A program made the translations under genes and the position numbers. 64,000 nucleotides of DNA, from positions 1 through 64,000 of the forward strand of contig JAUIGE010000032.1 of assembly GCA_030430205.1 (NCBI GenBank), written 5' to 3'. Of this stretch, positions 1-64,000 are shown in pieces. Under the pieces are notes generated by a model. It made no database searches. It was given only the letters and a program-made list of their open reading frames with translations, and had not been told where the DNA came from. Numbering within the stretch: position 1 is the stretch's first letter; each line of letters opens with the position of its first letter. Source of the DNA: Bacteroidia bacterium (GTDB lineage: Bacteria; Bacteroidota; Bacteroidia; J057).

Positions 1-3000
1 ATACTGCCCACTATTCACCTGCCCATTGCTGGCTGAAACACTGCCAACTGGACTGGTTCCGAGTTTCGGGTCCGCATCATAGAAGGTATAGCCAGAGGCT
101 ATATTTCGGCTGTCGCTGACATAAGCCGCCAGATTTATCTGAGCTGTACCACAGCCGATGGCTGGAATATCCAGTGTCACAATGGAGGTTTTTCTCACCC
201 TCACTCTCACCCTTCTTGCCTCTCCTTCACAAGCATTGAGCCCCTGGCTCACCCAATAAAATTGGGTATTGTTGCTCGATATATTCACTACTGGCGTACT
301 GATAGCTGCTCCCTGCTGACTGTTCACATCGGCGTACCAGAAGAAGGCTGCACCAGGCTCATAGCTGACATTGGCCGTGAGCAGTGCTTCGAGATCGGGT
401 GTTGTCTCACCTTCGCAGAAGTCGAAGCGGATTTGGGCGCAGTTGCCGCAATTTTGTGGCGCGAGCTGAGAAGGCTTATGTTTAACGATAACAGTCCTGT
501 AAATCTGAGCTGAATTGCCCGCGGCATCTGTGACTGAGTAACTTATCGTGTAAGTACCTGCCTGACTTGTGTTGAGGTTGCCGTTATCTATGGTAATATG
601 TTGAGAAATACCAGGATTACAATTGTCACTGGCTACTGCCCCTGCTTCGATATAATTTTCGCCTGGACACAGCTCAATAGGATTATTCCCTAACAGACTG
701 AGTATAGGGTCCTCATCATCATTGATGGTAATGGTAAAGGAACAAGATGCAGTATGGCCGGAAGCATCGGTGACAAGATATGCTTCTGTTGTCGTTCCTA
801 TCGGGAAGGCACTTCCACTTCCCAGCCCAGCAATTTGCTGGGTGGTGCTGCCACAGTTATCCTGCCCTATAGGCGTGAAGTAGGTGATTATGCGATCACA
901 GTTACCTGTATCATTGGATAAGTTGAGGTTGGCGGGGCAACTGATCGTTGGGTTCTGGTCATCTATGACGCTTACTGTGAAGGAGCAGAAAGCTGTATTT
1001 CCGCTGGCGTCGGTGACGCTGTAGCTTTGGGTAGTGGTTCCGATAGGAAAGAAATCGCCGGATGTCAGGCCGGAGCCGTCTGTTTGAACGGGTGAAAGGG
1101 TATTTCCATCGCAATTGTCAACAGCTCTGATATTATAGTTCTGAACAATTCCGCAACTGTTCAGTGAATTGGACAGCACAAGCTGTGAAGGACAGGTCAG
1201 GATAGGTGCTTCGGCGTCTATGATAGTAACAGTGAAAGAACAGGCGGCAGTATTGCCGCTGGCGTCGGTGACCTGATAGGTCAGAGAAGAAGTGCCTGTA
1301 GGAATAAAAGTAGCTTCTTTTTGTACAGCAAGCGCGTGGCGATACCCTGCCCCTATCAATTCCCAGCCGAGATCAGAGGGAATCTGCACAGGGCTGACCT
1401 GGTTTTCCCCTGAGTTTCCATTTCCAAGTTGCTGAACATTATCCCTTCCCCAGGTCCAAAGGCTGCCATCAGCCTGCAAAGCCATGGAGAAGTGTTCACC
1501 AGCCGCAATGGAAACCCAGTTATTTGCTAGTCCGATTCTGACAGGACTGCTTTGCTGTGCATTTGCTCCCCCATCGCCCAATTGACCATAGGTATCATCC
1601 CCCCACGCCCAGAGGCTGCCGTCTTGCCGAATAGCCAGGGTATGGCTTTCCCCAGCTGTAATCTGAACCCAATCTGTATCTGTCCCCACCTGAGTGGGGA
1701 GGGTAACATCCTGACCGGAAGTGCCAATTCCCAATTGACCAGTAGCATTATCGCCCCAGGCCCACAAGCTACCATCTGCCTTAATTGCTAAAGCAAATTC
1801 ATGTCCACAAGTTATAAATACCCAATCATTATCAGTTCCCACTCTTCTAGGTGAAGTTTTGTTTCCAGTGATAGAACCATTTCCCAATTGCCCCTTATCA
1901 TCTGCCCCCCAGGCCCATAAACTGCTATCAGCACGTATGGCCATGGAAAATTCGCTCCCTGCTGCTATTTGAAGCCATTTTTGGTTTGTTGCTATTTGTG
2001 TGGGCGTACCTACGGGAAGATTTGCATTACTATTATTTACAGGCCCACCATTTCCCGCTTGTCCCTCAAAATCTCTCCCCCAGGTCCAAAGGCTACTGTC
2101 TTTTCGCAAAGCAAGATTGTGAAAGCCTCCTGCTGCAATTTTTATCCAGTCAGAAATAGAACCAATCTGACCTGGGGTATACAAAAAATTGCCGTGTCTT
2201 CCAGCTGCCCCGCTTCCCCAGGACCAAAGGGTACTATCTTTTGCCAAGGCCAGACTCAACTCAAAGCCCCCAGCCAATTGTGTCCAGTTTTTTGAGTAAT
2301 CGATTAGCGTAGGGTTTGGTATAGGGCCATCGTTGGTGCCATTACCAACCTGGCCTCGATTATTACGCCCCCAGCCCCAAAGGCTTTGGGTTAATAGGGG
2401 CCCCGCAGTCTGCTGAATGGTCCCGGAACAGTTGTCACTCATGGTAGGAAAAAGACCATTTGTAATCATTTTTCCGCATAAAGCAGAATCACTATCAGCC
2501 GTAAAGTTGGCAGGACAACTGATCGTAGGAGCTTCGTTGTCCTGAACAGTTATGTTAAAACTACAGCTTGAAGTATTCCCTGCTGCATCTGTTACTTGCA
2601 GATGTTGGAAGGTCGTACCAATAGGAAATTCGTCACCAGAACTGAGGCCACTGTTATCAAGATGAGCAGAAGTTGTAGGACAAATGGAAGTGATCGTCGG
2701 ATTGTAATTAACCACAGCTCCACAGCTTCCCACATCATTGTTCACTGAAATATTTGACGGACAACTAAGCGCTAAAGGCACAGAACTCAAAAGGGTAACT
2801 GTTGTCTGACAAGCTGCGGTATTGAGATTATTATCCGTCACGGTCATGGTCACGGAAGGCGTTCCACCAAATTCTGCACAGGTAAATGTGGTTTGTGAAA
2901 GCGCGAGGGATGGTATTCCGCAATTGTCCCAGGAGCCATTGTCGACTGCGCTTGTAGCGAGGGTAGCGTTGCCGGAGGCATCGAGGGTAAGGGTAACGGG

Positions 3001-5016
3001 TTGGCACATCGCCAAAGGAGGTGCGGGATCTATCGCCTTGACGATCGCCTGACAATTGGAGGTATTACCCGCTAGATCTTCCACCGTCAAAGGGATTTGG
3101 TGGGTGCCTAAGTCTCCACAGGTAAAAGAAAAGAAGGTATTATTGCTCTTAAGGCCGCATCGGTCGGAGGAACCGTTGGTGAGGTCAGCATGGCTGACCG
3201 TAGCTGAAAGGCCTGTGACGTTGACTGTCACGGTATTACAGACCGCCGTTGGCGGGGTATTGTCTACGATTGTTATGGTTGCAGTGCAGGTATCAGACTG
3301 ACTTTGTGTTTGATCGGAAATAATAAGGGGAAATCTGCGGACGCCAATATCCGAGCAATCAAAAGTTATATTACCTGATGGATAGTTCAGTCCAGCACAA
3401 TTGTCTGAAGAAGCCGCCACAAGACTTTGGAAAGACCGACTTTGATTTGTGGTACCCACATCCAGCGTCAGTTGTTGGCAGACTGCCACGGGTGGAATGG
3501 GGTCTTCAACAATGACCGTAGCGGTACAGGAAGCAAAATTTTCTCCTCTATCTTCCACATAATAAGTCACAATCTGGGTTCCGACATCAGAACAGTCAAA
3601 AATACTTTGGCTGAGGCTGTCGGATTTGATTCCGCAATTATCTGTTGCGCTGAGTTTGATTTGATTGGCAGTGATACTTGCCTGACCGGATGCATCCAGT
3701 TGGATGGTAAGAGGGGTATTGCGGCAAGTTACAGTAGGCGAAATCGTATCTTCCACAGAAACAATGGTCGTGCAAAAATCGGAGCCCTGGGAACTGGTTA
3801 CGACCAGATAATAAGTATTGTCTCCCAAAAAGCTACAATCCAACGTACCTGTCGAGGGACAGCTAAAGAAAGAGAAATAGCAAAAACTGAGCGTTGGGCC
3901 TACGGGATTAATACTTCCTCCATCGGAGTCGGCAGCATTAAAGGTCGCCTGGCCGGAGGCGTCCAGGTAATAGGTGACGTCTTTGCAGACAGGAATAGGC
4001 AAAGTAGGATCTTTGTCTAAAAACTGATAGGTAACGAATCCGTCATCTGGGGAGCCGTCTGTTCCGCCTTTTGTCATAGAGCCAGAGATGGCAAATCCGT
4101 TATTATAATAACTTCCGCCGCCGCCGCCAGCACTATAGGTTTGTCCTCCTCCACCGCCTGAGTATCCCCCACCGCCACCGGCTCCCTCTGACGGCTTACC
4201 CCCTCCACCATATCCATAACCATATGTATAAATCCCTCCCAATCCACCTCTTATACCTCCCTTTTCTCCTCCTTTGGAACTTTCTCCATCTCCTCTGTAT
4301 CCTCCTCCTCCTCCGCTTGGATAAGCGCCGAGCGCATCGAGTGGAGCCCCTCCTCCAAATCCATTTATGCCAGCTGTATTCCCCGTTCCAAACCCATTGA
4401 GGCCATTAGTGCCATCATTTCCTCCTTTTCCCGCCTGCCCTCCGCAAACACCTGATGAATAGGCGCCGCCTCCCCCCCCTGCAACAGCTAACAAAACCCA
4501 GCGGCTGGAAGTACTGTCCGGACTCAGGGCAGGTAGCGCAAAGCCATTATTCTCTCCTGAAAGACCAGGGTCCTGGTACAATATCGCCGTACCTCCTCCC
4601 CCTCCGGCTCCGTTAGGATTATTATTTCGGCGAGACCAACCTTGTCTTCCCAAAATCACACGAACCGCTCCGCCAGGTTTGAGCATGCCTCTCCCTGTTC
4701 CTATCGGAATTTCAATTGTGGTGGTCGCGCCTCCACCGCCTTTGGTGGTACATAAGCCTGGCACTACCCTTTTGCCACCATCTCCCCCTCTCAAGGTGAA
4801 TTTGATATGGTCATAAACCCCCACATTAGTAGGAATGGTAAGGTTATAGCGGAGTGTTACGGTATCAACTATTATTTTTGATTCGATAATGTTGATTAAT
4901 CCGTCATCTACGAGGGTTCCTTCTTCTGTACCAATATAACTCACTTGAGCCAATAGCTGTATTTGACTGAGCAATAAGACACTTAGGCTAATAATTAAGA
5001 TAATGTTAGACTTCAT
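1..5016 (-). CDS. Giant secreted HYR-repeat protein A with RCC1-like propeller insert (C-terminus outside window)
   Basis: At least 1672 residues; the reading frame runs off the left edge, so the C-terminus is not seen. The ATG at 5016 is followed by a signal peptide (about 1-24, ending LLAQ). Residues about 55-330 are a glycine-rich domain with many GGGGG runs, like the N-terminus of protein C. Then come HYR-type Ig repeats with recurring SCPxNI, DNC and TDASGNTAxCSF signatures. One HYR repeat is interrupted after SGTIQQTAG by seven RCC1-like blades (about 870-1230, each with an SLWxWG...GQLGNG signature), and the HYR strand resumes at FIPTGTSSLTYQVTDASGN. A DUF5011-like domain and an Ig-like module with a VRVRVRKTS stretch follow. 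Paralogues B and C end in a T9SS sorting domain, so A probably does too (inference). It lies 127 bp behind kinase K1, with a 21-bp-spaced direct repeat between them. The likely role is a cell-surface adhesin or ligand-binding protein; the ligand is unknown. Confidence 0.9.
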   Translation of the reverse strand, partial: MKSNIILIISLSVLLLSQIQLLAQVSYIGTEEGTLVDDGLINIIESKIIVDTVTLRYNLTIPTNVGVYDHIKFTLRGGDGGKRVVPGLCTTKGGGGATTTIEIPIGTGRGMLKPGGAVRVILGRQGWSRRNNNPNGAGGGGGTAILYQDPGLSGENNGFALPALSPDSTSSRWVLLAVAGGGGGAYSSGVCGGQAGKGGNDGTNGLNGFGTGNTAGINGFGGGAPLDALGAYPSGGGGGYRGDGESSKGGEKGGIRGGLGGIYTYGYGYGGGGKPSEGAGGGGGYSGGGGGQTYSAGGGGGSYYNNGFAISGSMTKGGTDGSPDDGFVTYQFLDKDPTLPIPVCKDVTYYLDASGQATFNAADSDGGSINPVGPTLSFCYFSFFSCPSTGTLDCSFLGDNTYYLVVTSSQGSDFCTTIVSVEDTISPTVTCRNTPLTIQLDASGQASITANQIKLSATDNCGIKSDSLSQSIFDCSDVGTQIVTYYVEDRGENFASCTATVIVEDPIPPVAVCQQLTLDVGTTNQSRSFQSLVAASSDNCAGLNYPSGNITFDCSDIGVRRFPLIISDQTQSQSDTCTATITIVDNTPPTAVCNTVTVNVTGLSATVSHADLTNGSSDRCGLKSNNTFFSFTCGDLGTHQIPLTVEDLAGNTSNCQAIVKAIDPAPPLAMCQPVTLTLDASGNATLATSAVDNGSWDNCGIPSLALSQTTFTCAEFGGTPSVTMTVTDNNLNTAACQTTVTLLSSVPLALSCPSNISVNNDVGSCGAVVNYNPTITSICPTTSAHLDNSGLSSGDEFPIGTTFQHLQVTDAAGNTSSCSFNITVQDNEAPTISCPANFTADSDSALCGKMITNGLFPTMSDNCSGTIQQTAGPLLTQSLWGWGRNNRGQVGNGTNDGPIPNPTLIDYSKNWTQLAGGFELSLALAKDSTLWSWGSGAAGRHGNFLYTPGQIGSISDWIKIAAGGFHNLALRKDSSLWTWGRDFEGQAGNGGPVNNSNANLPVGTPTQIATNQKWLQIAAGSEFSMAIRADSSLWAWGADDKGQLGNGSITGNKTSPRRVGTDNDWVFITCGHEFALAIKADGSLWAWGDNATGQLGIGTSGQDVTLPTQVGTDTDWVQITAGESHTLAIRQDGSLWAWGDDTYGQLGDGGANAQQSSPVRIGLANNWVSIAAGEHFSMALQADGSLWTWGRDNVQQLGNGNSGENQVSPVQIPSDLGWELIGAGYRHALAVQKEATFIPTGTSSLTYQVTDASGNTAACSFTVTIIDAEAPILTCPSQLVLSNSLNSCGIVQNYNIRAVDNCDGNTLSPVQTDGSGLTSGDFFPIGTTTQSYSVTDASGNTAFCSFTVSVIDDQNPTISCPANLNLSNDTGNCDRIITYFTPIGQDNCGSTTQQIAGLGSGSAFPIGTTTEAYLVTDASGHTASCSFTITINDDEDPILSLLGNNPIELCPGENYIEAGAVASDNCNPGISQHITIDNGNLNTSQAGTYTISYSVTDAAGNSAQIYRTVIVKHKPSQLAPQNCGNCAQIRFDFCEGETTPDLEALLTANVSYEPGAAFFWYADVNSQQGAAISTPVVNISSNNTQFYWVSQGLNACEGEARRVRVRVRKTSIVTLDIPAIGCGTAQINLAAYVSDSRNIASGYTFYDADPKLGTSPVGSVSASNGQVNSGQY

Positions 5017-5085
5017 AATTCTTTCACTTTTGTTGGCAAAACTTATTTGTCTCAAAGCAAAAGAGAAGTCCTCAAAAGGCTTCGC

Positions 5086-5116
5086 AGATATGTTCTCGAT
5101 TTTCGGAGATATGTTC
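5086..5116 (-). promoter_or_regulatory. 21-bp-spaced direct repeat upstream of gene A
   Basis: The plus strand carries AGATATGTTC at 5086 and again at 5107, exactly 21 bp apart (two helical turns). The element lies about 70 bp before the ATG of A, between K1 and A. This geometry fits an AraC-family dimer such as the C-terminal domain of K1. Similar pairs precede B and C. The binding protein is inferred. Confidence 0.55.
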
Positions 5117-5143
5117 CAAAGGGCTAAATTTCTGCATTTAGGC

Positions 5144-8023
5144 CTATTCTCTGGCCATGGTAGGTGGGATGCCGAAGTCTTCTACAAATAAACGCCCGAA
5201 ATAAGAAGGATCATTATACCCCACCCGATAGGCGATATCAGAGATATTTAGTTCGGGATTTTTGAGCAATTTTTGTGCTTCTTCCATACGTACCTTCCGA
5301 AGGAAGCGCGTAGCAGATTTTCCCGTAAGGGCAGTGACTTTTCGGTGGAGTTGGGTTCTGCTGATGCCCAGCATATCGCATAATTTAGGCACATTGAGTT
5401 CCGGATCATCGAAATGCGCCATGATGACATCCCGAAATTTCAGGATAAAAGCATCTTCTTGTTGAACTTCGATATCCTCGGTAGGGGACAAGGCGGTGAT
5501 TTGCTGCGCGTAGCGCTGCTGTAGTTGCTGCCGCAACCTGATCAGCATATCTACACGCACAAGGAGTTCTTCCTTGTTGAAGGGCTTGGCAAGGTAGGCA
5601 TCCGCCCCACGTTTCAAGCCGCTGATGCGGCTCTCGACATCGGCCTTGGCCGTGAGCAATATGATCGGTATGTGGCTGGTCCGCTCATCTTGTTTGAGCG
5701 ATTCACACAATTCGAACCCATCTTTGCGCGGCATCATCACATCACTGATGATGATGTCAGGCACTTCTTCGATTGCTTTTTCTATTCCTTCCTGCCCATC
5801 GTGAGCGATGCTGATTTGATAGGTTTCACCCAGGCAAAGTTTCAGGTAATGCACCACATCAAGATTGTCTTCGACGATCAACAATTTTAATGCTTCAGTC
5901 TCTTTAGAGCTGATGGAACCAGCAGGAATCAAAGAGGCTTCCGTCAGCGGATTCACAAATTTGGATTCGATAATTTCGTCCCTGAAAGGAGCTATATTGC
6001 TTATCGGCAGGCTTATCTCAAAACTACTTCCCCTACCTACTTCGCTACGCAGCTCAATTTCCCCTCCCATCAACTTGATCAATTCATGGGTAAGGGTAAG
6101 CCCGATTCCCGTTCCTTCTCCCTTGCGGGTCATAGAATCGTCCACCTGATAAAACCGGTCAAAGACATGAGGGATTTTTTCAGGGGCGATGCCGATGCCT
6201 GTGTCGCTTACCCTGATGGTGAGCTTGTTTTGGGTTTCGGGTTTTGGGTTTTGGGTTTTGGGTTTCGGGTTTTGGGTTTTGGGGGAACTTGAAACCTCTA
6301 CGCTAACCTCGCCCCCTTCCGGGCTAAACCTGATCGCATTGGCGATGAGGTTGGTCATGATGCTGCGAATCTTTTCTGCATCAAAATCCATCATCACAAG
6401 CTGCGAATCGGATTTAAATTGCAGATTGATGGATTTGCTTTCAGCATATGACTGGAAGGATTCCAAAAGATATTTCAGGTAGGGAATGATGTTCTCTTGC
6501 CTCATATAGAGGGGCAGGCTGCCCGACTCAAGCTTGCGAAGATCAAGGATTTGGTTGATGAGCAAAAGAAGATTTTCACTGTTTCTTTTGATCAATTCCT
6601 TGGATTCCTCATTCTCTGTAATCATATCAGTCATACCAGAGATCACCGTGAGGGGCGTTCGGAATTCGTGGGAGATATTGGTAAAAAAGCGTGATTTTGC
6701 CTGATCCAGCTCTTTGAGTTGCTCATTGGCCTGGTCCAATTTAGATTTTTCCAGTTCGATGATCTCTTTTTGTTGTTTGGTGAGGCGGAAGCGATTAAAC
6801 AGAATGAAACCAAATAAGAGCGTAAGTACGAGGCCACCCCCAAGGAAATAGGCTGTTTGTTTTCTGCTCTTATTTTCAGCAAGCTGAACGGCCATGGCCT
6901 GGGCATTTTTCAGGCTGTCTACTTCAGCCTTTCGGCGGTATTCGTAAGCATACTGCTGTTCGAGGATGGCCTGGGTATTGGATTCGCTTTGAAGGGAGTC
7001 CTGGAGCGCATAAAAGCGCTTAATCATTTCCAGGCTTTTTCGGTAATCGCCTTTTGCCTCATAAACCTGTTGCAGTAAACCTGCTGCGTTCTTTTCAAAA
7101 GCTGGAAACTTGAATTGTCTGGCTTCTTCCAGACAGGCAATCCCATACTTTTCAGCATTTTTCCAATCTCCTTTCAAAGAATAGATATTTCCCAGGGCAG
7201 CAAGGATGCCGGAATATTGAGTCCTTACATTTTCCTCCCTGTACTTAGCATAGGCTGCTTCCAGGTAAAATAAGGCAGAATCTAAATCGGGAATTTTTCG
7301 ATATGCTTGCCCTATTGCTTCCAGGAGCTCTGCTTCACGGATAGTTTTTTTTTCTTTTCTGACGGTCTGCAGATTTTTATGGAGGTAGGGCAGGGCCGCT
7401 TGCGCATTCCCTTGCTTGATCATGATGGCACTCAAGATGTAGCTGTTTCTGCCTGAGCCTTCAGTATCTCCCAATTGCACTTGCATTTGGTAGGCTCGTC
7501 TTATCCATTCTTCTGCCTTGTCATAATCTCCATTGTTGAAGCAAAGGACGCCTATCCGGGTAATGGAGCTAATGAGGGTGGCTGAATCTTTGATTTTTTC
7601 GCTTAAGGCCAATGATTTGTAATTGGCCTCCAGGGCCTTCTCTATCTGATTGGCATGTGCAAAAAAGAAAGATTGATTTCGATAAAAGACGAGAAGTTGG
7701 CGTTGGTAAAAGTTTCGATCTGCTGCAGAAAGTGGCTCTTCAAGCTTTTTTTTACAAATTCTCCCTCCTAAATCATTAAACAAAGTACTTACTTCTGGCG
7801 TCTCAATGGTGCTCGAAATCGTAAAAATAGCCTTTAAAATAAGGCTGTCATGAGTCGCCTGGGTAAAGACGGTCTTATTATCTTCCAGTGCCTTCTTTTC
7901 TTTTGGGGGAAGGCTATCTGTTTCAATCAAGGAATACAAATGAAAAGCACTGTCAGCATAGTTTTGAGTAAAACTTAGCTGAAAAAAGAGGCAACAAATC
8001 AATCCTAATCCAACACTTCTCAT
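5144..8023 (-). CDS. K1: TPR-containing hybrid histidine kinase/response regulator with AraC DNA-binding domain
   Basis: 959 residues. Signal peptide about 1-19; periplasmic TPR region about 130-330; coiled coil; one membrane helix about 391-411. HisKA has its phospho-acceptor His near 452 (NISHEFRTPL). The HATPase domain shows DTGIGI and GEGTGIGL boxes. The receiver domain (about 714-830) has Asp near 757 in IISDVMMPRKDG and Lys in AKPF. An AraC-type helix-turn-helix occupies about 860-959. Sensor and transcription factor are thus one membrane-anchored chain, an HTCS-like layout but with a TPR sensor instead of a propeller. A heptad-repeat peptide (PKTQNPK units, about 579-599) encoded by repeat R1 sits in a HATPase hairpin loop. 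It precedes A and probably controls it. K3 is its closest paralogue here. Confidence 0.93.
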   Translation of the reverse strand: MRSVGLGLICCLFFQLSFTQNYADSAFHLYSLIETDSLPPKEKKALEDNKTVFTQATHDSLILKAIFTISSTIETPEVSTLFNDLGGRICKKKLEEPLSAADRNFYQRQLLVFYRNQSFFFAHANQIEKALEANYKSLALSEKIKDSATLISSITRIGVLCFNNGDYDKAEEWIRRAYQMQVQLGDTEGSGRNSYILSAIMIKQGNAQAALPYLHKNLQTVRKEKKTIREAELLEAIGQAYRKIPDLDSALFYLEAAYAKYREENVRTQYSGILAALGNIYSLKGDWKNAEKYGIACLEEARQFKFPAFEKNAAGLLQQVYEAKGDYRKSLEMIKRFYALQDSLQSESNTQAILEQQYAYEYRRKAEVDSLKNAQAMAVQLAENKSRKQTAYFLGGGLVLTLLFGFILFNRFRLTKQQKEIIELEKSKLDQANEQLKELDQAKSRFFTNISHEFRTPLTVISGMTDMITENEESKELIKRNSENLLLLINQILDLRKLESGSLPLYMRQENIIPYLKYLLESFQSYAESKSINLQFKSDSQLVMMDFDAEKIRSIMTNLIANAIRFSPEGGEVSVEVSSSPKTQNPKPKTQNPKPETQNKLTIRVSDTGIGIAPEKIPHVFDRFYQVDDSMTRKGEGTGIGLTLTHELIKLMGGEIELRSEVGRGSSFEISLPISNIAPFRDEIIESKFVNPLTEASLIPAGSISSKETEALKLLIVEDNLDVVHYLKLCLGETYQISIAHDGQEGIEKAIEEVPDIIISDVMMPRKDGFELCESLKQDERTSHIPIILLTAKADVESRISGLKRGADAYLAKPFNKEELLVRVDMLIRLRQQLQQRYAQQITALSPTEDIEVQQEDAFILKFRDVIMAHFDDPELNVPKLCDMLGISRTQLHRKVTALTGKSATRFLRKVRMEEAQKLLKNPELNISDIAYRVGYNDPSYFGRLFVEDFGIPPTMARE
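6227..6285. repeat. R1 heptamer repeat inside K1
   Basis: About eight degenerate heptamers (GGGTTTT/GGGTTTC on the plus strand) lie in frame in K1, where 21 bp of repeat encode a 7-residue period (PKTQNPK). The same repeat is intergenic at 29331, 31181, 32284 and 47494. Confidence 0.9.
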
Positions 8024-8041
8024 AGCATCTTAATTTAAAAG

Positions 8042-8052
8042 CAAAATACAAA
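8042..8052 (-). promoter_or_regulatory. Promoter-like element of K1
   Basis: The minus strand reads TTTGTATTTTG ending 18 bases before the K1 ATG. K3 has TTTCTAATTTTG at the same distance, and S2 has TTTGTATTTTTG closer in. It resembles the Bacteroidota -7 element TAnnTTTG, though the K1 copy is one base short of it. Confidence 0.35.
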
Positions 8053-8080
8053 CTGCGCATTAAGCAGGAAAATCGAGCAC

Positions 8081-8120
8081 AAAAAAAGGCCACCCCCATG
8101 GATAGGGTGGCCTTTTTAAT
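8081..8120 (-). terminator. Intrinsic terminator downstream of gene B
   Basis: The minus strand shows a GGCCACCC / GGGTGGCC stem with a short loop followed by a run of seven T. It lies about 70 bp behind the stop of B and before K1, so the B and K1-A transcripts are probably separate. Confidence 0.85.
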
Positions 8121-8189
8121 TTAAGTTGTCTTTTCTAACCCTCTTAGATTTACGATAGTGAGGATCAGCAGACTATAAGAAAATTGTTA

Positions 8190-11100
8190 TCATCGCTTCA
8201 GCAGTTTTTGGGAATAAGGCTTAGCTGTTGGATGAGTCATGACAAGGATATAGTATCCCCTTGGCTGCTGGCTGATATCAAAGGCAGTTTCACTGCCTTC
8301 GAGCTTGCCGGTCAGGATCGTTCGCCCGAGCTGATCGCTCAGCCTGTAGCGCCACTCGCCCTCCAGCGGCCCTGCCGCTCTGAGTTGGAATCGACCGTTG
8401 GTCGGATTGGGGTAGAGCGTGAAGCGCTGGGTGTCGTAATATTCGAAATTGATTTCGACGGCATCGCTCCAGATGGCGCGGCCATCGGCGTGGACGAGCT
8501 TGAGGCGATATTTGGTCACATTGCCCATACCTGAGCGGTCCAGGTATGAACCGCTCTGTGGGGTCACATTATAATGTGACCCTACGCCCTGCTGACCAAC
8601 CGTAACCCATTCCCCATCATTAATCTGCTTCTCGATTTCAATTTTTTCCAAAGCAAACTCATAGCGGATTTCCCACTCCACGCGCACATCATGCGCATTC
8701 ACCCTGCTTGCTGCCAACTGAAGACTATTCCCTGCACCCTGCCGACTGCCCACTCCCGGATTTACTGTTATACTAAAGTCCCTGACTTCCCCCGCGCAAT
8801 TATCAATATAGGCGATCGCCCGGATGTTGGCCGTAAGGGCTGTGCCAGTAGGATTGGTAGCAGTGAAGATCATATCTCCCATGCCGAAGCTACCCAGAGG
8901 GCCGATGGGGGCATTGTTCAGGTTAAACCAGAAGATATGGGTGGCGTTGGTTGAATTAAGGTTTAGCGTCACCAGATCTCCTGCATTGACCGTCAGGTTG
9001 CTAACCGGAGCCAGATCAGCAATGGATGTGCTGATGACTTCATCGATTCCTGTCACCTGACATCCGGTATTGTTGCTGGCAGTTGCATAATAAGTCATCA
9101 GGCTGGTCGGCAGACTGACAACTGCATACTGCCCGCTAAGCACCTGCCCATTGCTGGCTGCCACACTGCCTACCGGACTGGTCCCGAGTGTCGGGTCATT
9201 GTCGTAGAAGGTGAAGCCTGTGGCAATGCCCCGACTGTCACTGACCCAGGCCGCCAGGTCCAACTGGCCGGAATTGCAGCCCAATGCAGGCAGATCCAGC
9301 TCCACAATGGAGGTTTTTCTCACTCTCACCCGCATTCTTCTTGCTGGACCTTCACAGCCACTGATGAGCTGACTTACCCAATAGAAGTGGGTGTTATTAT
9401 TGTTCATATTGAGTACTGGCGTACTGATGGCTGCCCCCTGTTGACTGTTAATATCATCATACCAGAGGAAGCTGGCACCCGTTTCATAAGCTAAATTGGC
9501 AATGAGCAATGTCTCCAGCCCAGGCACAGCCTCTCCTTCGCAGAAATCAAATCGGATTTGATTGCAATTCCCGCAGTTCTGAGGCTCGAGTTGGGCAGGG
9601 GTGTGCTTCACGATGACGGTCCGTGTGACTACATCGGCAGGATTGCCGTTTGCATCGGTCAGCATGTAGGTGACGGCGTAACTCCCTTCCTGATAGGTAT
9701 CTACGCTGCCGTTATGGATCAAAATGTTTTGATTTACCTGGCCATCACAGTTATCAGAAGCCGTCGCGCCGGGTTCCACATAGCTTTCGCCTTCACAAAG
9801 GTAGAGAGGATTGTCTCCCAGCAGGCTGATGACCGGTTTTTCATCATCTGTGATGGTGATGGCGAAAGAACATGCCGCCGTATTGCCCGCAGCATCAGTC
9901 ACCATATAGGCTTCTGTAGTAGTACCCAAAGGAAATACCGAACCACTTCCCAGGCCGCTGGTCTTCACGGTATTGCTGCTGCAATTGTCTGTGCCTGATG
10001 GAGTCAGGTAAGTAAGCATTTTTCCGCAAATCCCCGCATCATTGCTCAGGGAAAGGTTCGGTGGACAGCTAATCTGCGGATTGACAAGATCGACGATCTC
10101 AATATTCGCAGAACAACTGCTGCTGTTTTGGTAGGTATCTGTCACGGTCAGGCTGACCGTATTGGAGCCGAGATGGGAACAGTCGAAAGTTGTTGGACTC
10201 AGCTGAAGGCTGACATTGCTACATGCATCATAGGAGTTGTTATTCACCTCCTGGGCTGTCAGGCTGGCATTGCCTGTGGCATCCAGTTCCACTGTCCGGG
10301 ACTGACACATGGCGATGGGTGCCACATGGTCTTCGATCTGCACAGTTGCTGTGCAACTGGCTGCGGCTCCATCGGAGCCGGTGACGGTAAGGGTCACGGT
10401 ATTGGGACCGATATGTGAGCAGTCAAAATCCGTCTGACTTAGGCCGGGGCTTAAATTACAGATATGGCTGGAGCCATTTTCAATGGCCTGGGCTGTGGTG
10501 CTGACATGGCCGGAGGCATCGAGTTGTAGGGTCAGATGCTGACAGGCTGCCGTAGGGACGAAGGGGTTATTCACCGTCACAGCGGCTGTGCAGCTTTTTT
10601 GATTGCTGTAGGTATCCTCCACGGTAAGCGTCACCGTCTGCACGCCTACCTCCGTGCAGGAAAAGGTATGGGGAGAAACCGTAAGGCTCTGCAGACCAGC
10701 AGAGGTGATGCTGCCATCATTGATGTCGGAAACTGCGATGGATGCATATGCATTTGCGTCGAGACTGACCTGCATGCTTTTGCAGCGTGCTTCTACAAAT
10801 TGTACAGCTGCACAGACGTTGTTGGGGTCTCTGATACTCAGGGTAGCAGTGCAACTGCTGCTGTTATCAAAATAATCTGTGACGGTCATAGTCACGACAT
10901 GATCCCCCACTTCCCCACAGTGGAACATGGTTTGATCAAGGGTTTTGCTTTTAATCCCTGTATAACCAATGCTGGCACTGTTATCATAGGAAGCGTAATC
11001 AAACCACTCAATATTGGGTATCGCGATAGCATCGTAAGGAATAGAGGTGTTGTAGTTATAATCAATATTGGCTGTCAGATTGATACATCTGGCGACGGGG

Positions 11101-12875
11101 GCTTCTACGTCGATTACGGTGACAGTAAAAGAGCAGGAGACAGGGTTGTTGCTGGCATCTGTGCCCCCCAGCGTTACGGTATTTATACCGCCATTATGGT
11201 AAACCGGAGCACAACCTCCGGGAGCCGTCCCACTCAATACAGAAGCCTGGTAGGTCCCGCAGTTATCTGTCATCATGGGCAAGCTGTAGTTGATGGTGCC
11301 GCAATTGCTTCCCGGATTGGTATTCACCGTAATATCTGCCGGGCAGCTAATGGTAGGCGGTTCCAAATCATTGATCGTCACATTGGCTGTGCAGCTGGAA
11401 GACTTTCCATTGGGATCCAGCACATCCAGGGTGACTACCCGGCTACCTATATCGCTGCAATCAAAGGTATTGGGCGTCACGGTGAGGGTACCCGTTGAGT
11501 TGGGTACGACACTGTTGTCATCGATATCGGCTGGATCTACCGTGATCACGCTGTTGACGTAATTGGCCGAATAGGCTTTGCATTTGGCAACGGGAGGATC
11601 GCAGCGGAGACCGTTGGGCTTCAGGTCGAATTTTGCGAGGGTGAGCAGCAAATGATTGGGGGCATGGGAAGGCAAATATAACCTGACACCAAGGCTAAAC
11701 AGAAAGCCACCCGGGTGGTATGCAATATCCTCACAACCTGCATTGCCTGTGGTACGGACTACGTTGATCCCTCCCACACCATAACCAGAATCGAAACTAC
11801 CATCCGTATTGAGGCGAATAGACCCTAGCTCTGTGGGATAATTATATCTTCCTCCGATGACTATTTTATCATCACTTTGTAGGGTAATGGTCTGGTAACC
11901 ACTAAAAGTTTTGGGCAAAGAGTTGATGTTCAGTTTTCCATCTCCGCTAAAACTGCTATCAAAACTGCCATCGGCATTCAATCTGACAAGCATAAGGGTG
12001 GAACCGTAACGGATCAACATCACCACTTTATTGTCACTCTGTACCATTAACTCCTCTACATAGTGAGATTGATTGGTAGCCAACTCAAAGTCCTGGAGGC
12101 CACTGGTCCCGAAACTTCCATCCACATTGAATGTCGTATCATTCAGTTTTATGACCCTGATTTTCAGGTTTCCACTCCCATTATCCATGCTGCCCGCAGC
12201 ATAGACATATTTGCCATTGCTACCAATGCGATCATATCCTTCTTCCGGTCCGGGATAGCCGTTCTTATTGACAAAATAATTGGGCTTATGAGCTCTTTCG
12301 CTTACCCCATCTGTGTAAAGCCGTGCAATCAGGGATAATTTATCAGAGTGGTTCCCACTGCGGCCAATGATTTCTCCGCAAATCAGAATCTTTCCATTGG
12401 GGTCGGTAGTCATGTGGGCATGATCGGTATGGGTGATGCCATACTGATGATTTTTTTCCCAGGCTTTGCTTCCATTTGCATTGAATTTTACGAAGGTGGC
12501 TTTTCGCTTTCCGCCTCCGGCGTCAGGGTAGTTGGAAGTGCCTGATATGATGACGCCCCCATTGCCAAAGGCAATATGCTGGGGAGAATGGCCTTCTCCG
12601 CTGGGATTGACACTGGTGGAAGATCTGACAAATGATCCGTCAGCATCATCAAACTCATAGTAGCGGAAGTTGCCGCCATCATTGAAGGCAACATACACTT
12701 TGCCATTTCCCAGGCAAAGCCCCGTCAGGCTTTTGTTGTTGCCGTGTTCTTTTTTGCCATTTGCACCAAAGTTACAATCAAAGAGCTGTCCATGTAGCTC
12801 ACCGGACAACAGGAAAAAGATCAGGATGCAAATCCAGGCTTGAATGGTGGGGAGGTTTGTTTTCGCGTATGACAT
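8190..12875 (-). CDS. Giant secreted HYR-repeat protein B with delta-60-like propeller head and T9SS tail
   Basis: 1561 residues. Signal peptide about 1-29. Residues about 30-415 are propeller-type repeats with delta-60 signatures (LNADGSFDSSFSGDGKL; LNTDGSFDSGYG). A series of cysteine-containing HYR-like Ig repeats follows (FDCSxIGxxxVTLTV...SSCTA), then classical HYR repeats (ISCPANI-like), a DUF5011-like domain (PVISLLGDNPLYLCEGESYVEPG), an Ig-like module, a fibronectin-like module and a T9SS type A sorting domain (FTLYPNPTNGRF...GKLEGSETAFDI...GYYILVM). It should be exported by the Sec and T9SS routes and anchored at the surface or released. It follows S2-K2, which probably regulate it. 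Its rear half is paralogous to C. An internal perfect DNA palindrome lies at 8561-8582. Adhesion is a likely role but the ligand is unknown. Confidence 0.92.
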   Translation of the reverse strand: MSYAKTNLPTIQAWICILIFFLLSGELHGQLFDCNFGANGKKEHGNNKSLTGLCLGNGKVYVAFNDGGNFRYYEFDDADGSFVRSSTSVNPSGEGHSPQHIAFGNGGVIISGTSNYPDAGGGKRKATFVKFNANGSKAWEKNHQYGITHTDHAHMTTDPNGKILICGEIIGRSGNHSDKLSLIARLYTDGVSERAHKPNYFVNKNGYPGPEEGYDRIGSNGKYVYAAGSMDNGSGNLKIRVIKLNDTTFNVDGSFGTSGLQDFELATNQSHYVEELMVQSDNKVVMLIRYGSTLMLVRLNADGSFDSSFSGDGKLNINSLPKTFSGYQTITLQSDDKIVIGGRYNYPTELGSIRLNTDGSFDSGYGVGGINVVRTTGNAGCEDIAYHPGGFLFSLGVRLYLPSHAPNHLLLTLAKFDLKPNGLRCDPPVAKCKAYSANYVNSVITVDPADIDDNSVVPNSTGTLTVTPNTFDCSDIGSRVVTLDVLDPNGKSSSCTANVTINDLEPPTISCPADITVNTNPGSNCGTINYSLPMMTDNCGTYQASVLSGTAPGGCAPVYHNGGINTVTLGGTDASNNPVSCSFTVTVIDVEAPVARCINLTANIDYNYNTSIPYDAIAIPNIEWFDYASYDNSASIGYTGIKSKTLDQTMFHCGEVGDHVVTMTVTDYFDNSSSCTATLSIRDPNNVCAAVQFVEARCKSMQVSLDANAYASIAVSDINDGSITSAGLQSLTVSPHTFSCTEVGVQTVTLTVEDTYSNQKSCTAAVTVNNPFVPTAACQHLTLQLDASGHVSTTAQAIENGSSHICNLSPGLSQTDFDCSHIGPNTVTLTVTGSDGAAASCTATVQIEDHVAPIAMCQSRTVELDATGNASLTAQEVNNNSYDACSNVSLQLSPTTFDCSHLGSNTVSLTVTDTYQNSSSCSANIEIVDLVNPQISCPPNLSLSNDAGICGKMLTYLTPSGTDNCSSNTVKTSGLGSGSVFPLGTTTEAYMVTDAAGNTAACSFAITITDDEKPVISLLGDNPLYLCEGESYVEPGATASDNCDGQVNQNILIHNGSVDTYQEGSYAVTYMLTDANGNPADVVTRTVIVKHTPAQLEPQNCGNCNQIRFDFCEGEAVPGLETLLIANLAYETGASFLWYDDINSQQGAAISTPVLNMNNNNTHFYWVSQLISGCEGPARRMRVRVRKTSIVELDLPALGCNSGQLDLAAWVSDSRGIATGFTFYDNDPTLGTSPVGSVAASNGQVLSGQYAVVSLPTSLMTYYATASNNTGCQVTGIDEVISTSIADLAPVSNLTVNAGDLVTLNLNSTNATHIFWFNLNNAPIGPLGSFGMGDMIFTATNPTGTALTANIRAIAYIDNCAGEVRDFSITVNPGVGSRQGAGNSLQLAASRVNAHDVRVEWEIRYEFALEKIEIEKQINDGEWVTVGQQGVGSHYNVTPQSGSYLDRSGMGNVTKYRLKLVHADGRAIWSDAVEINFEYYDTQRFTLYPNPTNGRFQLRAAGPLEGEWRYRLSDQLGRTILTGKLEGSETAFDISQQPRGYYILVMTHPTAKPYSQKLLKR
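8561..8582. repeat. Perfect 22-bp palindrome inside gene B
   Basis: Each arm is GGGTCACATTA, and the site is a complete self-complement. It lies in the fibronectin-like module, in the codons for GSHYNVT. The homologous spot in C (18925-18952) is also a perfect palindrome, with a compensated base change in both arms. Confidence 0.9.
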
Positions 12876-12965
12876 GGTTTTATGGGGTAATGTTAATGTG
12901 GTCTTTAATACCGGTACACAACCGATTCACCACAAAGGTCAGCCTCCATTCCTGGAAGGATGTGC

Positions 12966-12996
12966 ACTATTGTTTGAAAAAGGGGGACTATTGTTT
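12966..12996 (-). promoter_or_regulatory. 21-bp-spaced direct repeat upstream of gene B
   Basis: ACTATTGTTT occurs on the plus strand at 12966 and 12987, 21 bp apart and about 90 bp before the B start. It matches the spacing of the elements before A and C but with a different core, which fits the more diverged regulator K2. Binding by K2 is inferred. Confidence 0.5.
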
Positions 12997-12999
12997 AAT

Positions 13000-13109
13000 G
13001 AGGATGTGAGGATGTGGGGATGTGAGGATTACATTTCATTTTGGATTTTTCCATCCACTAATCCTTACATCCTCTAATCCTCTAATCCTCCAATCCTCCA
13101 ATCCTCCAA
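13000..13109. repeat. R3 octamer repeats behind K2
   Basis: One arm has AGGATGTG-type octamers (13000-13032). The other has ATCCTCTA/ATCCTCCA octamers (about 13060-13109) of opposite sense, so the two arms can pair. The array begins directly after the TGA of K2. Related octamers are at 54623. Confidence 0.85.
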
Positions 13110-15152
13110 TCAACCTCCTCTCCTCTTCGATGGAGCTTCCCCAAACTCCTGCACGTAGCTGCGGGTGAAGTAGCGGGGGTCGTTGAAGCCGACCTGATAG
13201 GCAACATCTGAGATGTTGAGGTCGTGGTTTTGGAGGAGGGCCTTCGCCTTGTTCAGGCGGAGGAAGCGAAGATAGAGCGAGGTGGAACGCCCGGTAAGGG
13301 CTTTGATTTTGTTGTGGAGCTGGCTGCGGCTCATGCCGACTTCGCGGCAGAGGTCCTGTATACCGAAGTCGGTATCGGTCAGGTGTACCTCCAGGATTTG
13401 CTGGATTTTCAGGATAAAAGCATCTTCTTTTTGCGTCTGCGGATGGGCTCCGCCCGTGACCGGAGTTCCTCCACTCTGGTAGCGCTCCCGCAGCTTCTGC
13501 CGAAGCTGAAGCAGTTTTTCCAGCCGGACAAAAAGTTCCTTTTTGTCAAAGGGTTTGGCGAGATAGGCATCCGCCCCCAACTGCAGCCCCTCCAGGCGGG
13601 CTTCCTGATCTGCTTTTGCCGTAAGCAAAATGATGGGAATATGGCTGGTGCGTTCATCCTTTTTGAGGGTTTCACATAATTCGAAACCGCTTTTTCGGGG
13701 CATCATCACATCACTGATGATGAGGTCGGGCACCTCTTCGAGGGCTCTCTCGATGCCTTCCTGCCCGTCCTGGGCCCAGCCCAGTTGATAATGGCCTTCC
13801 AAACAGGCCAGCAGGTATTGAGCCACATCGGGATTGTCTTCGACAAGCAGCAGACTGGGTAGATTCTCTACAGCTTGTGCCTGGACTTCGATCCGCTGGG
13901 AAGCAGAAGGGGAGAGATGAAAAGGTGCTGCAGGCAGCAGTTCGCTGTCTTCAGCCTCCGGCTCTGCCAACTGCCTCACTGGCAACTGAATCCTGAACGC
14001 TGTTCCTTTACCCATTTCGCTTTCTACATGGATTTCTCCCTCCATCAACTGAACCAGTTCTTTTGTCAAGGTCAGTCCTATGCCTGTTCCCTGGCTGGCC
14101 ATATTTTCAGCCTGATAAAAGGAATCGAAGATGAAAGGAAGCTTTTCCTGCGGAATCCCTATGCCACTGTCTGAGACAGTGAGCAGCAGGCAGTGGGCAG
14201 TTGGCAGTGAAGGATTCTTCGACTGCATACTGCCAACTGCACACTGCAAACTAATCTCCCCGCCTTGGGGGGTGAATTTGATTGCATTGGAAAGCAGATT
14301 GGTCACGATACGCAGCAGCTTTTCGGGATCATAGTCCATCTGAAATTTTGTTTCTTCCGAGTGAAAGCTGATTTTGAGGTCATTCATTTCTGACAGGCTT
14401 TCGAAAGAATTAACCAGGTATTGCAAATAGGAGACGATATCTCCCTGGATGTAATTCAAGCTCAGCTTTCCGGCTTCCAGCTTTCGCAGATCCAGCAGCT
14501 GATTGATCAGGTCAAGCAGATTGCTGCCGTTGCGACGTATCAGGGCAAGGCCTTTCTCCCGCCATGCCTCGGGATTACTCTCGATCTGCTCAGCCATCCC
14601 CAGGATTACCGTCAGTGGGGTGCGAAATTCATGCGATATATGCGTAAAAAAGCGGTTTTTGAGTTCGTCCATCTCGCGCAGGTATGATTCCCTGGCTTCG
14701 GATTCAGACAATTCCTGTGAGGTAGAGTGGAGTTTTTGGGCGGTTTCCTCGGCCTGACGGTCTTTCAGCACCGCCTCATTGGCTTTCTGGATGGTGATTT
14801 CGAGATCTTCGAAATCTATGGGCTTGACGACGAAGTCGAAAGCGCCACGGTTCATCGCGCTGCGGATGTTCTGCATATTGCCGTAGGCAGAGACCATGAC
14901 GGCTTTGGTGGGATGGGGCAGGGCAGCCATATGCGCTACCAACTCCAGCCCGTTCATGACGGGCATATTGATGTCGCAGAGCACCACATCTGTTTCAGGC
15001 TTCGCCTGAAGGCTCGCCAGCGCATCAGCGCCATTGGTCACAAAAGCACATTCATATTCGCCATTGCGAATTTTCCGCCGAAACTGCTGCCGGATCAGGC
15101 GCTCCATTTCCGGCTCATCGTCCACTATGAGGATTTTCACTCCCATATTCAA
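13110..15152 (-). CDS. K2: cytoplasmic hybrid kinase (REC-HisKA-HATPase-REC-AraC)
   Basis: 680 residues with no signal peptide or membrane helix. The N-terminal receiver (about 1-120) has Asp near 59 in VLCDINMPVMNG. A coiled linker leads to HisKA (His near 175, HISHEFRTPL) and HATPase (SDSGIGIP, GTGIGL). A second receiver (about 434-550) has Asp near 481 in IISDVMMPRKSG. An AraC helix-turn-helix ends the protein. From HisKA onward it is paralogous to K1 and K3, but the TPR/membrane sensor is replaced by a receiver. It starts 24 bp after S2, so S2 probably phosphorylates the first receiver (inference). R2-derived residues (about 300-324) fill the HATPase loop. The likely target is gene B. Confidence 0.92.
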   Translation of the reverse strand: MNMGVKILIVDDEPEMERLIRQQFRRKIRNGEYECAFVTNGADALASLQAKPETDVVLCDINMPVMNGLELVAHMAALPHPTKAVMVSAYGNMQNIRSAMNRGAFDFVVKPIDFEDLEITIQKANEAVLKDRQAEETAQKLHSTSQELSESEARESYLREMDELKNRFFTHISHEFRTPLTVILGMAEQIESNPEAWREKGLALIRRNGSNLLDLINQLLDLRKLEAGKLSLNYIQGDIVSYLQYLVNSFESLSEMNDLKISFHSEETKFQMDYDPEKLLRIVTNLLSNAIKFTPQGGEISLQCAVGSMQSKNPSLPTAHCLLLTVSDSGIGIPQEKLPFIFDSFYQAENMASQGTGIGLTLTKELVQLMEGEIHVESEMGKGTAFRIQLPVRQLAEPEAEDSELLPAAPFHLSPSASQRIEVQAQAVENLPSLLLVEDNPDVAQYLLACLEGHYQLGWAQDGQEGIERALEEVPDLIISDVMMPRKSGFELCETLKKDERTSHIPIILLTAKADQEARLEGLQLGADAYLAKPFDKKELFVRLEKLLQLRQKLRERYQSGGTPVTGGAHPQTQKEDAFILKIQQILEVHLTDTDFGIQDLCREVGMSRSQLHNKIKALTGRSTSLYLRFLRLNKAKALLQNHDLNISDVAYQVGFNDPRYFTRSYVQEFGEAPSKRRGG
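14181..14252. repeat. R2 heptamer repeat inside K2
   Basis: GCAGTGG/GCAGTTG heptamers are followed by AGGATTCTTC and then by the opposite-sense arm ACTGCCAACTGC, giving a potential 12-bp perfect hairpin. It is in frame in the K2 HATPase loop. K3 has a longer copy at the same place. Confidence 0.88.
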
Positions 15153-15176
15153 AATTACAAATAGGATGCTTCTCTT

Positions 15177-18100
15177 CTACTGTATCTCTTTTCGGGGAAG
15201 TCGGATGATAAATTCCGTGAATGTGCCTTCCTCACTGTCCACTTCCAATTTTCCCCCGTGACTTTGTACAATGATGTCGTAGCTGATCGAAAGCCCAAGC
15301 CCGGTATTTCCTCTTCCGGTAGGCTTGGTGGTAAAAAAGGGTGCAAAAATACTTTCCCTTATCTTTTCAGGAATACCGCTCCCATTGTCTTTTATCCGAA
15401 TAACGACTTCCTGATCCGTATAAGAAGAAGACAAGGTGAGGGTGGGCCTGAAATCTTTTCCCAATTGCTTTCCCTTTTCAAACAGCGCAAACAGCGCATT
15501 TTGAAAAATATTGAGCAAAACCCGACCCAATTCCTGTGGGATGACCGAGATTTCCGGAAGCTGGGGATCCAACTGGATTTGGAATGTTACCTCAAAGTCT
15601 GTGTCTTCTTTATCAAAGCCCTGATAGGCAAATTTTACATTGTCTTCAATCAACTGATTGAGCTGGACAGGCATTCGCTGGCCGGAGGTATGTTCTGCAT
15701 GGTTCATCATCGTGTTGATGATGTCATCTGCCCGCTGGCCATTTTTCCGGATGGAATGGGCATTCTGCCGAATATCTTCCAGCATTTCCCGGATGTACGA
15801 AGCGTCTTCCTCAGGCAATTTTTCCCAAAAATCCTTCATCTCTTCGGAGATATCCTCTGCGAGTTCGATAGAACCTTTTGCAAAATTGTTGACAAAGTTG
15901 AGCGGGTTTTTGATCTCATGGGCGATCCCCGCCGTCATCTGACCCAGCGAAGCCATTTTTTCCTGCATAAACATCTGCTCGCGCACCTGCACGACTTCGG
16001 CTGTACGCTCTTTTACGAGCTGTTCCAGCTGGCGATTTTGCTCCTCCAGCCTGCGGGTTCGCCATTTTAATAACAAATAGACAGCGCCTGCCAGCAGCAA
16101 CGCATAACTCAGATAGGCCCACCAGCTCCTGTACCAGGGAGCTAAAATGGTGAAGTTGAGCGCTTCAGATTCGCGCTCTTCCTGGTATATATTTCGGGCT
16201 TTTACCCGAAAATGATAGCTGCCTTCCGGCAGGTTGGTATATTCTTTTTCGGTCTCTGAAGACCATTTTGACCACTTTTTGTCAAATCCTTCCAGCATAA
16301 AGCTATACTGATGGGATGAGGGATCATCAAATGCCGGCAGGGCAAATTCAAACCGCAGGGAATTGCTTGAGTAAGGCAGGGAAAAATAATGCTTTTCTGC
16401 CAGCGTCGTCCCCCCATAAATAAGGGAGTCATCAAGGCTGGTAAGTCTTCTGATCAAAGGAGGAAATAGTGGCTGAGTAGAGAAGGAGGCGGTTTTGTCA
16501 AATCCGGCAAGGCCATTGTCTCCCGCCAGCCAGATGAAGGAGGGATTGTCCGGGCTGCTATAAAAATCGTAGACCGTCTCTATGCTTTTTAGCCGAAAAA
16601 AAGGAGCTGTCACCTTCCTGATTTCCCCGGAAGCTCCTTTGTCAATCCAGTCAATGAATTTTTCATTTCCCCTGAATGATTCTATCCAGATATCTCCTTC
16701 CCGGTCTTCCATTATTTCAAAATGCCGATTTCGGGAAGGTTTGTATTTTTTGTCAAAAAGGGAGTCCCGGAGCAATTTTTGAGACAGGCTGTCGTAAACG
16801 AGCTTCCCCATAGGAGAGTTGAAAATGAGCTGATCATTTACCCGAAAAACATTGGAATACAGGAGATTATCTCCATTTAACGCATCGTGCAGGCTCACCC
16901 TGACAGGGATAAAATGGGGCTCATCAGTCGGCGGGGGTTGGGTGTTTTTCAGGCTGTCAAAATTAAACTGAAAATGGACAAAACCCTGGTCATAACCTGC
17001 CCAGACATCACCGGGTCCGCTTTCCTGCAAGCTGCGAAAATCACCATTTATATTGGCGAAGTATCCGAGCAAATGCCAGCCTGAAGAAAACTTCTTCATG
17101 AGAATGATCCCATCTGCAAGTCCGACAAAAAGCATTTCTTTCTGGAAGCGGGATGGATAAAAAGCTGCTCCATTGGCATCATTGAGCTTGCTTACTTTGC
17201 CTGCTTTCATTTGAAAAATCCCCGTGCTGGAAGCGATCAATAGCTCGTCTTCATAGGGATACAGGTCAAATACCATTTGCTCAATCCCTTTGACAGGGGT
17301 AAAACGGGCGTGATCCAGCGCTGAGGTCGGAAGGCTCATCTGATAAAGCCCTTTTGATCCTCCCAGATACAGGCTTTTTTGGTAGGAATCGACGCATTCC
17401 AGGTCCATATCCAGACCGTGAGTTACGGAATAGAAAGAAAAGGGGGAGTGCAATTCCACATGGGCCAGCCCATCATTCAGGCAGGCCCATAGTCCACCGG
17501 CCTGATCTTCGAACACGTGGGTTACGACGGCATCCCGTAGGCCATGTGCCTGGGTGACGGTCTGGACAAAATTTCCCATGCTGTCCATCACAACGATCCC
17601 GCCCTGCAGGCAGGCCATAGCGATATGGCCGTTTTTGAGAAATCTGCCATCGAGGATGGCATTTTGTTCCAGATAGGCCTGATTTTCAGGCGGAAGCTGA
17701 AAGGGAAATACTTTTCCCTGGTCATATACAAACAGGCCCTGCAAAGGGACACCGATCAGCAAAGCCTCTTTGCTATAGCCTTGTCTTCCGCCCCAGGGAA
17801 GCATCATGTGTATCCTTCGCTGGCTGAAAAAAGATCCGCCGGGCAGCAGTTGCAGGCTGTCATTTATAAGCCGGGTGAGCCCTTCTGTATACTTTCTGAC
17901 ATATATGTCGCCGTTGACGGCAAAGCAAAGGCTGCTGTTTACCCCTTCTTCCAGTACACTGAGTTTTCCCTCTGAGTCCTTTTTCCCTTCTTCCCATTTG
18001 TAGAGGTATTTATCGGTGCCGAAATAAACTGCGTCGGGGGTTTTCGCAATGTGGAGGGTCACCACGAAGTCTCTTTTATCCTCCGGGACCTGATCAAGCA

Positions 18101-18470
18101 GGGAGTGATAGCTCAGCTGAAAGCTGGAATCTGGTGCCAAATAGCCAATTTCTCCATGAGTCCCGATATAGAGCCCGCCTTCTTTTCGCTTGGCTACAGC
18201 CCGGACAAATGCCCCGCCCCGGATGGTGGTTTTACGCCAACGTACACCATCATATTCAAGCAAAAAGCCGGAATTGGCAATGTAGATCAGGCCATTTTCA
18301 TCCTGAAAACCTGCCCAGTTTTGAGCAAGGCCATCATAGTCATCCGCGCTATAGTTCTGGATAAAAGGATTGCCATACAGATAGGGGCTGCCCGTACCCT
18401 GTCCCATTGCAGAAGACAGGATTAGCCCCATGCCCAAGAGAAAAAAATATATATGGCAGCTCCGGATCAT
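15177..18470 (-). CDS. S2: two-component propeller sensor histidine kinase with Y_Y_Y domain
   Basis: 1097 residues. Signal peptide about 1-24. Most of the first 690 residues look like the periplasmic Reg_prop propeller of Bacteroidota sensors (for example GGLYIGTHGEIGYL, GGLWACLNDGLAHVEL, GDIWIES). A Y_Y_Y domain (about 700-765: YSFMLEGFDKKWSKW...LPEGSYHFRVKARN) and a membrane helix (about 780-801) follow. After a coiled coil come HisKA (His near 848, [14 protein letters not shown]) and HATPase (NIFQNALFAL, IKDNGSGIP, TGLGLSI). There is no receiver or DNA-binding domain. K2, 24 bp downstream, supplies both, so the pair looks like a split version of a one-chain HTCS. The ATG at 18470 gives a good signal peptide. 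A second in-frame ATG at 18431 is less likely. Confidence 0.92.
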   Translation of the reverse strand: MIRSCHIYFFLLGMGLILSSAMGQGTGSPYLYGNPFIQNYSADDYDGLAQNWAGFQDENGLIYIANSGFLLEYDGVRWRKTTIRGGAFVRAVAKRKEGGLYIGTHGEIGYLAPDSSFQLSYHSLLDQVPEDKRDFVVTLHIAKTPDAVYFGTDKYLYKWEEGKKDSEGKLSVLEEGVNSSLCFAVNGDIYVRKYTEGLTRLINDSLQLLPGGSFFSQRRIHMMLPWGGRQGYSKEALLIGVPLQGLFVYDQGKVFPFQLPPENQAYLEQNAILDGRFLKNGHIAMACLQGGIVVMDSMGNFVQTVTQAHGLRDAVVTHVFEDQAGGLWACLNDGLAHVELHSPFSFYSVTHGLDMDLECVDSYQKSLYLGGSKGLYQMSLPTSALDHARFTPVKGIEQMVFDLYPYEDELLIASSTGIFQMKAGKVSKLNDANGAAFYPSRFQKEMLFVGLADGIILMKKFSSGWHLLGYFANINGDFRSLQESGPGDVWAGYDQGFVHFQFNFDSLKNTQPPPTDEPHFIPVRVSLHDALNGDNLLYSNVFRVNDQLIFNSPMGKLVYDSLSQKLLRDSLFDKKYKPSRNRHFEIMEDREGDIWIESFRGNEKFIDWIDKGASGEIRKVTAPFFRLKSIETVYDFYSSPDNPSFIWLAGDNGLAGFDKTASFSTQPLFPPLIRRLTSLDDSLIYGGTTLAEKHYFSLPYSSNSLRFEFALPAFDDPSSHQYSFMLEGFDKKWSKWSSETEKEYTNLPEGSYHFRVKARNIYQEERESEALNFTILAPWYRSWWAYLSYALLLAGAVYLLLKWRTRRLEEQNRQLEQLVKERTAEVVQVREQMFMQEKMASLGQMTAGIAHEIKNPLNFVNNFAKGSIELAEDISEEMKDFWEKLPEEDASYIREMLEDIRQNAHSIRKNGQRADDIINTMMNHAEHTSGQRMPVQLNQLIEDNVKFAYQGFDKEDTDFEVTFQIQLDPQLPEISVIPQELGRVLLNIFQNALFALFEKGKQLGKDFRPTLTLSSSYTDQEVVIRIKDNGSGIPEKIRESIFAPFFTTKPTGRGNTGLGLSISYDIIVQSHGGKLEVDSEEGTFTEFIIRLPRKEIQ

Positions 18471-18475
18471 ATAGT

Positions 18476-18487
18476 CAAAAATACAAA
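18476..18487 (-). promoter_or_regulatory. Promoter-like element of S2
   Basis: The minus strand reads TTTGTATTTTTG, containing a match to TAnnTTTG (TATTTTTG). Only five bases separate it from the S2 ATG, so the transcript would be nearly leaderless or the start lies further in. Related elements precede K1 and K3. Confidence 0.3.
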
Positions 18488-18498
18488 GTCTTTTTGAT

Positions 18499-18530
18499 AA
18501 AAAAGGCCGTCCTCCTAAGAGCGACGACCT
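18499..18530 (-). terminator. Intrinsic terminator downstream of gene C
   Basis: The minus strand has AGGTCGTC pairing with GACGGCCT (one G-T pair), followed by six T. It lies 26 bp after the stop of C and before S2. Confidence 0.8.
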
Positions 18531-18556
18531 CCGGTCAACAAAATCGGTAATCTCTT

Positions 18557-21500
18557 TTACTGTTTCACGATCCTCTCCAGGTACTGCCTGCCCTCGGGGC
18601 TGGTCAGCAGTAAGAAGTAGTGGGCAGTAGGCAGGTGGCTGATATCAAAGGCAGTTTCTCTGCCTTGTAGCTTCCCAATCAGGATCGTCCGTCCGAGCTG
18701 ATCGCTGAGCTTATAGCGCCATTCACCTTCAATCGGACCTGCCGAACGAACTGAAAAGCGACCATCGCTTGGATTCGGATAAAGCGTAAAACGCTTATTA
18801 TCATAGAAGTCAAAATTGACTTCTACCTCCTGAGACCAGATGGCTCTGCCATCGGCATGGATTAATTTCAATCTATATCTGGTCAAATTGCCCATGCCTG
18901 AGCGGTCCAGATAGGTACCGCCCTGTAGGGTCAGATTATAATCTGACCCTACGCCCTGCTGATCAACAGTCACCCATTCGCCCTCATTAAGCTGTTTTTC
19001 TACCTCAATTGCCTCCAAAGCAAACTCATAAACAATCTCCCACTCAACCCGCACATCGTGCGCATTCACCTTACTGGCTGCCAGCTGCAAACTGTTGACT
19101 CTCCCCTGCCTACTGCCCACTCCCGGATTTACTGTTATAGTGAAGTCACGATACTCACCCGCACAATTGCCATTGTAGGAATAGGCGCGAATGTTGGCCG
19201 TGATGGCGGTGCCAAAGGGATTGTAGGCAGTGAAAATCAGGTCGCCCATGCCGAAGTTACCCACCAGTCCGATAGGCGCAGCATTCAGGTTGTACCAGAA
19301 GATATGCGTTGCATCCGGCGAATTAAAGTGGACGGTGACCAGGTCACCTGAGTTGACGGTGATATTGCTGATCGGCGCAAGTGTCGCACCCGCACCTGCC
19401 TGCACTTCATCACTGCCCGTTACCTGACAGCCCGTATTATTGCTGGCCACAGCATAATAGGTACTCACGCCCGACTGCAAACTGACCACTGCATACTGCC
19501 CGCCATTCACCTGCCCACTGCTGGCTGAAACACTGCCAACTGGACTGGTTCCGAGCTTCGGGTCGGCATCATAGAAGGTATAGCCAGAGGCTATATTTCG
19601 GCTGTCGCTGACATAAGCGGCCAGATCTATCTGAGCTGCACCACAGCCGATGGCTGGCAGGTCCAGCGTCACAATGGAGGTTTTTCTCACCCTCACCCTC
19701 ACTCTTCTCGCTTCGCCTTCACAACCGCTGAGGATCTGGCTTACCCAATAAAATCGGGTGTTATTGCTGGCCATATTGGGTACTGGCTTACTGATGGCCG
19801 ATCCCAGCTGACTGTTATCATCCTCATACCAGAGGAGGCTTACGCCTGACTCATAGTTGGTATTGGCTGTCAGGGAAAGGTCCAGATCGGGGGCGGCCTC
19901 TCCTTCGCAGAAATCCAGTCGGATTTCGCTACAGTTGCCGCAGTTCTGCGGTGCGAGCTGTGCAGGCGTGTGTTTGACGATGACCGTCCTTGTAGCCTGG
20001 GCACTGTTGCCATTCACATCTGTGACCGTGTAGGTCACTGTATAATTTCCTTCCACAGCCGTATTGACTGCACTGTTATCCGTCAGGATGTTTTGGTTGA
20101 CATGGGCGTCGCAGTTATCGGTAGCCGTTGCTCCCGCTTCCACATAGGCTTCGCCTTCGCACAGGATAACCGGATTGCTGCCTGAAAGGCTGAAAACAGG
20201 TAATTCATCATCTGAAATCGTGATACTGAAGGAACAGGCGGCTGTATTACCGCTGGCGTCGGTGACAGTGAATGCTTCCGTGGTGGTGCCCAGCGGGAAG
20301 GTACTTCCACTTCCCAGGCCAGCCGTCTGGCTGGTGCTGCTGTTACAGTTGTCGCTGCCGATAGGCGTGAGATAGGTGACCAGTCGGTCACACTGGCCGG
20401 GATCATTGGGCAGGCTGATGCTTGACGGGCATGAAATCGTGGGGAGCTGGTTGTCTGTGACAGTCACATTGAAGGAACAGCTGGAAGTATTGCCGGAGGC
20501 ATCGGTGGCCTCATAGCTCAGGGTAGATACACCCAGCGGGAAGGTGGAGCCGGAAGACAGACCGCTGAGGTCGGTTTGTAGGGTGGTCGTATTGCATTTG
20601 AGGATTTCCCTGATGATGATATCGTCGAGGCCCCAGTTATCCTTACTGCCGTTGGTAGAGTATTGGGGCTGTATCCAGCGGAAATAAGTGCCGGCACTTA
20701 AAGCTGCGGCCGGTAGCTCCACAGAACGTTGGAACCGTCCATTTCCGGGACCTCCATTGGGGCCTACCTGATGAATGCTTACCCAGTTGGTTCCATCCAG
20801 AGAATACTGGAAATGTGTTTTCTCATTGGGTTCAGGAAGATCGCATCCCAAATTGGCGCAGCCACCATTGCAATCTGTCGTCAGATATAAATAATCGATC
20901 TGATAGCCATCTCCTGTCGAAAGATCGATTGGCCCCAGCTTCATGCTTCTTTCGACGGTGGAATTGTATTTTATCCATTGAGAGCCATTGCCATTGAAGC
21001 ATGAGTTGGTAATCCCACCTCCCACAGAACGTAGCAGGGAAGAAATGCCTCTGACCCCCCCGGGTCTGTTGCTGGCGCGTTCAAAGTCTTCTTCAAAAAT
21101 GGTAAGCATTTGTTGCCCATCATCTCCTTCAGGAGCTGTAAAATTGACCACCGCTCCGCAGCTGTTGGGATCTACATTTTGAAAAATGGGGTTGGGACAG
21201 CTCAGCGTTGGGGGTGTATTATCAGTGACGGTCACGTCAAAGGAGCAAGCGGCAGTATGTCCGCTGGCATCGGTCACAGTGAAGGAATTGGTGGTCGTGC
21301 CTGTTTCAAAGGCGCCACCGGATTCGGTTCCCGCAGTCTGACTGATACTTTCCCCCGAACAATTATCATAAGATGTAACGCTATAAGTGACTACTGCACC
21401 ACAAAAGTCCGGATCATTATTTACCTGAATATTTGCCGGACAAAAGATCTGGGGTGCTTCTGTATCGCTGATGCTTACAGAAAATGAGCAACTGGCTGTA

Positions 21501-23941
21501 TTGCCGCTGGCATCTGTCACGGTGAATTCATTCACCGTGGTACCTATCGGGAAGCTACTTCCCGATGCGATCCCAGCCGTCTGGCTGACACTTTCTCCCG
21601 AACAGTTGTCAGCACTGCTGAGGGTGTAATGTACCAGGGCATCACACTGGCCGGGATCATTCCCGGCAGAGATATTGGCGGGACAGCTAATGCTGGGCGG
21701 CTGATTGTCAATGACGGTAACGTCAAAAGAACAGCTTGCGGAATTGCCACTGGCATCGGTGACGGTCAGCGTTTGAGTGCTGGTTCCGGTGGGATAGGTC
21801 CCACCTCCCAGCTGGTTGCCGTAGCCCAGCCCAAAGGGACCCGGAGGCGGACAGTTGTCCGCAGTGGTATAGCCATACAGCACACTTGCTGTGCAGGAGC
21901 CGGGATCGGCATTTTGGGTGATGTTGCCAGGGCAACTGATCGTGGGCAGCTCCGTGTCATTTACTGTCACAGTAAATGAGCAATCTGCCGTATTGCCGCT
22001 GGCATCGGAGACGGTATAACTCAGGGTCGTGACCCCTATGGGGAATTCATCTCCGGACGTCAGTCCGGTGGCATCGGTCTGGGTTGTCTGAACGGAAGAG
22101 CAGTTGTCAGAGCCGCTGACACCATAGCTGACCACCGCACCGCATTGCCCCGGATCATTGGAGACGGAGATGGGGCCCGGACAGCTCACAAATGGCGGAT
22201 TATTATCCCGCACCGTGATATTACTTGTACAACTGCTGCTATTCCCTGCCTGATCGGTCAGGGTAAATGTCCAGGAAAAGCTGCCGATATCGCTACAGTT
22301 GAAGTTCAGGAAACCCAGAACCGGAGTCAGGCCTGATCCCCCTTCATCATAGGAGCCGGGGAAAAAACTGGATGTACTGACGATAGATGTGCTACTAAAG
22401 CCAATATTAAGGGTTTTGTTCTGGCAAATGGCTACAGGGGGAATCGTGTCAACTACCGTGACCTGGGCGGTGCAGGAAGAGATATTGTCCTGGCCATCGC
22501 TTACATAGAGCGTGACAATATGTGAATTGTTGGTGAAGACATAGTCAAAATAGCCTGTGTCAGCAGAAAAAATCAGGCCTCCTGCGCCACAGTTGTCGGC
22601 AGAACCATTGTCCAGATCACTGCCGATCACGGCTGCCCGACCGGCAGCATCTGTGCTCAGCGTTACGTTTTGACAAAGTGCGGTAGGCAGCAAATTATCC
22701 TCCAGCGTCACATAACCCAGGCATCTGTTAAAACCGGTAGTGCTTTGAATAATCAAATCGTAAAAACCCTCATCATCACAGTCCAGTGTGATAGAATTGA
22801 CAGCATTGATGCTCATATTGTCAGGTACATAATAAATCAGGCTGCCGCCCAGGGGATTGTAGGAACCATTGTCCAGATCACTGGCAAATAGCGTTACTTC
22901 GCCGCTGGCGTCGAGTTGCAGGCTGATATTTTTACATTGAGCCACAGGGATATTGGATGCCAGATCCTGAAACTGATAGGTGATATAGCCATGATTTGGC
23001 GAATTTTTTGTTCCCCCTTCAGTAGCCGAACTATGGGTTTGGACACTGTTAATGAAACTTCCGCCGCCGCCACCGCCTTCACTGCTGGGACCTGTGGAAC
23101 TATAGCCTCCACCGCCACCGCCGGAGAAACCACCTCCGCCTCCGCCAGCTTCATCACCGCTGCCCCCACTTCCAAAACCAAATCCGCCATTGGCGCGACC
23201 CCGGTTGCCGCCATTGCCACCTGTAAGTCCCCCTTTATTCCCATCGGTTCCACTAAACCTATAACTGCCGCCACCACCACTTAGGAAACTTCCCCCGAAG
23301 CTAAAGCCACCTGCTATGCCGACACCATTTACGCCATCGATTCCTCCTGATCCACCGCCTCCCTTGCCGTCAGATCCATCAACTCCTGCCTGACCGCCAT
23401 CCCCACCGGAGCCATTACAGATGCCTGAAGAACCTGCTCCTCCCCCTCCACCTGCCACGGCAAGCATTACCCAGGAAGTAGAGGCCAAAGAAAAATCCCG
23501 GGCAGGATAATCATTACTGGAAGTATGACTTCCGCTGGGGGCCAGATACAGGATTCCACTGCCACCACCGCCTCCAGCGCCTCTTACAGCATTGCTTGTC
23601 TGGTTGGAGCCTTTCTCCCCTACGATAAAGCGGATGGTCCCTCCGGGCTGTAGCTGGCCGGCCCCCGTACCGATGCGGAAGCGGGCAACAACAGTCGCTC
23701 CTTCTCCCCCTTTTTTTCGGCAAAGATTAGGTACCCTTCTTCTTCCTCCATCCCCCCCTTTCAGGGTGAATTCAATATGATCATAACTTCCTACAAAGGA
23801 TGGAATGACCCAGTCCTCATAAGTACCTGATTGCTGGATGAGATGTACATTGTTATTTAGAGTCAATGTGCTTTGTCCCCAAATGAAGGGACTCGCGCAT
23901 ACAAGCGCAAGGGTGATAAGGGTGTTCCAAAAAGTTCTCAT
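18557..23941 (-). CDS. Giant secreted HYR-repeat protein C with jelly-roll-like insert and T9SS tail
   Basis: 1794 residues. Signal peptide about 1-22 (ending FIWGQ). A glycine-rich domain (about 60-310) like that of A is followed by cysteine-containing Ig repeats and several HYR repeats. One HYR repeat is split after AVVNFTAPEG by about 170 residues (about 940-1112; includes HFQYSLDGTNWVSIHQVG and YFRWIQPQYSTNGSKDNW) that look like a MAM/reelin-type jelly roll. The repeat resumes at LQTDLSGLSSGSTFPLG. DUF5011-like, Ig-like and fibronectin-like modules and a T9SS type A domain (FTLYPNPSDGRF) end the protein. It follows K3 by 120 bp, with a 21-bp-spaced repeat between. The final strand carries an R2-like stretch (HLPTAHYFLLLTS) where B has QQPRGYYILVMTH. 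Surface adhesion or ligand binding is inferred. Confidence 0.92.
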   Translation of the reverse strand: MRTFWNTLITLALVCASPFIWGQSTLTLNNNVHLIQQSGTYEDWVIPSFVGSYDHIEFTLKGGDGGRRRVPNLCRKKGGEGATVVARFRIGTGAGQLQPGGTIRFIVGEKGSNQTSNAVRGAGGGGGSGILYLAPSGSHTSSNDYPARDFSLASTSWVMLAVAGGGGGAGSSGICNGSGGDGGQAGVDGSDGKGGGGSGGIDGVNGVGIAGGFSFGGSFLSGGGGSYRFSGTDGNKGGLTGGNGGNRGRANGGFGFGSGGSGDEAGGGGGGFSGGGGGGYSSTGPSSEGGGGGGSFINSVQTHSSATEGGTKNSPNHGYITYQFQDLASNIPVAQCKNISLQLDASGEVTLFASDLDNGSYNPLGGSLIYYVPDNMSINAVNSITLDCDDEGFYDLIIQSTTGFNRCLGYVTLEDNLLPTALCQNVTLSTDAAGRAAVIGSDLDNGSADNCGAGGLIFSADTGYFDYVFTNNSHIVTLYVSDGQDNISSCTAQVTVVDTIPPVAICQNKTLNIGFSSTSIVSTSSFFPGSYDEGGSGLTPVLGFLNFNCSDIGSFSWTFTLTDQAGNSSSCTSNITVRDNNPPFVSCPGPISVSNDPGQCGAVVSYGVSGSDNCSSVQTTQTDATGLTSGDEFPIGVTTLSYTVSDASGNTADCSFTVTVNDTELPTISCPGNITQNADPGSCTASVLYGYTTADNCPPPGPFGLGYGNQLGGGTYPTGTSTQTLTVTDASGNSASCSFDVTVIDNQPPSISCPANISAGNDPGQCDALVHYTLSSADNCSGESVSQTAGIASGSSFPIGTTVNEFTVTDASGNTASCSFSVSISDTEAPQIFCPANIQVNNDPDFCGAVVTYSVTSYDNCSGESISQTAGTESGGAFETGTTTNSFTVTDASGHTAACSFDVTVTDNTPPTLSCPNPIFQNVDPNSCGAVVNFTAPEGDDGQQMLTIFEEDFERASNRPGGVRGISSLLRSVGGGITNSCFNGNGSQWIKYNSTVERSMKLGPIDLSTGDGYQIDYLYLTTDCNGGCANLGCDLPEPNEKTHFQYSLDGTNWVSIHQVGPNGGPGNGRFQRSVELPAAALSAGTYFRWIQPQYSTNGSKDNWGLDDIIIREILKCNTTTLQTDLSGLSSGSTFPLGVSTLSYEATDASGNTSSCSFNVTVTDNQLPTISCPSSISLPNDPGQCDRLVTYLTPIGSDNCNSSTSQTAGLGSGSTFPLGTTTEAFTVTDASGNTAACSFSITISDDELPVFSLSGSNPVILCEGEAYVEAGATATDNCDAHVNQNILTDNSAVNTAVEGNYTVTYTVTDVNGNSAQATRTVIVKHTPAQLAPQNCGNCSEIRLDFCEGEAAPDLDLSLTANTNYESGVSLLWYEDDNSQLGSAISKPVPNMASNNTRFYWVSQILSGCEGEARRVRVRVRKTSIVTLDLPAIGCGAAQIDLAAYVSDSRNIASGYTFYDADPKLGTSPVGSVSASSGQVNGGQYAVVSLQSGVSTYYAVASNNTGCQVTGSDEVQAGAGATLAPISNITVNSGDLVTVHFNSPDATHIFWYNLNAAPIGLVGNFGMGDLIFTAYNPFGTAITANIRAYSYNGNCAGEYRDFTITVNPGVGSRQGRVNSLQLAASKVNAHDVRVEWEIVYEFALEAIEVEKQLNEGEWVTVDQQGVGSDYNLTLQGGTYLDRSGMGNLTRYRLKLIHADGRAIWSQEVEVNFDFYDNKRFTLYPNPSDGRFSVRSAGPIEGEWRYKLSDQLGRTILIGKLQGRETAFDISHLPTAHYFLLLTSPEGRQYLERIVKQ
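18925..18952. repeat. Perfect 28-bp palindrome inside gene C
   Basis: Each arm is GTAGGGTCAGATTA, completely self-complementary, within the codons for GSDYNLT of the fibronectin-like module. Relative to the palindrome in B, a C to G change in one arm is matched by G to C in the other. Confidence 0.9.
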
Positions 23942-24010
23942 AACGATTCAAATTTTGTTGACATGTGATGAGAACAAAGGAAACTTTCAGGCTAAAAAAG
24001 GGCTTGCACC

Positions 24011-24038
24011 CATGTTCCGAATGCTTGGACGCATGTTC
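24011..24038 (-). promoter_or_regulatory. 21-bp-spaced direct repeat upstream of gene C
   Basis: CATGTTC occurs on the plus strand at 24011 and 24032, 21 bp apart and about 70 bp before the ATG of C. Core and position match the element before A (ATATGTTC), as expected if the close paralogues K1 and K3 bind related sites. Confidence 0.55.
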
Positions 24039-24060
24039 AAATGAGATGCTAATGAGCCCA

Positions 24061-26922
24061 TCATCCCCTCCCTTCGCTGGGTGCGAAGCCATACTCTTTC
24101 ACAAAACTTCTTGTAAAATAGGCCGGGTCATTAAAGCCCGTTTCATAGGCGATCTCAGAGATCGTTTTGTCTGTCTTTTCCAGCAACTGCTTTGCCTGTT
24201 TCAATCGGATGAATCGCACATAGTTGGTAATGGAACGCCCGGTCAGGGCTTTGACTTTATTGTGTAGCTGGGTGCGGCTCATACCCATCCACTCACAGAG
24301 TTGAGGCACGGGAATGTTGGCTTCTGAAAGATGCGGATGGATTTGCTCATTCAGCTTTTGGATAAAAGCATCTTCGTATTGGGTACCCACATCCTCCGCA
24401 GGCTGCGCCTGCTCCTGCGCCTGATAACGCGCCTGCAGCTGCTGGCGCAGCTTGATCAGCATCTCCAGCCTGACCAGGAGTTCCTCCCGGTCAAAAGGCT
24501 TCGCCAGGTAGGCATCCGCCCCGCGCTTCAGGCCGCTGATGCGGCTTTCGGCATCGGCTTTTGCGGTGAGCAAAATGATGGGGATGTGGCTGGTACGCTC
24601 ATCGTGTTTGAGTGTTTCGCACAGCTCGAAGCCGTCTTTTCGCGGCATCATCACATCGCTGATGATGATGTCAGGCACTTCTTCAATGGCCTTTTCTATC
24701 CCTTCCTGCCCGTCGCGGGCGACGCTGATCTGGTACAGGTCATTCAGGCAGGCCTGCAGGTAGCGTACCACGTCTTCGTTGTCCTCGACAATGAGGAGTT
24801 TGTAGGCGGCTTCCGCCGCTCCGGCGGGGAGCTCTTCGGCAGAGCCGAAAGAATAGACAGGAACGGAAGGAAGCATCCCCTTGTTCTCAGGCAGTGGCTC
24901 TGCCTTCTGTGTGACAGGCAGCACGACCTGAAAGGTCGTTCCCTTGCCCAACTCACTTTCAACATGAATCTCGCCTTCCAGCATGTTGACCAACTCCTGT
25001 GTCAAGGTCAGCCCAATACCTGTGCCTTCGCCCGTCCGGGTGCTGGAATCATCCGCCTGATAGAAGCGGTCGAAGATGTTGGGGAGTTTTTCCTTCGGAA
25101 TGCCTTTGCCACTGTCGGAGACGGTGAGCAGTAGGCAGTAGGCAGTTGGCAGTGGATGAGTGGGCAGTTGGGAGTTGGCAGTTAGGCGCTTAGGATTCTT
25201 TGACTGCATACTGCCAACTGCACACTGCAAACTAACCCTCCCGCCTTCAGGCGTAAACTTGATCGCATTAGAGATCAGGTTGGTGACGATACTATGCAGC
25301 TTTTCCGGATCGTAATCCATCTCCAGTCTTTCCATTTCGGAGGAAAAGGAAAGACCGACGCCTTTGTCCTCGGCATAGGACTGAAAGGATTCGAGCAGGT
25401 ATTTGAGGAAAGGGATGACGTCTCCCTGCTGCATGTGCAGCGGCAGTTTACCGGATTCGAGCTTGCGCAGATCGAGGATCTGGTTGACCAGGCTGAGCAG
25501 GCTCTGGCTGTTGCGTTTGATCAGCTCTCGCGGCTCAGGCTCACCGACCAGATCGGCCATGCCCGAGATCACTGTCAGGGGCGTGCGAAATTCGTGCGAG
25601 ATATTGGTGAAAAAGCGTGATTTGCTCTGATCCAGCTCTTTGAGCTTTTCATTGGCCAGGTCAAGCTGGTTGCGCTGCTTTTGGGTGATCCGAAAGCGGT
25701 TGTAGAGGATAAAAGCAAAAATCCCTGCCAGGATCAGGCCCAAAACAAGGAAATAGGAAGTAGTCTTCCGCCTTCTGTTTTCTTCAACCTGAACCGAAAG
25801 TGTGGCGGCATTTTGAATGCTGTCAAGTTTTGCCTGCTGTTCATATTCAAACTGCAGCCTTTGTTCAACCAATGCCCTGGTATTGGCTTCACCTTTCAGA
25901 GAGTCTTTGAGTTGGGTGTGCAACTCCAGCATCTCGAGTGCCTGGGAGTAATTTTTTTCGGCTTTATGAATGACAAACAGCTTTTGGGCTGCCGTAGAAA
26001 TAGATTTCAGGATATGGCTTTGCTGAGCGATTTCAAAGGCCCTCTCGGCATGTGCCAAGGCTTCCTTCCATTTTTTTTGTTGGATAAAAAGGTCTGTCAA
26101 CTGGCTTTCCACCACAGAAATTCCCAATCCAAACTGAAAATTTTCATAAATCTGCAGCGCAGCATCAAGGGCTAGCTTAGCCTCATCATACCTGCTGAGG
26201 TCCAGGAGGGCCCTTCCAAGCAGATATTGAATCTGGGCCTGAGCCGGATAGTTTTTTTCTCTGATCGCCAGATCCAGAGAGGCCTGAAAATAGGGAATGG
26301 AAGCCTCATGGTCTCCTCTGGCTGAAAAAATAGCGCCGAGAGACTCCTGGACTCTGATGATTCCCAGGCTATCGCCCTTCATATCCATCAGCCGGATTGA
26401 CTCCCGGTAATACTTTTCGGATTGCTCGTAATCCTGTGCGTTGAAATGGTCTGTACCCAGCTTGATCAGGGTTTTTACCATCGTCACCGTATCCCCCAGG
26501 CGGGTATAAATGTCAAGTGCCTTGTAGCGCAGCTCCAGAGCTTCCTTCACCTGGTTTTTGATCGAAAGAGAGCTTGCAGCATTGAGATAATAACTGGCAA
26601 GGGCTATTTGGTATATTTTGACATTTTCACTTCCCAATTGTTGAATTCTCTCCTGCGCAAATTCCCCTACAAGCAGATTAAAGGCATCAGCCAGGGAGTC
26701 TGAAGATGCATTTGCAGCAATGTTGTTTAAGCCATTGAGAAGGCTCGTATCTGAAGGATTTTTTTGTATATACTGGAGGCTTGTGTCCAGCAGCATACTA
26801 TCTGATGCAGAAAGCGCTTTGTGCTGGAAATGAGCTGCCATTTCCAGTGTCTTTTCCAGATAGTTCTGAGATATTCCCCATTGAATCCAAAAGCAAAGAA
26901 TGATGGATAGTACAGATCTCAT
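24061..26922 (-). CDS. K3: TPR-containing hybrid histidine kinase/response regulator with AraC DNA-binding domain
   Basis: 953 residues with the same architecture as K1. Signal peptide about 1-18; periplasmic TPRs about 130-330; membrane helix about 387-407 (YFLVLGLILAGIFAFILY). HisKA has His near 441 (NISHEFRTPLTVISGM). The HATPase contains SDSGKGIP and GEGTGIGL. The receiver (about 707-820) has Asp near 752 (IISDVMMPRKDG) and the AraC domain is C-terminal (MGMSRTQLHNKVKALTGRS). The HATPase loop is expanded by R2 repeat (about 564-599, reading LPTHPLPTAYCLLLT at its end). It is the first gene of the minus-strand block and is separated from the divergent pirin gene by 198 bp. Probable regulator of gene C. 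Confidence 0.93.
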   Translation of the reverse strand: MRSVLSIILCFWIQWGISQNYLEKTLEMAAHFQHKALSASDSMLLDTSLQYIQKNPSDTSLLNGLNNIAANASSDSLADAFNLLVGEFAQERIQQLGSENVKIYQIALASYYLNAASSLSIKNQVKEALELRYKALDIYTRLGDTVTMVKTLIKLGTDHFNAQDYEQSEKYYRESIRLMDMKGDSLGIIRVQESLGAIFSARGDHEASIPYFQASLDLAIREKNYPAQAQIQYLLGRALLDLSRYDEAKLALDAALQIYENFQFGLGISVVESQLTDLFIQQKKWKEALAHAERAFEIAQQSHILKSISTAAQKLFVIHKAEKNYSQALEMLELHTQLKDSLKGEANTRALVEQRLQFEYEQQAKLDSIQNAATLSVQVEENRRRKTTSYFLVLGLILAGIFAFILYNRFRITQKQRNQLDLANEKLKELDQSKSRFFTNISHEFRTPLTVISGMADLVGEPEPRELIKRNSQSLLSLVNQILDLRKLESGKLPLHMQQGDVIPFLKYLLESFQSYAEDKGVGLSFSSEMERLEMDYDPEKLHSIVTNLISNAIKFTPEGGRVSLQCAVGSMQSKNPKRLTANSQLPTHPLPTAYCLLLTVSDSGKGIPKEKLPNIFDRFYQADDSSTRTGEGTGIGLTLTQELVNMLEGEIHVESELGKGTTFQVVLPVTQKAEPLPENKGMLPSVPVYSFGSAEELPAGAAEAAYKLLIVEDNEDVVRYLQACLNDLYQISVARDGQEGIEKAIEEVPDIIISDVMMPRKDGFELCETLKHDERTSHIPIILLTAKADAESRISGLKRGADAYLAKPFDREELLVRLEMLIKLRQQLQARYQAQEQAQPAEDVGTQYEDAFIQKLNEQIHPHLSEANIPVPQLCEWMGMSRTQLHNKVKALTGRSITNYVRFIRLKQAKQLLEKTDKTISEIAYETGFNDPAYFTRSFVKEYGFAPSEGRG
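25126..25232. repeat. R2 heptamer repeat inside K3
   Basis: GCAGTAG, GCAGTTG and similar heptamers are followed by AGGATTCTTT and the reverse-sense arm ACTGCCAACTGCACACTGC. It sits at the same HATPase position as in K2 but is about 35 bp longer, and it stays in frame. Confidence 0.88.
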
Positions 26923-26940
26923 GAATCACGTTTTGTCTTG

Positions 26941-26952
26941 CAAAATTAGAAA
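26941..26952 (-). promoter_or_regulatory. Promoter-like element of K3
   Basis: The minus strand reads TTTCTAATTTTG, with a TAnnTTTG match (TAATTTTG) ending 18 bases before the K3 ATG, the same distance as in K1. Confidence 0.4.
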
Positions 26953-27034
26953 CTTCTTCCATAAGATGTAGGTTGAGGCTTCTTCTTCGCGCTCCTCTGG
27001 CCGGGATAGTAGCGTAAGGGTTGGGGACATTAGT

Positions 27035-27050
27035 CAATGTTTAAACATTG
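27035..27050. promoter_or_regulatory. Perfect palindrome between K3 and pirin (candidate operator)
   Basis: CAATGTTTAAACATTG is a perfect 16-bp palindrome about 70 bp before the pirin ATG. Its size and symmetry suit a MarR- or TetR-type repressor. No such regulator gene is adjacent, so the binder is unknown. Confidence 0.5.
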
Positions 27051-27120
27051 TTTGTTAAAAAGAGTATACAGCAATCATTATACAATCTATTTTTACCACA
27101 AATAATCAGAAAAAAAAATC

Positions 27121-28143
27121 ATGGACACAGCCAAAATCTTAAGCATCAAACCTCTTGGATTTCCCTGGGAAACCCAGGATCCTTTTTTGTTTTGTGCCTA
27201 CCATCGGGATGAATATCCCGTGGGGACAGCCCAGATGGGCCCCGATCGTTCCTTGCTGAATGGGAGAAATATCGGGCAGGATTTTACTGTTAAAGACGGC
27301 TGGCGGATGTACCACGGCAAGACCGTGCCTGGCTTTCCTTATCATCCGCATCGCGGTTTTGAAACCATCACCATCAACAAGGAAGGGATCGTAGATCACT
27401 CGGACTCATTGGGCGCGGCGGGTCGCTTTGGCGAAGGCGATGTGCAGTGGATGACGGCTGGCAAAGGCGTGCAGCATTCTGAGATGTTCCCTCTTCTTCA
27501 TGAAGACAAAGAAAATCCTTTGGAGATATTCCAGGTCTGGCTCAACCTTCCCAAAGCCAGCAAAATGGTAGAACCACATTTCAAAATGCTGTGGCAGGAT
27601 GCGATTCCGACTGTGGTGGAGCAGGACGATGAGGGCAGAAAAACATGGATTGATGTGATAGCCGGAAGCCTCAAAGGCGTTCATGCGCCCGCACCTACCC
27701 CAGATTCCTGGGCAGCGAATCCTGATAATCAGGTGGGGGTATTGACCATCAAAATGGAAGCCCATGCAGCGTGGAGCTTGCCCGCGACGGTAGCTGGCGT
27801 GAACAGATCGCTTTATTTCTATAGCGGAGATTCATTTGAGCTGGATGGGAAAAAGCTGGAAGGACATCATTTGATTCACCTTCGGCCAGATGCAGATATT
27901 TCCCTGAAAAACGGATCAAAAGATGCCTACTTCCTGATGTTACAGGGAAAACCTATCAGCGAGCCAGTGGCTCAATATGGGCCATTTGTCATGAATACGC
28001 AGGAAGAGATTCAGCAGGCATTTGCCGACTACCGCAAGACACAGTTTGGTGGCTGGCCCTGGCCGATGCAGGAGCAGGTACATGGTAAAGAAAAAGGGCG
28101 CTTTGCGCTGCATGCGGATGGGAGGGAGGAAGAACGGAATTAA
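27121..28143 (+). CDS. Pirin family cupin protein
   Basis: 340 residues, cytoplasmic. The N-terminal cupin carries the pirin metal-site signature: PHRGFETIT (His pair) and [16 protein letters not shown] (His and Glu), followed by [11 protein letters not shown]. The C-terminal cupin is more diverged, as is normal for pirins. Some bacterial pirins are quercetin dioxygenases or bind metabolic enzymes and others respond to redox stress; the role here cannot be told. It has a long upstream region with a perfect palindrome, so it may be independently regulated. A large inverted repeat begins just after its stop codon. Confidence 0.92.
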
Positions 28144-28230
28144 GAATGACGGACAAGGATTTTAGATTTTTGAAGGAAGGATCAAAAAGTCTTCACTTCT
28201 AAAATCCTTGTTCCTTGTTCGATATTCTTA
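28144..28230. repeat. Inverted repeat behind the pirin stop codon
   Basis: GGACAAGGATTTTAGA (28151) pairs with TCTAAAATCCTTGTTCC (28198) with a one-base bulge, and outer AAGAAT / ATTCTT bases extend it. No clean T tract follows on the plus strand, so it looks more like a palindromic repeat element than an ordinary terminator. Confidence 0.7.
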
Positions 28231-28256
28231 AATCAATCCCCGATCTTTGCTACTTC

Positions 28257-29330
28257 ATGAAGAAAATCAGCACACATAGCAACTACCTTCAGTCCCAGCC
28301 TCAGCTTCAGGGGGCTGTCATCCGGCTGCTTTTCAGCCGGGATGACGCCAACCTGCGGTTGGCGATACAATTGCTCAGCCGTGCTGAGACCCCGCCTCTG
28401 CTGCGCGCGGCGCTGCTGGTAGCAGCGCATCAGGAGCGCCGCAGCCAGGCGCAACAGCTCATGCTCAAACATGCGCTGCGCATACAGCTTCCGGAAGCCC
28501 TCGTTCCGGTCTATGACAAGCTGTTTCACCTTCACCATCCCACAGACCCCTATCCAGGCCCCAACGGCCTGCACATCAACAGCCTGAGCAGGCTGCTCGA
28601 CAGCGATGATGCCCTTGATGGCATGGAAGTCGCCCGGATGATGGTCAAAAGCGATGATGTGCGCCTGCAGGCCTGCGGCCTGCATCATTGGCTACTCAGC
28701 CAGGATGAGCGTTTGCTGTATTATGTACTCAGTACCTTGAAAGCGGGTGACCTCAAGCCTGCGCTGCAGCACAAGACATTCCGGCTGTATGCCCGTCTGA
28801 ACGAGGCCATGTATGCCTTCCGGCGAATGGAAATACTAAAGCTGGATGGACAGGAAAGGCAACTTTCACGTTTTCCTGAGGTGGTGGCGGACCTTCCCGT
28901 CCTGAAGGAGATGCATCTTTTGCATCATGAGTTTGAAACGATTCCTCCCAAAGCTTTGGCTTTGCCCAGGTTGGAGAAACTCAGCCTGACCCACAACCGG
29001 CTGTCTGAATTTCCGCCTTTTGCGCAGCCCATGCCACAGCTTCATTACCTGGATCTGAGCTATCAGAAAAACCCCTGGCAGGACTATGCCAGCCCGCTCG
29101 ACTCGCTTCCGGGGCTCAAATCGCTCAAACTCGCAGGCCTGGGCCTGCGCGAGATCCCGGAAGCCATCGCTTCCCTGCCAGCCCTCGTCCATCTCGATCT
29201 TCGGGATAATGAGATTCGGGAGCTTCCCGACTTTCTGTTTGAGCTTCCCCGACTTCAGTCGGTGGATTTGCGTGGCAATAAGGTACATCAGTTTCCTGAT
29301 GGAGAGCTAAATCTGAAGCTTCGTGTGTAG
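28257..29330 (+). CDS. Leucine-rich repeat protein
   Basis: 357 residues from the ATG at 28257. A longer TTG-initiated frame from 28215 would begin inside the inverted repeat and adds no domain. The first half is helical and HEAT-like (about 20-180; LRLAIQLLSR, LRAALLVAAHQERR). The second half contains about six LRRs (LPRLEKLSLTHNRLSEFP, LVHLDLRDNEIRELP, LQSVDLRGNKVHQFP). No signal peptide or lipobox is visible, so it is probably cytoplasmic. Such proteins usually bind other proteins. I do not recognise a specific family. An R1 repeat starts immediately after the stop codon. Confidence 0.8.
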   Translation: MKKISTHSNYLQSQPQLQGAVIRLLFSRDDANLRLAIQLLSRAETPPLLRAALLVAAHQERRSQAQQLMLKHALRIQLPEALVPVYDKLFHLHHPTDPYPGPNGLHINSLSRLLDSDDALDGMEVARMMVKSDDVRLQACGLHHWLLSQDERLLYYVLSTLKAGDLKPALQHKTFRLYARLNEAMYAFRRMEILKLDGQERQLSRFPEVVADLPVLKEMHLLHHEFETIPPKALALPRLEKLSLTHNRLSEFPPFAQPMPQLHYLDLSYQKNPWQDYASPLDSLPGLKSLKLAGLGLREIPEAIASLPALVHLDLRDNEIRELPDFLFELPRLQSVDLRGNKVHQFPDGELNLKLRV

Positions 29331-29378
29331 AAACTCGAAACCCAAAACTCGAAACCCAAAACTCGGAACCCAAAACTC
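29331..29378. repeat. R1 repeat between the LRR gene and gltX
   Basis: Three to four copies of a 14-bp double heptamer (CGAAACCCAAAACT) begin directly after the TAG of the LRR gene. Confidence 0.9.
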
Positions 29379-29419
29379 TTTTCCGTACCTTGCGCCCAAA
29401 TTTTCAAAAACCATTAAAA

Positions 29420-31174
29420 TTGAAAAAACCAGTAGTCAGATTCGCTCCAAGCCCCACGGGGCCTTTACACATGGGCGGCGTGCGCACCGCCTTGTACAAC
29501 TACCTCTTTGCCCGCCAGCAAGGCGGCACCCTCATCCTTCGGATTGAAGATACAGACCAAAACCGCTTCGTGCCGGGCGCGGAGGAATACATCATTGATG
29601 CGCTGAATTGGTGTGGCATTACCTTCGATGAGGGCGTGCATTTGGGGGGCGAAAGAGGCCCCTATCGCCAGAGTGAGCGCAGCGATATTTACAGGAAATA
29701 TGTAGAGCTATTGATTGAAAAAGGCGAAGCCTACTATGCCTTCGATACAGAAGAAGAACTGAATGCGATGCGCGAAAGACTGGAGAAGGCGGGCAGCCAC
29801 ACCCGTACCTACAATTTTGAAACGCGCAAGCAGATGAATAATAGCCTGACGCTCTCCCCTGAGGAAGTGAAGGCACGCCTGGATGCGGGCGACCCCTATG
29901 TGGTTCGCATCAAAATCCCTGAAAATGTAGAGGTGAAATTCTACGATGAAGTGCGCAAGGAAGTCGTGGTCAACAGCAATGAAGTGGACGACAAAGTCCT
30001 TTTGAAGAGCGACGGCCTGCCGACCTACCACCTCGCCAACATCGTTGATGATCACCTGATGGACGTCACCCACGTGATACGTGGGGAAGAGTGGTTGCCT
30101 TCGGCGCCCTTGCATGTGCTGCTCTACCGCGCCTTCGGCTGGGAGAATACCATGCCCAAATGGGTGCATCTGCCCCTGCTTCTCAAGCCGGACCCCGGCG
30201 CGATCATGAAAAACAAAGGCCTGCGTCGGGAGATGACCGACAAGCTGACCGATGAATTCATGCAGAAGCATAGCGAAGAAGTGAGCGAGGACATGCGCTC
30301 CAAAGTGCACAGTTTTGTGCAAAATGTGCTGTCAAACCCCAGCGGCTTTACCCAGCAGCTCAAAGAAAACGAAAAAGATCCCGGCTTTCTCAAACTTGCC
30401 AAAAACTTCCTGCATGGCGCTTTTTATGGCAAATTGAGCAAAAGAGATGGCGACCGCCTGGGCTTCCCGGTATTTCCGGCGGACTGGATCGATCCGAAGA
30501 CAGGCGCAAAATCTGCGGGCTACCGCGAGGCGGGCTATATGCCCCATGCTTTCCTCAATGCCCTCGCACTGCTGGGCTGGAATCCCGGCAATGATGAAGA
30601 AATCATGAACATGGATCGCCTGATCGAACTATTTTCGCTCGACCGCATCAGCCATTCGGGCGCGCGTTTTGATCAGGACAAAATGAAATGGTTCAACCAA
30701 AGCTATATCCGAAACAGCAGCGATGAAGCCCTTTTGCCACTGGTGAAAGCGGAATTGCAAAAAGCAGAGCTGGCTACACATGATGACAGCCTGCTGTTGC
30801 AGGTGATCGCTTTGCTGAAGGAAAGGGTCAGTTTTTTGCCGGAATTTGCGGAAATGGCAGGCATGTTTTTCGGTGATCCTCAGACATTTGACCAGAATAT
30901 GGTCGAAAAGCGCTGGAAGCCCGAGAGCAAAGACTATCTGCAGGACCTGCATGCACGTTGGGATGCCCTGCCTGAGTGGAAATCTCAGCCCTTGCATGAC
31001 GCCTTTGAGGCGCTGGTGGCAGAGCGCGAAATCAATAGCGGACAAGTGCTCGCACCCCTTCGCCTGGCCCTGACAGGCATTCCGAACGGTCCCGGCGTTT
31101 TTGATATCGCGGAGGTCATAGGAAAAGAAGCTTCGCTGAGGAGGATTTCGACGGCAGTCGCGAAACTGGGGTAG
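29420..31174 (+). CDS. gltX: Glutamyl-tRNA synthetase with an insertion before the KMSKS-like loop
   Basis: 584 residues, charging tRNA(Glu) with glutamate. The chosen TTG at 29420 gives the usual start MKKPVVRFAPSPTGPLHMGG; an in-frame TTG at 29390 adds ten residues and no ATG is near. HIGH-like HMGG and KLSKRDGD (KMSKS loop) are both present, followed by LGFPVFPADW and the helical anticodon-binding domain. Between HLPLLLKPDPG and GKLSKRDGD lie about 80 extra, mostly helical charged residues (LRREMTDKLTDEF, SEDMRSKVHSFVQNVL). Bacterial GltX normally joins these motifs directly and is about 500 residues long. The frame is open and the insert is ordinary in composition, so it is probably functional. 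Confidence 0.95.
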   Translation: MKKPVVRFAPSPTGPLHMGGVRTALYNYLFARQQGGTLILRIEDTDQNRFVPGAEEYIIDALNWCGITFDEGVHLGGERGPYRQSERSDIYRKYVELLIEKGEAYYAFDTEEELNAMRERLEKAGSHTRTYNFETRKQMNNSLTLSPEEVKARLDAGDPYVVRIKIPENVEVKFYDEVRKEVVVNSNEVDDKVLLKSDGLPTYHLANIVDDHLMDVTHVIRGEEWLPSAPLHVLLYRAFGWENTMPKWVHLPLLLKPDPGAIMKNKGLRREMTDKLTDEFMQKHSEEVSEDMRSKVHSFVQNVLSNPSGFTQQLKENEKDPGFLKLAKNFLHGAFYGKLSKRDGDRLGFPVFPADWIDPKTGAKSAGYREAGYMPHAFLNALALLGWNPGNDEEIMNMDRLIELFSLDRISHSGARFDQDKMKWFNQSYIRNSSDEALLPLVKAELQKAELATHDDSLLLQVIALLKERVSFLPEFAEMAGMFFGDPQTFDQNMVEKRWKPESKDYLQDLHARWDALPEWKSQPLHDAFEALVAEREINSGQVLAPLRLALTGIPNGPGVFDIAEVIGKEASLRRISTAVAKLG

Positions 31175-31180
31175 TACCCC

Positions 31181-31302
31181 CAACCCGAAACCCAAAACCC
31201 GAAACCCGAAACCCGAAACCCAAAACCCGAAACCCAAAACCCGAAACCCGAAACCCGAAACCCAAAACCCGAAACTCAAAACTCAAAACCCAAAACCCGG
31301 AA
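31181..31302. repeat. R1 heptamer array downstream of gltX
   Basis: About 17 heptamers of CGAAACC and CAAAACC type in mixed order start seven bases after the gltX stop. This is the longest R1 array in the window. Confidence 0.95.
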
Positions 31303-31390
31303 CTATTCCAAAACTTCTTTCTATTTTTGCGTAATAGAGTTATTTTGTACCCGACCCATTTTTGACAATCACTTAGAAAGTAAAAATACA

Positions 31391-32284
31391 TTGGCAAAGA
31401 AACGCAAAACCCGTATTCAGAAATTTATCAACTACACCAAAGAGGCATTCTTTTCTCCTATGCACCTGGTAGGGATTGGGGTCATCGCAGCTTTAACGGT
31501 GCTGGGAGCGCTTTTACTGCCCGCTTTGGGCGTGGAGCCCCAGTCTGTTATCCTGATGGGTGGAGGCCTTGAGTTGATTTTGCTCAGTACGATCTCCAAC
31601 AATCCTCGCTTCATCCGTGCGGTCAATGCAAAATATCAGAAAGACATAGATGCCTTTTACAAGACCAAAACCATTGTAGATTACTACAATGCAATGACCC
31701 AGGAATCTCAGGTTCGTTTTGATAGCTTGCGCAAGCGCATACGCGAAGTGCGCGACAGCTTCAAAAAAATCAATACCAATGCGCCTGGACTGGTCAATAA
31801 TTTCATGACCAAGCTCTCTTCTATTGAGTCTTCCTACGCCCGTCTGTTGTATTTCAAAGACAAATTTCCGCAGCTCGCTGGCGAGCAAATCATGCAGAAG
31901 ACGGTCATGGAGATTGACAAGCTCAATCAGGAGCTCAAAACGGCCTCAGGCCGCCTGAAGCAGATCAAAGAAAAGCGCTTGCGCTTGCTTCAGATGCGCA
32001 TGGACAACTACTACAAAGTAGGTGAAAACCGCGAAGTGATCGAAGAGCAACTTCAGACCATTGAAGAAATGGTCGAATACATCAAGGATCAGCCGATGAC
32101 CTTGCAAAATACAGAGCGCGAAGACATCATGATCGACAACCTGCTCTTTGAAACAGAGCAGACCCAGGAAAGCCTGGAAGAGATCGAATCGCTCATGCGA
32201 TCGGAGTTCTATCCCGGCCTCACAGGGGACCTGACCATGGAAGACATAGAGGAGTTTGAGCAGGGACTCAAAGACAAGGAATAG
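31391..32284 (+). CDS. Membrane-anchored coiled-coil protein of unknown function
   Basis: 297 residues from a TTG start (MAKKRKTRIQKF); no in-frame ATG precedes it. A basic N-terminus is followed by two hydrophobic helices (about 24-45 and 50-68) and then a long, highly charged helical and coiled-coil region to the end (IDKLNQELKTASGRLKQIKEKR). The C-terminus is acidic. The layout suggests an inner-membrane protein with a cytoplasmic coiled-coil tail. I do not recognise a family. An R1 array lies on each side, and an intrinsic terminator follows. Confidence 0.8.
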   Translation: MAKKRKTRIQKFINYTKEAFFSPMHLVGIGVIAALTVLGALLLPALGVEPQSVILMGGGLELILLSTISNNPRFIRAVNAKYQKDIDAFYKTKTIVDYYNAMTQESQVRFDSLRKRIREVRDSFKKINTNAPGLVNNFMTKLSSIESSYARLLYFKDKFPQLAGEQIMQKTVMEIDKLNQELKTASGRLKQIKEKRLRLLQMRMDNYYKVGENREVIEEQLQTIEEMVEYIKDQPMTLQNTEREDIMIDNLLFETEQTQESLEEIESLMRSEFYPGLTGDLTMEDIEEFEQGLKDKE

Positions 32285-32336
32285 CAACCCGAAACACAAA
32301 ACCCGAAACCCAAAACCCGAAACCCGAAACCCAAAA
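32284..32336. repeat. R1 repeat behind the coiled-coil gene
   Basis: About seven CGAAACC/CAAAACC heptamers begin at the last base of the TAG stop codon and end just before the terminator hairpin. Confidence 0.9.
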
Positions 32337-32337
32337 C

Positions 32338-32378
32338 AAGGAACACGAAACTCAACCATTTCTTGTTCCTTTTTTTTA
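32338..32378 (+). terminator. Intrinsic terminator after the coiled-coil gene
   Basis: AAGGAACA pairs with TGTTCCTT across an 18-base loop and runs into seven more T. It directly follows the R1 array. Confidence 0.75.
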
Positions 32379-32422
32379 TTCAATAGCTTTTTTTACAAAA
32401 ACTTAATCCCAAAGAATAACAT

Positions 32423-33196
32423 ATGTTTTCAAGCTTGAAGACCGAGATATCAGGAAGCGTTTTTACCATCACGATCAACCGCCCTGACAAACTGAATGCC
32501 CTGAACCAGAGCGTGATGAGCGAACTGGATCAGGCGCTGGATATTTTCCTGCAAAACGACAATTTGCGGGGTGCCATCCTGAGAGGAGAAGGCGAAAAGG
32601 CCTTTGCTGCAGGTGCCGATATACAGGAATTTAGCGGCCTGGATGCTGCTTCCGGACAGGCGCTCAGCGAAAAGGGCCAGCGACTCTTTTTCAAAATTGA
32701 AAACAGCCCCAAACCCATCATCGCAGCCGTCAACGGCTTTGCGCTGGGGGGCGGTTGTGAGTTGGCGATGGCCTGCCATCTGCGTGTGGCTTCCACCAAT
32801 GCCCTTTTTGGGCAGCCTGAAGTGAAATTAGGCCTCTTGCCAGGATATGGCGGGACTCAGCGCCTGGTCCAGCTGATCGGAAAAGGCAAAGCCACCGAGT
32901 ACCTCCTCACCGCTGACATGATCAATGCCGAAAAAGCCCTCGAATGGGGACTTGTCAATCATGTCACCACCCGTCTGGAATTGGTCGATAAGTGCCTCGA
33001 AATTTTGGCAAAAATAGCCAAACAAGGCCCCCTCGCGGTAAGATATACCTTGCAGGCGATATCGGATGGCGTTAATGGCCGCGATGGCTATAAGACGGAA
33101 GCTGAGCTTTTTGGAAAAGCAATCGTTTCAGAAGATGCCGCCGAAGGCACTGCTGCCTTTCTGGAGAAGAGAAAAGCCAATTTTCAAGGAAAATAG
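32423..33196 (+). CDS. Enoyl-CoA hydratase/isomerase family protein
   Basis: 257 residues, the normal length for a crotonase. Probably hydrates enoyl-CoA in fatty-acid or amino-acid breakdown. Oxyanion-hole segments are GADIQEF and ALGGGCELA. Both catalytic glutamates of true hydratases are present, in GGGCELA and FGQPEVKLGLLPGYGGTQRL. The ATG at 32423 lies 45 bp behind the upstream terminator and probably has its own promoter. Substrate specificity cannot be read from the sequence. Confidence 0.93.
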   Translation: MFSSLKTEISGSVFTITINRPDKLNALNQSVMSELDQALDIFLQNDNLRGAILRGEGEKAFAAGADIQEFSGLDAASGQALSEKGQRLFFKIENSPKPIIAAVNGFALGGGCELAMACHLRVASTNALFGQPEVKLGLLPGYGGTQRLVQLIGKGKATEYLLTADMINAEKALEWGLVNHVTTRLELVDKCLEILAKIAKQGPLAVRYTLQAISDGVNGRDGYKTEAELFGKAIVSEDAAEGTAAFLEKRKANFQGK

Positions 33197-33242
33197 GCCG
33201 CTAAGTAATAGATCGAAAATAAGTAAATCCATGATTTGGAAG

Positions 33243-33276
33243 AGTTTGACGCAGATCACACAGATTTTTATGATTA
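33243..33276. repeat. R4 repeat upstream of the FKBP gene
   Basis: A stretch beginning GTTTGACGCAGATCACACAG resembles one at 49551-49589 (ATTGACGCAGATAATACTG), both continuing ATTTTTnTGATT. It probably belongs to a dispersed intergenic repeat family. Confidence 0.55.
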
Positions 33277-33293
33277 AAGATGTTTTTTCCGGC

Positions 33294-34169
33294 ATGAGAC
33301 TTTCCCTTCTCCTATCCTGCTTTTTTCTTTTATTCTCAGCGCAAGCGCAGATTTCTTTCGACAAAAGCAAAGAAGTAAACTATTTCCTGGGTGACACTTT
33401 TGCCCGCTCCACGGACTATCTCCGCATTTTTCCCACAGGCAAAACCATCGCCAAAGCCGTGAAACAAGGGAAAAGGCGGAAAAATTTTCCCACCCAGGAG
33501 GAAGCCGATCAGATCATTGACCGCATTGAAAATGAGGAAGAAGGGCATAGCTACGGTGCGCAGGATTATGTCGATCTGGCGCGGGTATTGGGGAAATCTG
33601 TGTATGAACACAATGACTACCTGGGCCTGAAGTTTCATGCAAAATCCTTTGTGGAAGGTTTTGAAGCGGGCAAAAACAAAGACAGCCGTTTTACGGCTGC
33701 CGAACGCAGCAAAATCGGCAGCCAACTCGCCGAAAAAGTACTGCTCGCAGAGACAGAAAGAGCCCGCAGGATTGCCCAGCGCAACCTGATCCGGGGAGAA
33801 GATTTTTTAACAAAAAACAAAAACAAAGCAGGCGTACATACACTGGAAAGCGGCGTCCAGTATGAAATATTGGAGCAGGGAGAGGGCCCCAAACCCTCCA
33901 AAACCAGCAAAATCAACGTCCATTATGAAGGTAGCCTCCTGGACGGCACCGTCTTCGATAGCTCCTACAAAAGAAAAGAAAGCATTACTTTTTCACTCCG
34001 CGACATGATACAGGGATGGAAGGAAGTCGTCCCGCTGATGCCGACAGGCAGCAAATGGAAAATTTATATTCCCTCCAAGCTGGCTTATGGGAAAGAAGGC
34101 TATCCCGGACTCATCCCTCCCAACGCGACACTCGTATTTGTGATTGAATTGATAGAGGTAGTAAAATAG
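33294..34169 (+). CDS. Secreted FKBP-type peptidyl-prolyl isomerase
   Basis: 291 residues from the ATG at 33294, which gives a clean signal peptide (MRLSLLLSCFFLLFSAQA). The open frame extends further upstream into the end of the hydratase gene, but that part is not protein-like. A helical FKBP_N-like dimerisation region (about 20-170; YGAQDYVDLARVLGKSVYEHNDYLGLKF) precedes a C-terminal FKBP domain (INVHYEGSLLDGTVFDSS, GWKEVVPLMPTGSKWKIYIP, LAYGKEGYPGLIPPNATLVF). It probably helps fold periplasmic or outer-membrane proteins. It is the first gene of a tight plus-strand run with a TPR protein and a histidine kinase. Confidence 0.93.
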   Translation: MRLSLLLSCFFLLFSAQAQISFDKSKEVNYFLGDTFARSTDYLRIFPTGKTIAKAVKQGKRRKNFPTQEEADQIIDRIENEEEGHSYGAQDYVDLARVLGKSVYEHNDYLGLKFHAKSFVEGFEAGKNKDSRFTAAERSKIGSQLAEKVLLAETERARRIAQRNLIRGEDFLTKNKNKAGVHTLESGVQYEILEQGEGPKPSKTSKINVHYEGSLLDGTVFDSSYKRKESITFSLRDMIQGWKEVVPLMPTGSKWKIYIPSKLAYGKEGYPGLIPPNATLVFVIELIEVVK

Positions 34170-34190
34170 AAAAAACGAAAAACGATTCCC

Positions 34191-35168
34191 ATGGATGACC
34201 TACTTGATCGTGCAGGCAGACTTTTTAAGGCCATAAAAGGCAATGTGGAGGAGATGTTTCAGCCTGAAACAGAGATGGCCAAAAAAGCTTTTCAACAGGC
34301 CAGCAAGCTGTTGAGAGAGGGGCAGGTGGAAGCGGCCATAGACCGCTTTGAGGATGCGATTCTGGCGGATCCGGACTTTGGTCCGGCTTATACCTGGCGC
34401 GGCATCGCCTGCCTGCAGGTGCAGGACTATACGGCTGCTTTGCAGGATTTTGGGGACGCGCTCAAGCGCGATCCCAAAGATGGGCGCGCCCATTATGGCT
34501 CCGGACTCGCCCTGGCAGGCCAGGGAAAAAACGCAGAGGCTCTGCTCGCCTTTGAGAAAGCCCTGGGGGTAAGCCCTGATTTTGCGCCTATTTACCAGAG
34601 CCGCGCTGAGCTGCATCAGGCCGCAGGCCGTTGGGAAGAAGCAGCCCGGGACTACCAGAAGGCAGTTAGCCTGGACCCCTCGCACCTGGCGACGCAACTC
34701 AAACTGGCCAGCATGCTGCGCAAGCTCAAACGCTTTGACGAAGCGCAGAAAAGCCTGCAAGCGCTCATGATCCATGCTCCTGCTTTTTACAAAACTTACC
34801 TGCTCAGAGGTCAGATTTTTTATGAGCAGGGCGAATGGGAAATGGCCTCCAAAAACCTGAGCCACAGCATTTCCCTCAATCCCGAGATCCCCCAAAGCTT
34901 TTTGCTGAGAGGCATTATTTACCTGAAACAAGGCGAATTGGAGCGGGCAGAGCAGGATTTTGAAAAAAGCCTGGAAATCAGACCTGAAGATGCCAAAGCC
35001 TATGCCTACCTGGCAGAGCTTGCCGCCTTGCGCGGAGAAAGCGAAATCATGTACGAGCATTTGGCCATGGCCAAAGAATTGGGTGCAGACTTATTGAAAA
35101 TAAGTCAGAAAGACGCCTTTGAGGCGTTGAGAGAGGAGGCGCGCTTTCAGGAGCTGCTGGCGCTTTGA
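34191..35168 (+). CDS. TPR repeat protein
   Basis: 325 residues, no signal peptide. About seven tetratricopeptide repeats fill residues 30-290 (GPAYTWRGIACLQVQDYTAAL, AKAYAYLAELAALRGE). Probably a cytoplasmic scaffold. It lies 21 bp after the FKBP gene and 12 bp before the histidine kinase, so the three are likely cotranscribed. Confidence 0.85.
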   Translation: MDDLLDRAGRLFKAIKGNVEEMFQPETEMAKKAFQQASKLLREGQVEAAIDRFEDAILADPDFGPAYTWRGIACLQVQDYTAALQDFGDALKRDPKDGRAHYGSGLALAGQGKNAEALLAFEKALGVSPDFAPIYQSRAELHQAAGRWEEAARDYQKAVSLDPSHLATQLKLASMLRKLKRFDEAQKSLQALMIHAPAFYKTYLLRGQIFYEQGEWEMASKNLSHSISLNPEIPQSFLLRGIIYLKQGELERAEQDFEKSLEIRPEDAKAYAYLAELAALRGESEIMYEHLAMAKELGADLLKISQKDAFEALREEARFQELLAL

Positions 35169-35180
35169 TAAAAAAAATCC

Positions 35181-36833
35181 ATGTCAAGATTCTATCTCAT
35201 ACTATGGGCTTTCCTCTTTTCTGCCTTCACGCTTCAGGGGCAGCAAGGCGATGAGTCTACGGTAAAAAAATGGGGCAATGAGGTAAAAGACGCACTGGAT
35301 TCAGCCCGCCTGAAAGACCGTTTGAAAAACACCAAACAGGGCGTACTCATATATTCTCTGGAAGGGAAAGCCAAAAGGCAAGAGAACCGGGGAGAGCTCG
35401 AAGAGGCTACGCTCAGTTATCTGCGTGTGGCAGAGCACTACCGCGAAGCGGCTGACAGCCTGGGCGTAGCCCGGACCTACAACAAGATAGCGAGCTTGTA
35501 TGCTCGCAGGGGAAATCCGCAGACCGCCCGCAAATACTTCCAGCTCGCTGCGCTGGCCAGTGGGGAAAAACCTTCCCCCAAACTTTCCGGCCTGGACACC
35601 GAAGGAGGAGCCGGCGGCTCAAAAGAAACAGAAGATGCACAGCCCAAATCAGAAAATAAAATTCCCGATTCCGGCCTGATTCCGGCCCCCAAAAGGGAAA
35701 GCTCCGCTTCCTCCCAACCTCCTTCCACTCCTGCTGTCAGCACCGAAAACCGCGCAAGCGGAGGCTTCACCCGCCTGCAATCTCAATTGGAAGCCATGCG
35801 GGATAGCTCAGAGTTATTGAAATTGCTGATCGAAGATCAGGAAAAAAACATCCTGATTCTGCAGCAGGAAAAAGAGCTGGCAGAAGAAAGGCAACTCCGC
35901 CAATTGCGCTTTCAATGGACATTGATTGCAGGCGCTTTAGGAGCCCTGCTCCTCGCTTCCCTGCTGTACAGAATGTTTCGCATCAGGCGAAAGGCTCTCT
36001 TGCAGACGCAAGCCGCGCTCGGCCAGTTGGCCGAAGCCCACGAGCAGCTGAAAGCCACACAGACTCAACTGGTTGAGTCGGAGAAAATGGCTTCTCTCGG
36101 CCTGCTCACAGCAGGCATCGCCCATGAAATCAACAACCCCATCAATTTTATTTCCGGAAATATAGAGCCGCTCAAGCAGGATATAGCTGATATTTTTGAA
36201 AGCTTTGGAAAGCAGCAGGATTCCCTTTCGGCCAAAGAAAAAGCAGATTTTTCCTATTTGAAGGAAGAGGTAGAGGAACTTCTGTCTGGTATAGAAGAAG
36301 GAGCCGAAAGGACGAGCCAGATCGTCAAAGGCCTGCGGGATTTTTCCCGCCTGGATGCAGCAGACCTGCAGCAATTTGACATCCACAGCGGCATCGAGTC
36401 CACCCTCAGCCTGCTTCGCAATGAACTCCAGGAAAGGAAAGTAGAGGTGGAGAAATCCTTTGCCAGGCTTCCCGAAATAGAAGGCTATCCCGGAAAAATA
36501 AATCAGGTACTGATGAATGTGCTCTCCAATGCCATACAGGCCATGCCTGAAGGAGGCACAGTGGGCATTATCACTGCTCTCGACGAGGAGACTCAGCAGC
36601 TTCAGCTTACGATTTTGGATAATGGAAAAGGCATTCCGAAAGAGATCCTCGGGAAAGTATTTGATCCTTTTTTTACTACCAAAGCAGTAGGGGAGGGGAC
36701 AGGTTTAGGGCTTGCCATCAGCAAAGGGATTGTGGACCAGCATCACGGCAGGATCACCATCAAAAGTGAGGTGAATGTAGGAACAGAAGTGCAACTCACT
36801 TTGCCGCTAAAGCAGCCTGAAGATACTCCCTGA
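35181..36833 (+). CDS. TPR-containing sensor histidine kinase
   Basis: 550 residues. Signal peptide about 1-20 (ending LQGQQ); periplasmic TPR-like helices about 50-130; a low-complexity linker; membrane helix about 252-270 ([18 protein letters not shown]). HisKA has the motif [13 protein letters not shown], and the HATPase shows [18 protein letters not shown] and [11 protein letters not shown]. There is no receiver domain and no cognate regulator next to it, so its partner is elsewhere. The catalytic half is of the same type as S2. Its 3' end overlaps the convergent gene by 38 bp. Confidence 0.93.
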
Positions 36834-37431
36834 GCTGCTCCGCAGCCTGTTCCCGAAGCTTCGAAAGATTCGTGCCCTTGTCCCCAAACTTCCGCAACTG
36901 GCGGAGTCCCCAACGCTCGAAATCGAGCTCCTGCTCGATCTCATTCATGGCTTTCACCATGTTTTTACCTGCTTCCAGGCGCTTTTGAGGAAAGGAAAGC
37001 TGCGTTTGTGGACGAATGGCAATTCTGCCTTTATTCACCACCAGGTGATCCGCCACAAATAACAACATCACCGATTGTCCAGGCATAGCTTCCGAGAAAG
37101 TGACTTCCCATCCGCCATTTTCATGAAGGTGAATTTTCCCTTCATACAGAGGCTTGAGCTTCGCCGTGCGGATGAGAAAATGGATATTTTGGCTGTCTTC
37201 TTCTTTCAGATTCACCATCCATCCTTTTACCTTTTTTGTCTTCTTTTTCAGCAATTCATCGCCGCCAGAGGTCATTTTCAGGTAAAATTGAGAACTGCTG
37301 CTGGAAAGAATTTCACTTTCCTGAATGATCTCAGGGAAAGCAGGGATGGGCGTACCTTGAGCAGATGTGGAGTTCACATGTGCCCAAAGTAACAGCCATA
37401 GGGAAAGGGTATAATAAAGGAGTTTCATCAT
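36796..37431 (-). CDS. Secreted protein of unknown function
   Basis: 211 residues with a signal peptide (about 1-24, ending TSAQG). The rest is soluble, beta-rich in the middle (GKIHLHENGGWEVTFSEAM) and helical at the end. I do not recognise a family. The first ATG overlaps the stop of the upstream aminotransferase (ATGA), so translation is probably coupled. The 3' end overlaps the convergent histidine kinase by 38 bp. Confidence 0.78.
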   Translation of the reverse strand: MMKLLYYTLSLWLLLWAHVNSTSAQGTPIPAFPEIIQESEILSSSSSQFYLKMTSGGDELLKKKTKKVKGWMVNLKEEDSQNIHFLIRTAKLKPLYEGKIHLHENGGWEVTFSEAMPGQSVMLLFVADHLVVNKGRIAIRPQTQLSFPQKRLEAGKNMVKAMNEIEQELDFERWGLRQLRKFGDKGTNLSKLREQAAEQLREYLQAALAAK

Positions 37432-38648
37432 GTCAATTTTCGCAGGCCATCAGCGAGTCTGCTGGCAGCCTCATCCAGAATTTCCTGCGCATAAGCATAG
37501 GAAATGCGGATATGCGTCTCCGTACCAAATGCATTTCCCGGGATAACGGCCAAACCGGCCTCATCCAGCAGGTGAAAACAAAGGTCTTCGATATTTTCGA
37601 TGCGCTTGCCTTGAGGCGTTCTGCGTCCGAAAAAGTTTTTGGCATCCGGATAAAAGTAAAAAGCGCCATCCGGCAGATTGACTTCGAGTCCATCTATGGC
37701 TTTCAATTGCTGATAGAGCGCATCGCGCCTTGTTTTGAACGCGTCACGCATGGCATAGGTCGTTTCCAGGCCGCCTTCAAGCGCTGCTACTGCGCCCTTC
37801 ATAGCAAATGCATTGGCACCTGAGGTGACCTGTCCCTGCAGTTTTTCTGCGAGATCACAAACCGCCTGAGGCGCAGCGATATAGCCGAGTCGCCAGCCAG
37901 TCATGGCATATCCTTTGGAAAAGCCATTTACCGTGATCACCCGCTCAAAAATGCTGTCAAAGCGTCCCACGCTATAATGCTCCAGCCCATAGGTCAGGTG
38001 CTCATAGATTTCATCTGCGATGATATGGATGTGCGGATAGCGCTCCAGCACGGCTACCAGCCCGGCAAGTTCATCCTTGCTGTACATGCTACCCGTAGGG
38101 TTGGAAGGCGTATTGAGGAGGACAAGTTTTGTCCGGGGGCTGATGGCTGCTTCGAGTTGCTCGGGGCTCATCTTATAGCCTGAGGCTATGTCTGTAGGGA
38201 CAGCCACCAGTTTGGCCTGCGCCAGATAGGTCATGGCTTCATAAGACACCCAATAGGGTGCGGGGACGACCATTTCGTCGCCAGGATTGAGCATGGCGAC
38301 CACTACATTGTAGAGGGATTGCTTGGCACCGGTCGACACCAGTATGTTGTTGCGGCTATAGTTGAGGCCGTTTTCGCGTTTGAGCTTAGCTGCGATGGCA
38401 TCCCGCAACTCCGGCAGCCCGGTCACGGGCGGGTAATGGGTAAAGCCATCATCCAGCGCCTTTTTGGCGGCATCCCGGATATGTACCGGCGTATCAAAAT
38501 CGGGTTCCCCGAGGGTCAGGCCTATCACGTCTTTGCCGGCTGCTGTCAGTTCACGCACCTTTTTGCTTATCCCTAAAGTAGCAGACTCTTCCAGGGATTG
38601 AATCAAATGACTGCCAAATATTTGCTCTTGGGAGCTTGTTAGACTCAT
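37428..38648 (-). CDS. Class I/II pyridoxal-phosphate aminotransferase (aspartate type)
   Basis: 406 residues. Fold type I aminotransferase with GEPDFDTP and YPPVTGLPELRDAIA near the N-terminus, NTPSNPTG, the ADEIYEHL Asp-containing motif, and the Schiff-base Lys in NGFSKGYAMTGWRLGY. Closest in layout to aspartate (or aspartate/prephenate) aminotransferases, transferring the amino group between aspartate and 2-oxoglutarate. It is translationally coupled to the small secreted protein behind it. Confidence 0.93.
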   Translation of the reverse strand: MSLTSSQEQIFGSHLIQSLEESATLGISKKVRELTAAGKDVIGLTLGEPDFDTPVHIRDAAKKALDDGFTHYPPVTGLPELRDAIAAKLKRENGLNYSRNNILVSTGAKQSLYNVVVAMLNPGDEMVVPAPYWVSYEAMTYLAQAKLVAVPTDIASGYKMSPEQLEAAISPRTKLVLLNTPSNPTGSMYSKDELAGLVAVLERYPHIHIIADEIYEHLTYGLEHYSVGRFDSIFERVITVNGFSKGYAMTGWRLGYIAAPQAVCDLAEKLQGQVTSGANAFAMKGAVAALEGGLETTYAMRDAFKTRRDALYQQLKAIDGLEVNLPDGAFYFYPDAKNFFGRRTPQGKRIENIEDLCFHLLDEAGLAVIPGNAFGTETHIRISYAYAQEILDEAASRLADGLRKLT

Positions 38649-38757
38649 GTTTTTCGATGATTAAAATATGAAATGAGTAAATGAACCAGGGATAAAACGG
38701 CTACAAATAAACCATTTCCCTTTCTCCCAAACAATGGATTTGCCTGTGGATGGAGGA

Positions 38758-39789
38758 TTATTTGCGGGTACTTTCCCGGCTTATGAGCTCTGTCTGGAGA
38801 ACAATTTTCTCATAAACGATTTCCCGCTCTTCTTTTTCGGCCTTGATTTCTCTGATCAAAATCTCCGTCGTGATTTTGCCCATTTCATAGCCTGGCTGAT
38901 TGACAGAGCTGAGGGGAGGGTCTACGGCCTCCGCCATCTCCCAATTGCTAAAACCGATGATTTTTACATCCTGAGGGATCTTCAACCCCTGAGATTTCAG
39001 GCCATTCATGGCGCCTATGGCCATGAGGTCAGTCGCGGCAAAAAGCCCATCTATGGGCGGTTGTATCCGGGCCATGTGCTCGGCATGTTCTCTGGCTACC
39101 TGTATGGTGAGTTTTTCGCTGGGAAAAACAAGTTGGGGATCGAAGGCAATGCCGTTTTTTTTCAGGGCATCTTTGTAGCCATTCAGCCTGTTTTGGAAGG
39201 TAAAAGCCTCAAATGAACCGCCTATATGCGCAATGCGCCTACAGCCCTGCCCGATGAGGTGGTCTACAGCCTGAAAGGCTCCGGCATAGTCATCAATGAT
39301 GACTTGTGAGCAATCCTCGATTTCCGGGGTGGTTTTGTCAAAAAACACCAAAGGAATGCCCGCATGCAGAAACTCTGAAAAGTGGGAAAAATCATGGGTA
39401 TGATTCCCAATAGAGACGATCAGGCCGTCTACACGGCTCGACAGCAGGGCGCGCGCATCCACAACTTCTTTTTCATAATCCTCATCTGACTGGCAGAGCA
39501 TCACATTGTAGCCTTCGCGGTAGGCGACCTCCATGATGCCTTTGATGACTTTTGCGAAAAAGTGATTGGCAATTTCGGGAATGATCACCCCGATGATGCG
39601 GGTTTCGCTTTTGCGCAGGCCTGCGGCGAGGGTATTGGGGCGGTAATTGAGCTCTTTTGCCAACTCATTAACCCGGCGTTTGGTTTCCGCACTGATATCC
39701 GGATAGTCTTTCAAAGCCCTGGAAACCGTGGCAGTACTGATCCCCAATTTTTCGGCGAGATCTGCCAGCCGGATTTGCTTTTTACTCAT
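38758..39789 (-). CDS. LacI family transcriptional regulator
   Basis: 343 residues. N-terminal LacI helix-turn-helix (IRLADLAEKLGISTATVSRALKD) and hinge (YRPNTLAAGLR), then a periplasmic-binding-protein-like sensor (IGVIIPEIANHFF, DGLIVSIG, HIGGS, GLFAATDLMAIGA). LacI proteins of this type usually respond to sugars. No sugar gene adjoins it, so the regulon is unknown. A candidate operator lies about 80 bp upstream, suggesting autoregulation. Confidence 0.94.
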   Translation of the reverse strand: MSKKQIRLADLAEKLGISTATVSRALKDYPDISAETKRRVNELAKELNYRPNTLAAGLRKSETRIIGVIIPEIANHFFAKVIKGIMEVAYREGYNVMLCQSDEDYEKEVVDARALLSSRVDGLIVSIGNHTHDFSHFSEFLHAGIPLVFFDKTTPEIEDCSQVIIDDYAGAFQAVDHLIGQGCRRIAHIGGSFEAFTFQNRLNGYKDALKKNGIAFDPQLVFPSEKLTIQVAREHAEHMARIQPPIDGLFAATDLMAIGAMNGLKSQGLKIPQDVKIIGFSNWEMAEAVDPPLSSVNQPGYEMGKITTEILIREIKAEKEEREIVYEKIVLQTELISRESTRK

Positions 39790-39868
39790 AAAAGGTATTT
39801 TTCGTCAAATGAGTGTGAAAATAACACTTTGTGAAAAGTGGATTTTAAGATAATGTTTTTTTGGGTGG

Positions 39869-39882
39869 CGAAAACGATTTCG
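39869..39882. promoter_or_regulatory. Candidate LacI-type operator
   Basis: CGAAAACGATTTCG has the central CG and near-perfect dyad of LacI-family operators, with one mismatch per half. It lies upstream of the lacI-type gene. Confidence 0.5.
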
Positions 39883-39901
39883 GCTGACTTTTCCTGATTT
39901 T

Positions 39902-42355
39902 TTACCGCTTCAAAACCAATTGCATTTTCTCAATTCTATCCCGCAAGCTCTCCGAGCTTAGCTTCTCCCGCATCCGATCCACCATGATCGGAAAGGCAAA
40001 AGGCGTCGCCCTTTCGACATCCACGATACGGATTTGCTGCGCCTGTATGCGCCTGAGCGCCTCCCGCATGCGGGCTTCATCTATCTGATAATCAATCACC
40101 TCGGCAATGGCTTGCCGAAGCAGCAGATGGCCGGGCTCGTGTTCTTTGAACACTTTGAAAAGCAGACCGCTCGTAGCGGTGAGGTGCTTGTTGGAGGTGT
40201 TTTGACCGGGATAGCCCCGGAACATCAGGCCCGCTATATGGGCGATTTCGTGAAACTTTTTTTGCGCAAGCAAAGTCTCGTTGATGCTGCGCTCAAGGTC
40301 AGCTGCCAGGTTTTTTGTGTCAAAAAGGCCCTGCTCCATCGCTTTTTCCAAAGGAATCTCCTGATCTGAAAGCAACTCCAGGCCATAGTCATTCATGGCA
40401 ATGGAAAAACTGATGGGCAGAATGCGGGAGATGCGGTAGGCAAAAAGTGCCCCGAACATCTCATGGATGACCCGCCCTTCAAAAGGGTAAATAAACAGAT
40501 GATGTCCCTCGCTGCTTTGCAGGCGCTCGATCAGAAAACTTCCCAGATCAGGGATCAGCGAACGCTTCGCCTGTACTTCGAGCAGGGGCCGCAAATGTGC
40601 CATTTCCGGAGAATCGCTCTTTGCATGCTGATAATCATGCAGTTCCTGCCGCAGCATGGCCGACATCTGCGAGCTGAGCGGCATGCGCGCACCATTCCAG
40701 GAAGGGATCTTCCCCTGGGTCTTTTTGGAGGGACGCACCTGCACCTCATTGCCGCGAATGCGGACAAACTCCAGCGGCCTGCCGCTGAACCAAAAGGTAT
40801 CACCCGGCTCCAGGGTGGAGATAAAACTCTCTTCGACCGTCCCCAGCGAAGCGCCTCTCATCAATTTCACTTTCAATTGCACAGAGGACACGATGGTACC
40901 CATCGAAAGCCGGTGTCGGCGCGCGATCTTGCGGTCGAGGATTTTGTAAATGCCTTCTTCCACTTCCACCTTTTTGTATTCCTCATAGGCATGGAGGGCA
41001 TAGCCGCCGGAAGTAATAAAGCGGAGCATTTCCTGCCATTCCTCTGCTTCCAGGTAGGAAAAAGAAAAGCTTTTTTTCACCTCTTCCCATACTTCCTGCG
41101 GCTTAAATCCGTCTCCCACTGCCAATGTCAGCAGGTATTGGATGAGCGTATCATAAGCTAAAACGAGGGGCTTTCTTTGCTCCACGATCTTGAGCTGGAT
41201 GGCCTTGCGCAGGGCCGCCGCCTCTATGAGTTCGAGGGAGTGGGTAGGCACAAAGTAAATGCGGCTCAGGGCCCCGGGCTGATGCCCGCTGCGACCGGCG
41301 CGCTGCACAAAGCGCGCGATGCCCTTCGGTCCACCGATCTGTATGACCGTTTCCACCGGTCGAAAATCCACCCCCAGGTCCAGGCTGGCCGTACAGACGA
41401 CCACCTTCATGCGCTCCTCATGCAGCGCTTCTTCTACCCAGGCACGTACTTCGCTGCTCAGCGATCCATGATGCAGGGCCATGATCCCCGCCCAATCGGG
41501 CCGCAAAGCCAGGATTGCCTGGTACCAGATTTCGGACTGCTTGCGGGTGTTGGTGAAGAGCAGGGTCGTGCTGCTCTGGTCGATCAGGGGGATGATCTGG
41601 TCTACCAGGCGCAAGCCCAGATGCCCCGACCAGGGATAGGTCTCTATCTCCTCCGGCAGCACCGAAATCATTTCGATTTTCTTGTCAAGCCTGGCCCGTA
41701 CGATGCAGGATTTTTCGCCCAGATGATCCGCTCCGAGCAAGCAGTGGAGGGCTTCTTCCATATTGCCGATGGTGGCAGAGATGCCCCATATCCTGAAATT
41801 GACGGACAATTTTTTGAGATGAGCCGCCGCCAATTCGAGCTGAATGCCGCGCTTGCTGCCCAGCAGTTCATGCCATTCATCGACCACGAGTGCCTGGATA
41901 TTGCGGAAATGGCGCGCATGGTTTTTCTGAGCGATCAGCACATGCAGGCTTTCAGGTGTGGTGACGAGGCACTCGGGCATTTTTTTGTTTTGGCGCGTGC
42001 GCAGACTCTGGGGCGTATCGCCCGTTCGCATCTCCACCCGCCAGGGCAGGCCGAGCTCAGCGCATGCCTCCTGCATGCTTTTGACAGCGTCTTTGGCGAG
42101 GGCCCGCAAGGGCGTGATCCAGAGAACCTGAAGGCCGTTGTCGGCCTTGCTTTCGAAATCGGGATGCCGATCCATCCACTCCATGAGGATGGGGAGCCAC
42201 ATGGCGAGGGTCTTGCCGCTGCCTGTGGGCGCGTTGAGCAGGCCGGAGAATCCGGCCAGGTAGCGGGCCAGCATGTCATGCTGGAAAGGGTGTGGCCGCC
42301 AGTTGCGGCCGTCAAACCAATCCTGAAAACGTTCCTGCGGGGAAATTGACTTCAC
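39902..42355 (-). CDS. Lhr-type DExH helicase (ligase-associated family)
   Basis: 817 residues. Superfamily 2 helicase motifs appear in order: APTGSGKT (Walker A), TPLRALAKD, TTPESLHVL, VVDEWHELL (DExH), GISATIG, VVCTASLDLGVDF and QRAGRSGH. A long C-terminal Lhr-like region follows (FWFSGRPLEFVRIRGNEV). Length and sequence resemble the helicase that usually accompanies an ATP-dependent DNA ligase and a phosphoesterase in a repair module. No ligase is in the window, and the phosphoesterase at 42896 is of a different family. Divergent from the haem-binding gene. Confidence 0.92.
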   Translation of the reverse strand: MKSISPQERFQDWFDGRNWRPHPFQHDMLARYLAGFSGLLNAPTGSGKTLAMWLPILMEWMDRHPDFESKADNGLQVLWITPLRALAKDAVKSMQEACAELGLPWRVEMRTGDTPQSLRTRQNKKMPECLVTTPESLHVLIAQKNHARHFRNIQALVVDEWHELLGSKRGIQLELAAAHLKKLSVNFRIWGISATIGNMEEALHCLLGADHLGEKSCIVRARLDKKIEMISVLPEEIETYPWSGHLGLRLVDQIIPLIDQSSTTLLFTNTRKQSEIWYQAILALRPDWAGIMALHHGSLSSEVRAWVEEALHEERMKVVVCTASLDLGVDFRPVETVIQIGGPKGIARFVQRAGRSGHQPGALSRIYFVPTHSLELIEAAALRKAIQLKIVEQRKPLVLAYDTLIQYLLTLAVGDGFKPQEVWEEVKKSFSFSYLEAEEWQEMLRFITSGGYALHAYEEYKKVEVEEGIYKILDRKIARRHRLSMGTIVSSVQLKVKLMRGASLGTVEESFISTLEPGDTFWFSGRPLEFVRIRGNEVQVRPSKKTQGKIPSWNGARMPLSSQMSAMLRQELHDYQHAKSDSPEMAHLRPLLEVQAKRSLIPDLGSFLIERLQSSEGHHLFIYPFEGRVIHEMFGALFAYRISRILPISFSIAMNDYGLELLSDQEIPLEKAMEQGLFDTKNLAADLERSINETLLAQKKFHEIAHIAGLMFRGYPGQNTSNKHLTATSGLLFKVFKEHEPGHLLLRQAIAEVIDYQIDEARMREALRRIQAQQIRIVDVERATPFAFPIMVDRMREKLSSESLRDRIEKMQLVLKR

Positions 42356-42424
42356 GCTTTTTACCGAATTTCTTCTAAATTAGCATACTATTTTTGCAAT
42401 AACCTTATCACAATCTTCCAAAGC

Positions 42425-42895
42425 ATGCGTAAAAAAATATTTCGTTATAGCCTCCTCCTTCTTCTGGCAGCCCTCGTCATCATACAGTTTTTTCGTATAG
42501 ACAAAACGAATCCGGAAGCTGTGCCGGAGCAGGATTTTTTTGTAGCGATGAACCCGCCCGCAGATATCAAAACACTCATCAAAGATGCCTGTTATGATTG
42601 CCATTCTCATCACACCACTTACCCCTGGTATAGCAATATAGCGCCTGTCTCCTGGTGGCTCAAGGACCATGTGGACCATGGTCGAAAGCATTTCAATTTT
42701 TCTGTCTGGACGACCTATTCCGCTAAAAAAGCCGCCCATAAGATGGAAGAGGCATTTGAAGAAGTAGAAAAAGGCGAAATGCCTTTGAAATCCTATTTGC
42801 TGACGCATGGCGAAGCCAGGCTGAGTGAGGCAGATCGCAGCAAGCTTGTGGCCTGGTTTAAAACCAAATACCGGGAATTGGAGACGAAGGAGTAA
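42425..42895 (+). CDS. Haem-binding domain protein (Haem_bd type)
   Basis: 156 residues. An N-terminal signal anchor (IFRYSLLLLLAALVIIQFF) is followed by a c-type haem motif CYDCH in the Haem_bd context (CYDCHSHHTTYPWYSNIAP, WWLKDHVDHGRKHFNFS). Probably a periplasmic membrane-tethered cytochrome-like protein; its redox partner is unknown. The stop codon abuts that of the convergent phosphoesterase with no gap. Confidence 0.9.
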   Translation: MRKKIFRYSLLLLLAALVIIQFFRIDKTNPEAVPEQDFFVAMNPPADIKTLIKDACYDCHSHHTTYPWYSNIAPVSWWLKDHVDHGRKHFNFSVWTTYSAKKAAHKMEEAFEEVEKGEMPLKSYLLTHGEARLSEADRSKLVAWFKTKYRELETKE

Positions 42896-43522
42896 TCATA
42901 TTTCCAACACCACAGCCTCGTTGACGAGGCGATATTGCAAATTGAGCACACTTGCATTCACAAAGGTGGTTCCCGCCTTTTCTTCTCTGCCATAGGCCTC
43001 ATGGATGTGGCCAAAAATGGAAAATTTCGGTTTGATTCTTTCAATATGCTGTATCAGCATTTCACATCCTACAGCCTCTCCGCTGGCGGTTTTGTCCAGT
43101 ATGCCCTGAGGCGGGCCATGTGTGATGAGGATGTCTGTATCCTCAGGAATCAGCTGCCAATGCTTGTCAATATCAGCTCCCCGCTGCCGGTTGAAAGCCC
43201 AATCATAAAACCAGGGCTGCACGGGCGAACCCCAAATTTTGATCCCTTCAATGGTGATACCGCTATCGTTGAGGTAGGTGACTTCGGGCCGCAGCAGGCT
43301 TTGAATGTCTTTTTGGGGAAATCTTTCGAAGAAAAAATCGTGGTTGCCGGCGATGAAGATTTTGTGTTCAAAATCCTGCGCAGCAAACCATTCGATGAAA
43401 TTTTCAATTTCATGAGGACGCCCACGGCCCGACACGTCGCCGGCGTGGATGAGCATGTCGCCGGGCGGCAGCTTGAGGGCAGCGTGCTGCCCGTGGGTAT
43501 CGGAGATGGCGATGATTTTCAT
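42896..43522 (-). CDS. Calcineurin-like metallophosphoesterase
   Basis: 208 residues, cytoplasmic. The metal-site motifs are complete: SDTHG, GDVSGRG, GNHDFFF, THGPP and GHIHEAYG. It resembles the MPPED/UPF0046-type phosphoesterases; the substrate is unknown. It starts one base after the stop of the HAD hydrolase, so the two form an operon. Confidence 0.92.
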   Translation of the reverse strand: MKIIAISDTHGQHAALKLPPGDMLIHAGDVSGRGRPHEIENFIEWFAAQDFEHKIFIAGNHDFFFERFPQKDIQSLLRPEVTYLNDSGITIEGIKIWGSPVQPWFYDWAFNRQRGADIDKHWQLIPEDTDILITHGPPQGILDKTASGEAVGCEMLIQHIERIKPKFSIFGHIHEAYGREEKAGTTFVNASVLNLQYRLVNEAVVLEI

Positions 43523-43523
43523 T

Positions 43524-44093
43524 TTATTTTTTCATAAAAAAGCGTCCGGCCTGTAAATCAGCAAAAAGTTGTTCATTATCCTGAAACAGAATCCCCTTCA
43601 TCCCCACTGCCGACGCGCTATCCAATTTATGCGGACTATCATCTATAAAGGTAAAATCTTCCGCTGGCATATTCAGCGCCTGCAACACTTTCCGAAAAAT
43701 TTCAGGATCTTCTTTCGTCAGGGCAAAGTCAAAGGAGTAAAACTGTCGCTCAAAATAGCGCTCAAAATGATAGCGCTGTGAGATGTAGGCGATATTTTCG
43801 CGGTAGTTATCGCTGAGGATGTAGATGGGATAGGATTTTTGGAGAAAATCTACGAGTTCCTGATTGAAGGAAAGGGTATCGAAAACGGCTTTGAGAAAAG
43901 CATCTCCGCTCAGCTGCTGCGCAGTCATTTCATTATAATCCTGCATAAATGCGCCAAATAGGTCTTCGCCCACATTGAGCTGGTGCCCATAACGATAGTT
44001 GAGTTGAGTGATGACATCCCAATGGATGCGCTCATTGGAGGTGCCGGTGGACTGGAAGACGACCCCGCCGAGGTCGAGGAGGATGTTTTGCAT
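43524..44093 (-). CDS. HAD superfamily hydrolase
   Basis: 189 residues from the ATG at 44093, giving MQNILLDLGGVVF. HAD motif 1 has the nucleophile Asp with Gly at +2 (DLGGV, as in YihX-type phosphatases), motif II is ILSDN, and motif IV is FIDDSPHKL. The frame extends 15 codons upstream to an ATG at 44138, but that part is a terminator-like hairpin, so the shorter start is preferred. Probably a sugar- or nucleotide-phosphate phosphatase; same operon as the phosphoesterase. Confidence 0.88.
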   Translation of the reverse strand: MQNILLDLGGVVFQSTGTSNERIHWDVITQLNYRYGHQLNVGEDLFGAFMQDYNEMTAQQLSGDAFLKAVFDTLSFNQELVDFLQKSYPIYILSDNYRENIAYISQRYHFERYFERQFYSFDFALTKEDPEIFRKVLQALNMPAEDFTFIDDSPHKLDSASAVGMKGILFQDNEQLFADLQAGRFFMKK

Positions 44094-44103
44094 TTGGTAA
44101 ATG

Positions 44104-44135
44104 TAAAAAAACCGCCCCGTAATCACAGAGCGGTT
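44104..44135 (-). terminator. Terminator-like hairpin in front of the HAD gene
   Basis: The minus strand has AACCGC and GCGGTT flanking a loop, followed by a run of T just before the HAD ATG. No minus-strand gene ends here, so it could act as a leader attenuator or serve readthrough from the MerR side. Confidence 0.5.
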
Positions 44136-44222
44136 CATTCAGAAACTGGGATGGGAAATTATTGGAAAGGATATGGCTTTCCTTTATTTTTAGGGATAAA
44201 GTGAAAAGTAATAAAATGCCTA

Positions 44223-44798
44223 ATGGGTGCAGCTGAAGAACTAAATAGAGATAAAAGCTATTCCTTAGCTGAGTATTTTGCCTTTGAAGAGGAGACAGAG
44301 GAAAAGCATGAATACCATAATGGGGAAATCTTAGCCATGTCTGGGGGATCTGTCAGACATAGCTTATTAGGCATGCGAATGGGGGTAATCTTATCTGGTT
44401 TATTGAGGAAAAAGGGTTGCCACATTTTCAATAGCGATGTAAAAATAGAATTGGCAGAATTCAACCATTATGTTTATCCTGATGTCGCAGTGGTATGTGG
44501 GGAATTGACAGAAATTCAGGGAAGAAATGATATCATCAACAATCCGATGATCATTGTCGAAATCCTTTCGGATTCAACGGAAGCCTATGACAGAGGCAAA
44601 AAGTTTCAGAAATACCGAAGCCTGAAATCCCTGAAAGAATACATCCTTGTTTCTCAGTTTGAAGAAAGTGTAGAGGTGTATTCACGGCAGGATGACAACG
44701 TCTGGCGCATGTCAGCCTATGGACCTGAAAAAAAGGCCCAACTGCTACAATTGGACCTTTCATTTGAGGTAAATGAATTATATCAGGGGATCATCTGA
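44223..44798 (+). CDS. Uma2 family (DUF820) restriction-fold protein
   Basis: 191 residues. Typical Uma2 layout with EKHEYHNGEILAMSGG, then VYPDVAVVCGE, PMIIVEILSDSTEAYDRGKKFQKYR and EYILVS; the acidic residues and Lys fit the PD-(D/E)XK fold. Members are often scattered in genomes, and the cellular role is uncertain. It sits alone between two minus-strand units. Confidence 0.9.
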   Translation: MGAAEELNRDKSYSLAEYFAFEEETEEKHEYHNGEILAMSGGSVRHSLLGMRMGVILSGLLRKKGCHIFNSDVKIELAEFNHYVYPDVAVVCGELTEIQGRNDIINNPMIIVEILSDSTEAYDRGKKFQKYRSLKSLKEYILVSQFEESVEVYSRQDDNVWRMSAYGPEKKAQLLQLDLSFEVNELYQGII

Positions 44799-44801
44799 TC
44801 C

Positions 44802-45587
44802 TCAACTCAACTTCGCCTCAGCGAAGTGCTTCATCGCATCGCGCATAAAGCGGCCAAAGGCCGGATGTGCTTTCCCATCCACTTCCGTGAAGCGTTCATC
44901 CTGAACATACAGCTCTCCGAGCCCCGCATAGGCTTTCGCCTGCTTGTCTTCCAGCGATGCTGTTCCCCAAAACTGGCGGGTGAAATCATAATGCAACGCG
45001 ATCAATTCCTGAACTTCAGGGCTTGTCGGCTCCTGATCTGTCATGGAGCCGAGTTGGCTCCAAAGCGCTTTGAAATCGCCTTTCAACTTGTTGAAATCAG
45101 GTTTTTTCATCTTCCGAAGATGATCTTCGGAGCGCCTGACCTCTTTGGGCCATTCGTCTATGGCCTCCTCTCGCCAGGCTTCTGCCTGCTCTTTGGGCAT
45201 GCCTTCGTACAATTCTTCGTGACTTAACATGGTATTGTTTTTTAAGGTTAAAATGGTTTTGTCAATCGTTTTAAGCAAAGTCTGAAGCCGCTCCTGCCGC
45301 CGGCCAAGGGCGATTTTGTGGCTTTCCAAAGCCTTCAGCAGATCAAAATCCGGGTCGTCGAGTATATCGCCGATTTCTTTGAGCGGAATATCCAACTCAC
45401 GGTAGAAGAGGATCTGCTGCAAGCGCAGCATTTCCTGCTCCCCATACTGCCGGTATCCGGCGGCCGTCCGGATACCGGGCTTCAACAAGCCAATCTGATC
45501 ATAGTAGTGTAGCGTGCGCACGCTTACTCCTGATAGTTTTGCCAATTGCCTGACGGCATATCGGGCTCCTGAAAGTTGCTTCATCAC
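44802..45587 (-). CDS. MerR family regulator, TipA-like
   Basis: 261 residues. The N-terminal MerR winged helix (YAVRQLAKLSGVSVRTLHYYDQIGLLKPG...GYRQYGEQEMLRLQQILFYRELDIPLKEI) is followed by a dimerisation coil and a C-terminal TipAS-like drug-binding domain (about 140-255: SPEVQELIALHYDFTRQFW, YVQDERFTEVDG). TipA-type regulators activate resistance genes when bound by antibiotics. No efflux gene is adjacent, so it may mainly control itself. The promoter has the stretched 19-bp spacer expected for MerR control. Confidence 0.92.
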   Translation of the reverse strand: MMKQLSGARYAVRQLAKLSGVSVRTLHYYDQIGLLKPGIRTAAGYRQYGEQEMLRLQQILFYRELDIPLKEIGDILDDPDFDLLKALESHKIALGRRQERLQTLLKTIDKTILTLKNNTMLSHEELYEGMPKEQAEAWREEAIDEWPKEVRRSEDHLRKMKKPDFNKLKGDFKALWSQLGSMTDQEPTSPEVQELIALHYDFTRQFWGTASLEDKQAKAYAGLGELYVQDERFTEVDGKAHPAFGRFMRDAMKHFAEAKLS

Positions 45588-45611
45588 TTTGCTTTATTTG
45601 TGTTGACAATA

Positions 45612-45644
45612 CAAACATACGCTATGACCTAAGGTAAGAGTCAA
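45612..45644 (-). promoter_or_regulatory. MerR-type promoter with 19-bp spacer
   Basis: On the minus strand, TTGACT (45644-45639) and TATGTTTG (45619-45612, exact TAnnTTTG) are separated by 19 bp. The spacer contains CTTACCTTAGGTCAT. Long spacers are the hallmark of MerR-activated promoters. It lies 24 bp before the MerR ATG. Confidence 0.6.
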
Positions 45645-45705
45645 GGAAATTTCGCATCTTTTGCTAACTTGCCGCCACAAATTCTCCGATGAAAGTTGAG
45701 CATCT

Positions 45706-47493
45706 ATGAATAGATTCCATATCATTATCCTCCTCATTTCGCTCACCTTTGCTGCGTGTACCGGGACAAAGAAACTCACTTTGGAAAGGGACCTGCAGAG
45801 CCAGCAAATGATCACACAGGGCAAGGACCTGATGAATACCGGAGCCTATGACAAGGCTGCCGATGTATTTGAGACGGCCGCCATACGACCCCAAAATCAG
45901 TCCACCACTTCTGCACTCTATCTGGCAGGCCTCGCCTACTATAAACAAGGCGCATCTTTCCCCGCCCAGCAGCAGTTCGAAAAGCTGATTCGCGACTATC
46001 CCAAATCCAAATATGCCGATGATGCGCGCTACCACATGGCATTGATTAAGCTGAAAAAGTTTGATGAAAATGTCCGCCAGGAAGGCATCAATGAACTGTT
46101 TGCTTTATCCGAAAAAAGCAAAGACAAAGAATTGGAAGAGCTCTCCCGCAATGCTGCCCTGGATTATTTGTTTAATAAGGCAAACATTCCTTTTCTGAAC
46201 ACCTATTATGCCCAGGCTCAGGAGCCGTTTAAAACACTCAGCCTGGAAGCGATCATCCACCAGGAGGCAGGCAAAGGAAGGGCCCAGGAGGCACTGATTG
46301 CCCGTTATGAGCAGCATGTAGCTGCCGGTGGGCGCAAATCGGCTTTTCTCGATAAGCTACTTGACGAAACAGCCGTCATCAAGCCGGTCCATGAGCCCAA
46401 TATCATCAAATTGGCTTTGATGATGCCTTTCTACCTCGATGAGCAGAATTTTTTCCTGATGAGTGAAGTCCCCAGACAAAGCAAGGATGCTTTGGAGTTT
46501 TATGAAGGCTTTCAACAAGCCGTCGAAGACTATAGTCCTCAAGCCAGGAAGAAAATATTTCTACAGGTTTTTGATACAAAAAGAGATACCAGCCTCATCA
46601 AAAAACAATTGAAGCAGATCAATGATTGGTCTCCTGATGTGGTGGTGGGGGATGTTTTCACCAATGAGTCCCGGACCATTGCCCAGTGGGCCAATGCCCA
46701 CAAAGTGGTGCAGATTGTCCCTTTTAGCGCGAATACTTCCCTGATCGGCGATAGCCTTTCCTATACTTTTCTGGCCCGGCCTGCTGCCAGCACCCATGGC
46801 AAAGCCATGGCGACTTATGCAGCTCAGGGCCTGCTGTTGCAGCATGTGGTTGTCTGGACAGATGGCAGATCTGTCACCAATTCTATCGCCAATCGCTTTG
46901 CCGAGACCATGCAGGCATACGGCGGGCAAGTGAGCATTTTGCAGATTGACTCAGTCTATAAAGACCGCGCACAGGACGATATACAGGAACATTTCAAAAA
47001 CGAATTGAATAATATCAAAAAGCAGGGCATAGATGGCATGTACATCCCGCTCAGCAGCGAAGAGTCTGCCGGCCTTATCATCAGCAACCTGTCTCTGCAA
47101 GCCGGAGAAGGAGATGTCAGGATTATGGGTACACCCAGTTGGAGAAATTTCAACCTGATTCCCAGGCAGTTAAAGGAACGTTTTGGGGTTTTGTATACCT
47201 CTCCCTATGCTGAAGCGAATAACCCTACAGCCTATGATACCTATGTCAATTCGCATTACATGAAGTTTGGGATGCCTCCGACGGAGGTAAATGTGCAAGG
47301 CTACGGCCTGGGGCTCTATGTGCTCAATATGCTCGATATCTACAATCCCAAGACCATTCCTTTAAAGGAATTTCTCAAAAATGCGGAAGCATTTCAGGCC
47401 GTCCACAACGACATTTTCTTTATGCGTAATCAGGACAACCAGGAGATGCATATTTTTGAATTTCGGGATGGGAATGCTGTAAGGGTTGAATAG
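45706..47493 (+). CDS. LppC/YraM-like lipoprotein with TPR and periplasmic-binding domains
   Basis: 595 residues. Lipoprotein signal with Cys near residue 18 (SLTFAACTG). TPR repeats occupy about 30-200 (GAYDKAADVFETAA, ASFPAQQQFEKLIRDYPKSKYADDARYH). The rest (about 230-560) is a type I periplasmic-binding fold (LALMMPFYLDEQNFF, PDVVVGDVFTNESRTIA, IVPFSANTS, VVVWTDG). The domain order matches LpoA/LppC, which in Gammaproteobacteria activates a penicillin-binding protein. Whether the Bacteroidota version does the same is not shown here. An R1 repeat starts right after the stop. Confidence 0.88.
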   Translation: MNRFHIIILLISLTFAACTGTKKLTLERDLQSQQMITQGKDLMNTGAYDKAADVFETAAIRPQNQSTTSALYLAGLAYYKQGASFPAQQQFEKLIRDYPKSKYADDARYHMALIKLKKFDENVRQEGINELFALSEKSKDKELEELSRNAALDYLFNKANIPFLNTYYAQAQEPFKTLSLEAIIHQEAGKGRAQEALIARYEQHVAAGGRKSAFLDKLLDETAVIKPVHEPNIIKLALMMPFYLDEQNFFLMSEVPRQSKDALEFYEGFQQAVEDYSPQARKKIFLQVFDTKRDTSLIKKQLKQINDWSPDVVVGDVFTNESRTIAQWANAHKVVQIVPFSANTSLIGDSLSYTFLARPAASTHGKAMATYAAQGLLLQHVVVWTDGRSVTNSIANRFAETMQAYGGQVSILQIDSVYKDRAQDDIQEHFKNELNNIKKQGIDGMYIPLSSEESAGLIISNLSLQAGEGDVRIMGTPSWRNFNLIPRQLKERFGVLYTSPYAEANNPTAYDTYVNSHYMKFGMPPTEVNVQGYGLGLYVLNMLDIYNPKTIPLKEFLKNAEAFQAVHNDIFFMRNQDNQEMHIFEFRDGNAVRVE

Positions 47494-47607
47494 TTTCGGG
47501 TTTGGTGTTTCGGGTTTCGGGTAACAGTTTGGACCCAAAACCCAAAACCCAAAACCCAAAACCCGAAACCCGAAACCCGAAACCCAAAACTCGAAACCCA
47601 AAACTCG
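47494..47607. repeat. R1 repeat between convergent genes, with inverted arms
   Basis: GGGTTTC-type heptamers begin immediately after the TAG at 47493. Then, past GTAACAGTTTGG, a longer array of CAAAACC/CGAAACC of opposite sense follows up to the convergent WG-repeat gene. The arms can pair into a hairpin readable from both sides. Confidence 0.92.
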
Positions 47608-47615
47608 CTTCCTCC

Positions 47616-48242
47616 TCAGGGACAATCCTCTACGCAGTTGCCGTTTTTATCCACATAAAACCATTTTGAGTCTTTCTTGACCCAGGCTTTGCCGCTGGCA
47701 AAGGGCCAGGCTTCATCGTAGATGAGGGGCACTTTCAAGTCTCCTTTTGTATCAAAAAAGCCAATTTTACCAGAGAGCTTGACCATGGCCATGCCTTCGG
47801 AGACGCTTTGGGCCTGCTCGTATTCCAGGGGGATGATAGTTTTTCCCAAAGAGTCAATGAATCCGTATTTTTCTCCCTGCTTCACCATGGCCAGCCCACC
47901 AGAGAAGCTCCAGGCTTTGTCGTAGGTCAGGGGAATGACTGCTTTGCCTTCGGTATTGATAAAACCGTATTTGCCGTGAAGCGCGACCCGCGCTATTCCC
48001 TTCTGAAAATCAGAAGCTTTGTCATAGTTTGTGGCAATGATCTCCTTGCCATCAGGATTGACAAATCCATACAAGCCTCCTTTTTTGACGCGGGCAAGGC
48101 CCTCCTGTATCGGGTAGACCTTGTTGTAAACAAGGGGATCAATGTTTTTGGGCATAAGGGAATCTGTTTCCTGCGCAAAAAGGCTGAAAGCACTCAGGCA
48201 AAAAAGCAGAATCAGGCTAAAGATCATTTTTGGGTTAAACAT
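47616..48242 (-). CDS. WG-repeat protein, secreted
   Basis: 208 residues. Signal peptide about 1-23 (ending SLFAQ). Five WG-type repeats follow (GLARVKKGGLYGFVNPDGKEII; GIARVALHGKYGFINTEGKAVI; GLAMVKQGEKYGFIDSLGKTII; and so on), forming a beta-propeller-like binding domain. Probably periplasmic or surface-exposed. The ligand is unknown. Confidence 0.88.
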   Translation of the reverse strand: MFNPKMIFSLILLFCLSAFSLFAQETDSLMPKNIDPLVYNKVYPIQEGLARVKKGGLYGFVNPDGKEIIATNYDKASDFQKGIARVALHGKYGFINTEGKAVIPLTYDKAWSFSGGLAMVKQGEKYGFIDSLGKTIIPLEYEQAQSVSEGMAMVKLSGKIGFFDTKGDLKVPLIYDEAWPFASGKAWVKKDSKWFYVDKNGNCVEDCP

Positions 48243-48307
48243 GCTGGAGTCAATTAGATTAACAGTAAATTTAGGGCATAGAAGTTCAAATTCAAGCTAT
48301 TTAGTTC

Positions 48308-49075
48308 ATGTTGGGACGCATATTGCTTTTTCTCTACAATATCATCGCCTGGGTACTTTTTGTCCCTGCAGTTGTGCTGGCGCTCATCACTTCGCGTATC
48401 CTGCTCCTGCTCGTCAAACGCGACCGCGAGCACCTTTATTTCAAAACCGTTGGCGGTTTTGGAGCTGTTTGGGGAGAGATCGTGGGGATTCGCTTTCGCA
48501 GGAATAAAGAGAATAAAGGCAAATGGCAAAAAGGCCAATCCTATGTGGTGACAGTCAATCACATTTCCTTTTTGGATATACACGCCATCGCCATCGGTAT
48601 GCCGGTGGGCTTTTTGGCTTTGAGTAAAATAGAAAACAAAAAGCTGCCGATTTTCGGCCCGCTCATCAGTCCGGGCATCATCACGGTGGACCGGAGCAGC
48701 CCGGACAGCCGGGAGTCCAGCATGAAAAAGATGAGAGAGGTGGTTCAAAAAGGCATTTCTATCCTCATCTTTCCCGAGGGCTCGCGCAACCGCAAGCTCG
48801 ACCAGCCGCTGCGCGACAAGTTTTATGACGGGGCTTTCAGCATCGCCATCGAGCAGCAAATCCCTGTGGCGCCCATGGTCATCACCGGCAACCGAAGGTG
48901 CATGCCTTCGGGGACCCTGCTCTTCAAACCCGGCAGGGTAGGGATGCACCTGCTCGATCCCGTCCCGACGGCGGGACTCACGATGGAGGATTTACCTGCG
49001 CTGAAAGCGCAGGTCTATGAGCTGATGGCAGCGAAGCTGCGGGAGGAAGACCCCTGGTTGAAAAAAATCCCTTAA
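48308..49075 (+). CDS. 1-acyl-sn-glycerol-3-phosphate acyltransferase (PlsC family)
   Basis: 255 residues. An N-terminal membrane helix (LLFLYNIIAWVLFVPAVVLALI) precedes an acyltransferase domain with the NHxxxxD motif (NHISFLDIHA) and the acceptor-binding FPEGSRNR. It transfers an acyl chain to lysophosphatidate or a related acceptor at the inner membrane. Divergent from the WG-repeat gene; the last four bases overlap the convergent lipoprotein gene. Confidence 0.93.
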   Translation: MLGRILLFLYNIIAWVLFVPAVVLALITSRILLLLVKRDREHLYFKTVGGFGAVWGEIVGIRFRRNKENKGKWQKGQSYVVTVNHISFLDIHAIAIGMPVGFLALSKIENKKLPIFGPLISPGIITVDRSSPDSRESSMKKMREVVQKGISILIFPEGSRNRKLDQPLRDKFYDGAFSIAIEQQIPVAPMVITGNRRCMPSGTLLFKPGRVGMHLLDPVPTAGLTMEDLPALKAQVYELMAAKLREEDPWLKKIP

Positions 49076-49521
49076 TCCATCACTACAAAGTCATACACCA
49101 CTGGGGGAGCCCCCACCATCGGGATGGTCAATGCCCGTATCGCCAGATGCGTGCTGTCCTGCTGGTAGGCATTCAGCTCCGCAATGTTGGTAAACTGCAT
49201 TTCCATAGCGATGTCATAATCCTTGCGGCTGCGGGGATCGGGCACATCTGCTGGTTTTCCCAGCTTGAAAGAGCGCACATAGGGCAGCTCCCCCAATTGT
49301 TTGAGGTAGTCCAGAAAGAGGTCGCTTTCTTCCTGGCTGATGTCTTCTTTCAGCTTGAAATACAAGATGTGAACCACCTTGCTTTCCTGCCCCAGTTTCA
49401 CCTCTGCAAGCTGCATTTCTGTCTGGCGCAGGGCCAGCCGGGTTTCGGTGAGCTCGTGTTGAAGCTTCAGGCTACAGCCTGATAACAGGAATAGAAAGGG
49501 GATAAAAAGTAGCTTTTTCAT
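49072..49521 (-). CDS. Lipoprotein with Dabb (stress-responsive A/B barrel) domain
   Basis: 149 residues. Lipobox LLSGC at residues 12-16, a short coiled coil (ETRLALRQTEMQLAEV), then a Dabb-type domain (VVHILYFKLKEDISQEESDLF...VRSFKLGKPADVP...YDIAMEMQF). Dabb proteins are small ferredoxin-like dimers, some enzymatic. A lipidated member is uncommon and its role is unknown. Confidence 0.85.
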   Translation of the reverse strand: MKKLLFIPFLFLLSGCSLKLQHELTETRLALRQTEMQLAEVKLGQESKVVHILYFKLKEDISQEESDLFLDYLKQLGELPYVRSFKLGKPADVPDPRSRKDYDIAMEMQFTNIAELNAYQQDSTHLAIRALTIPMVGAPPVVYDFVVMD

Positions 49522-49550
49522 TGCGTGATGGGAGATGGTTTAAGCGTAGG

Positions 49551-49589
49551 AATTGACGCAGATAATACTGATTTTTCTGATTTTCACTT
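49551..49589. repeat. R4 repeat behind the metalloprotease
   Basis: Minus-strand sequence directly after the TAA of the metalloprotease ends in TTATCTGCGTCAATTCC. Its complement resembles the R4 copy at 33243. Confidence 0.5.
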
Positions 49590-52010
49590 TTAATATGCCT
49601 GCTGATGTTCCCCGCAGCCTATCGGCGAGCCATCCGGCATTTCCGGTGCTTTGTGAAGTTTCACTTCTGTGGGATCTTCCAGGAAGCGCTTGATTTCATC
49701 GGCATGAAAATGATAGTGAGCCATAACTTGCGATTTTGAAGAGGAGGGATGGTTTTCCAGGTATGATTGTAACTCTGTTAATTTTTCCCAGGCCCAGGCC
49801 TTGGTTTGGCCTGAGGCATTTTCATCTAAACAGATACGCATCAAATGGAGCATGACACTTCGATTTACCACAAATTGGATTTCTATCTCATAATTACTTA
49901 CAAACTTAAACTCCCCTTTCCAGGTAGCATCTATTATATCATTGATCACCTCAGCAAAACTCATCTGTTTTTTATCATGCGCTTTTTGCTCAATGAGCCT
50001 GGCAGCTCTTTCCGGCTGAAAAATCCAGCCCAGAACCTGATCGGCATAAGCCTCGGCGGCAGCCACCGGATCAAGCGTCAGCCCCGTCTTGATGGGCATG
50101 GTCTCACGGCCCCGCCCGAAACCGGGCGATCTCGGCGGTATAAGCGCCAGGATATGTTCCGGCAGAGCCAGCGCCTCTGGGCGCAGGCTTTCCAGCAAAG
50201 CCTCCAGCGCTTCGCGCTGCTCCGCCGGGCTCACGGCCCGGGGGCCGCTTTGGCTATCGCCCCGGCGATTGTAGCTGTAATCTACCCCTCCCAGCAGCTT
50301 GACTGCTGCTTCTGCCTGGTAGCGATGGCTAAAATACAAGGGCGTAAGCACCTCCTCCAGCCTGGTCATAGCCGCCCCTTCGGGTATGTTTTTTTCGCTA
50401 AAATTATTCAGCGCAAACTCCCGCACCCGCATCAGACGCCTCAATTCAATGACGGGATCTGCTCCATTGTCCCAGAGATGGGCGTAGGGATGTGATCCCC
50501 AGATGGGTCGCGCATCGCGATCCGTGAGGTAGCGCAGCGACGACTCGTCGAGCAGTTTTTGCAGTTGTGCTTGTTCATTTGAAGCAAAAATGCTGTATCC
50601 GTATCGAATCGCCTGCTTGTCCCATTCACCGATGCCGATGGCATAGGCTTCGGAGAAGTCGAGGCGGTTGTTTTTGAGTTGGACAAAAGGATGGGGATAG
50701 TCCATTACCGATGCCCGGTTTTGGGTGCTGGCGGCAAAGTTATGCGCCAGGCCGAGGGTATGTCCCACTTCGTGGGCAGCGAGCTGGCGCAAGCGCGCCA
50801 GGGCCATCTGCTCCATCTCAGGCGCGGGCGCCTGCCCTGCTACGAATGGGCTGATAAGCCCCTGAGCGATCAGAAAATCCTGGCGCACGCGCAGCGAACC
50901 CAGGCTGACATGCCCTTTGAGGATCTCGCCGGTGCGCGGATCAATGACCGAACTGCCATAAGACCAGCCGCGTGTCTTGCGGTGTACCCACTGGATGAGG
51001 TTGTAGCGCACATCCATCGGATCGGCGCCTTCGGGTAGCACTTTCACCTGAAAGGCATCTTTGAAGCCTGCCGCTTCAAAGGCCTCATTCCACCAGCTGG
51101 CACCCTCGATGAGGGCTGAGCGGATGGGCTCCGGCGCACCCCGATCTACATAGTAGATGATGGGCTCGACGGCTTCGCTGAGCGCAAGCTCGGGGTTTTT
51201 CTTCTCCAGCCGATGGCGGGTGATCAGGCGTTTGACGATGGGTTCATTGATGGCTGTGCCATAATCCTGGTAGCTGATGCCGAAGTATCCGCAGCGCGGA
51301 TCGGAAGCCCGCGGCTTGTAGCCGTCGGGTAACTCAATGAAGCTGTGGTGCTGCCGGACGCTGACTGCCTCCGGGCTGGGCGTGACTTCGCGGATGTATC
51401 CGCCTTCTGCCTGCCCTTCAAAAGTCATGAGCAGCTCTATCTCGGTATTTTGGGGAAAATTGCGGCAGTTGGGTAGGTAAAAGCTGCTGCGCTTGCTGTC
51501 CAGCTTGTATGTGCCTTGTTTGTTGCGTTTGAGGGTGTTGGCTACGCCATAGGCATCTTGCATGAAGAAGGGCGTGGCGTCCACCAAAACTTGGGTTCCG
51601 GCTTCTTTTTTGATGTCAAATCCTCCCAGCACGGATTGGGCAAAGGCCTCTTCTACGGACTTTCGCTCGTCAGGATTGTCCGTGTCAGCACGGTAGTCAA
51701 AGTTGGGCTGGACCATCAGGACCCTGGGGCCTGTGCGCACAAAATGCACCACGCGGGAAGGGCCCAGCTGGCCCCGATCCAGGCCAATATCGTTGGAGCC
51801 GATGCCCGCAGGCAGGGAGATTTGGTAGAGAAAGTCTTTCTCCCAACGATCTATTTCCAGCCAGACCTGGCCCGTGCTGTCATCCCAATAATAGGTGAAA
51901 AAGCCTTCATGCTTCTTCATTTTTGCCGTAAAGCTCTCTATGTCAGTATTTTGTGCAAATGAAAAGCTGAGGATACCCACACAAAAAAATAAAGTGGTTA
52001 AGTGTTTCAT
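49590..52010 (-). CDS. Secreted zinc-dependent metalloprotease (DUF5117/DUF4953 type)
   Basis: 806 residues. Signal peptide about 1-19 (ending SFSFAQ). The N-terminal DUF5117-like region contains YWDDSTGQVWLEI and LDRGQLGPSRVVHF. The catalytic domain has the metzincin zinc motif HEVGHTLGLAH followed by a Met-turn (SVMDYPHP). The C-terminal third is helical. No T9SS tail is present, so it is probably periplasmic or lipid-bilayer associated. Substrates are unknown; related proteins are widespread in Bacteroidota. Confidence 0.92.
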   Translation of the reverse strand: MKHLTTLFFCVGILSFSFAQNTDIESFTAKMKKHEGFFTYYWDDSTGQVWLEIDRWEKDFLYQISLPAGIGSNDIGLDRGQLGPSRVVHFVRTGPRVLMVQPNFDYRADTDNPDERKSVEEAFAQSVLGGFDIKKEAGTQVLVDATPFFMQDAYGVANTLKRNKQGTYKLDSKRSSFYLPNCRNFPQNTEIELLMTFEGQAEGGYIREVTPSPEAVSVRQHHSFIELPDGYKPRASDPRCGYFGISYQDYGTAINEPIVKRLITRHRLEKKNPELALSEAVEPIIYYVDRGAPEPIRSALIEGASWWNEAFEAAGFKDAFQVKVLPEGADPMDVRYNLIQWVHRKTRGWSYGSSVIDPRTGEILKGHVSLGSLRVRQDFLIAQGLISPFVAGQAPAPEMEQMALARLRQLAAHEVGHTLGLAHNFAASTQNRASVMDYPHPFVQLKNNRLDFSEAYAIGIGEWDKQAIRYGYSIFASNEQAQLQKLLDESSLRYLTDRDARPIWGSHPYAHLWDNGADPVIELRRLMRVREFALNNFSEKNIPEGAAMTRLEEVLTPLYFSHRYQAEAAVKLLGGVDYSYNRRGDSQSGPRAVSPAEQREALEALLESLRPEALALPEHILALIPPRSPGFGRGRETMPIKTGLTLDPVAAAEAYADQVLGWIFQPERAARLIEQKAHDKKQMSFAEVINDIIDATWKGEFKFVSNYEIEIQFVVNRSVMLHLMRICLDENASGQTKAWAWEKLTELQSYLENHPSSSKSQVMAHYHFHADEIKRFLEDPTEVKLHKAPEMPDGSPIGCGEHQQAY

Positions 52011-52085
52011 AAATTCAATGGATTATCATAAATTTGCGGCTTCATTTTATCAAATAATTTATCACCGTACAACATTTGAGGTTAT

Positions 52086-52703
52086 ATGCCTGTAAAATTA
52101 AGACTTCGTAGACAAGGCCGCAGCAAGGCGGTACATTACGCCATCGTAGCTGCTGACGTTCGCTCACCTCGTGACGGACGCTATATCGAAAAAATCGGCT
52201 ATTTCGATCCGCTTCGTGAGCCTGCTCACTTGCATTTGGATGAGGAAGCCGCTATTCGCTGGCTCAACAATGGTGCGCAACCTACACACACCGTTCGTGA
52301 TATCCTCCGCCATGCGGGTGTTACCCTGAAACATGCCTTGATCAAACAAGGAAAATCAGAGGAGCAGGTTCAGGAGATCTTTGAGCGCTGGTATGCTGAA
52401 AAGCAGAAAAAGAAAAAGCGTGTTCTTGTTCGTATAGACGCAAACGGTAATCTGCTTGAGACTTTGCCAGAGGTGGTTGTTGCTCCTGTAGCAAAAGCTG
52501 CTCCAGCTCCTGTAGCTGAAGAAGTGGCAGAAGTAGCAGCAGAAACTGCCGAGGAAGTGGTTGCAGAAGCTACTGAAGTAGTAGCAGAAGCAGCTGCTGA
52601 AGTAGCAGAAACTGCTGAGGAAGTAGTTGAAGAAGCTGCTGAAGTGGTCGCTGAGGCTACTGAGGAGGCTCCTGCCGAAGAAGAAGCTAAAACAGAAGAA
52701 TAG
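52086..52703 (+). CDS. rpsP: 30S ribosomal protein S16 with long acidic tail
   Basis: 205 residues. The first 80 or so are a normal S16 (VKLRLRRQGRSKAVHYAIV, YIEKIGYFDP). A helical basic extension follows (EIFERWYAEKQKKKKR). The last 75 residues are almost only Ala, Glu and Val in imperfect repeats (AEEVVAEATEVV, AETAEEVVEEAAEVV). S16 is usually about 80-90 residues; Bacteroidota versions are often longer, but this tail is strongly low-complexity. Cotranscription with rimM is likely, with a hairpin between them. Confidence 0.96.
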   Translation: MPVKLRLRRQGRSKAVHYAIVAADVRSPRDGRYIEKIGYFDPLREPAHLHLDEEAAIRWLNNGAQPTHTVRDILRHAGVTLKHALIKQGKSEEQVQEIFERWYAEKQKKKKRVLVRIDANGNLLETLPEVVVAPVAKAAPAPVAEEVAEVAAETAEEVVAEATEVVAEAAAEVAETAEEVVEEAAEVVAEATEEAPAEEEAKTEE

Positions 52704-52725
52704 TATTTTTCTGAACGAAATTTCC

Positions 52726-52757
52726 AGGCCATCTCGTAAGGGGTGGCCTTTCTTTTT
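52726..52757 (+). terminator. Hairpin with T tract between rpsP and rimM
   Basis: AGGCCATC pairs with GGTGGCCT and is followed by TTCTTTTT, ending just before the rimM ATG. It could attenuate rimM relative to rpsP. It also argues against a rimM start at 52743. Confidence 0.7.
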
Positions 52758-52766
52758 GCCAAAATT

Positions 52767-53300
52767 ATGGAAAGAACAGATTGCGTCGAATTAGGCTTTT
52801 TTGCCAAAGCTCATGGCATGAATGGCGAGCTTCGCGCCAATGTGGATGTCTATGACATCAACGAATATACGCATGTCAAGCTGCTCTATGTAGCAAAAGT
52901 GAATGAGCCGCTGAAACCCATTGCGATTGAAAGCTTCATTCCCCAAACCGAAAAATATGCCCTGGTAACTGTGCCCGGCCTGAAAGACCGCGCCGCCGCA
53001 GAGGCCTACTCAGGCATGGGGATCTATTATCCCAAAGAACTGCTGCCGAAGCTTCCCGACCCTCATTTTTACTTCCACGAAGTCATCGGCTTCCAGGTGG
53101 TAGATGAAGCAAAAGGCCCGATAGGCGAGCTGACACAAATCCTGGATTTGCCCAATAATGAGCTCATGCTCGTTGACCACCAGGGAAAAGAAGTCCTTGT
53201 CCCTATGAAGGATGGAATCTTTTTGGGCGTGGAGAAGGCTGAGAAAAAAATACATGTGCGTTTGCCAGAGGGCTTATTGGAACTGTATGTGGGGGAGTGA
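52767..53300 (+). CDS. rimM: Ribosome maturation factor RimM
   Basis: 177 residues from the ATG at 52767 (MERTDCVELGFFAKAHG), the usual RimM start. It helps mature the 30S head and binds S19. The N-terminal beta barrel (LGFFAKAHGMNGELRA, VTVPGLKDRAAAEAYSG) and the PRC-like C-terminal domain (HEVIGFQVVDE, NNELMLVDHQGKEVLVPM) are complete. Its position after rpsP matches the common rpsP-rimM order; trmD and rplS do not follow here. Confidence 0.95.
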   Translation: MERTDCVELGFFAKAHGMNGELRANVDVYDINEYTHVKLLYVAKVNEPLKPIAIESFIPQTEKYALVTVPGLKDRAAAEAYSGMGIYYPKELLPKLPDPHFYFHEVIGFQVVDEAKGPIGELTQILDLPNNELMLVDHQGKEVLVPMKDGIFLGVEKAEKKIHVRLPEGLLELYVGE

Positions 53301-53395
53301 GTTTCTCCCAATCTGTTAAATTCATGTTAATCTCTCCTCACTCAAGCAGCTAAAGCGGCGCTTTGCCCGTCTTAGAAGAAATCAATTTTTTCATT

Positions 53396-54622
53396 ATGAT
53401 GCGCAACACCCTTTCCTTCATCCTTTGCCTCCTCTGCTCTTATGCCTTTGCCCAGCCTGTCGGGCAGTTGTATGTACAATCCGGCCAGGGCAGAACAGCC
53501 GCTCTGAGTTATATTGACTACCCCTCAGAGACAGTTCATAACATTGAATTTCGTGAAATGACAGATCTGGTGGCTTCGCCGGACTATCTCTATGCATCAG
53601 CACTTTACAACCTGGGCGAAGTCTATGTCTATGACCGCAGCAACCACCAGCGTACCACTACGCTGACAAATACAGAAGCGCGCTTTCTGGAGTTATGGGG
53701 CGATAAGCTGGTTGTAGGAAGTTTCAAAGCTCCCTTCCTGCGGGTATATGATCCCGCACAGGCTTATGCTGAGAGCTTTTCGCTGCTTGATAGCACCGTG
53801 GTGCCTCAGGCTCCCCAGGATATGTTGGTGGCCGGTGACCGGGCATATTTGCTTTTGAATGAAAGCCTGGTGATCGTGGACCTCGACCTGGAAGATACCC
53901 TGGCGGTCATTCCGACCCCTCCTCCTTACCTCAATCAAAACCAGAATACCTCCATCGTAGATGGAGGAGAGTATGTATATATCATGGTAGACTATGTCAC
54001 AGGAGCCCTCCGTTCCTCTCTTCTCCAGGTCAATAAATTGACCCTGCAGGTGAAGACCGCCTTCCACAATGAAGGCATGGCGAGCCAGTTTCCTCCCGTT
54101 GCCGCAGGCGACTCGGTTTTTGTATATGAATACAGCAGCCATTATGATGCTTCCGACGACAGTCTATATATCTACAGCAGTCCTTCCCAGTATTTCGCTT
54201 ATGCTATGGCTTATGAGCCTATCAGCGATGTGATGTTTACTTATGGAGGTATTTTGACACCCACCCAGATTCAGTACTACCATCAGGGACAGGCCAGTAC
54301 TGGCGTAGCTGTATCAGCCGTACAGCATTTGCATTTTGCCTCATCAGGCAATACTGCCATAGATAGCGATGCACTCACCCGGGTCAGTTGCAGCATTTTT
54401 CCCAACCCCACGGTAGATTTCCTCAACATCATCTGGGCAGAGGATAAAAAACTGGAGTATGGACGCATTCTCAACCCCAAAGGCCAGGTCGTTTGGGAAA
54501 AAAACTACGATCAGTCTGTGGAAAAAGCGCAAATAGATGTGCGCGACCTTAGCCATGGCGGCTATTTCCTCGAACTTCAGTTCGATGAGGGAAAAATGGC
54601 GAAGCCATTTGTGAAATGGTAA
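53396..54622 (+). CDS. Secreted propeller-like protein with T9SS sorting domain
   Basis: 408 residues from the first of two adjacent ATGs (53396), giving the signal peptide MMRNTLSFILCLLCSYAFAQ. The body (about 25-320) has repeats suggesting a beta-propeller (YLYASALYNLGEVYVYDRSN, LELWGDKLVVGSF, DRAYLLLNESLVIVD). The last 75 residues are a T9SS type A domain (IFPNPTVDFLNI...DLSHGGYFLEL). Exported to the surface or medium; function unknown. R3 octamers start right behind the stop codon. Confidence 0.85.
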   Translation: MMRNTLSFILCLLCSYAFAQPVGQLYVQSGQGRTAALSYIDYPSETVHNIEFREMTDLVASPDYLYASALYNLGEVYVYDRSNHQRTTTLTNTEARFLELWGDKLVVGSFKAPFLRVYDPAQAYAESFSLLDSTVVPQAPQDMLVAGDRAYLLLNESLVIVDLDLEDTLAVIPTPPPYLNQNQNTSIVDGGEYVYIMVDYVTGALRSSLLQVNKLTLQVKTAFHNEGMASQFPPVAAGDSVFVYEYSSHYDASDDSLYIYSSPSQYFAYAMAYEPISDVMFTYGGILTPTQIQYYHQGQASTGVAVSAVQHLHFASSGNTAIDSDALTRVSCSIFPNPTVDFLNIIWAEDKKLEYGRILNPKGQVVWEKNYDQSVEKAQIDVRDLSHGGYFLELQFDEGKMAKPFVKW

Positions 54623-54670
54623 AGAGGATTAGAGGATTTGTAGATTTGCGGATTAGCAGATGGAGGACTG
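54623..54670. repeat. R3 octamer repeat behind the T9SS gene
   Basis: Degenerate octamers (AGAGGATT, AGAGGATT, TGTAGATT, TGCGGATT, AGCAGATG, GAGGACTG) begin directly after the TAA. Confidence 0.85.
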
Positions 54671-54687
54671 TTGGTTTCTTGATGGCT

Positions 54688-55995
54688 TTACTTTTCGGAA
54701 AGGTATTTCCGGGTATCGACAGTTGCTCCTAATTTATGCAGGATCATAAACAAGCCGAAATAGGTCCGATTGAGGTAAATGGCATGCTGTGAGCCTCGTG
54801 CTTTGTCCATCTTGCGCAAGTTGGGGTCGCGCATCATTTTTTCACCATAGGCATATATTTCTCCAAAATAGTCCTCGTCGCTGAAGTCAAATTTTTCATG
54901 GTAAAAAGGCTTGCAGACCATCGCAAGAGAATCCCGCATGATATCGAGAAAATATTGTTTCTCTTCCGCGCTGTCATCAGGATAAATGATCCCTGATTTG
55001 AGGGCTTGCTCTTCAAAATAGACCGGATCGGTCAGGGTTTCAGGTTGAAGCATGGCGCGGTAGACGGCATAGAAATCCTGTGGGATCACTTTCACACAAC
55101 CAAAATCCAGGACACAGATCTGGCCATTTTCCTGAAAGAGAAAATTGCCGGGATGCGCATCCGCATGGGTCATCTGAAGCTGGTGAATCTGGAAATTGTA
55201 AAAGTCCCAAAGCGCCTGTCCTGCGCGGTTTCGCACTTGCTGGGATGGATTTTTTGCCAGAAAACCATCCAGGTGCTTTCCATCTTTCCACTCCATGGAA
55301 ATCACCCGCCTTCCGCTCCATTCCGGAAAATAGCGCGGAAAGGAAACATCCCTCAGCTCCGCACATTTCTCCGAAAGTTCGATGGAGCGCTGTAATTCCA
55401 ACTCATAATCTGCCTCTTCGAGCAGCCTCTCTTTGACTTCGTCAAAGTACATATCCAGGTCTGCATCCTGGAGATTGAGCATGCGTCGGGCAATGGGCCT
55501 GACGAGTTTGAGGTCGGAGACCACGCTCTCGGCTACGCCGGGATACTGGATCTTGATGGCGAGCTCATGGCCGTCTTTGCGGCCCCTGTGTACCTGACCG
55601 ATAGAAGCGGCATTGGCCGCTTTGATATCGAAGGCATCGAAAAATGTCGATGGAGACTCCCCCAGGTACTGGCGGAGGGTCTTCATGACCAGCGGCCCCG
55701 AAAGGGCCGGGGCCTGGTATTGAGCCTGCGAAAACTTGTCCGAATAGGCCTTGGGCAGGATGCCCTGATCCATGCTCAGCATCTGAGCGACCTTGAGGGC
55801 GCTGCCTTTGAGTTCGCTCAGGGTATCGTAGATATCGCCGGCATTGCGCTCGTCGAGTTCGCTCCGATCGAGATCGGGCTGTATTACCTTTTTGGAGTAG
55901 TGGCGGATATAGTTGCCGCCTACTTTGAAGCCTGTTTGCACAAATTTGCTTGCGCGCTTGACTTTAGAGCTGGGTATTTTTTTTTGTTCTTTCAT
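54688..55995 (-). CDS. ABC1/AarF-like atypical kinase
   Basis: 435 residues. ABC1 (UbiB) kinase-like motifs: GSALKVAQMLSMDQG (the KxGQ-like signature, here KVAQ), AAASIGQVHRG-like NAASIGQVHRG, LAIKIQYPG (Lys), HADAHPGNFLF and CVLDFGCVK (catalytic and metal sites). ABC1 proteins support quinone or isoprenoid-lipid metabolism; the Gln-to-Ala-like shift in the N-terminal signature is worth noting. The start overlaps the upstream regulator-like gene by four bases (ATGA), indicating coupled expression. Confidence 0.9.
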   Translation of the reverse strand: MKEQKKIPSSKVKRASKFVQTGFKVGGNYIRHYSKKVIQPDLDRSELDERNAGDIYDTLSELKGSALKVAQMLSMDQGILPKAYSDKFSQAQYQAPALSGPLVMKTLRQYLGESPSTFFDAFDIKAANAASIGQVHRGRKDGHELAIKIQYPGVAESVVSDLKLVRPIARRMLNLQDADLDMYFDEVKERLLEEADYELELQRSIELSEKCAELRDVSFPRYFPEWSGRRVISMEWKDGKHLDGFLAKNPSQQVRNRAGQALWDFYNFQIHQLQMTHADAHPGNFLFQENGQICVLDFGCVKVIPQDFYAVYRAMLQPETLTDPVYFEEQALKSGIIYPDDSAEEKQYFLDIMRDSLAMVCKPFYHEKFDFSDEDYFGEIYAYGEKMMRDPNLRKMDKARGSQHAIYLNRTYFGLFMILHKLGATVDTRKYLSEK

Positions 55996-56618
55996 TTGCT
56001 GATCAAAAACCTAAAGAAGTCAAAACCGGAATCCAACAGATTGGGGGCCAGGAGGTCAAACACAAAGTTGACGGCTTTTTCTACGGCGGCATCGCTGCGC
56101 TCGTAATCCTGGCTGTCGTCATGCAGCCAATATTGGATGATGAAGCGGGTATTGTACCAAAGGACAGCCGGATAGCGGCTTTCGATGATTTTCCTGTCGG
56201 CTATTTCGCCTGTATCCGAGCCTTCATTCAGCAAATCTTCTATATAAGCTTTAAAAACCGGCTCCACCGATTTCAAAAAACGCTCCGTAGTCAGGCTGAT
56301 CATGCTATGCTGGCTGAGAACTTTGAGGAAAGTGCGGATTTCGCCCAACTCTTCCAGCCAGGTATAATAACAGGCCAAAACCTTCTCTCTGGTAGAATAT
56401 TCCAGATATTCTTCCGCATTTTCTAAGCGATGCAGGCTTTCCGTAAATGTACCGAGCACTATATCCCGCTCTATACGGGTAAGGGAGTGATATGAGCCCT
56501 TCAGCTCTATATCCTGAGATTTCAGGTAGGCAGAAAAGGCCTCAAAGCTTTCAGGCTTCTTACATCTATCTTCGACATAAGCCCGATAGGCGAGTTGGAT
56601 TTGTGATGGGGTATCCAT
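55992..56618 (-). CDS. TetR-like helical protein
   Basis: 208 residues, all alpha. The N-terminus (IQLAYRAYVEDRCKKPESFEAF) could be a degenerate TetR helix-turn-helix. The rest resembles a TetR C-terminal ligand domain (TREKVLACYYTWLEELGEIRTFLKVL). DNA binding is uncertain. It overlaps the ABC1 kinase start by four bases, so the pair is probably a functional unit, and it is divergent from the MORN gene. Confidence 0.7.
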   Translation of the reverse strand: MDTPSQIQLAYRAYVEDRCKKPESFEAFSAYLKSQDIELKGSYHSLTRIERDIVLGTFTESLHRLENAEEYLEYSTREKVLACYYTWLEELGEIRTFLKVLSQHSMISLTTERFLKSVEPVFKAYIEDLLNEGSDTGEIADRKIIESRYPAVLWYNTRFIIQYWLHDDSQDYERSDAAVEKAVNFVFDLLAPNLLDSGFDFFRFLISK

Positions 56619-56711
56619 AATTTTAGAACGTCATTAAGCGATAAGCTGTTGAATCAACTCCGACGAATTCCTGCTTTTATTTTCAATCTTGTATTTCAAA
56701 ACTAATTTGTC

Positions 56712-57740
56712 ATGTTTCCCAATAGGAGCAGCCTGGCTGCATGTGTCGGAGGTATATTGTTTATGTTACATTTGGGGGTGATGCCTCATCTCCATGCGCA
56801 GGATTGCCTGAAAGGCAATTGTAAAGATGGTAAAGGAAAATTGGAATATGCTGACGGCAGCATATATGAAGGGACATTTTTGGCCAGCAAACGCCATGGA
56901 ATGGGCTTTTACCACTTCCCCAATGGCGATAGCTATCAGGGAGAATGGCATTATGACCAGATTCAGGGCAATGGCCGCTATGTCTATCACAATGGAGATG
57001 TGTATGAAGGCGCTTTCAAAAAAGGCATGATGCATGGTCAGGGAAGCTTCTTTTTTGAAAATGGAAATGTGTATAGCGGAGAGTGGGCTTATGACCAACG
57101 GGCCGGGAAGGGCAGTTGGACACATACTGACGGTACCGAAATGACAGGTATCTGGACAAATGGGAAATTGAAGGGAAAGGGAAAATACGTGATGGCGGAT
57201 GGTATCTATCTGGGAGAATTTGAAAATAGCAAACGCCATGGCAAGGGCCGATTTGAAGGCCATAACGGAAATATCTATGAAGGCGATTGGGTGTATGGCA
57301 TGCGCACGGGGAAAGGGAAATTGCAGTATGGAAATGGAGATGTGTATGAAGGAGAATGGAAAAATAACAAACCTGAGGGCCGGGGGATGTACAGCTCATC
57401 TACAGGCGCAGTCTATACCGGAGAATTCCGGGAGGGATATTTTCATGGTGAAGGCAAGATGATTTATGATCTGGGCGACACTTACGAAGGAAGCTGGCAT
57501 CAGGGCAAAAAACACGGCTTAGGCGTGTATGTCTACAGCGACGGCAGTCGCTATGAAGGAGCATGGCACATGGACAAACGCCACGGTGAGGGCGTATATG
57601 TTTACGCTGATGGCAGCGTCTATGAGGGGGAGTTTCATGCTGGCCGTCTTCACGGCCAGGGAACTTTCAAAACCGGTGACGGAGAAGTCCGTGAAGGCCG
57701 CTTTCAATACGGAAAGTTCGTTGACAAGGAAAATAACTGA
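56712..57740 (+). CDS. Secreted MORN-repeat protein
   Basis: 342 residues. Signal peptide about 1-29 (ending HLHAQ). The rest is about twelve MORN repeats of 23 residues (YEGTFLASKRHGMGFYHFPNG; YEGEWKNNKPEGRGMY; YEGAWHMDKRHGEGVYVYADG). Such stacks are elongated beta structures that bind lipid or protein. No enzymatic domain is present. It is followed by an intrinsic terminator. Confidence 0.92.
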   Translation: MFPNRSSLAACVGGILFMLHLGVMPHLHAQDCLKGNCKDGKGKLEYADGSIYEGTFLASKRHGMGFYHFPNGDSYQGEWHYDQIQGNGRYVYHNGDVYEGAFKKGMMHGQGSFFFENGNVYSGEWAYDQRAGKGSWTHTDGTEMTGIWTNGKLKGKGKYVMADGIYLGEFENSKRHGKGRFEGHNGNIYEGDWVYGMRTGKGKLQYGNGDVYEGEWKNNKPEGRGMYSSSTGAVYTGEFREGYFHGEGKMIYDLGDTYEGSWHQGKKHGLGVYVYSDGSRYEGAWHMDKRHGEGVYVYADGSVYEGEFHAGRLHGQGTFKTGDGEVREGRFQYGKFVDKENN

Positions 57741-57795
57741 TACATAGAGTTCACGGTCCCACTCCAATATTTTTATTTCATGTAGTTATTGACGT

Positions 57796-57825
57796 AAGCG
57801 TCTGGCTTTTGCCAGGCGCTTTTTG
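57796..57825 (+). terminator. Intrinsic terminator after the MORN gene
   Basis: AAGCGTCTGGC pairs with GCCAGGCGCTT (one G-T pair) across a TTTT loop, then a T run. Confidence 0.85.
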
Positions 57826-57846
57826 CATATAGAAGTTGGAAAAAAC

Positions 57847-58497
57847 CTAACCTTCCAGTTCAAAAGTCCTTTGAAACCACGATATAAATTTGTCTGCATT
57901 AGGGGAATTCGAATCAAAATAATTTGCTTTTATAGCAGTACCCATGGGGAGCCCAGGGCTTTTTTGCCAGGCGAGATAGGTATGAATGCATGCTTTTTGT
58001 TCTTTGGATTCCGAAAAATCACAAAATGGTTTTTGGGTTAATTCATTGATTGTTGTTTTTGCAAAATCCCAAATAGCATTTTTCTCTGGAATGAGTGAAG
58101 AAATAAAATGCTCAAGATATCCCTCCCGGATATTGTCAGGCATAATCCAAATGCCCAGTTGAAGGTTTTTATGTTTTTGATAAAAACCCTCAGAACTCAG
58201 TTCTTTTGAAAATGGAAATTCAGGAAGTTCTTTTTCAAAAATCTGTTTTAACCTCTCAAAACGAGCTTTGGGGCCATTTGAATTTGCATCAACAACAATT
58301 CCCAAATTTGTTATCTCAGGTTTCCGAAGCGCTTCCTGAATGGCTAATTCAATTTTGGAAATCCCTTCCGCTTTCAGGACAAAATCTTTAAATTTACTTT
58401 TGTGACCATAGCCTTTAGGTGGATTCATTTTCCTTTCAATACAGATTTGAGCTAGAACGAAGGCATCCTTTCCTTCTACAATAAATAATTGGGCCAT
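57847..58497 (-). CDS. DUF3226-like protein with TOPRIM-type features
   Basis: 216 residues. It opens with LFIVEGKDAFV, the Glu-bearing TOPRIM strand of the DUF3226/DUF4435 class, followed by NLGIVVDANSNG (acidic second motif). The C-terminal half includes WIMPDNIREGYLEHFI, typical of DUF3226. It starts three bases after the stop of the AAA ATPase, so the two are cotranscribed. Together they look like a split OLD-type ATPase/nuclease, as in PARIS and related systems (inference). No other defence genes adjoin. Confidence 0.85.
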   Translation of the reverse strand: MAQLFIVEGKDAFVLAQICIERKMNPPKGYGHKSKFKDFVLKAEGISKIELAIQEALRKPEITNLGIVVDANSNGPKARFERLKQIFEKELPEFPFSKELSSEGFYQKHKNLQLGIWIMPDNIREGYLEHFISSLIPEKNAIWDFAKTTINELTQKPFCDFSESKEQKACIHTYLAWQKSPGLPMGTAIKANYFDSNSPNADKFISWFQRTFELEG

Positions 58498-58500
58498 GGG

Positions 58501-59448
58501 CTATCGGATTTCTAATTCGAGATCAAGGGTTTCTTCAAGACGATTGCCATCATAGACGATGGCTTCGTTTTCGCCATTTCTGCCAATTTGGAGGCGAATA
58601 AACTCCGCACTTTGGTGAAAGGTATCATTAGAAGAGGCAACTTGATGAAAAGACAATATTGCATCCTGGCTATGTGTGGTCACAAAAATCTGAATGTCCC
58701 ACTTTAACGCATAGGTAAAAATCATTTTCCAAAGCTTTTCCAAAACTGAATAATGGAGCCCCAATTCAATTTCATCAATTAAAAGATACCTTCCTTGAGC
58801 ATTGGCAAGACTTAAGGCAACCATTAACATACGTTGTACACCATCGCCCAACGTCTGGAGAGGCAGAGGAGACTCTTCTCCCTTCAAACGAACCCGAACA
58901 CTCTTTTCACTTATATCAAACCGCATAAGCATGGGTTCAATTGATTCGCGAAGAATATCAAGCACATCATCTTCTTTGGGGGTGAGAACAACGGGTTCCC
59001 ATAGTTGATTTAGAACCTGGAAATTTATTTGAAATGGGATAAAAACTGCCTGGTCTCTTGGGAAATCACCAGAATTGTCAGGGCGAAGATCTTTTTTTAC
59101 CCCATATGCATTAACTACTTCAAAAGTATGATTGAATGTATTCCTTTCTTTGGTTCTTATCACTAAATCATTTATACTCAAATGGAAATTTTCCGAATTA
59201 TTGGAGATCATTTTCCTGTTAAAAAGCCCCTCATAGATATCATATAAGTTGTTATAAAATAAACCCCGATTTTTCAGAATATTATTTATTACACCATTTT
59301 CACCTTCTGAAGAAAGGATACGAATGGCCTCAAGCAAAGCCGTTTTTCCAGAATTGTTCCTTCCAGAGATCAGGTTTATTCGATTGAGTTTTGGAATGAC
59401 CAAATGATGGAAACTCAGAAATTGGCTTATATCTAGTTTTTCAATCAT
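58501..59448 (-). CDS. AAA ATPase (ABC-like, OLD/RecF type)
   Basis: 315 residues. Walker A GRNNSGKT near residue 30, a signature-like LQTLGDGVQRMLMVALSLANAQG region, Walker B YLLIDEIELGLH and the H-loop VTTHSQDAI. There is no long coiled coil, so it belongs to the compact AAA_15/AAA_21 group that pairs with TOPRIM proteins. The partner gene at 57847 follows directly. A role in phage defence or DNA metabolism is inferred. Confidence 0.92.
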   Translation of the reverse strand: MIEKLDISQFLSFHHLVIPKLNRINLISGRNNSGKTALLEAIRILSSEGENGVINNILKNRGLFYNNLYDIYEGLFNRKMISNNSENFHLSINDLVIRTKERNTFNHTFEVVNAYGVKKDLRPDNSGDFPRDQAVFIPFQINFQVLNQLWEPVVLTPKEDDVLDILRESIEPMLMRFDISEKSVRVRLKGEESPLPLQTLGDGVQRMLMVALSLANAQGRYLLIDEIELGLHYSVLEKLWKMIFTYALKWDIQIFVTTHSQDAILSFHQVASSNDTFHQSAEFIRLQIGRNGENEAIVYDGNRLEETLDLELEIR

Positions 59449-59568
59449 GCTTCGTCCTTTTAGGTAAAGTTAAGGAATTCCCATGATTTGTATTTAGAGA
59501 TTGAATATTTCGAAAAAAAAACCTACATTTTAACAGCGTACTTCGATTCACCATCAACCCCACCATTC

Positions 59569-60405
59569 ATGAACAGTCTCAAAAATATTCTTTGTCCTGT
59601 CGATTTTTCTGAGTCTTCATACCAGGCTATCGAGCATGCCAGTTTTTTGGCCCAAATGCTTCAGGCGGATTTGACCCTGATGCATGTTGTTCAAGAGCAA
59701 TTACCCGGAAAACTCGGGATGGTACACGGCCCCGATCAGGCGTCACAAAAGCTGATCGCCAAAGCCACAGAAGATGCCCGCATCCTGCTGCGGGAAGCCA
59801 AACGGAAGTACGTCCCTTTTGCGATCAATTGTAAATCTGCCGTTCGCTATGGTGATACCATTCGTGAGATCGTGGCAGAAGCCGTGGAAAGGAATTCAGA
59901 TATCCTGTTTATCCCCCCTGGCCTGGAAGGCGTCACTTCCAATTCCAAGAGCCTAAAACTGCTTCAGAGTGCTGGATGCTCAGTGATGTTTTGTAAAAAC
60001 CTGGGTAAAGAAAAAGGCTTTCGCAAGATCGTGCTGGCACAAGAACATGAGCATGAGCTAAAAGACCTGGCGGCTTACCTTTTCCGCAACTTCAACCTGA
60101 TGCTGCAAAGGCTGCATGTGCTAGTGCCAGGTGGTGAAGATGCTGCCGAGCGATTGGGTGGCTGGAGCGAAGAACTCAGAGAGGCTGGCCTCGAGGAATT
60201 TAGCAGCCAATTTATTTCGCAAGACCTGCTGGTAGATGAATGGGTAAATGCCGGCAACGATCACGGAAGCCAGCTATTGGTCATACCTATGGCAGATCAA
60301 AAGGACAAAAACGCTACAACACGTTTGCAGCAACTGCTGCAAAAAGCAAGCATCACTGTTTTCGTCTGGAAGGTCAAAGTCCTCCCCCAGGCTGCAACTA
60401 TGTAA
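59569..60405 (+). CDS. Universal stress protein with two Usp domains
   Basis: 278 residues from the ATG at 59569 (MNSLKNILCPVDFSESSYQAIEHA), the usual Usp start. The frame runs 27 codons further upstream without protein-like content. The first Usp domain is clear (DLTLMHVVQ, DILFIPPGLEGVTS). The second (about 150-270) is degenerate. Nucleotide-binding glycines (GxxGxxxG) are not clear, so ATP binding is doubtful. Divergent from the ATPase gene. Confidence 0.88.
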   Translation: MNSLKNILCPVDFSESSYQAIEHASFLAQMLQADLTLMHVVQEQLPGKLGMVHGPDQASQKLIAKATEDARILLREAKRKYVPFAINCKSAVRYGDTIREIVAEAVERNSDILFIPPGLEGVTSNSKSLKLLQSAGCSVMFCKNLGKEKGFRKIVLAQEHEHELKDLAAYLFRNFNLMLQRLHVLVPGGEDAAERLGGWSEELREAGLEEFSSQFISQDLLVDEWVNAGNDHGSQLLVIPMADQKDKNATTRLQQLLQKASITVFVWKVKVLPQAATM

Positions 60406-60469
60406 TGCCCCCTTTCCCATCTCGCTTTATTCAGTATCTTCGTCTGGAAACATATTAAGATACTGTTTT

Positions 60470-60964
60470 ATGACCCCACAACAACTATTTCTCAAGGAGG
60501 AAGTTCCTCATCTACTGGATTCATTACAAGCTGACAATCAGCCTATTTGGGGGCTGATGAGCGCCCAGCACATGCTGGAGCATGTTTCTGCTTTGTTATA
60601 CATTTCTCTGGGGAAAAAAGCCTTTCCCCTCATGACCCCTCCAGATCAACTGGAAAGCTCCCGGGCCTGGCTCATGAGCCACAAGGAGTTTCCCATAAGC
60701 TTCGCCGCGCCCGGCATTCCCGCCAATCCAGGGCCACTGCGTTTCGCTAGCCTGGAGGAAGCAAAAGAAAAATTGCTGGAAAGCCTGGCTGCATTTTTTC
60801 AAAAATATACTGAAAATCCTGAGGCTGAAGCCGTCCATCCGGTTTTTGGAAGCATCAACAAAGAGCAGTGGGAGCAATTTCACTTCAAGCACATCCAGCA
60901 TCATCTGATGCAGTTTGGACTGATACCGCTCAGTGAGTATAAGAAGAGGAAGCTGGGAAGTTAG
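60470..60964 (+). CDS. DUF1569 (DinB-like) protein
   Basis: 164 residues from the ATG at 60470. A four-helix DinB-like bundle with metal-site histidines (WGLMSAQHMLEHVSA, FHFKHIQHHLMQFGL). The frame extends upstream inside the Usp gene, which is not credible as coding. Function unknown; DinB relatives are metal-dependent thiol or hydrolytic enzymes. R2 heptamers start at the stop codon. Confidence 0.88.
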   Translation: MTPQQLFLKEEVPHLLDSLQADNQPIWGLMSAQHMLEHVSALLYISLGKKAFPLMTPPDQLESSRAWLMSHKEFPISFAAPGIPANPGPLRFASLEEAKEKLLESLAAFFQKYTENPEAEAVHPVFGSINKEQWEQFHFKHIQHHLMQFGLIPLSEYKKRKLGS

Positions 60965-60989
60965 TGGGCAGTTTGCAGTGGGTAGTTTG
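60965..60989. repeat. Short R2 repeat behind the DUF1569 gene
   Basis: TGGGCAGTTTGCAGTGGGTA forms three to four R2-type heptamers (GGCAGTT, TGCAGTG, GGTAGTT) directly after the TAG. It is the only intergenic R2 copy seen. Confidence 0.7.
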
Positions 60990-61002
60990 ACGATATTACT
61001 AT

Positions 61003-64000
61003 ATGAAAGGCATTTTTTTCTTTTTGGTTCTCTCTTTTTCTGTTGGTCTTTTTGCACAAAAAGGACCGCTGACAAAACGATTGGAAGATGCCCAAAAGCT
61101 GTATGAGGCGGAAAATTATGAGGCCTATAAGGCGGAGATTTTCAGCCTGCTGGGCCACCCGCGGGCAAAACAGGAAGCGGGGCTTTACAGAAAATTGCTG
61201 ATAGAAGCGGGCTACGTTTTGATTGATTTTGTGGCTTTTGAGGAAGCATTCGACTACTATGAGCAAGCCCTGGCCTACCAGGAAAAAGGCCGTGATATTC
61301 ACGACAGTACCCTGGCCACGATCTACAACGATATGGGCTATATCCGGGGGCGGCAGTCCAAATTTCAGGAGCAACTTGCCCTCTACCAAAAGGCGCTGGA
61401 ATACCGCCTGAAAATATATGGTGAAAACCACCCGGAGACAGCCCGAAGCTACAACAACATCGGCTCCTGCTACGGCAGAATGCGCCAATATGACCAGCAG
61501 CTCATTTATTTCAAAAAAGCCCTCGCAATCCGGCTGGAAACCCTGGGAGAATCCCATGAGCAAACCGCCCTTTCCTACAACAACCTGGGATTTTGTTATG
61601 GCAGGCTGGGAGACTACGATCAGGAGCTGGCCTATTATCTGAAAGCCCTTCAGCTTCGGAAGGAGATTTATGGCGAAAATCACTCCATCGTTGCGCGTAC
61701 CCTCGGAAATATTGGTTTCCACTACCACAATATCGGCCAATCCGACAAGGCCATAGGCTTTTTTGAAGAATCCTATCGGATTTATAGCGGGATTTTTGGC
61801 CCCAACCACCCCGAAGGCGCTCGCATGCAGGAGAACATTGGCACAGCCTATGGACGTTTGGGCTACCTCGACAAATGCCTTTTGTACCTCAATGATGCCC
61901 TGGAAGTCGATCAAAAATATTTTGGAGAAGAATCCGAGGAGGTTGTTCAAAATGTGAATAACCAGGCGGTTTTTTCATTTGAATTGGGCGAATATGCGCA
62001 GGCGGTTTCGCTCTTTCAGCGATCTCTTGACATCAGCAAAAGCCTGTGGGGCGAAAAGTCCAAAATGGTCGTCAACCGTATGTCCAAGCTTGCTGTCGCC
62101 CATTTTTATCTGGGAAACTACCCGCAAAGCCTTCAAATCTACAATGAGGCCCTTGCCATCGATTTACAAATCGACAGCGAGCCCCATTACGATCAGGCCG
62201 AAATCTATTACCGTAAAGGGATGCTCTACCTCAAATTGGATTCGCTGGAAAAAGCCCAAAAGAATCTGTGGGAAGCCAAAAGGCAGTTTGCGATATTGGA
62301 GGAAGTAGACAGAATGAGTACTACTTATCAGGGAATGGCCTCCTATTTTCAGCGGAAAAATAGCTTCGATTCTGCTTTGTACCATTACAACCTGGCCATA
62401 CAGATGTTGATTCCCTCTTTTTCCTGGAAAAAGCTGTATGAAAATCCTGAAAAGGAAAGCCTGCTTTCAGATAATATACTGATGGATGCCTTGATCGGTA
62501 AAGGAGAGGCCCTTATGGCCTATGGAAAATTTTCTGCCAAAGAAAAATACCTGGAATATGCCCTGGAAACCTTTCCGCTCGCCATAGAAATCATCGAAAA
62601 AAGACGGGTGGAGCGAGGCGAAAAAACCAGGCAAAAATTGGGTGCTGACATCAGGCAGGTCTTTTCGCTGATTATTCAGGCAGCAGGCCAGCTGTATGAG
62701 CAAAGCGAAGATGCAGGGTATAAACAAATTGCATTTGAAGCGATGGAAAGCAGCCGCGCTTACGCCTTGCGTGAGCAAATCCATCTGGAACAGCTAGATG
62801 CTTTTGCCGATTTGCCGGACAGTCTCCTGCAACAGGATCGGGCTTTGAAACAGGAATTGGTTTTTTATCAAAATAAAATCAAAGACGAGCAGGCAAAGCG
62901 CAATGACAGCGCAAAAATAAGCTTATGGAGGAGCCTACTGGTGGAAAAGCAGTTGAAGCGGGATCAGTTGCTTGAGAAGTTATCTCAAAACTATCCGCGT
63001 TATTTTGCCCTAAAACACAGCCTGCCCGGCATTTCTCTTTCTCAAAGTGCACTCGATCTGGCTAAGAGAAATAGCTGCCTGCTCAGCTACTTTCGGGCTG
63101 ATAGCCAGCTATATGCCCTGATCCTTTCTTCCAAAGGCAGCCAGCTTGCAAGCTTGCCTTTGCCCTCCGATTTTGACGATCTCCTACAGGCATACCTCAA
63201 TGAATTGAGGCAGCCCGATCTGCAGGCAGATCCCCTGGCGGCCTACGGCCGCTTTTGCCGCAGCTCCCATCAGTTGTACCAACTGCTGATCGCGCCTGTC
63301 AGGGACTTTTTGCCCGAAGGCAAAAAACTCATCATCATTCCTGATGGCAAGTTGGGCTACATTCCTTTCGAATGCCTGATAGAGCAGCTGCCCGCCGAAG
63401 CCGACAAGGTCGATTATGCGCGGCTTCCTTATTTGCTCAAGAGCTTTGAGATAGGCTATTCGTACCACATCCGCTATCCCGAACAGCGGGAAAGTGACAA
63501 AAAAATGCGCTATCTGGCTTTTGCGCCAGCCTTTGGAAGCCATCTGAAGGGGGACAGCCTGCGGCAGCGCCTGCCAGCCCTGCGCTATGCGCAGGAGGAG
63601 ATTGCAGCTTTGGCGCATTACTTTGAAGGTCAAAGCTATGAGCAGGAACAGGCCACGGAGCTTGCTTTCAAAGAACAGGCGAGCTTTTTTCCATTGCTTC
63701 ATCTGGCTACACATAGTTGGGTTTCGGATGGCGAAAAAGGAAGTTCCTATCTTCTCTTTAGCGGCAGTAAGGACAGCCTGGAAGACGGCAGGCTGCATAG
63801 CTACGAACTCTACAATATGCGGCTCTCAGCCGATATGGCTGTGCTCAGCGCCTGCAATACAGGCGTGGGCCAACTCCAGGAGGGAGAAGGGATCATGAGC
63901 ATGGCTCATGCTTTTGCCTATGCCGGATGCCCCAGCATCCTAATGAGCCTGTGGCAGGTAAATGACCATACCACAGCCCAGCTGATTGGGCAATTTTATG
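61003..64000 (+). CDS. Secreted TPR-CHAT caspase-like protease (3' end outside window)
   Basis: At least 999 residues; the frame is open to the window edge. Signal peptide about 1-19 (MKGIFFFLVLSFSVGLFAQ). Residues about 30-480 are TPRs of the 42-residue kinesin-light-chain type (YGENHPETARSYNNIGSCYG). A coiled region (about 590-660) leads into a CHAT domain (about 700 to the end) with the caspase-like dyad: His in LHLATHSWVS and Cys in VLSACNTGVG. The signal peptide places the protease in the periplasm or beyond, unlike cytoplasmic Craspase-type CHAT proteins. Substrate unknown. Confidence 0.92.
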   Translation, partial: MKGIFFFLVLSFSVGLFAQKGPLTKRLEDAQKLYEAENYEAYKAEIFSLLGHPRAKQEAGLYRKLLIEAGYVLIDFVAFEEAFDYYEQALAYQEKGRDIHDSTLATIYNDMGYIRGRQSKFQEQLALYQKALEYRLKIYGENHPETARSYNNIGSCYGRMRQYDQQLIYFKKALAIRLETLGESHEQTALSYNNLGFCYGRLGDYDQELAYYLKALQLRKEIYGENHSIVARTLGNIGFHYHNIGQSDKAIGFFEESYRIYSGIFGPNHPEGARMQENIGTAYGRLGYLDKCLLYLNDALEVDQKYFGEESEEVVQNVNNQAVFSFELGEYAQAVSLFQRSLDISKSLWGEKSKMVVNRMSKLAVAHFYLGNYPQSLQIYNEALAIDLQIDSEPHYDQAEIYYRKGMLYLKLDSLEKAQKNLWEAKRQFAILEEVDRMSTTYQGMASYFQRKNSFDSALYHYNLAIQMLIPSFSWKKLYENPEKESLLSDNILMDALIGKGEALMAYGKFSAKEKYLEYALETFPLAIEIIEKRRVERGEKTRQKLGADIRQVFSLIIQAAGQLYEQSEDAGYKQIAFEAMESSRAYALREQIHLEQLDAFADLPDSLLQQDRALKQELVFYQNKIKDEQAKRNDSAKISLWRSLLVEKQLKRDQLLEKLSQNYPRYFALKHSLPGISLSQSALDLAKRNSCLLSYFRADSQLYALILSSKGSQLASLPLPSDFDDLLQAYLNELRQPDLQADPLAAYGRFCRSSHQLYQLLIAPVRDFLPEGKKLIIIPDGKLGYIPFECLIEQLPAEADKVDYARLPYLLKSFEIGYSYHIRYPEQRESDKKMRYLAFAPAFGSHLKGDSLRQRLPALRYAQEEIAALAHYFEGQSYEQEQATELAFKEQASFFPLLHLATHSWVSDGEKGSSYLLFSGSKDSLEDGRLHSYELYNMRLSADMAVLSACNTGVGQLQEGEGIMSMAHAFAYAGCPSILMSLWQVNDHTTAQLIGQFY

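Follow-up and report, generated by a model that had tools for sequence, protein, structure and literature searches.

A seven-bladed RCC1-like propeller inserted in an HYR repeat of a large Bacteroidia protein, and its recurrence in relatives

In a large protein of a Bacteroidia bacterium, here termed protein A, one HYR repeat is interrupted by seven RCC1 blades, and the same arrangement occurs seven more times in another genome of the genus. The protein is encoded at the very beginning of the window, by which we mean the whole 64,000-nucleotide stretch of DNA that was analyzed. We consider it fairly probable that the split HYR repeat displays the propeller with a variable, ligand-binding face outward and that paralogous modules diversify this face. 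As the original prediction had it, the propeller would be displayed from the side of an adhesin stalk, presumably in the service of attachment and adhesion.

The gene and the inserted propeller

The reading frame of protein A is open throughout but cut, because the window begins at a contig end (G000:C37:1), where the 3' end of the gene, and with it the C terminus of the protein, is lost. A hydrophobic, signal-like stretch comes after the likely start codon, and the protein also contains a Gly-rich region together with repeats of the HYR and HYR-like kinds. Such a Gly-rich region (runs of G), without a Pfam match, is N-terminal in both protein A (window about 4050-4820, minus strand) and protein C. 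Protein A is probably secreted by the type IX system, because a type IX sorting tail (Por_Secre_tail) forms the C terminus of its paralogs B and C; it would then be exported to the cell surface. The genes of these three large HYR proteins lie on the minus strand of window positions 1-26922, interleaved with large histidine-kinase genes, mostly hybrid kinase-regulators, and a similar interleaving is seen on contigs of the same-genus genome G009. In protein B (8190-12875, minus strand), a DUF5122 beta-propeller lies close to the N terminus, outside any HYR repeat.

The insert was originally placed at 1315-2410. This location holds (on the minus strand), and the bounds were corrected to about 1321-2385 plus linkers of 4-5 residues (Table 1). 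The HYR sequence indeed breaks off after IQQTAG, its first half being PTISCPANFTADSDSALCGKMITNGLFPTMSDNCSGTIQQTAG (residues 843-885), and after seven blades it resumes as FIPTGTSSLTYQV (residues 1250-1262, beginning FIPTGT). The count of seven blades was right; the motif SLWxWG, proposed for all of them, is present in six only, and the seventh reads TLWSWG. The Pfam RCC1 model (PF00415) matches protein A in seven stretches (213.6 bits, 3.6e-64), above its curated cut-off, and the RCC1-like domain model PF25390 matches with 273.9 bits (3.1e-81).

Table 1. Coordinates of the features discussed (window positions unless a locus is given; res., residues of the respective protein)
Feature	Position	Strand	Remarks
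Protein A gene	1..5055	-	1685 aa present, likely Met14 at 5016
Intact HYR repeat preceding host (res. 760-839)	2536..2778	-	HYR repeat
Host HYR first half (res. 843-885), outer cysteine Cys847	2401..2529	-	Joined-flank HYR match
Entry linker PLLTQ (res. 886-890)	2386..2400	-	Length 5 in 8/8 known modules
Seven-bladed RCC1 propeller (res. 891-1245)	1321..2385	-	Pfam, model and structural match
Propeller blades (starts: res. 891, 942, 988, 1045, 1096, 1147, 1198)	2233-2385, 2095-2232, 1924-2094, 1771-1923, 1618-1770, 1465-1617, 1321-1464	-	
Exit linker KEAT (res. 1246-1249)	1309..1320	-	Length 4-5 in 8/8 modules
Host HYR second half (res. 1250-1280), outer cysteine Cys1272	1216..1308	-	Joined-flank HYR match
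Intact HYR repeat following host (res. 1281-1364)	964..1215	-	HYR repeat
Large histidine-kinase genes	5144-8023, 13110-15152, 15177-18470, 24061-26922	-	
Protein C	18557-23941	-	
Protein C host HYR first half (res. 911-941)	21119..21211	-	
Protein C Reelin_subrepeat-B domain in DNC loop of HYR (res. 942-1115)	20597..21118	-	1.2e-11
Protein C host HYR second half (res. 1116-1163)	20453..20596	-	
In-gene duplicate module pair, G009	L091:7669-8973 and 8992-10296	-	
Two HYR inserts in 4175-aa protein, G000 contig C78	L043:10997-11497 and L043:10355-10831	+	
Laminin-G-like domains (PF13385) in split HYR, two G009 proteins, near N terminus	L095:15530-16225, L101:6507-7223	+, -	4.8e-28, 1.1e-23

In the AlphaFold model, the propeller is predicted to be a closed RCC1 fold, most of it at high confidence (many blocks with pLDDT 85-98). 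Its closest structural match is to HERC2 RLD2 (7q40_C; Z 51.2, 1.7 Å over 347 residues, model range 129-487). The closer matches are to eukaryotic RCC1-like domains (Z 45-51), and BLIP-II matches with Z 30 (2.5 Å). Because propeller chains fill the match list, this search with the composite model tested the propeller only. Both the predicted model and the match to HERC2 RLD2 support the earlier view that the propeller is complete.

The split host repeat and other domain insertions

When the two flanks are joined, they give a single HYR match (PF02494, profile positions 6-81) of 40.8 bits, above the cut-off of 21.7 bits; taken separately, the N-terminal half has no Pfam match and the C-terminal half scores 34.7 bits. 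On a local HYR profile derived from these genomes, the halves are complementary, at positions 1-47 and 45-78. The propeller enters with SLWGWG and exits with HALAV, which are strands of one blade, so that its termini lie close together between linkers of 5 and 4-5 residues. The outer cysteines are retained in 8/8 of the RCC1-split modules now known, as are the five-residue entry linker (8/8) and the exit linker of 4-5 residues. Thus, complementary halves, outer cysteines and linker lengths support the claim that the propeller does not lie between domains but occupies a loop within a single Ig-like domain. The structure prediction that had been proposed as a check agrees in part: in the AlphaFold model of residues 760-1364, the predicted strand order of the host is that of its intact neighbor, and the last RCC1 strand continues into an HYR strand, but the N-terminal half of the host is modeled at a pLDDT of only about 55-74 (the intact HYR neighbors also range from 46 to 84). 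Closure of the host repeat into one Ig-like domain is therefore not proven, and we regard it as strongly suggested. An aligned count of HYR cysteines shows that C1 and C4 tend to be lost together (2/3 versus 0/180, p = 1.8e-4, from very few events); it supersedes a regular-expression count that had suggested C1-C2 pairing. A sequence search for a solved HYR structure returned weak Ig-like matches only (best E 0.38).

A search for further HYR repeats with inserted domains, also proposed with the original prediction, found them in the same window, elsewhere in its genome (G000), in G009 and in G010. In the window, the sister case is protein C, in which 174 residues are inserted in a different HYR loop (DNC) from that used by the propeller. 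Its joined HYR flanks score 66.8 bits, and in a MAFFT alignment both halves align with eight HYR rows of the window, cysteines included. Both halves are modeled at a pLDDT of about 86-96, and the Reelin-like insert is modeled poorly. From this model, 82 residues drawn from range 1-258 can be superposed on Ig-like domains that are each contiguous, the best being SraP (Z 7.9, 2.5 Å); these are VIA-align superpositions with Z 6-7.9, values that can mean merely a common arrangement, and Foldseek alone gave no significant match for the protein C model. Because its halves superpose on contiguous Ig-like domains, protein C suggests that a large insert does not prevent an HYR domain from closing, and it thereby supports insertion into a loop for the propeller of protein A as well.

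The RCC1 insertion itself recurs on one contig of G009, where RCC1 inserts of 7 or 14 blades interrupt seven further HYR repeats, all at the loop used in protein A: three in a frame of 2107 aa, one in a frame of 1034 aa, two in a frame of 1708 aa and one in a frame of 1293 aa. The last of these (contig C77, L092:9722-12106, minus strand) carries 14 RCC1 blades (2x7) within one split HYR, which looks like a pair of propellers sharing one host loop. When a profile covering the entire module was run against 395 genomes of the class, with the best four candidates per genome scored, the full-length matches among those listed were all from this genus; RCC1-type matches as such occur in at least 96 of the 395 genomes. 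As a control, 43 of 46 RCC1 open reading frames from the examined loci had no HYR match above 8 bits, and the remaining three belong to this genus and G010. In G010, which represents another genus of the same family, seven RCC1 blades lie in an HYR repeat, and this case looks like an independent insertion, because the HYR loop, the blade entry point and the linkers (Gly/Ser-rich) all differ. A case in G007 is only suggestive: seven RCC1-like blades, before YGVTCESAGVEVQI, apparently lie within another Ig-like domain, whose N-terminal half is clear and whose C-terminal half is too short to serve as proof. The window's genome also has LFAWG-type RCC1 repeats that are not nested in HYR and run up to both contig ends (L047 and L048, at the ends of contigs C57 and C29); these are probably one gene broken by assembly.

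Other domains are inserted as well. In G000 and G009, HYR inserts include a P-domain, laminin-G-like domains and further domains of about 140-160 residues without a confident family. A 4175-aa protein of G000 alone has two: a proprotein convertase P-domain (8.8e-16) that follows HYR strand A and, in the DNC loop, a domain of 159 residues that no Pfam family matches. No tandem HYR was found in a scan of viral contigs. It is possible, and we propose it tentatively, that HYR in this lineage is a general plug-in host, several loops of which take whole domains (RCC1, Reelin-like jellyroll, laminin-G-like, P-domain), and that RCC1 heads, in tandem or as paralogs and with hypervariable outer faces, make up an evolving surface-recognition repertoire on Ig-like stalks.

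These data bear on two simpler accounts of the junctions. The flanks might be two truncated HYR remnants of domain shuffling that do not fold together, leaving the propeller as a bead between domains; the failure of Pfam to detect the N-terminal half by itself and the modest model confidence would be in keeping with this. We nevertheless consider it very unlikely, given that the halves are complementary, that eight copies preserve both the outer cysteines and the lengths of the linkers, that the HYR part of a duplicated G009 module pair is nearly unchanged (see below) and that the sister HYR of protein C closes in its model around a 174-residue insert. Still harder to credit is a misassembly that joined RCC1 repeats to HYR, even though the gene is truncated where its contig stops and contigs C57 and C29 run out within RCC1 repeats: seven further modules, in a separate genome of this genus, have the same junctions and linkers, and the frame of protein A is uninterrupted. 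A single Ig-like host domain, split by the propeller, is the reading that we carry forward.

The variable face and its possible role

Two modules that are duplicated within one G009 gene show where the propeller varies. They differ at 45/435 residues, and the differences are concentrated in two loops of the blades, WG-xDxx-G and AG-xx-H, where half of the positions differ (22/44) versus 6% elsewhere (23/391; odds ratio 16, p = 4e-13); the HYR positions are nearly unchanged (2/78). In the loops pN is 0.32 and pS 0.18, versus 0.030 and 0.070 elsewhere. Because loop pS is also raised and several codons differ by more than one base, gene conversion or clustered mutation may contribute to this hypervariability. 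A diversity-generating retroelement is not favored, as the codon differences go beyond adenines (TTT to GAA, CTT to AAT, TTA to GAT). In other modules, including that of the window, between-blade variation is highest in the same two loops, which is also seen in pooled entropy. Since a non-nested RCC1 protein of the window's genome varies in the same loops, the variation is a property of the propeller (the cargo) and not of nesting.

Because blade strands alternate in direction, both variable loops should lie on the same side of the propeller, whereas the A-B hairpin turn, to which HYR is joined, should be on the other. The variable face should therefore be opposite the attachment, as reasoned from blade topology rather than a measured structure. 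Under the mechanism that we propose, the first and last HYR strands would fold into one Ig-like stalk domain, with the loop between them extended into the RCC1 propeller. The complete propeller would bud off the stalk on two short linkers, which would enter and leave at adjacent strands of one blade, on the side of its hairpin turn. The opposite face, formed by the two loops of all seven blades, would point outward and bind a ligand, and paralogous modules would diversify this face while their scaffold and HYR host stay the same. The repeated modules, with variation mostly on one face, suggest a modular binding-head system, in which binding would be the role of that face.

What the face binds can be read in other ways. 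In an alignment with UVR8, the AG-xx-H loop falls on the GWRHT motif, which supplies the tryptophans of the UVR8 dimer interface (PMC4501546). Loop positions that correspond to the UVR8 dimer face raise the prospect that the architecture is as described and the face serves self-association of like proteins or cells, not recognition of a foreign ligand; variable homophilic faces would serve kin recognition. We think this unlikely, if by no means far-fetched: the tandem modules of a single chain are not alike, and a diversity of ligands would explain this at least equally well. A propeller that acts as an inhibitor or trap of secreted enzymes on its stalk, in the manner of BLIP-II, seems to us a distinctly improbable alternative. 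BLIP-II does belong to the same propeller group and is among the structural matches, but eukaryotic RCC1-like domains match more closely, and the gene neighborhood suggests no enzyme partner. We retain an outward, ligand-binding face as the preferred reading, and the hypervariable positions supply specific residues with which to test it.

Comparison with known systems

The propeller shares its seven blades, fold and blade consensus with RCC1, the HERC2 RLDs, UVR8 and bacterial BLIP-II, and its variable loops correspond to the dimer face of UVR8. To our knowledge, none of these RCC1-like propellers is an insert in an Ig-like domain. Nested domains of other kinds are familiar from adhesion proteins: the hybrid domain of integrin beta carries an inserted I-like domain, and the pilus adhesin RrgA has a binding domain in an Ig-like loop. 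These differ from the present case in that their inserts are unrelated, vWA-type domains and their context is a eukaryotic receptor or a Gram-positive pilus. In a literature search that had most subscription journals outside its reach, we found no precedent for the combination of HYR and RCC1, for insertions in HYR or for a propeller nested in an Ig-like domain. An RCC1-repeat protein of Flavobacterium psychrophilum, THC0290_2385, has a TIGR04183 sorting domain and is probably type IX cargo, because it is present in the wild type and absent from gldD and gldG mutants; it resembles protein A in its RCC1 repeats, but HYR nesting is not reported for it (PMC5682007).

The closest parallel in architecture is found in the RTX adhesins AhLap, FrhA, and MpIBP, in which an Ig-like domain is interrupted by a whole projecting domain: the chain exits the Ig fold, builds the binding domain and comes back, and the termini of the insert lie together, away from the binding face (PMC12077191, PMC10865825). 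Both systems combine a split Ig-like domain and its projecting insert with a stalk of tandem Ig-like repeats. However, RTX adhesins are type I secreted, and their inserts are PA14-, CBM-, peptide-binding, beta-roll or vWFA domains, whereas the present proteins, from the phylum Bacteroidota, have HYR as host and RCC1 (in other cases a Reelin-like, laminin-G-like or P-domain) as insert, and the paralogs carry a type IX sorting tail; no RTX family match was found in the present part of protein A or in paralogs B and C. HYR halves with a domain between them provide a sequence-only search for candidate binding heads in the large, unannotated surface proteins of Bacteroidota. Split Ig-like domains that bud off ligand-binding heads were already known from the type I secreted RTX adhesins. 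That HYR chains of a different phylum follow this principle too, with RCC1 among their inserts and probably with a different secretion system, suggests that it arose repeatedly.
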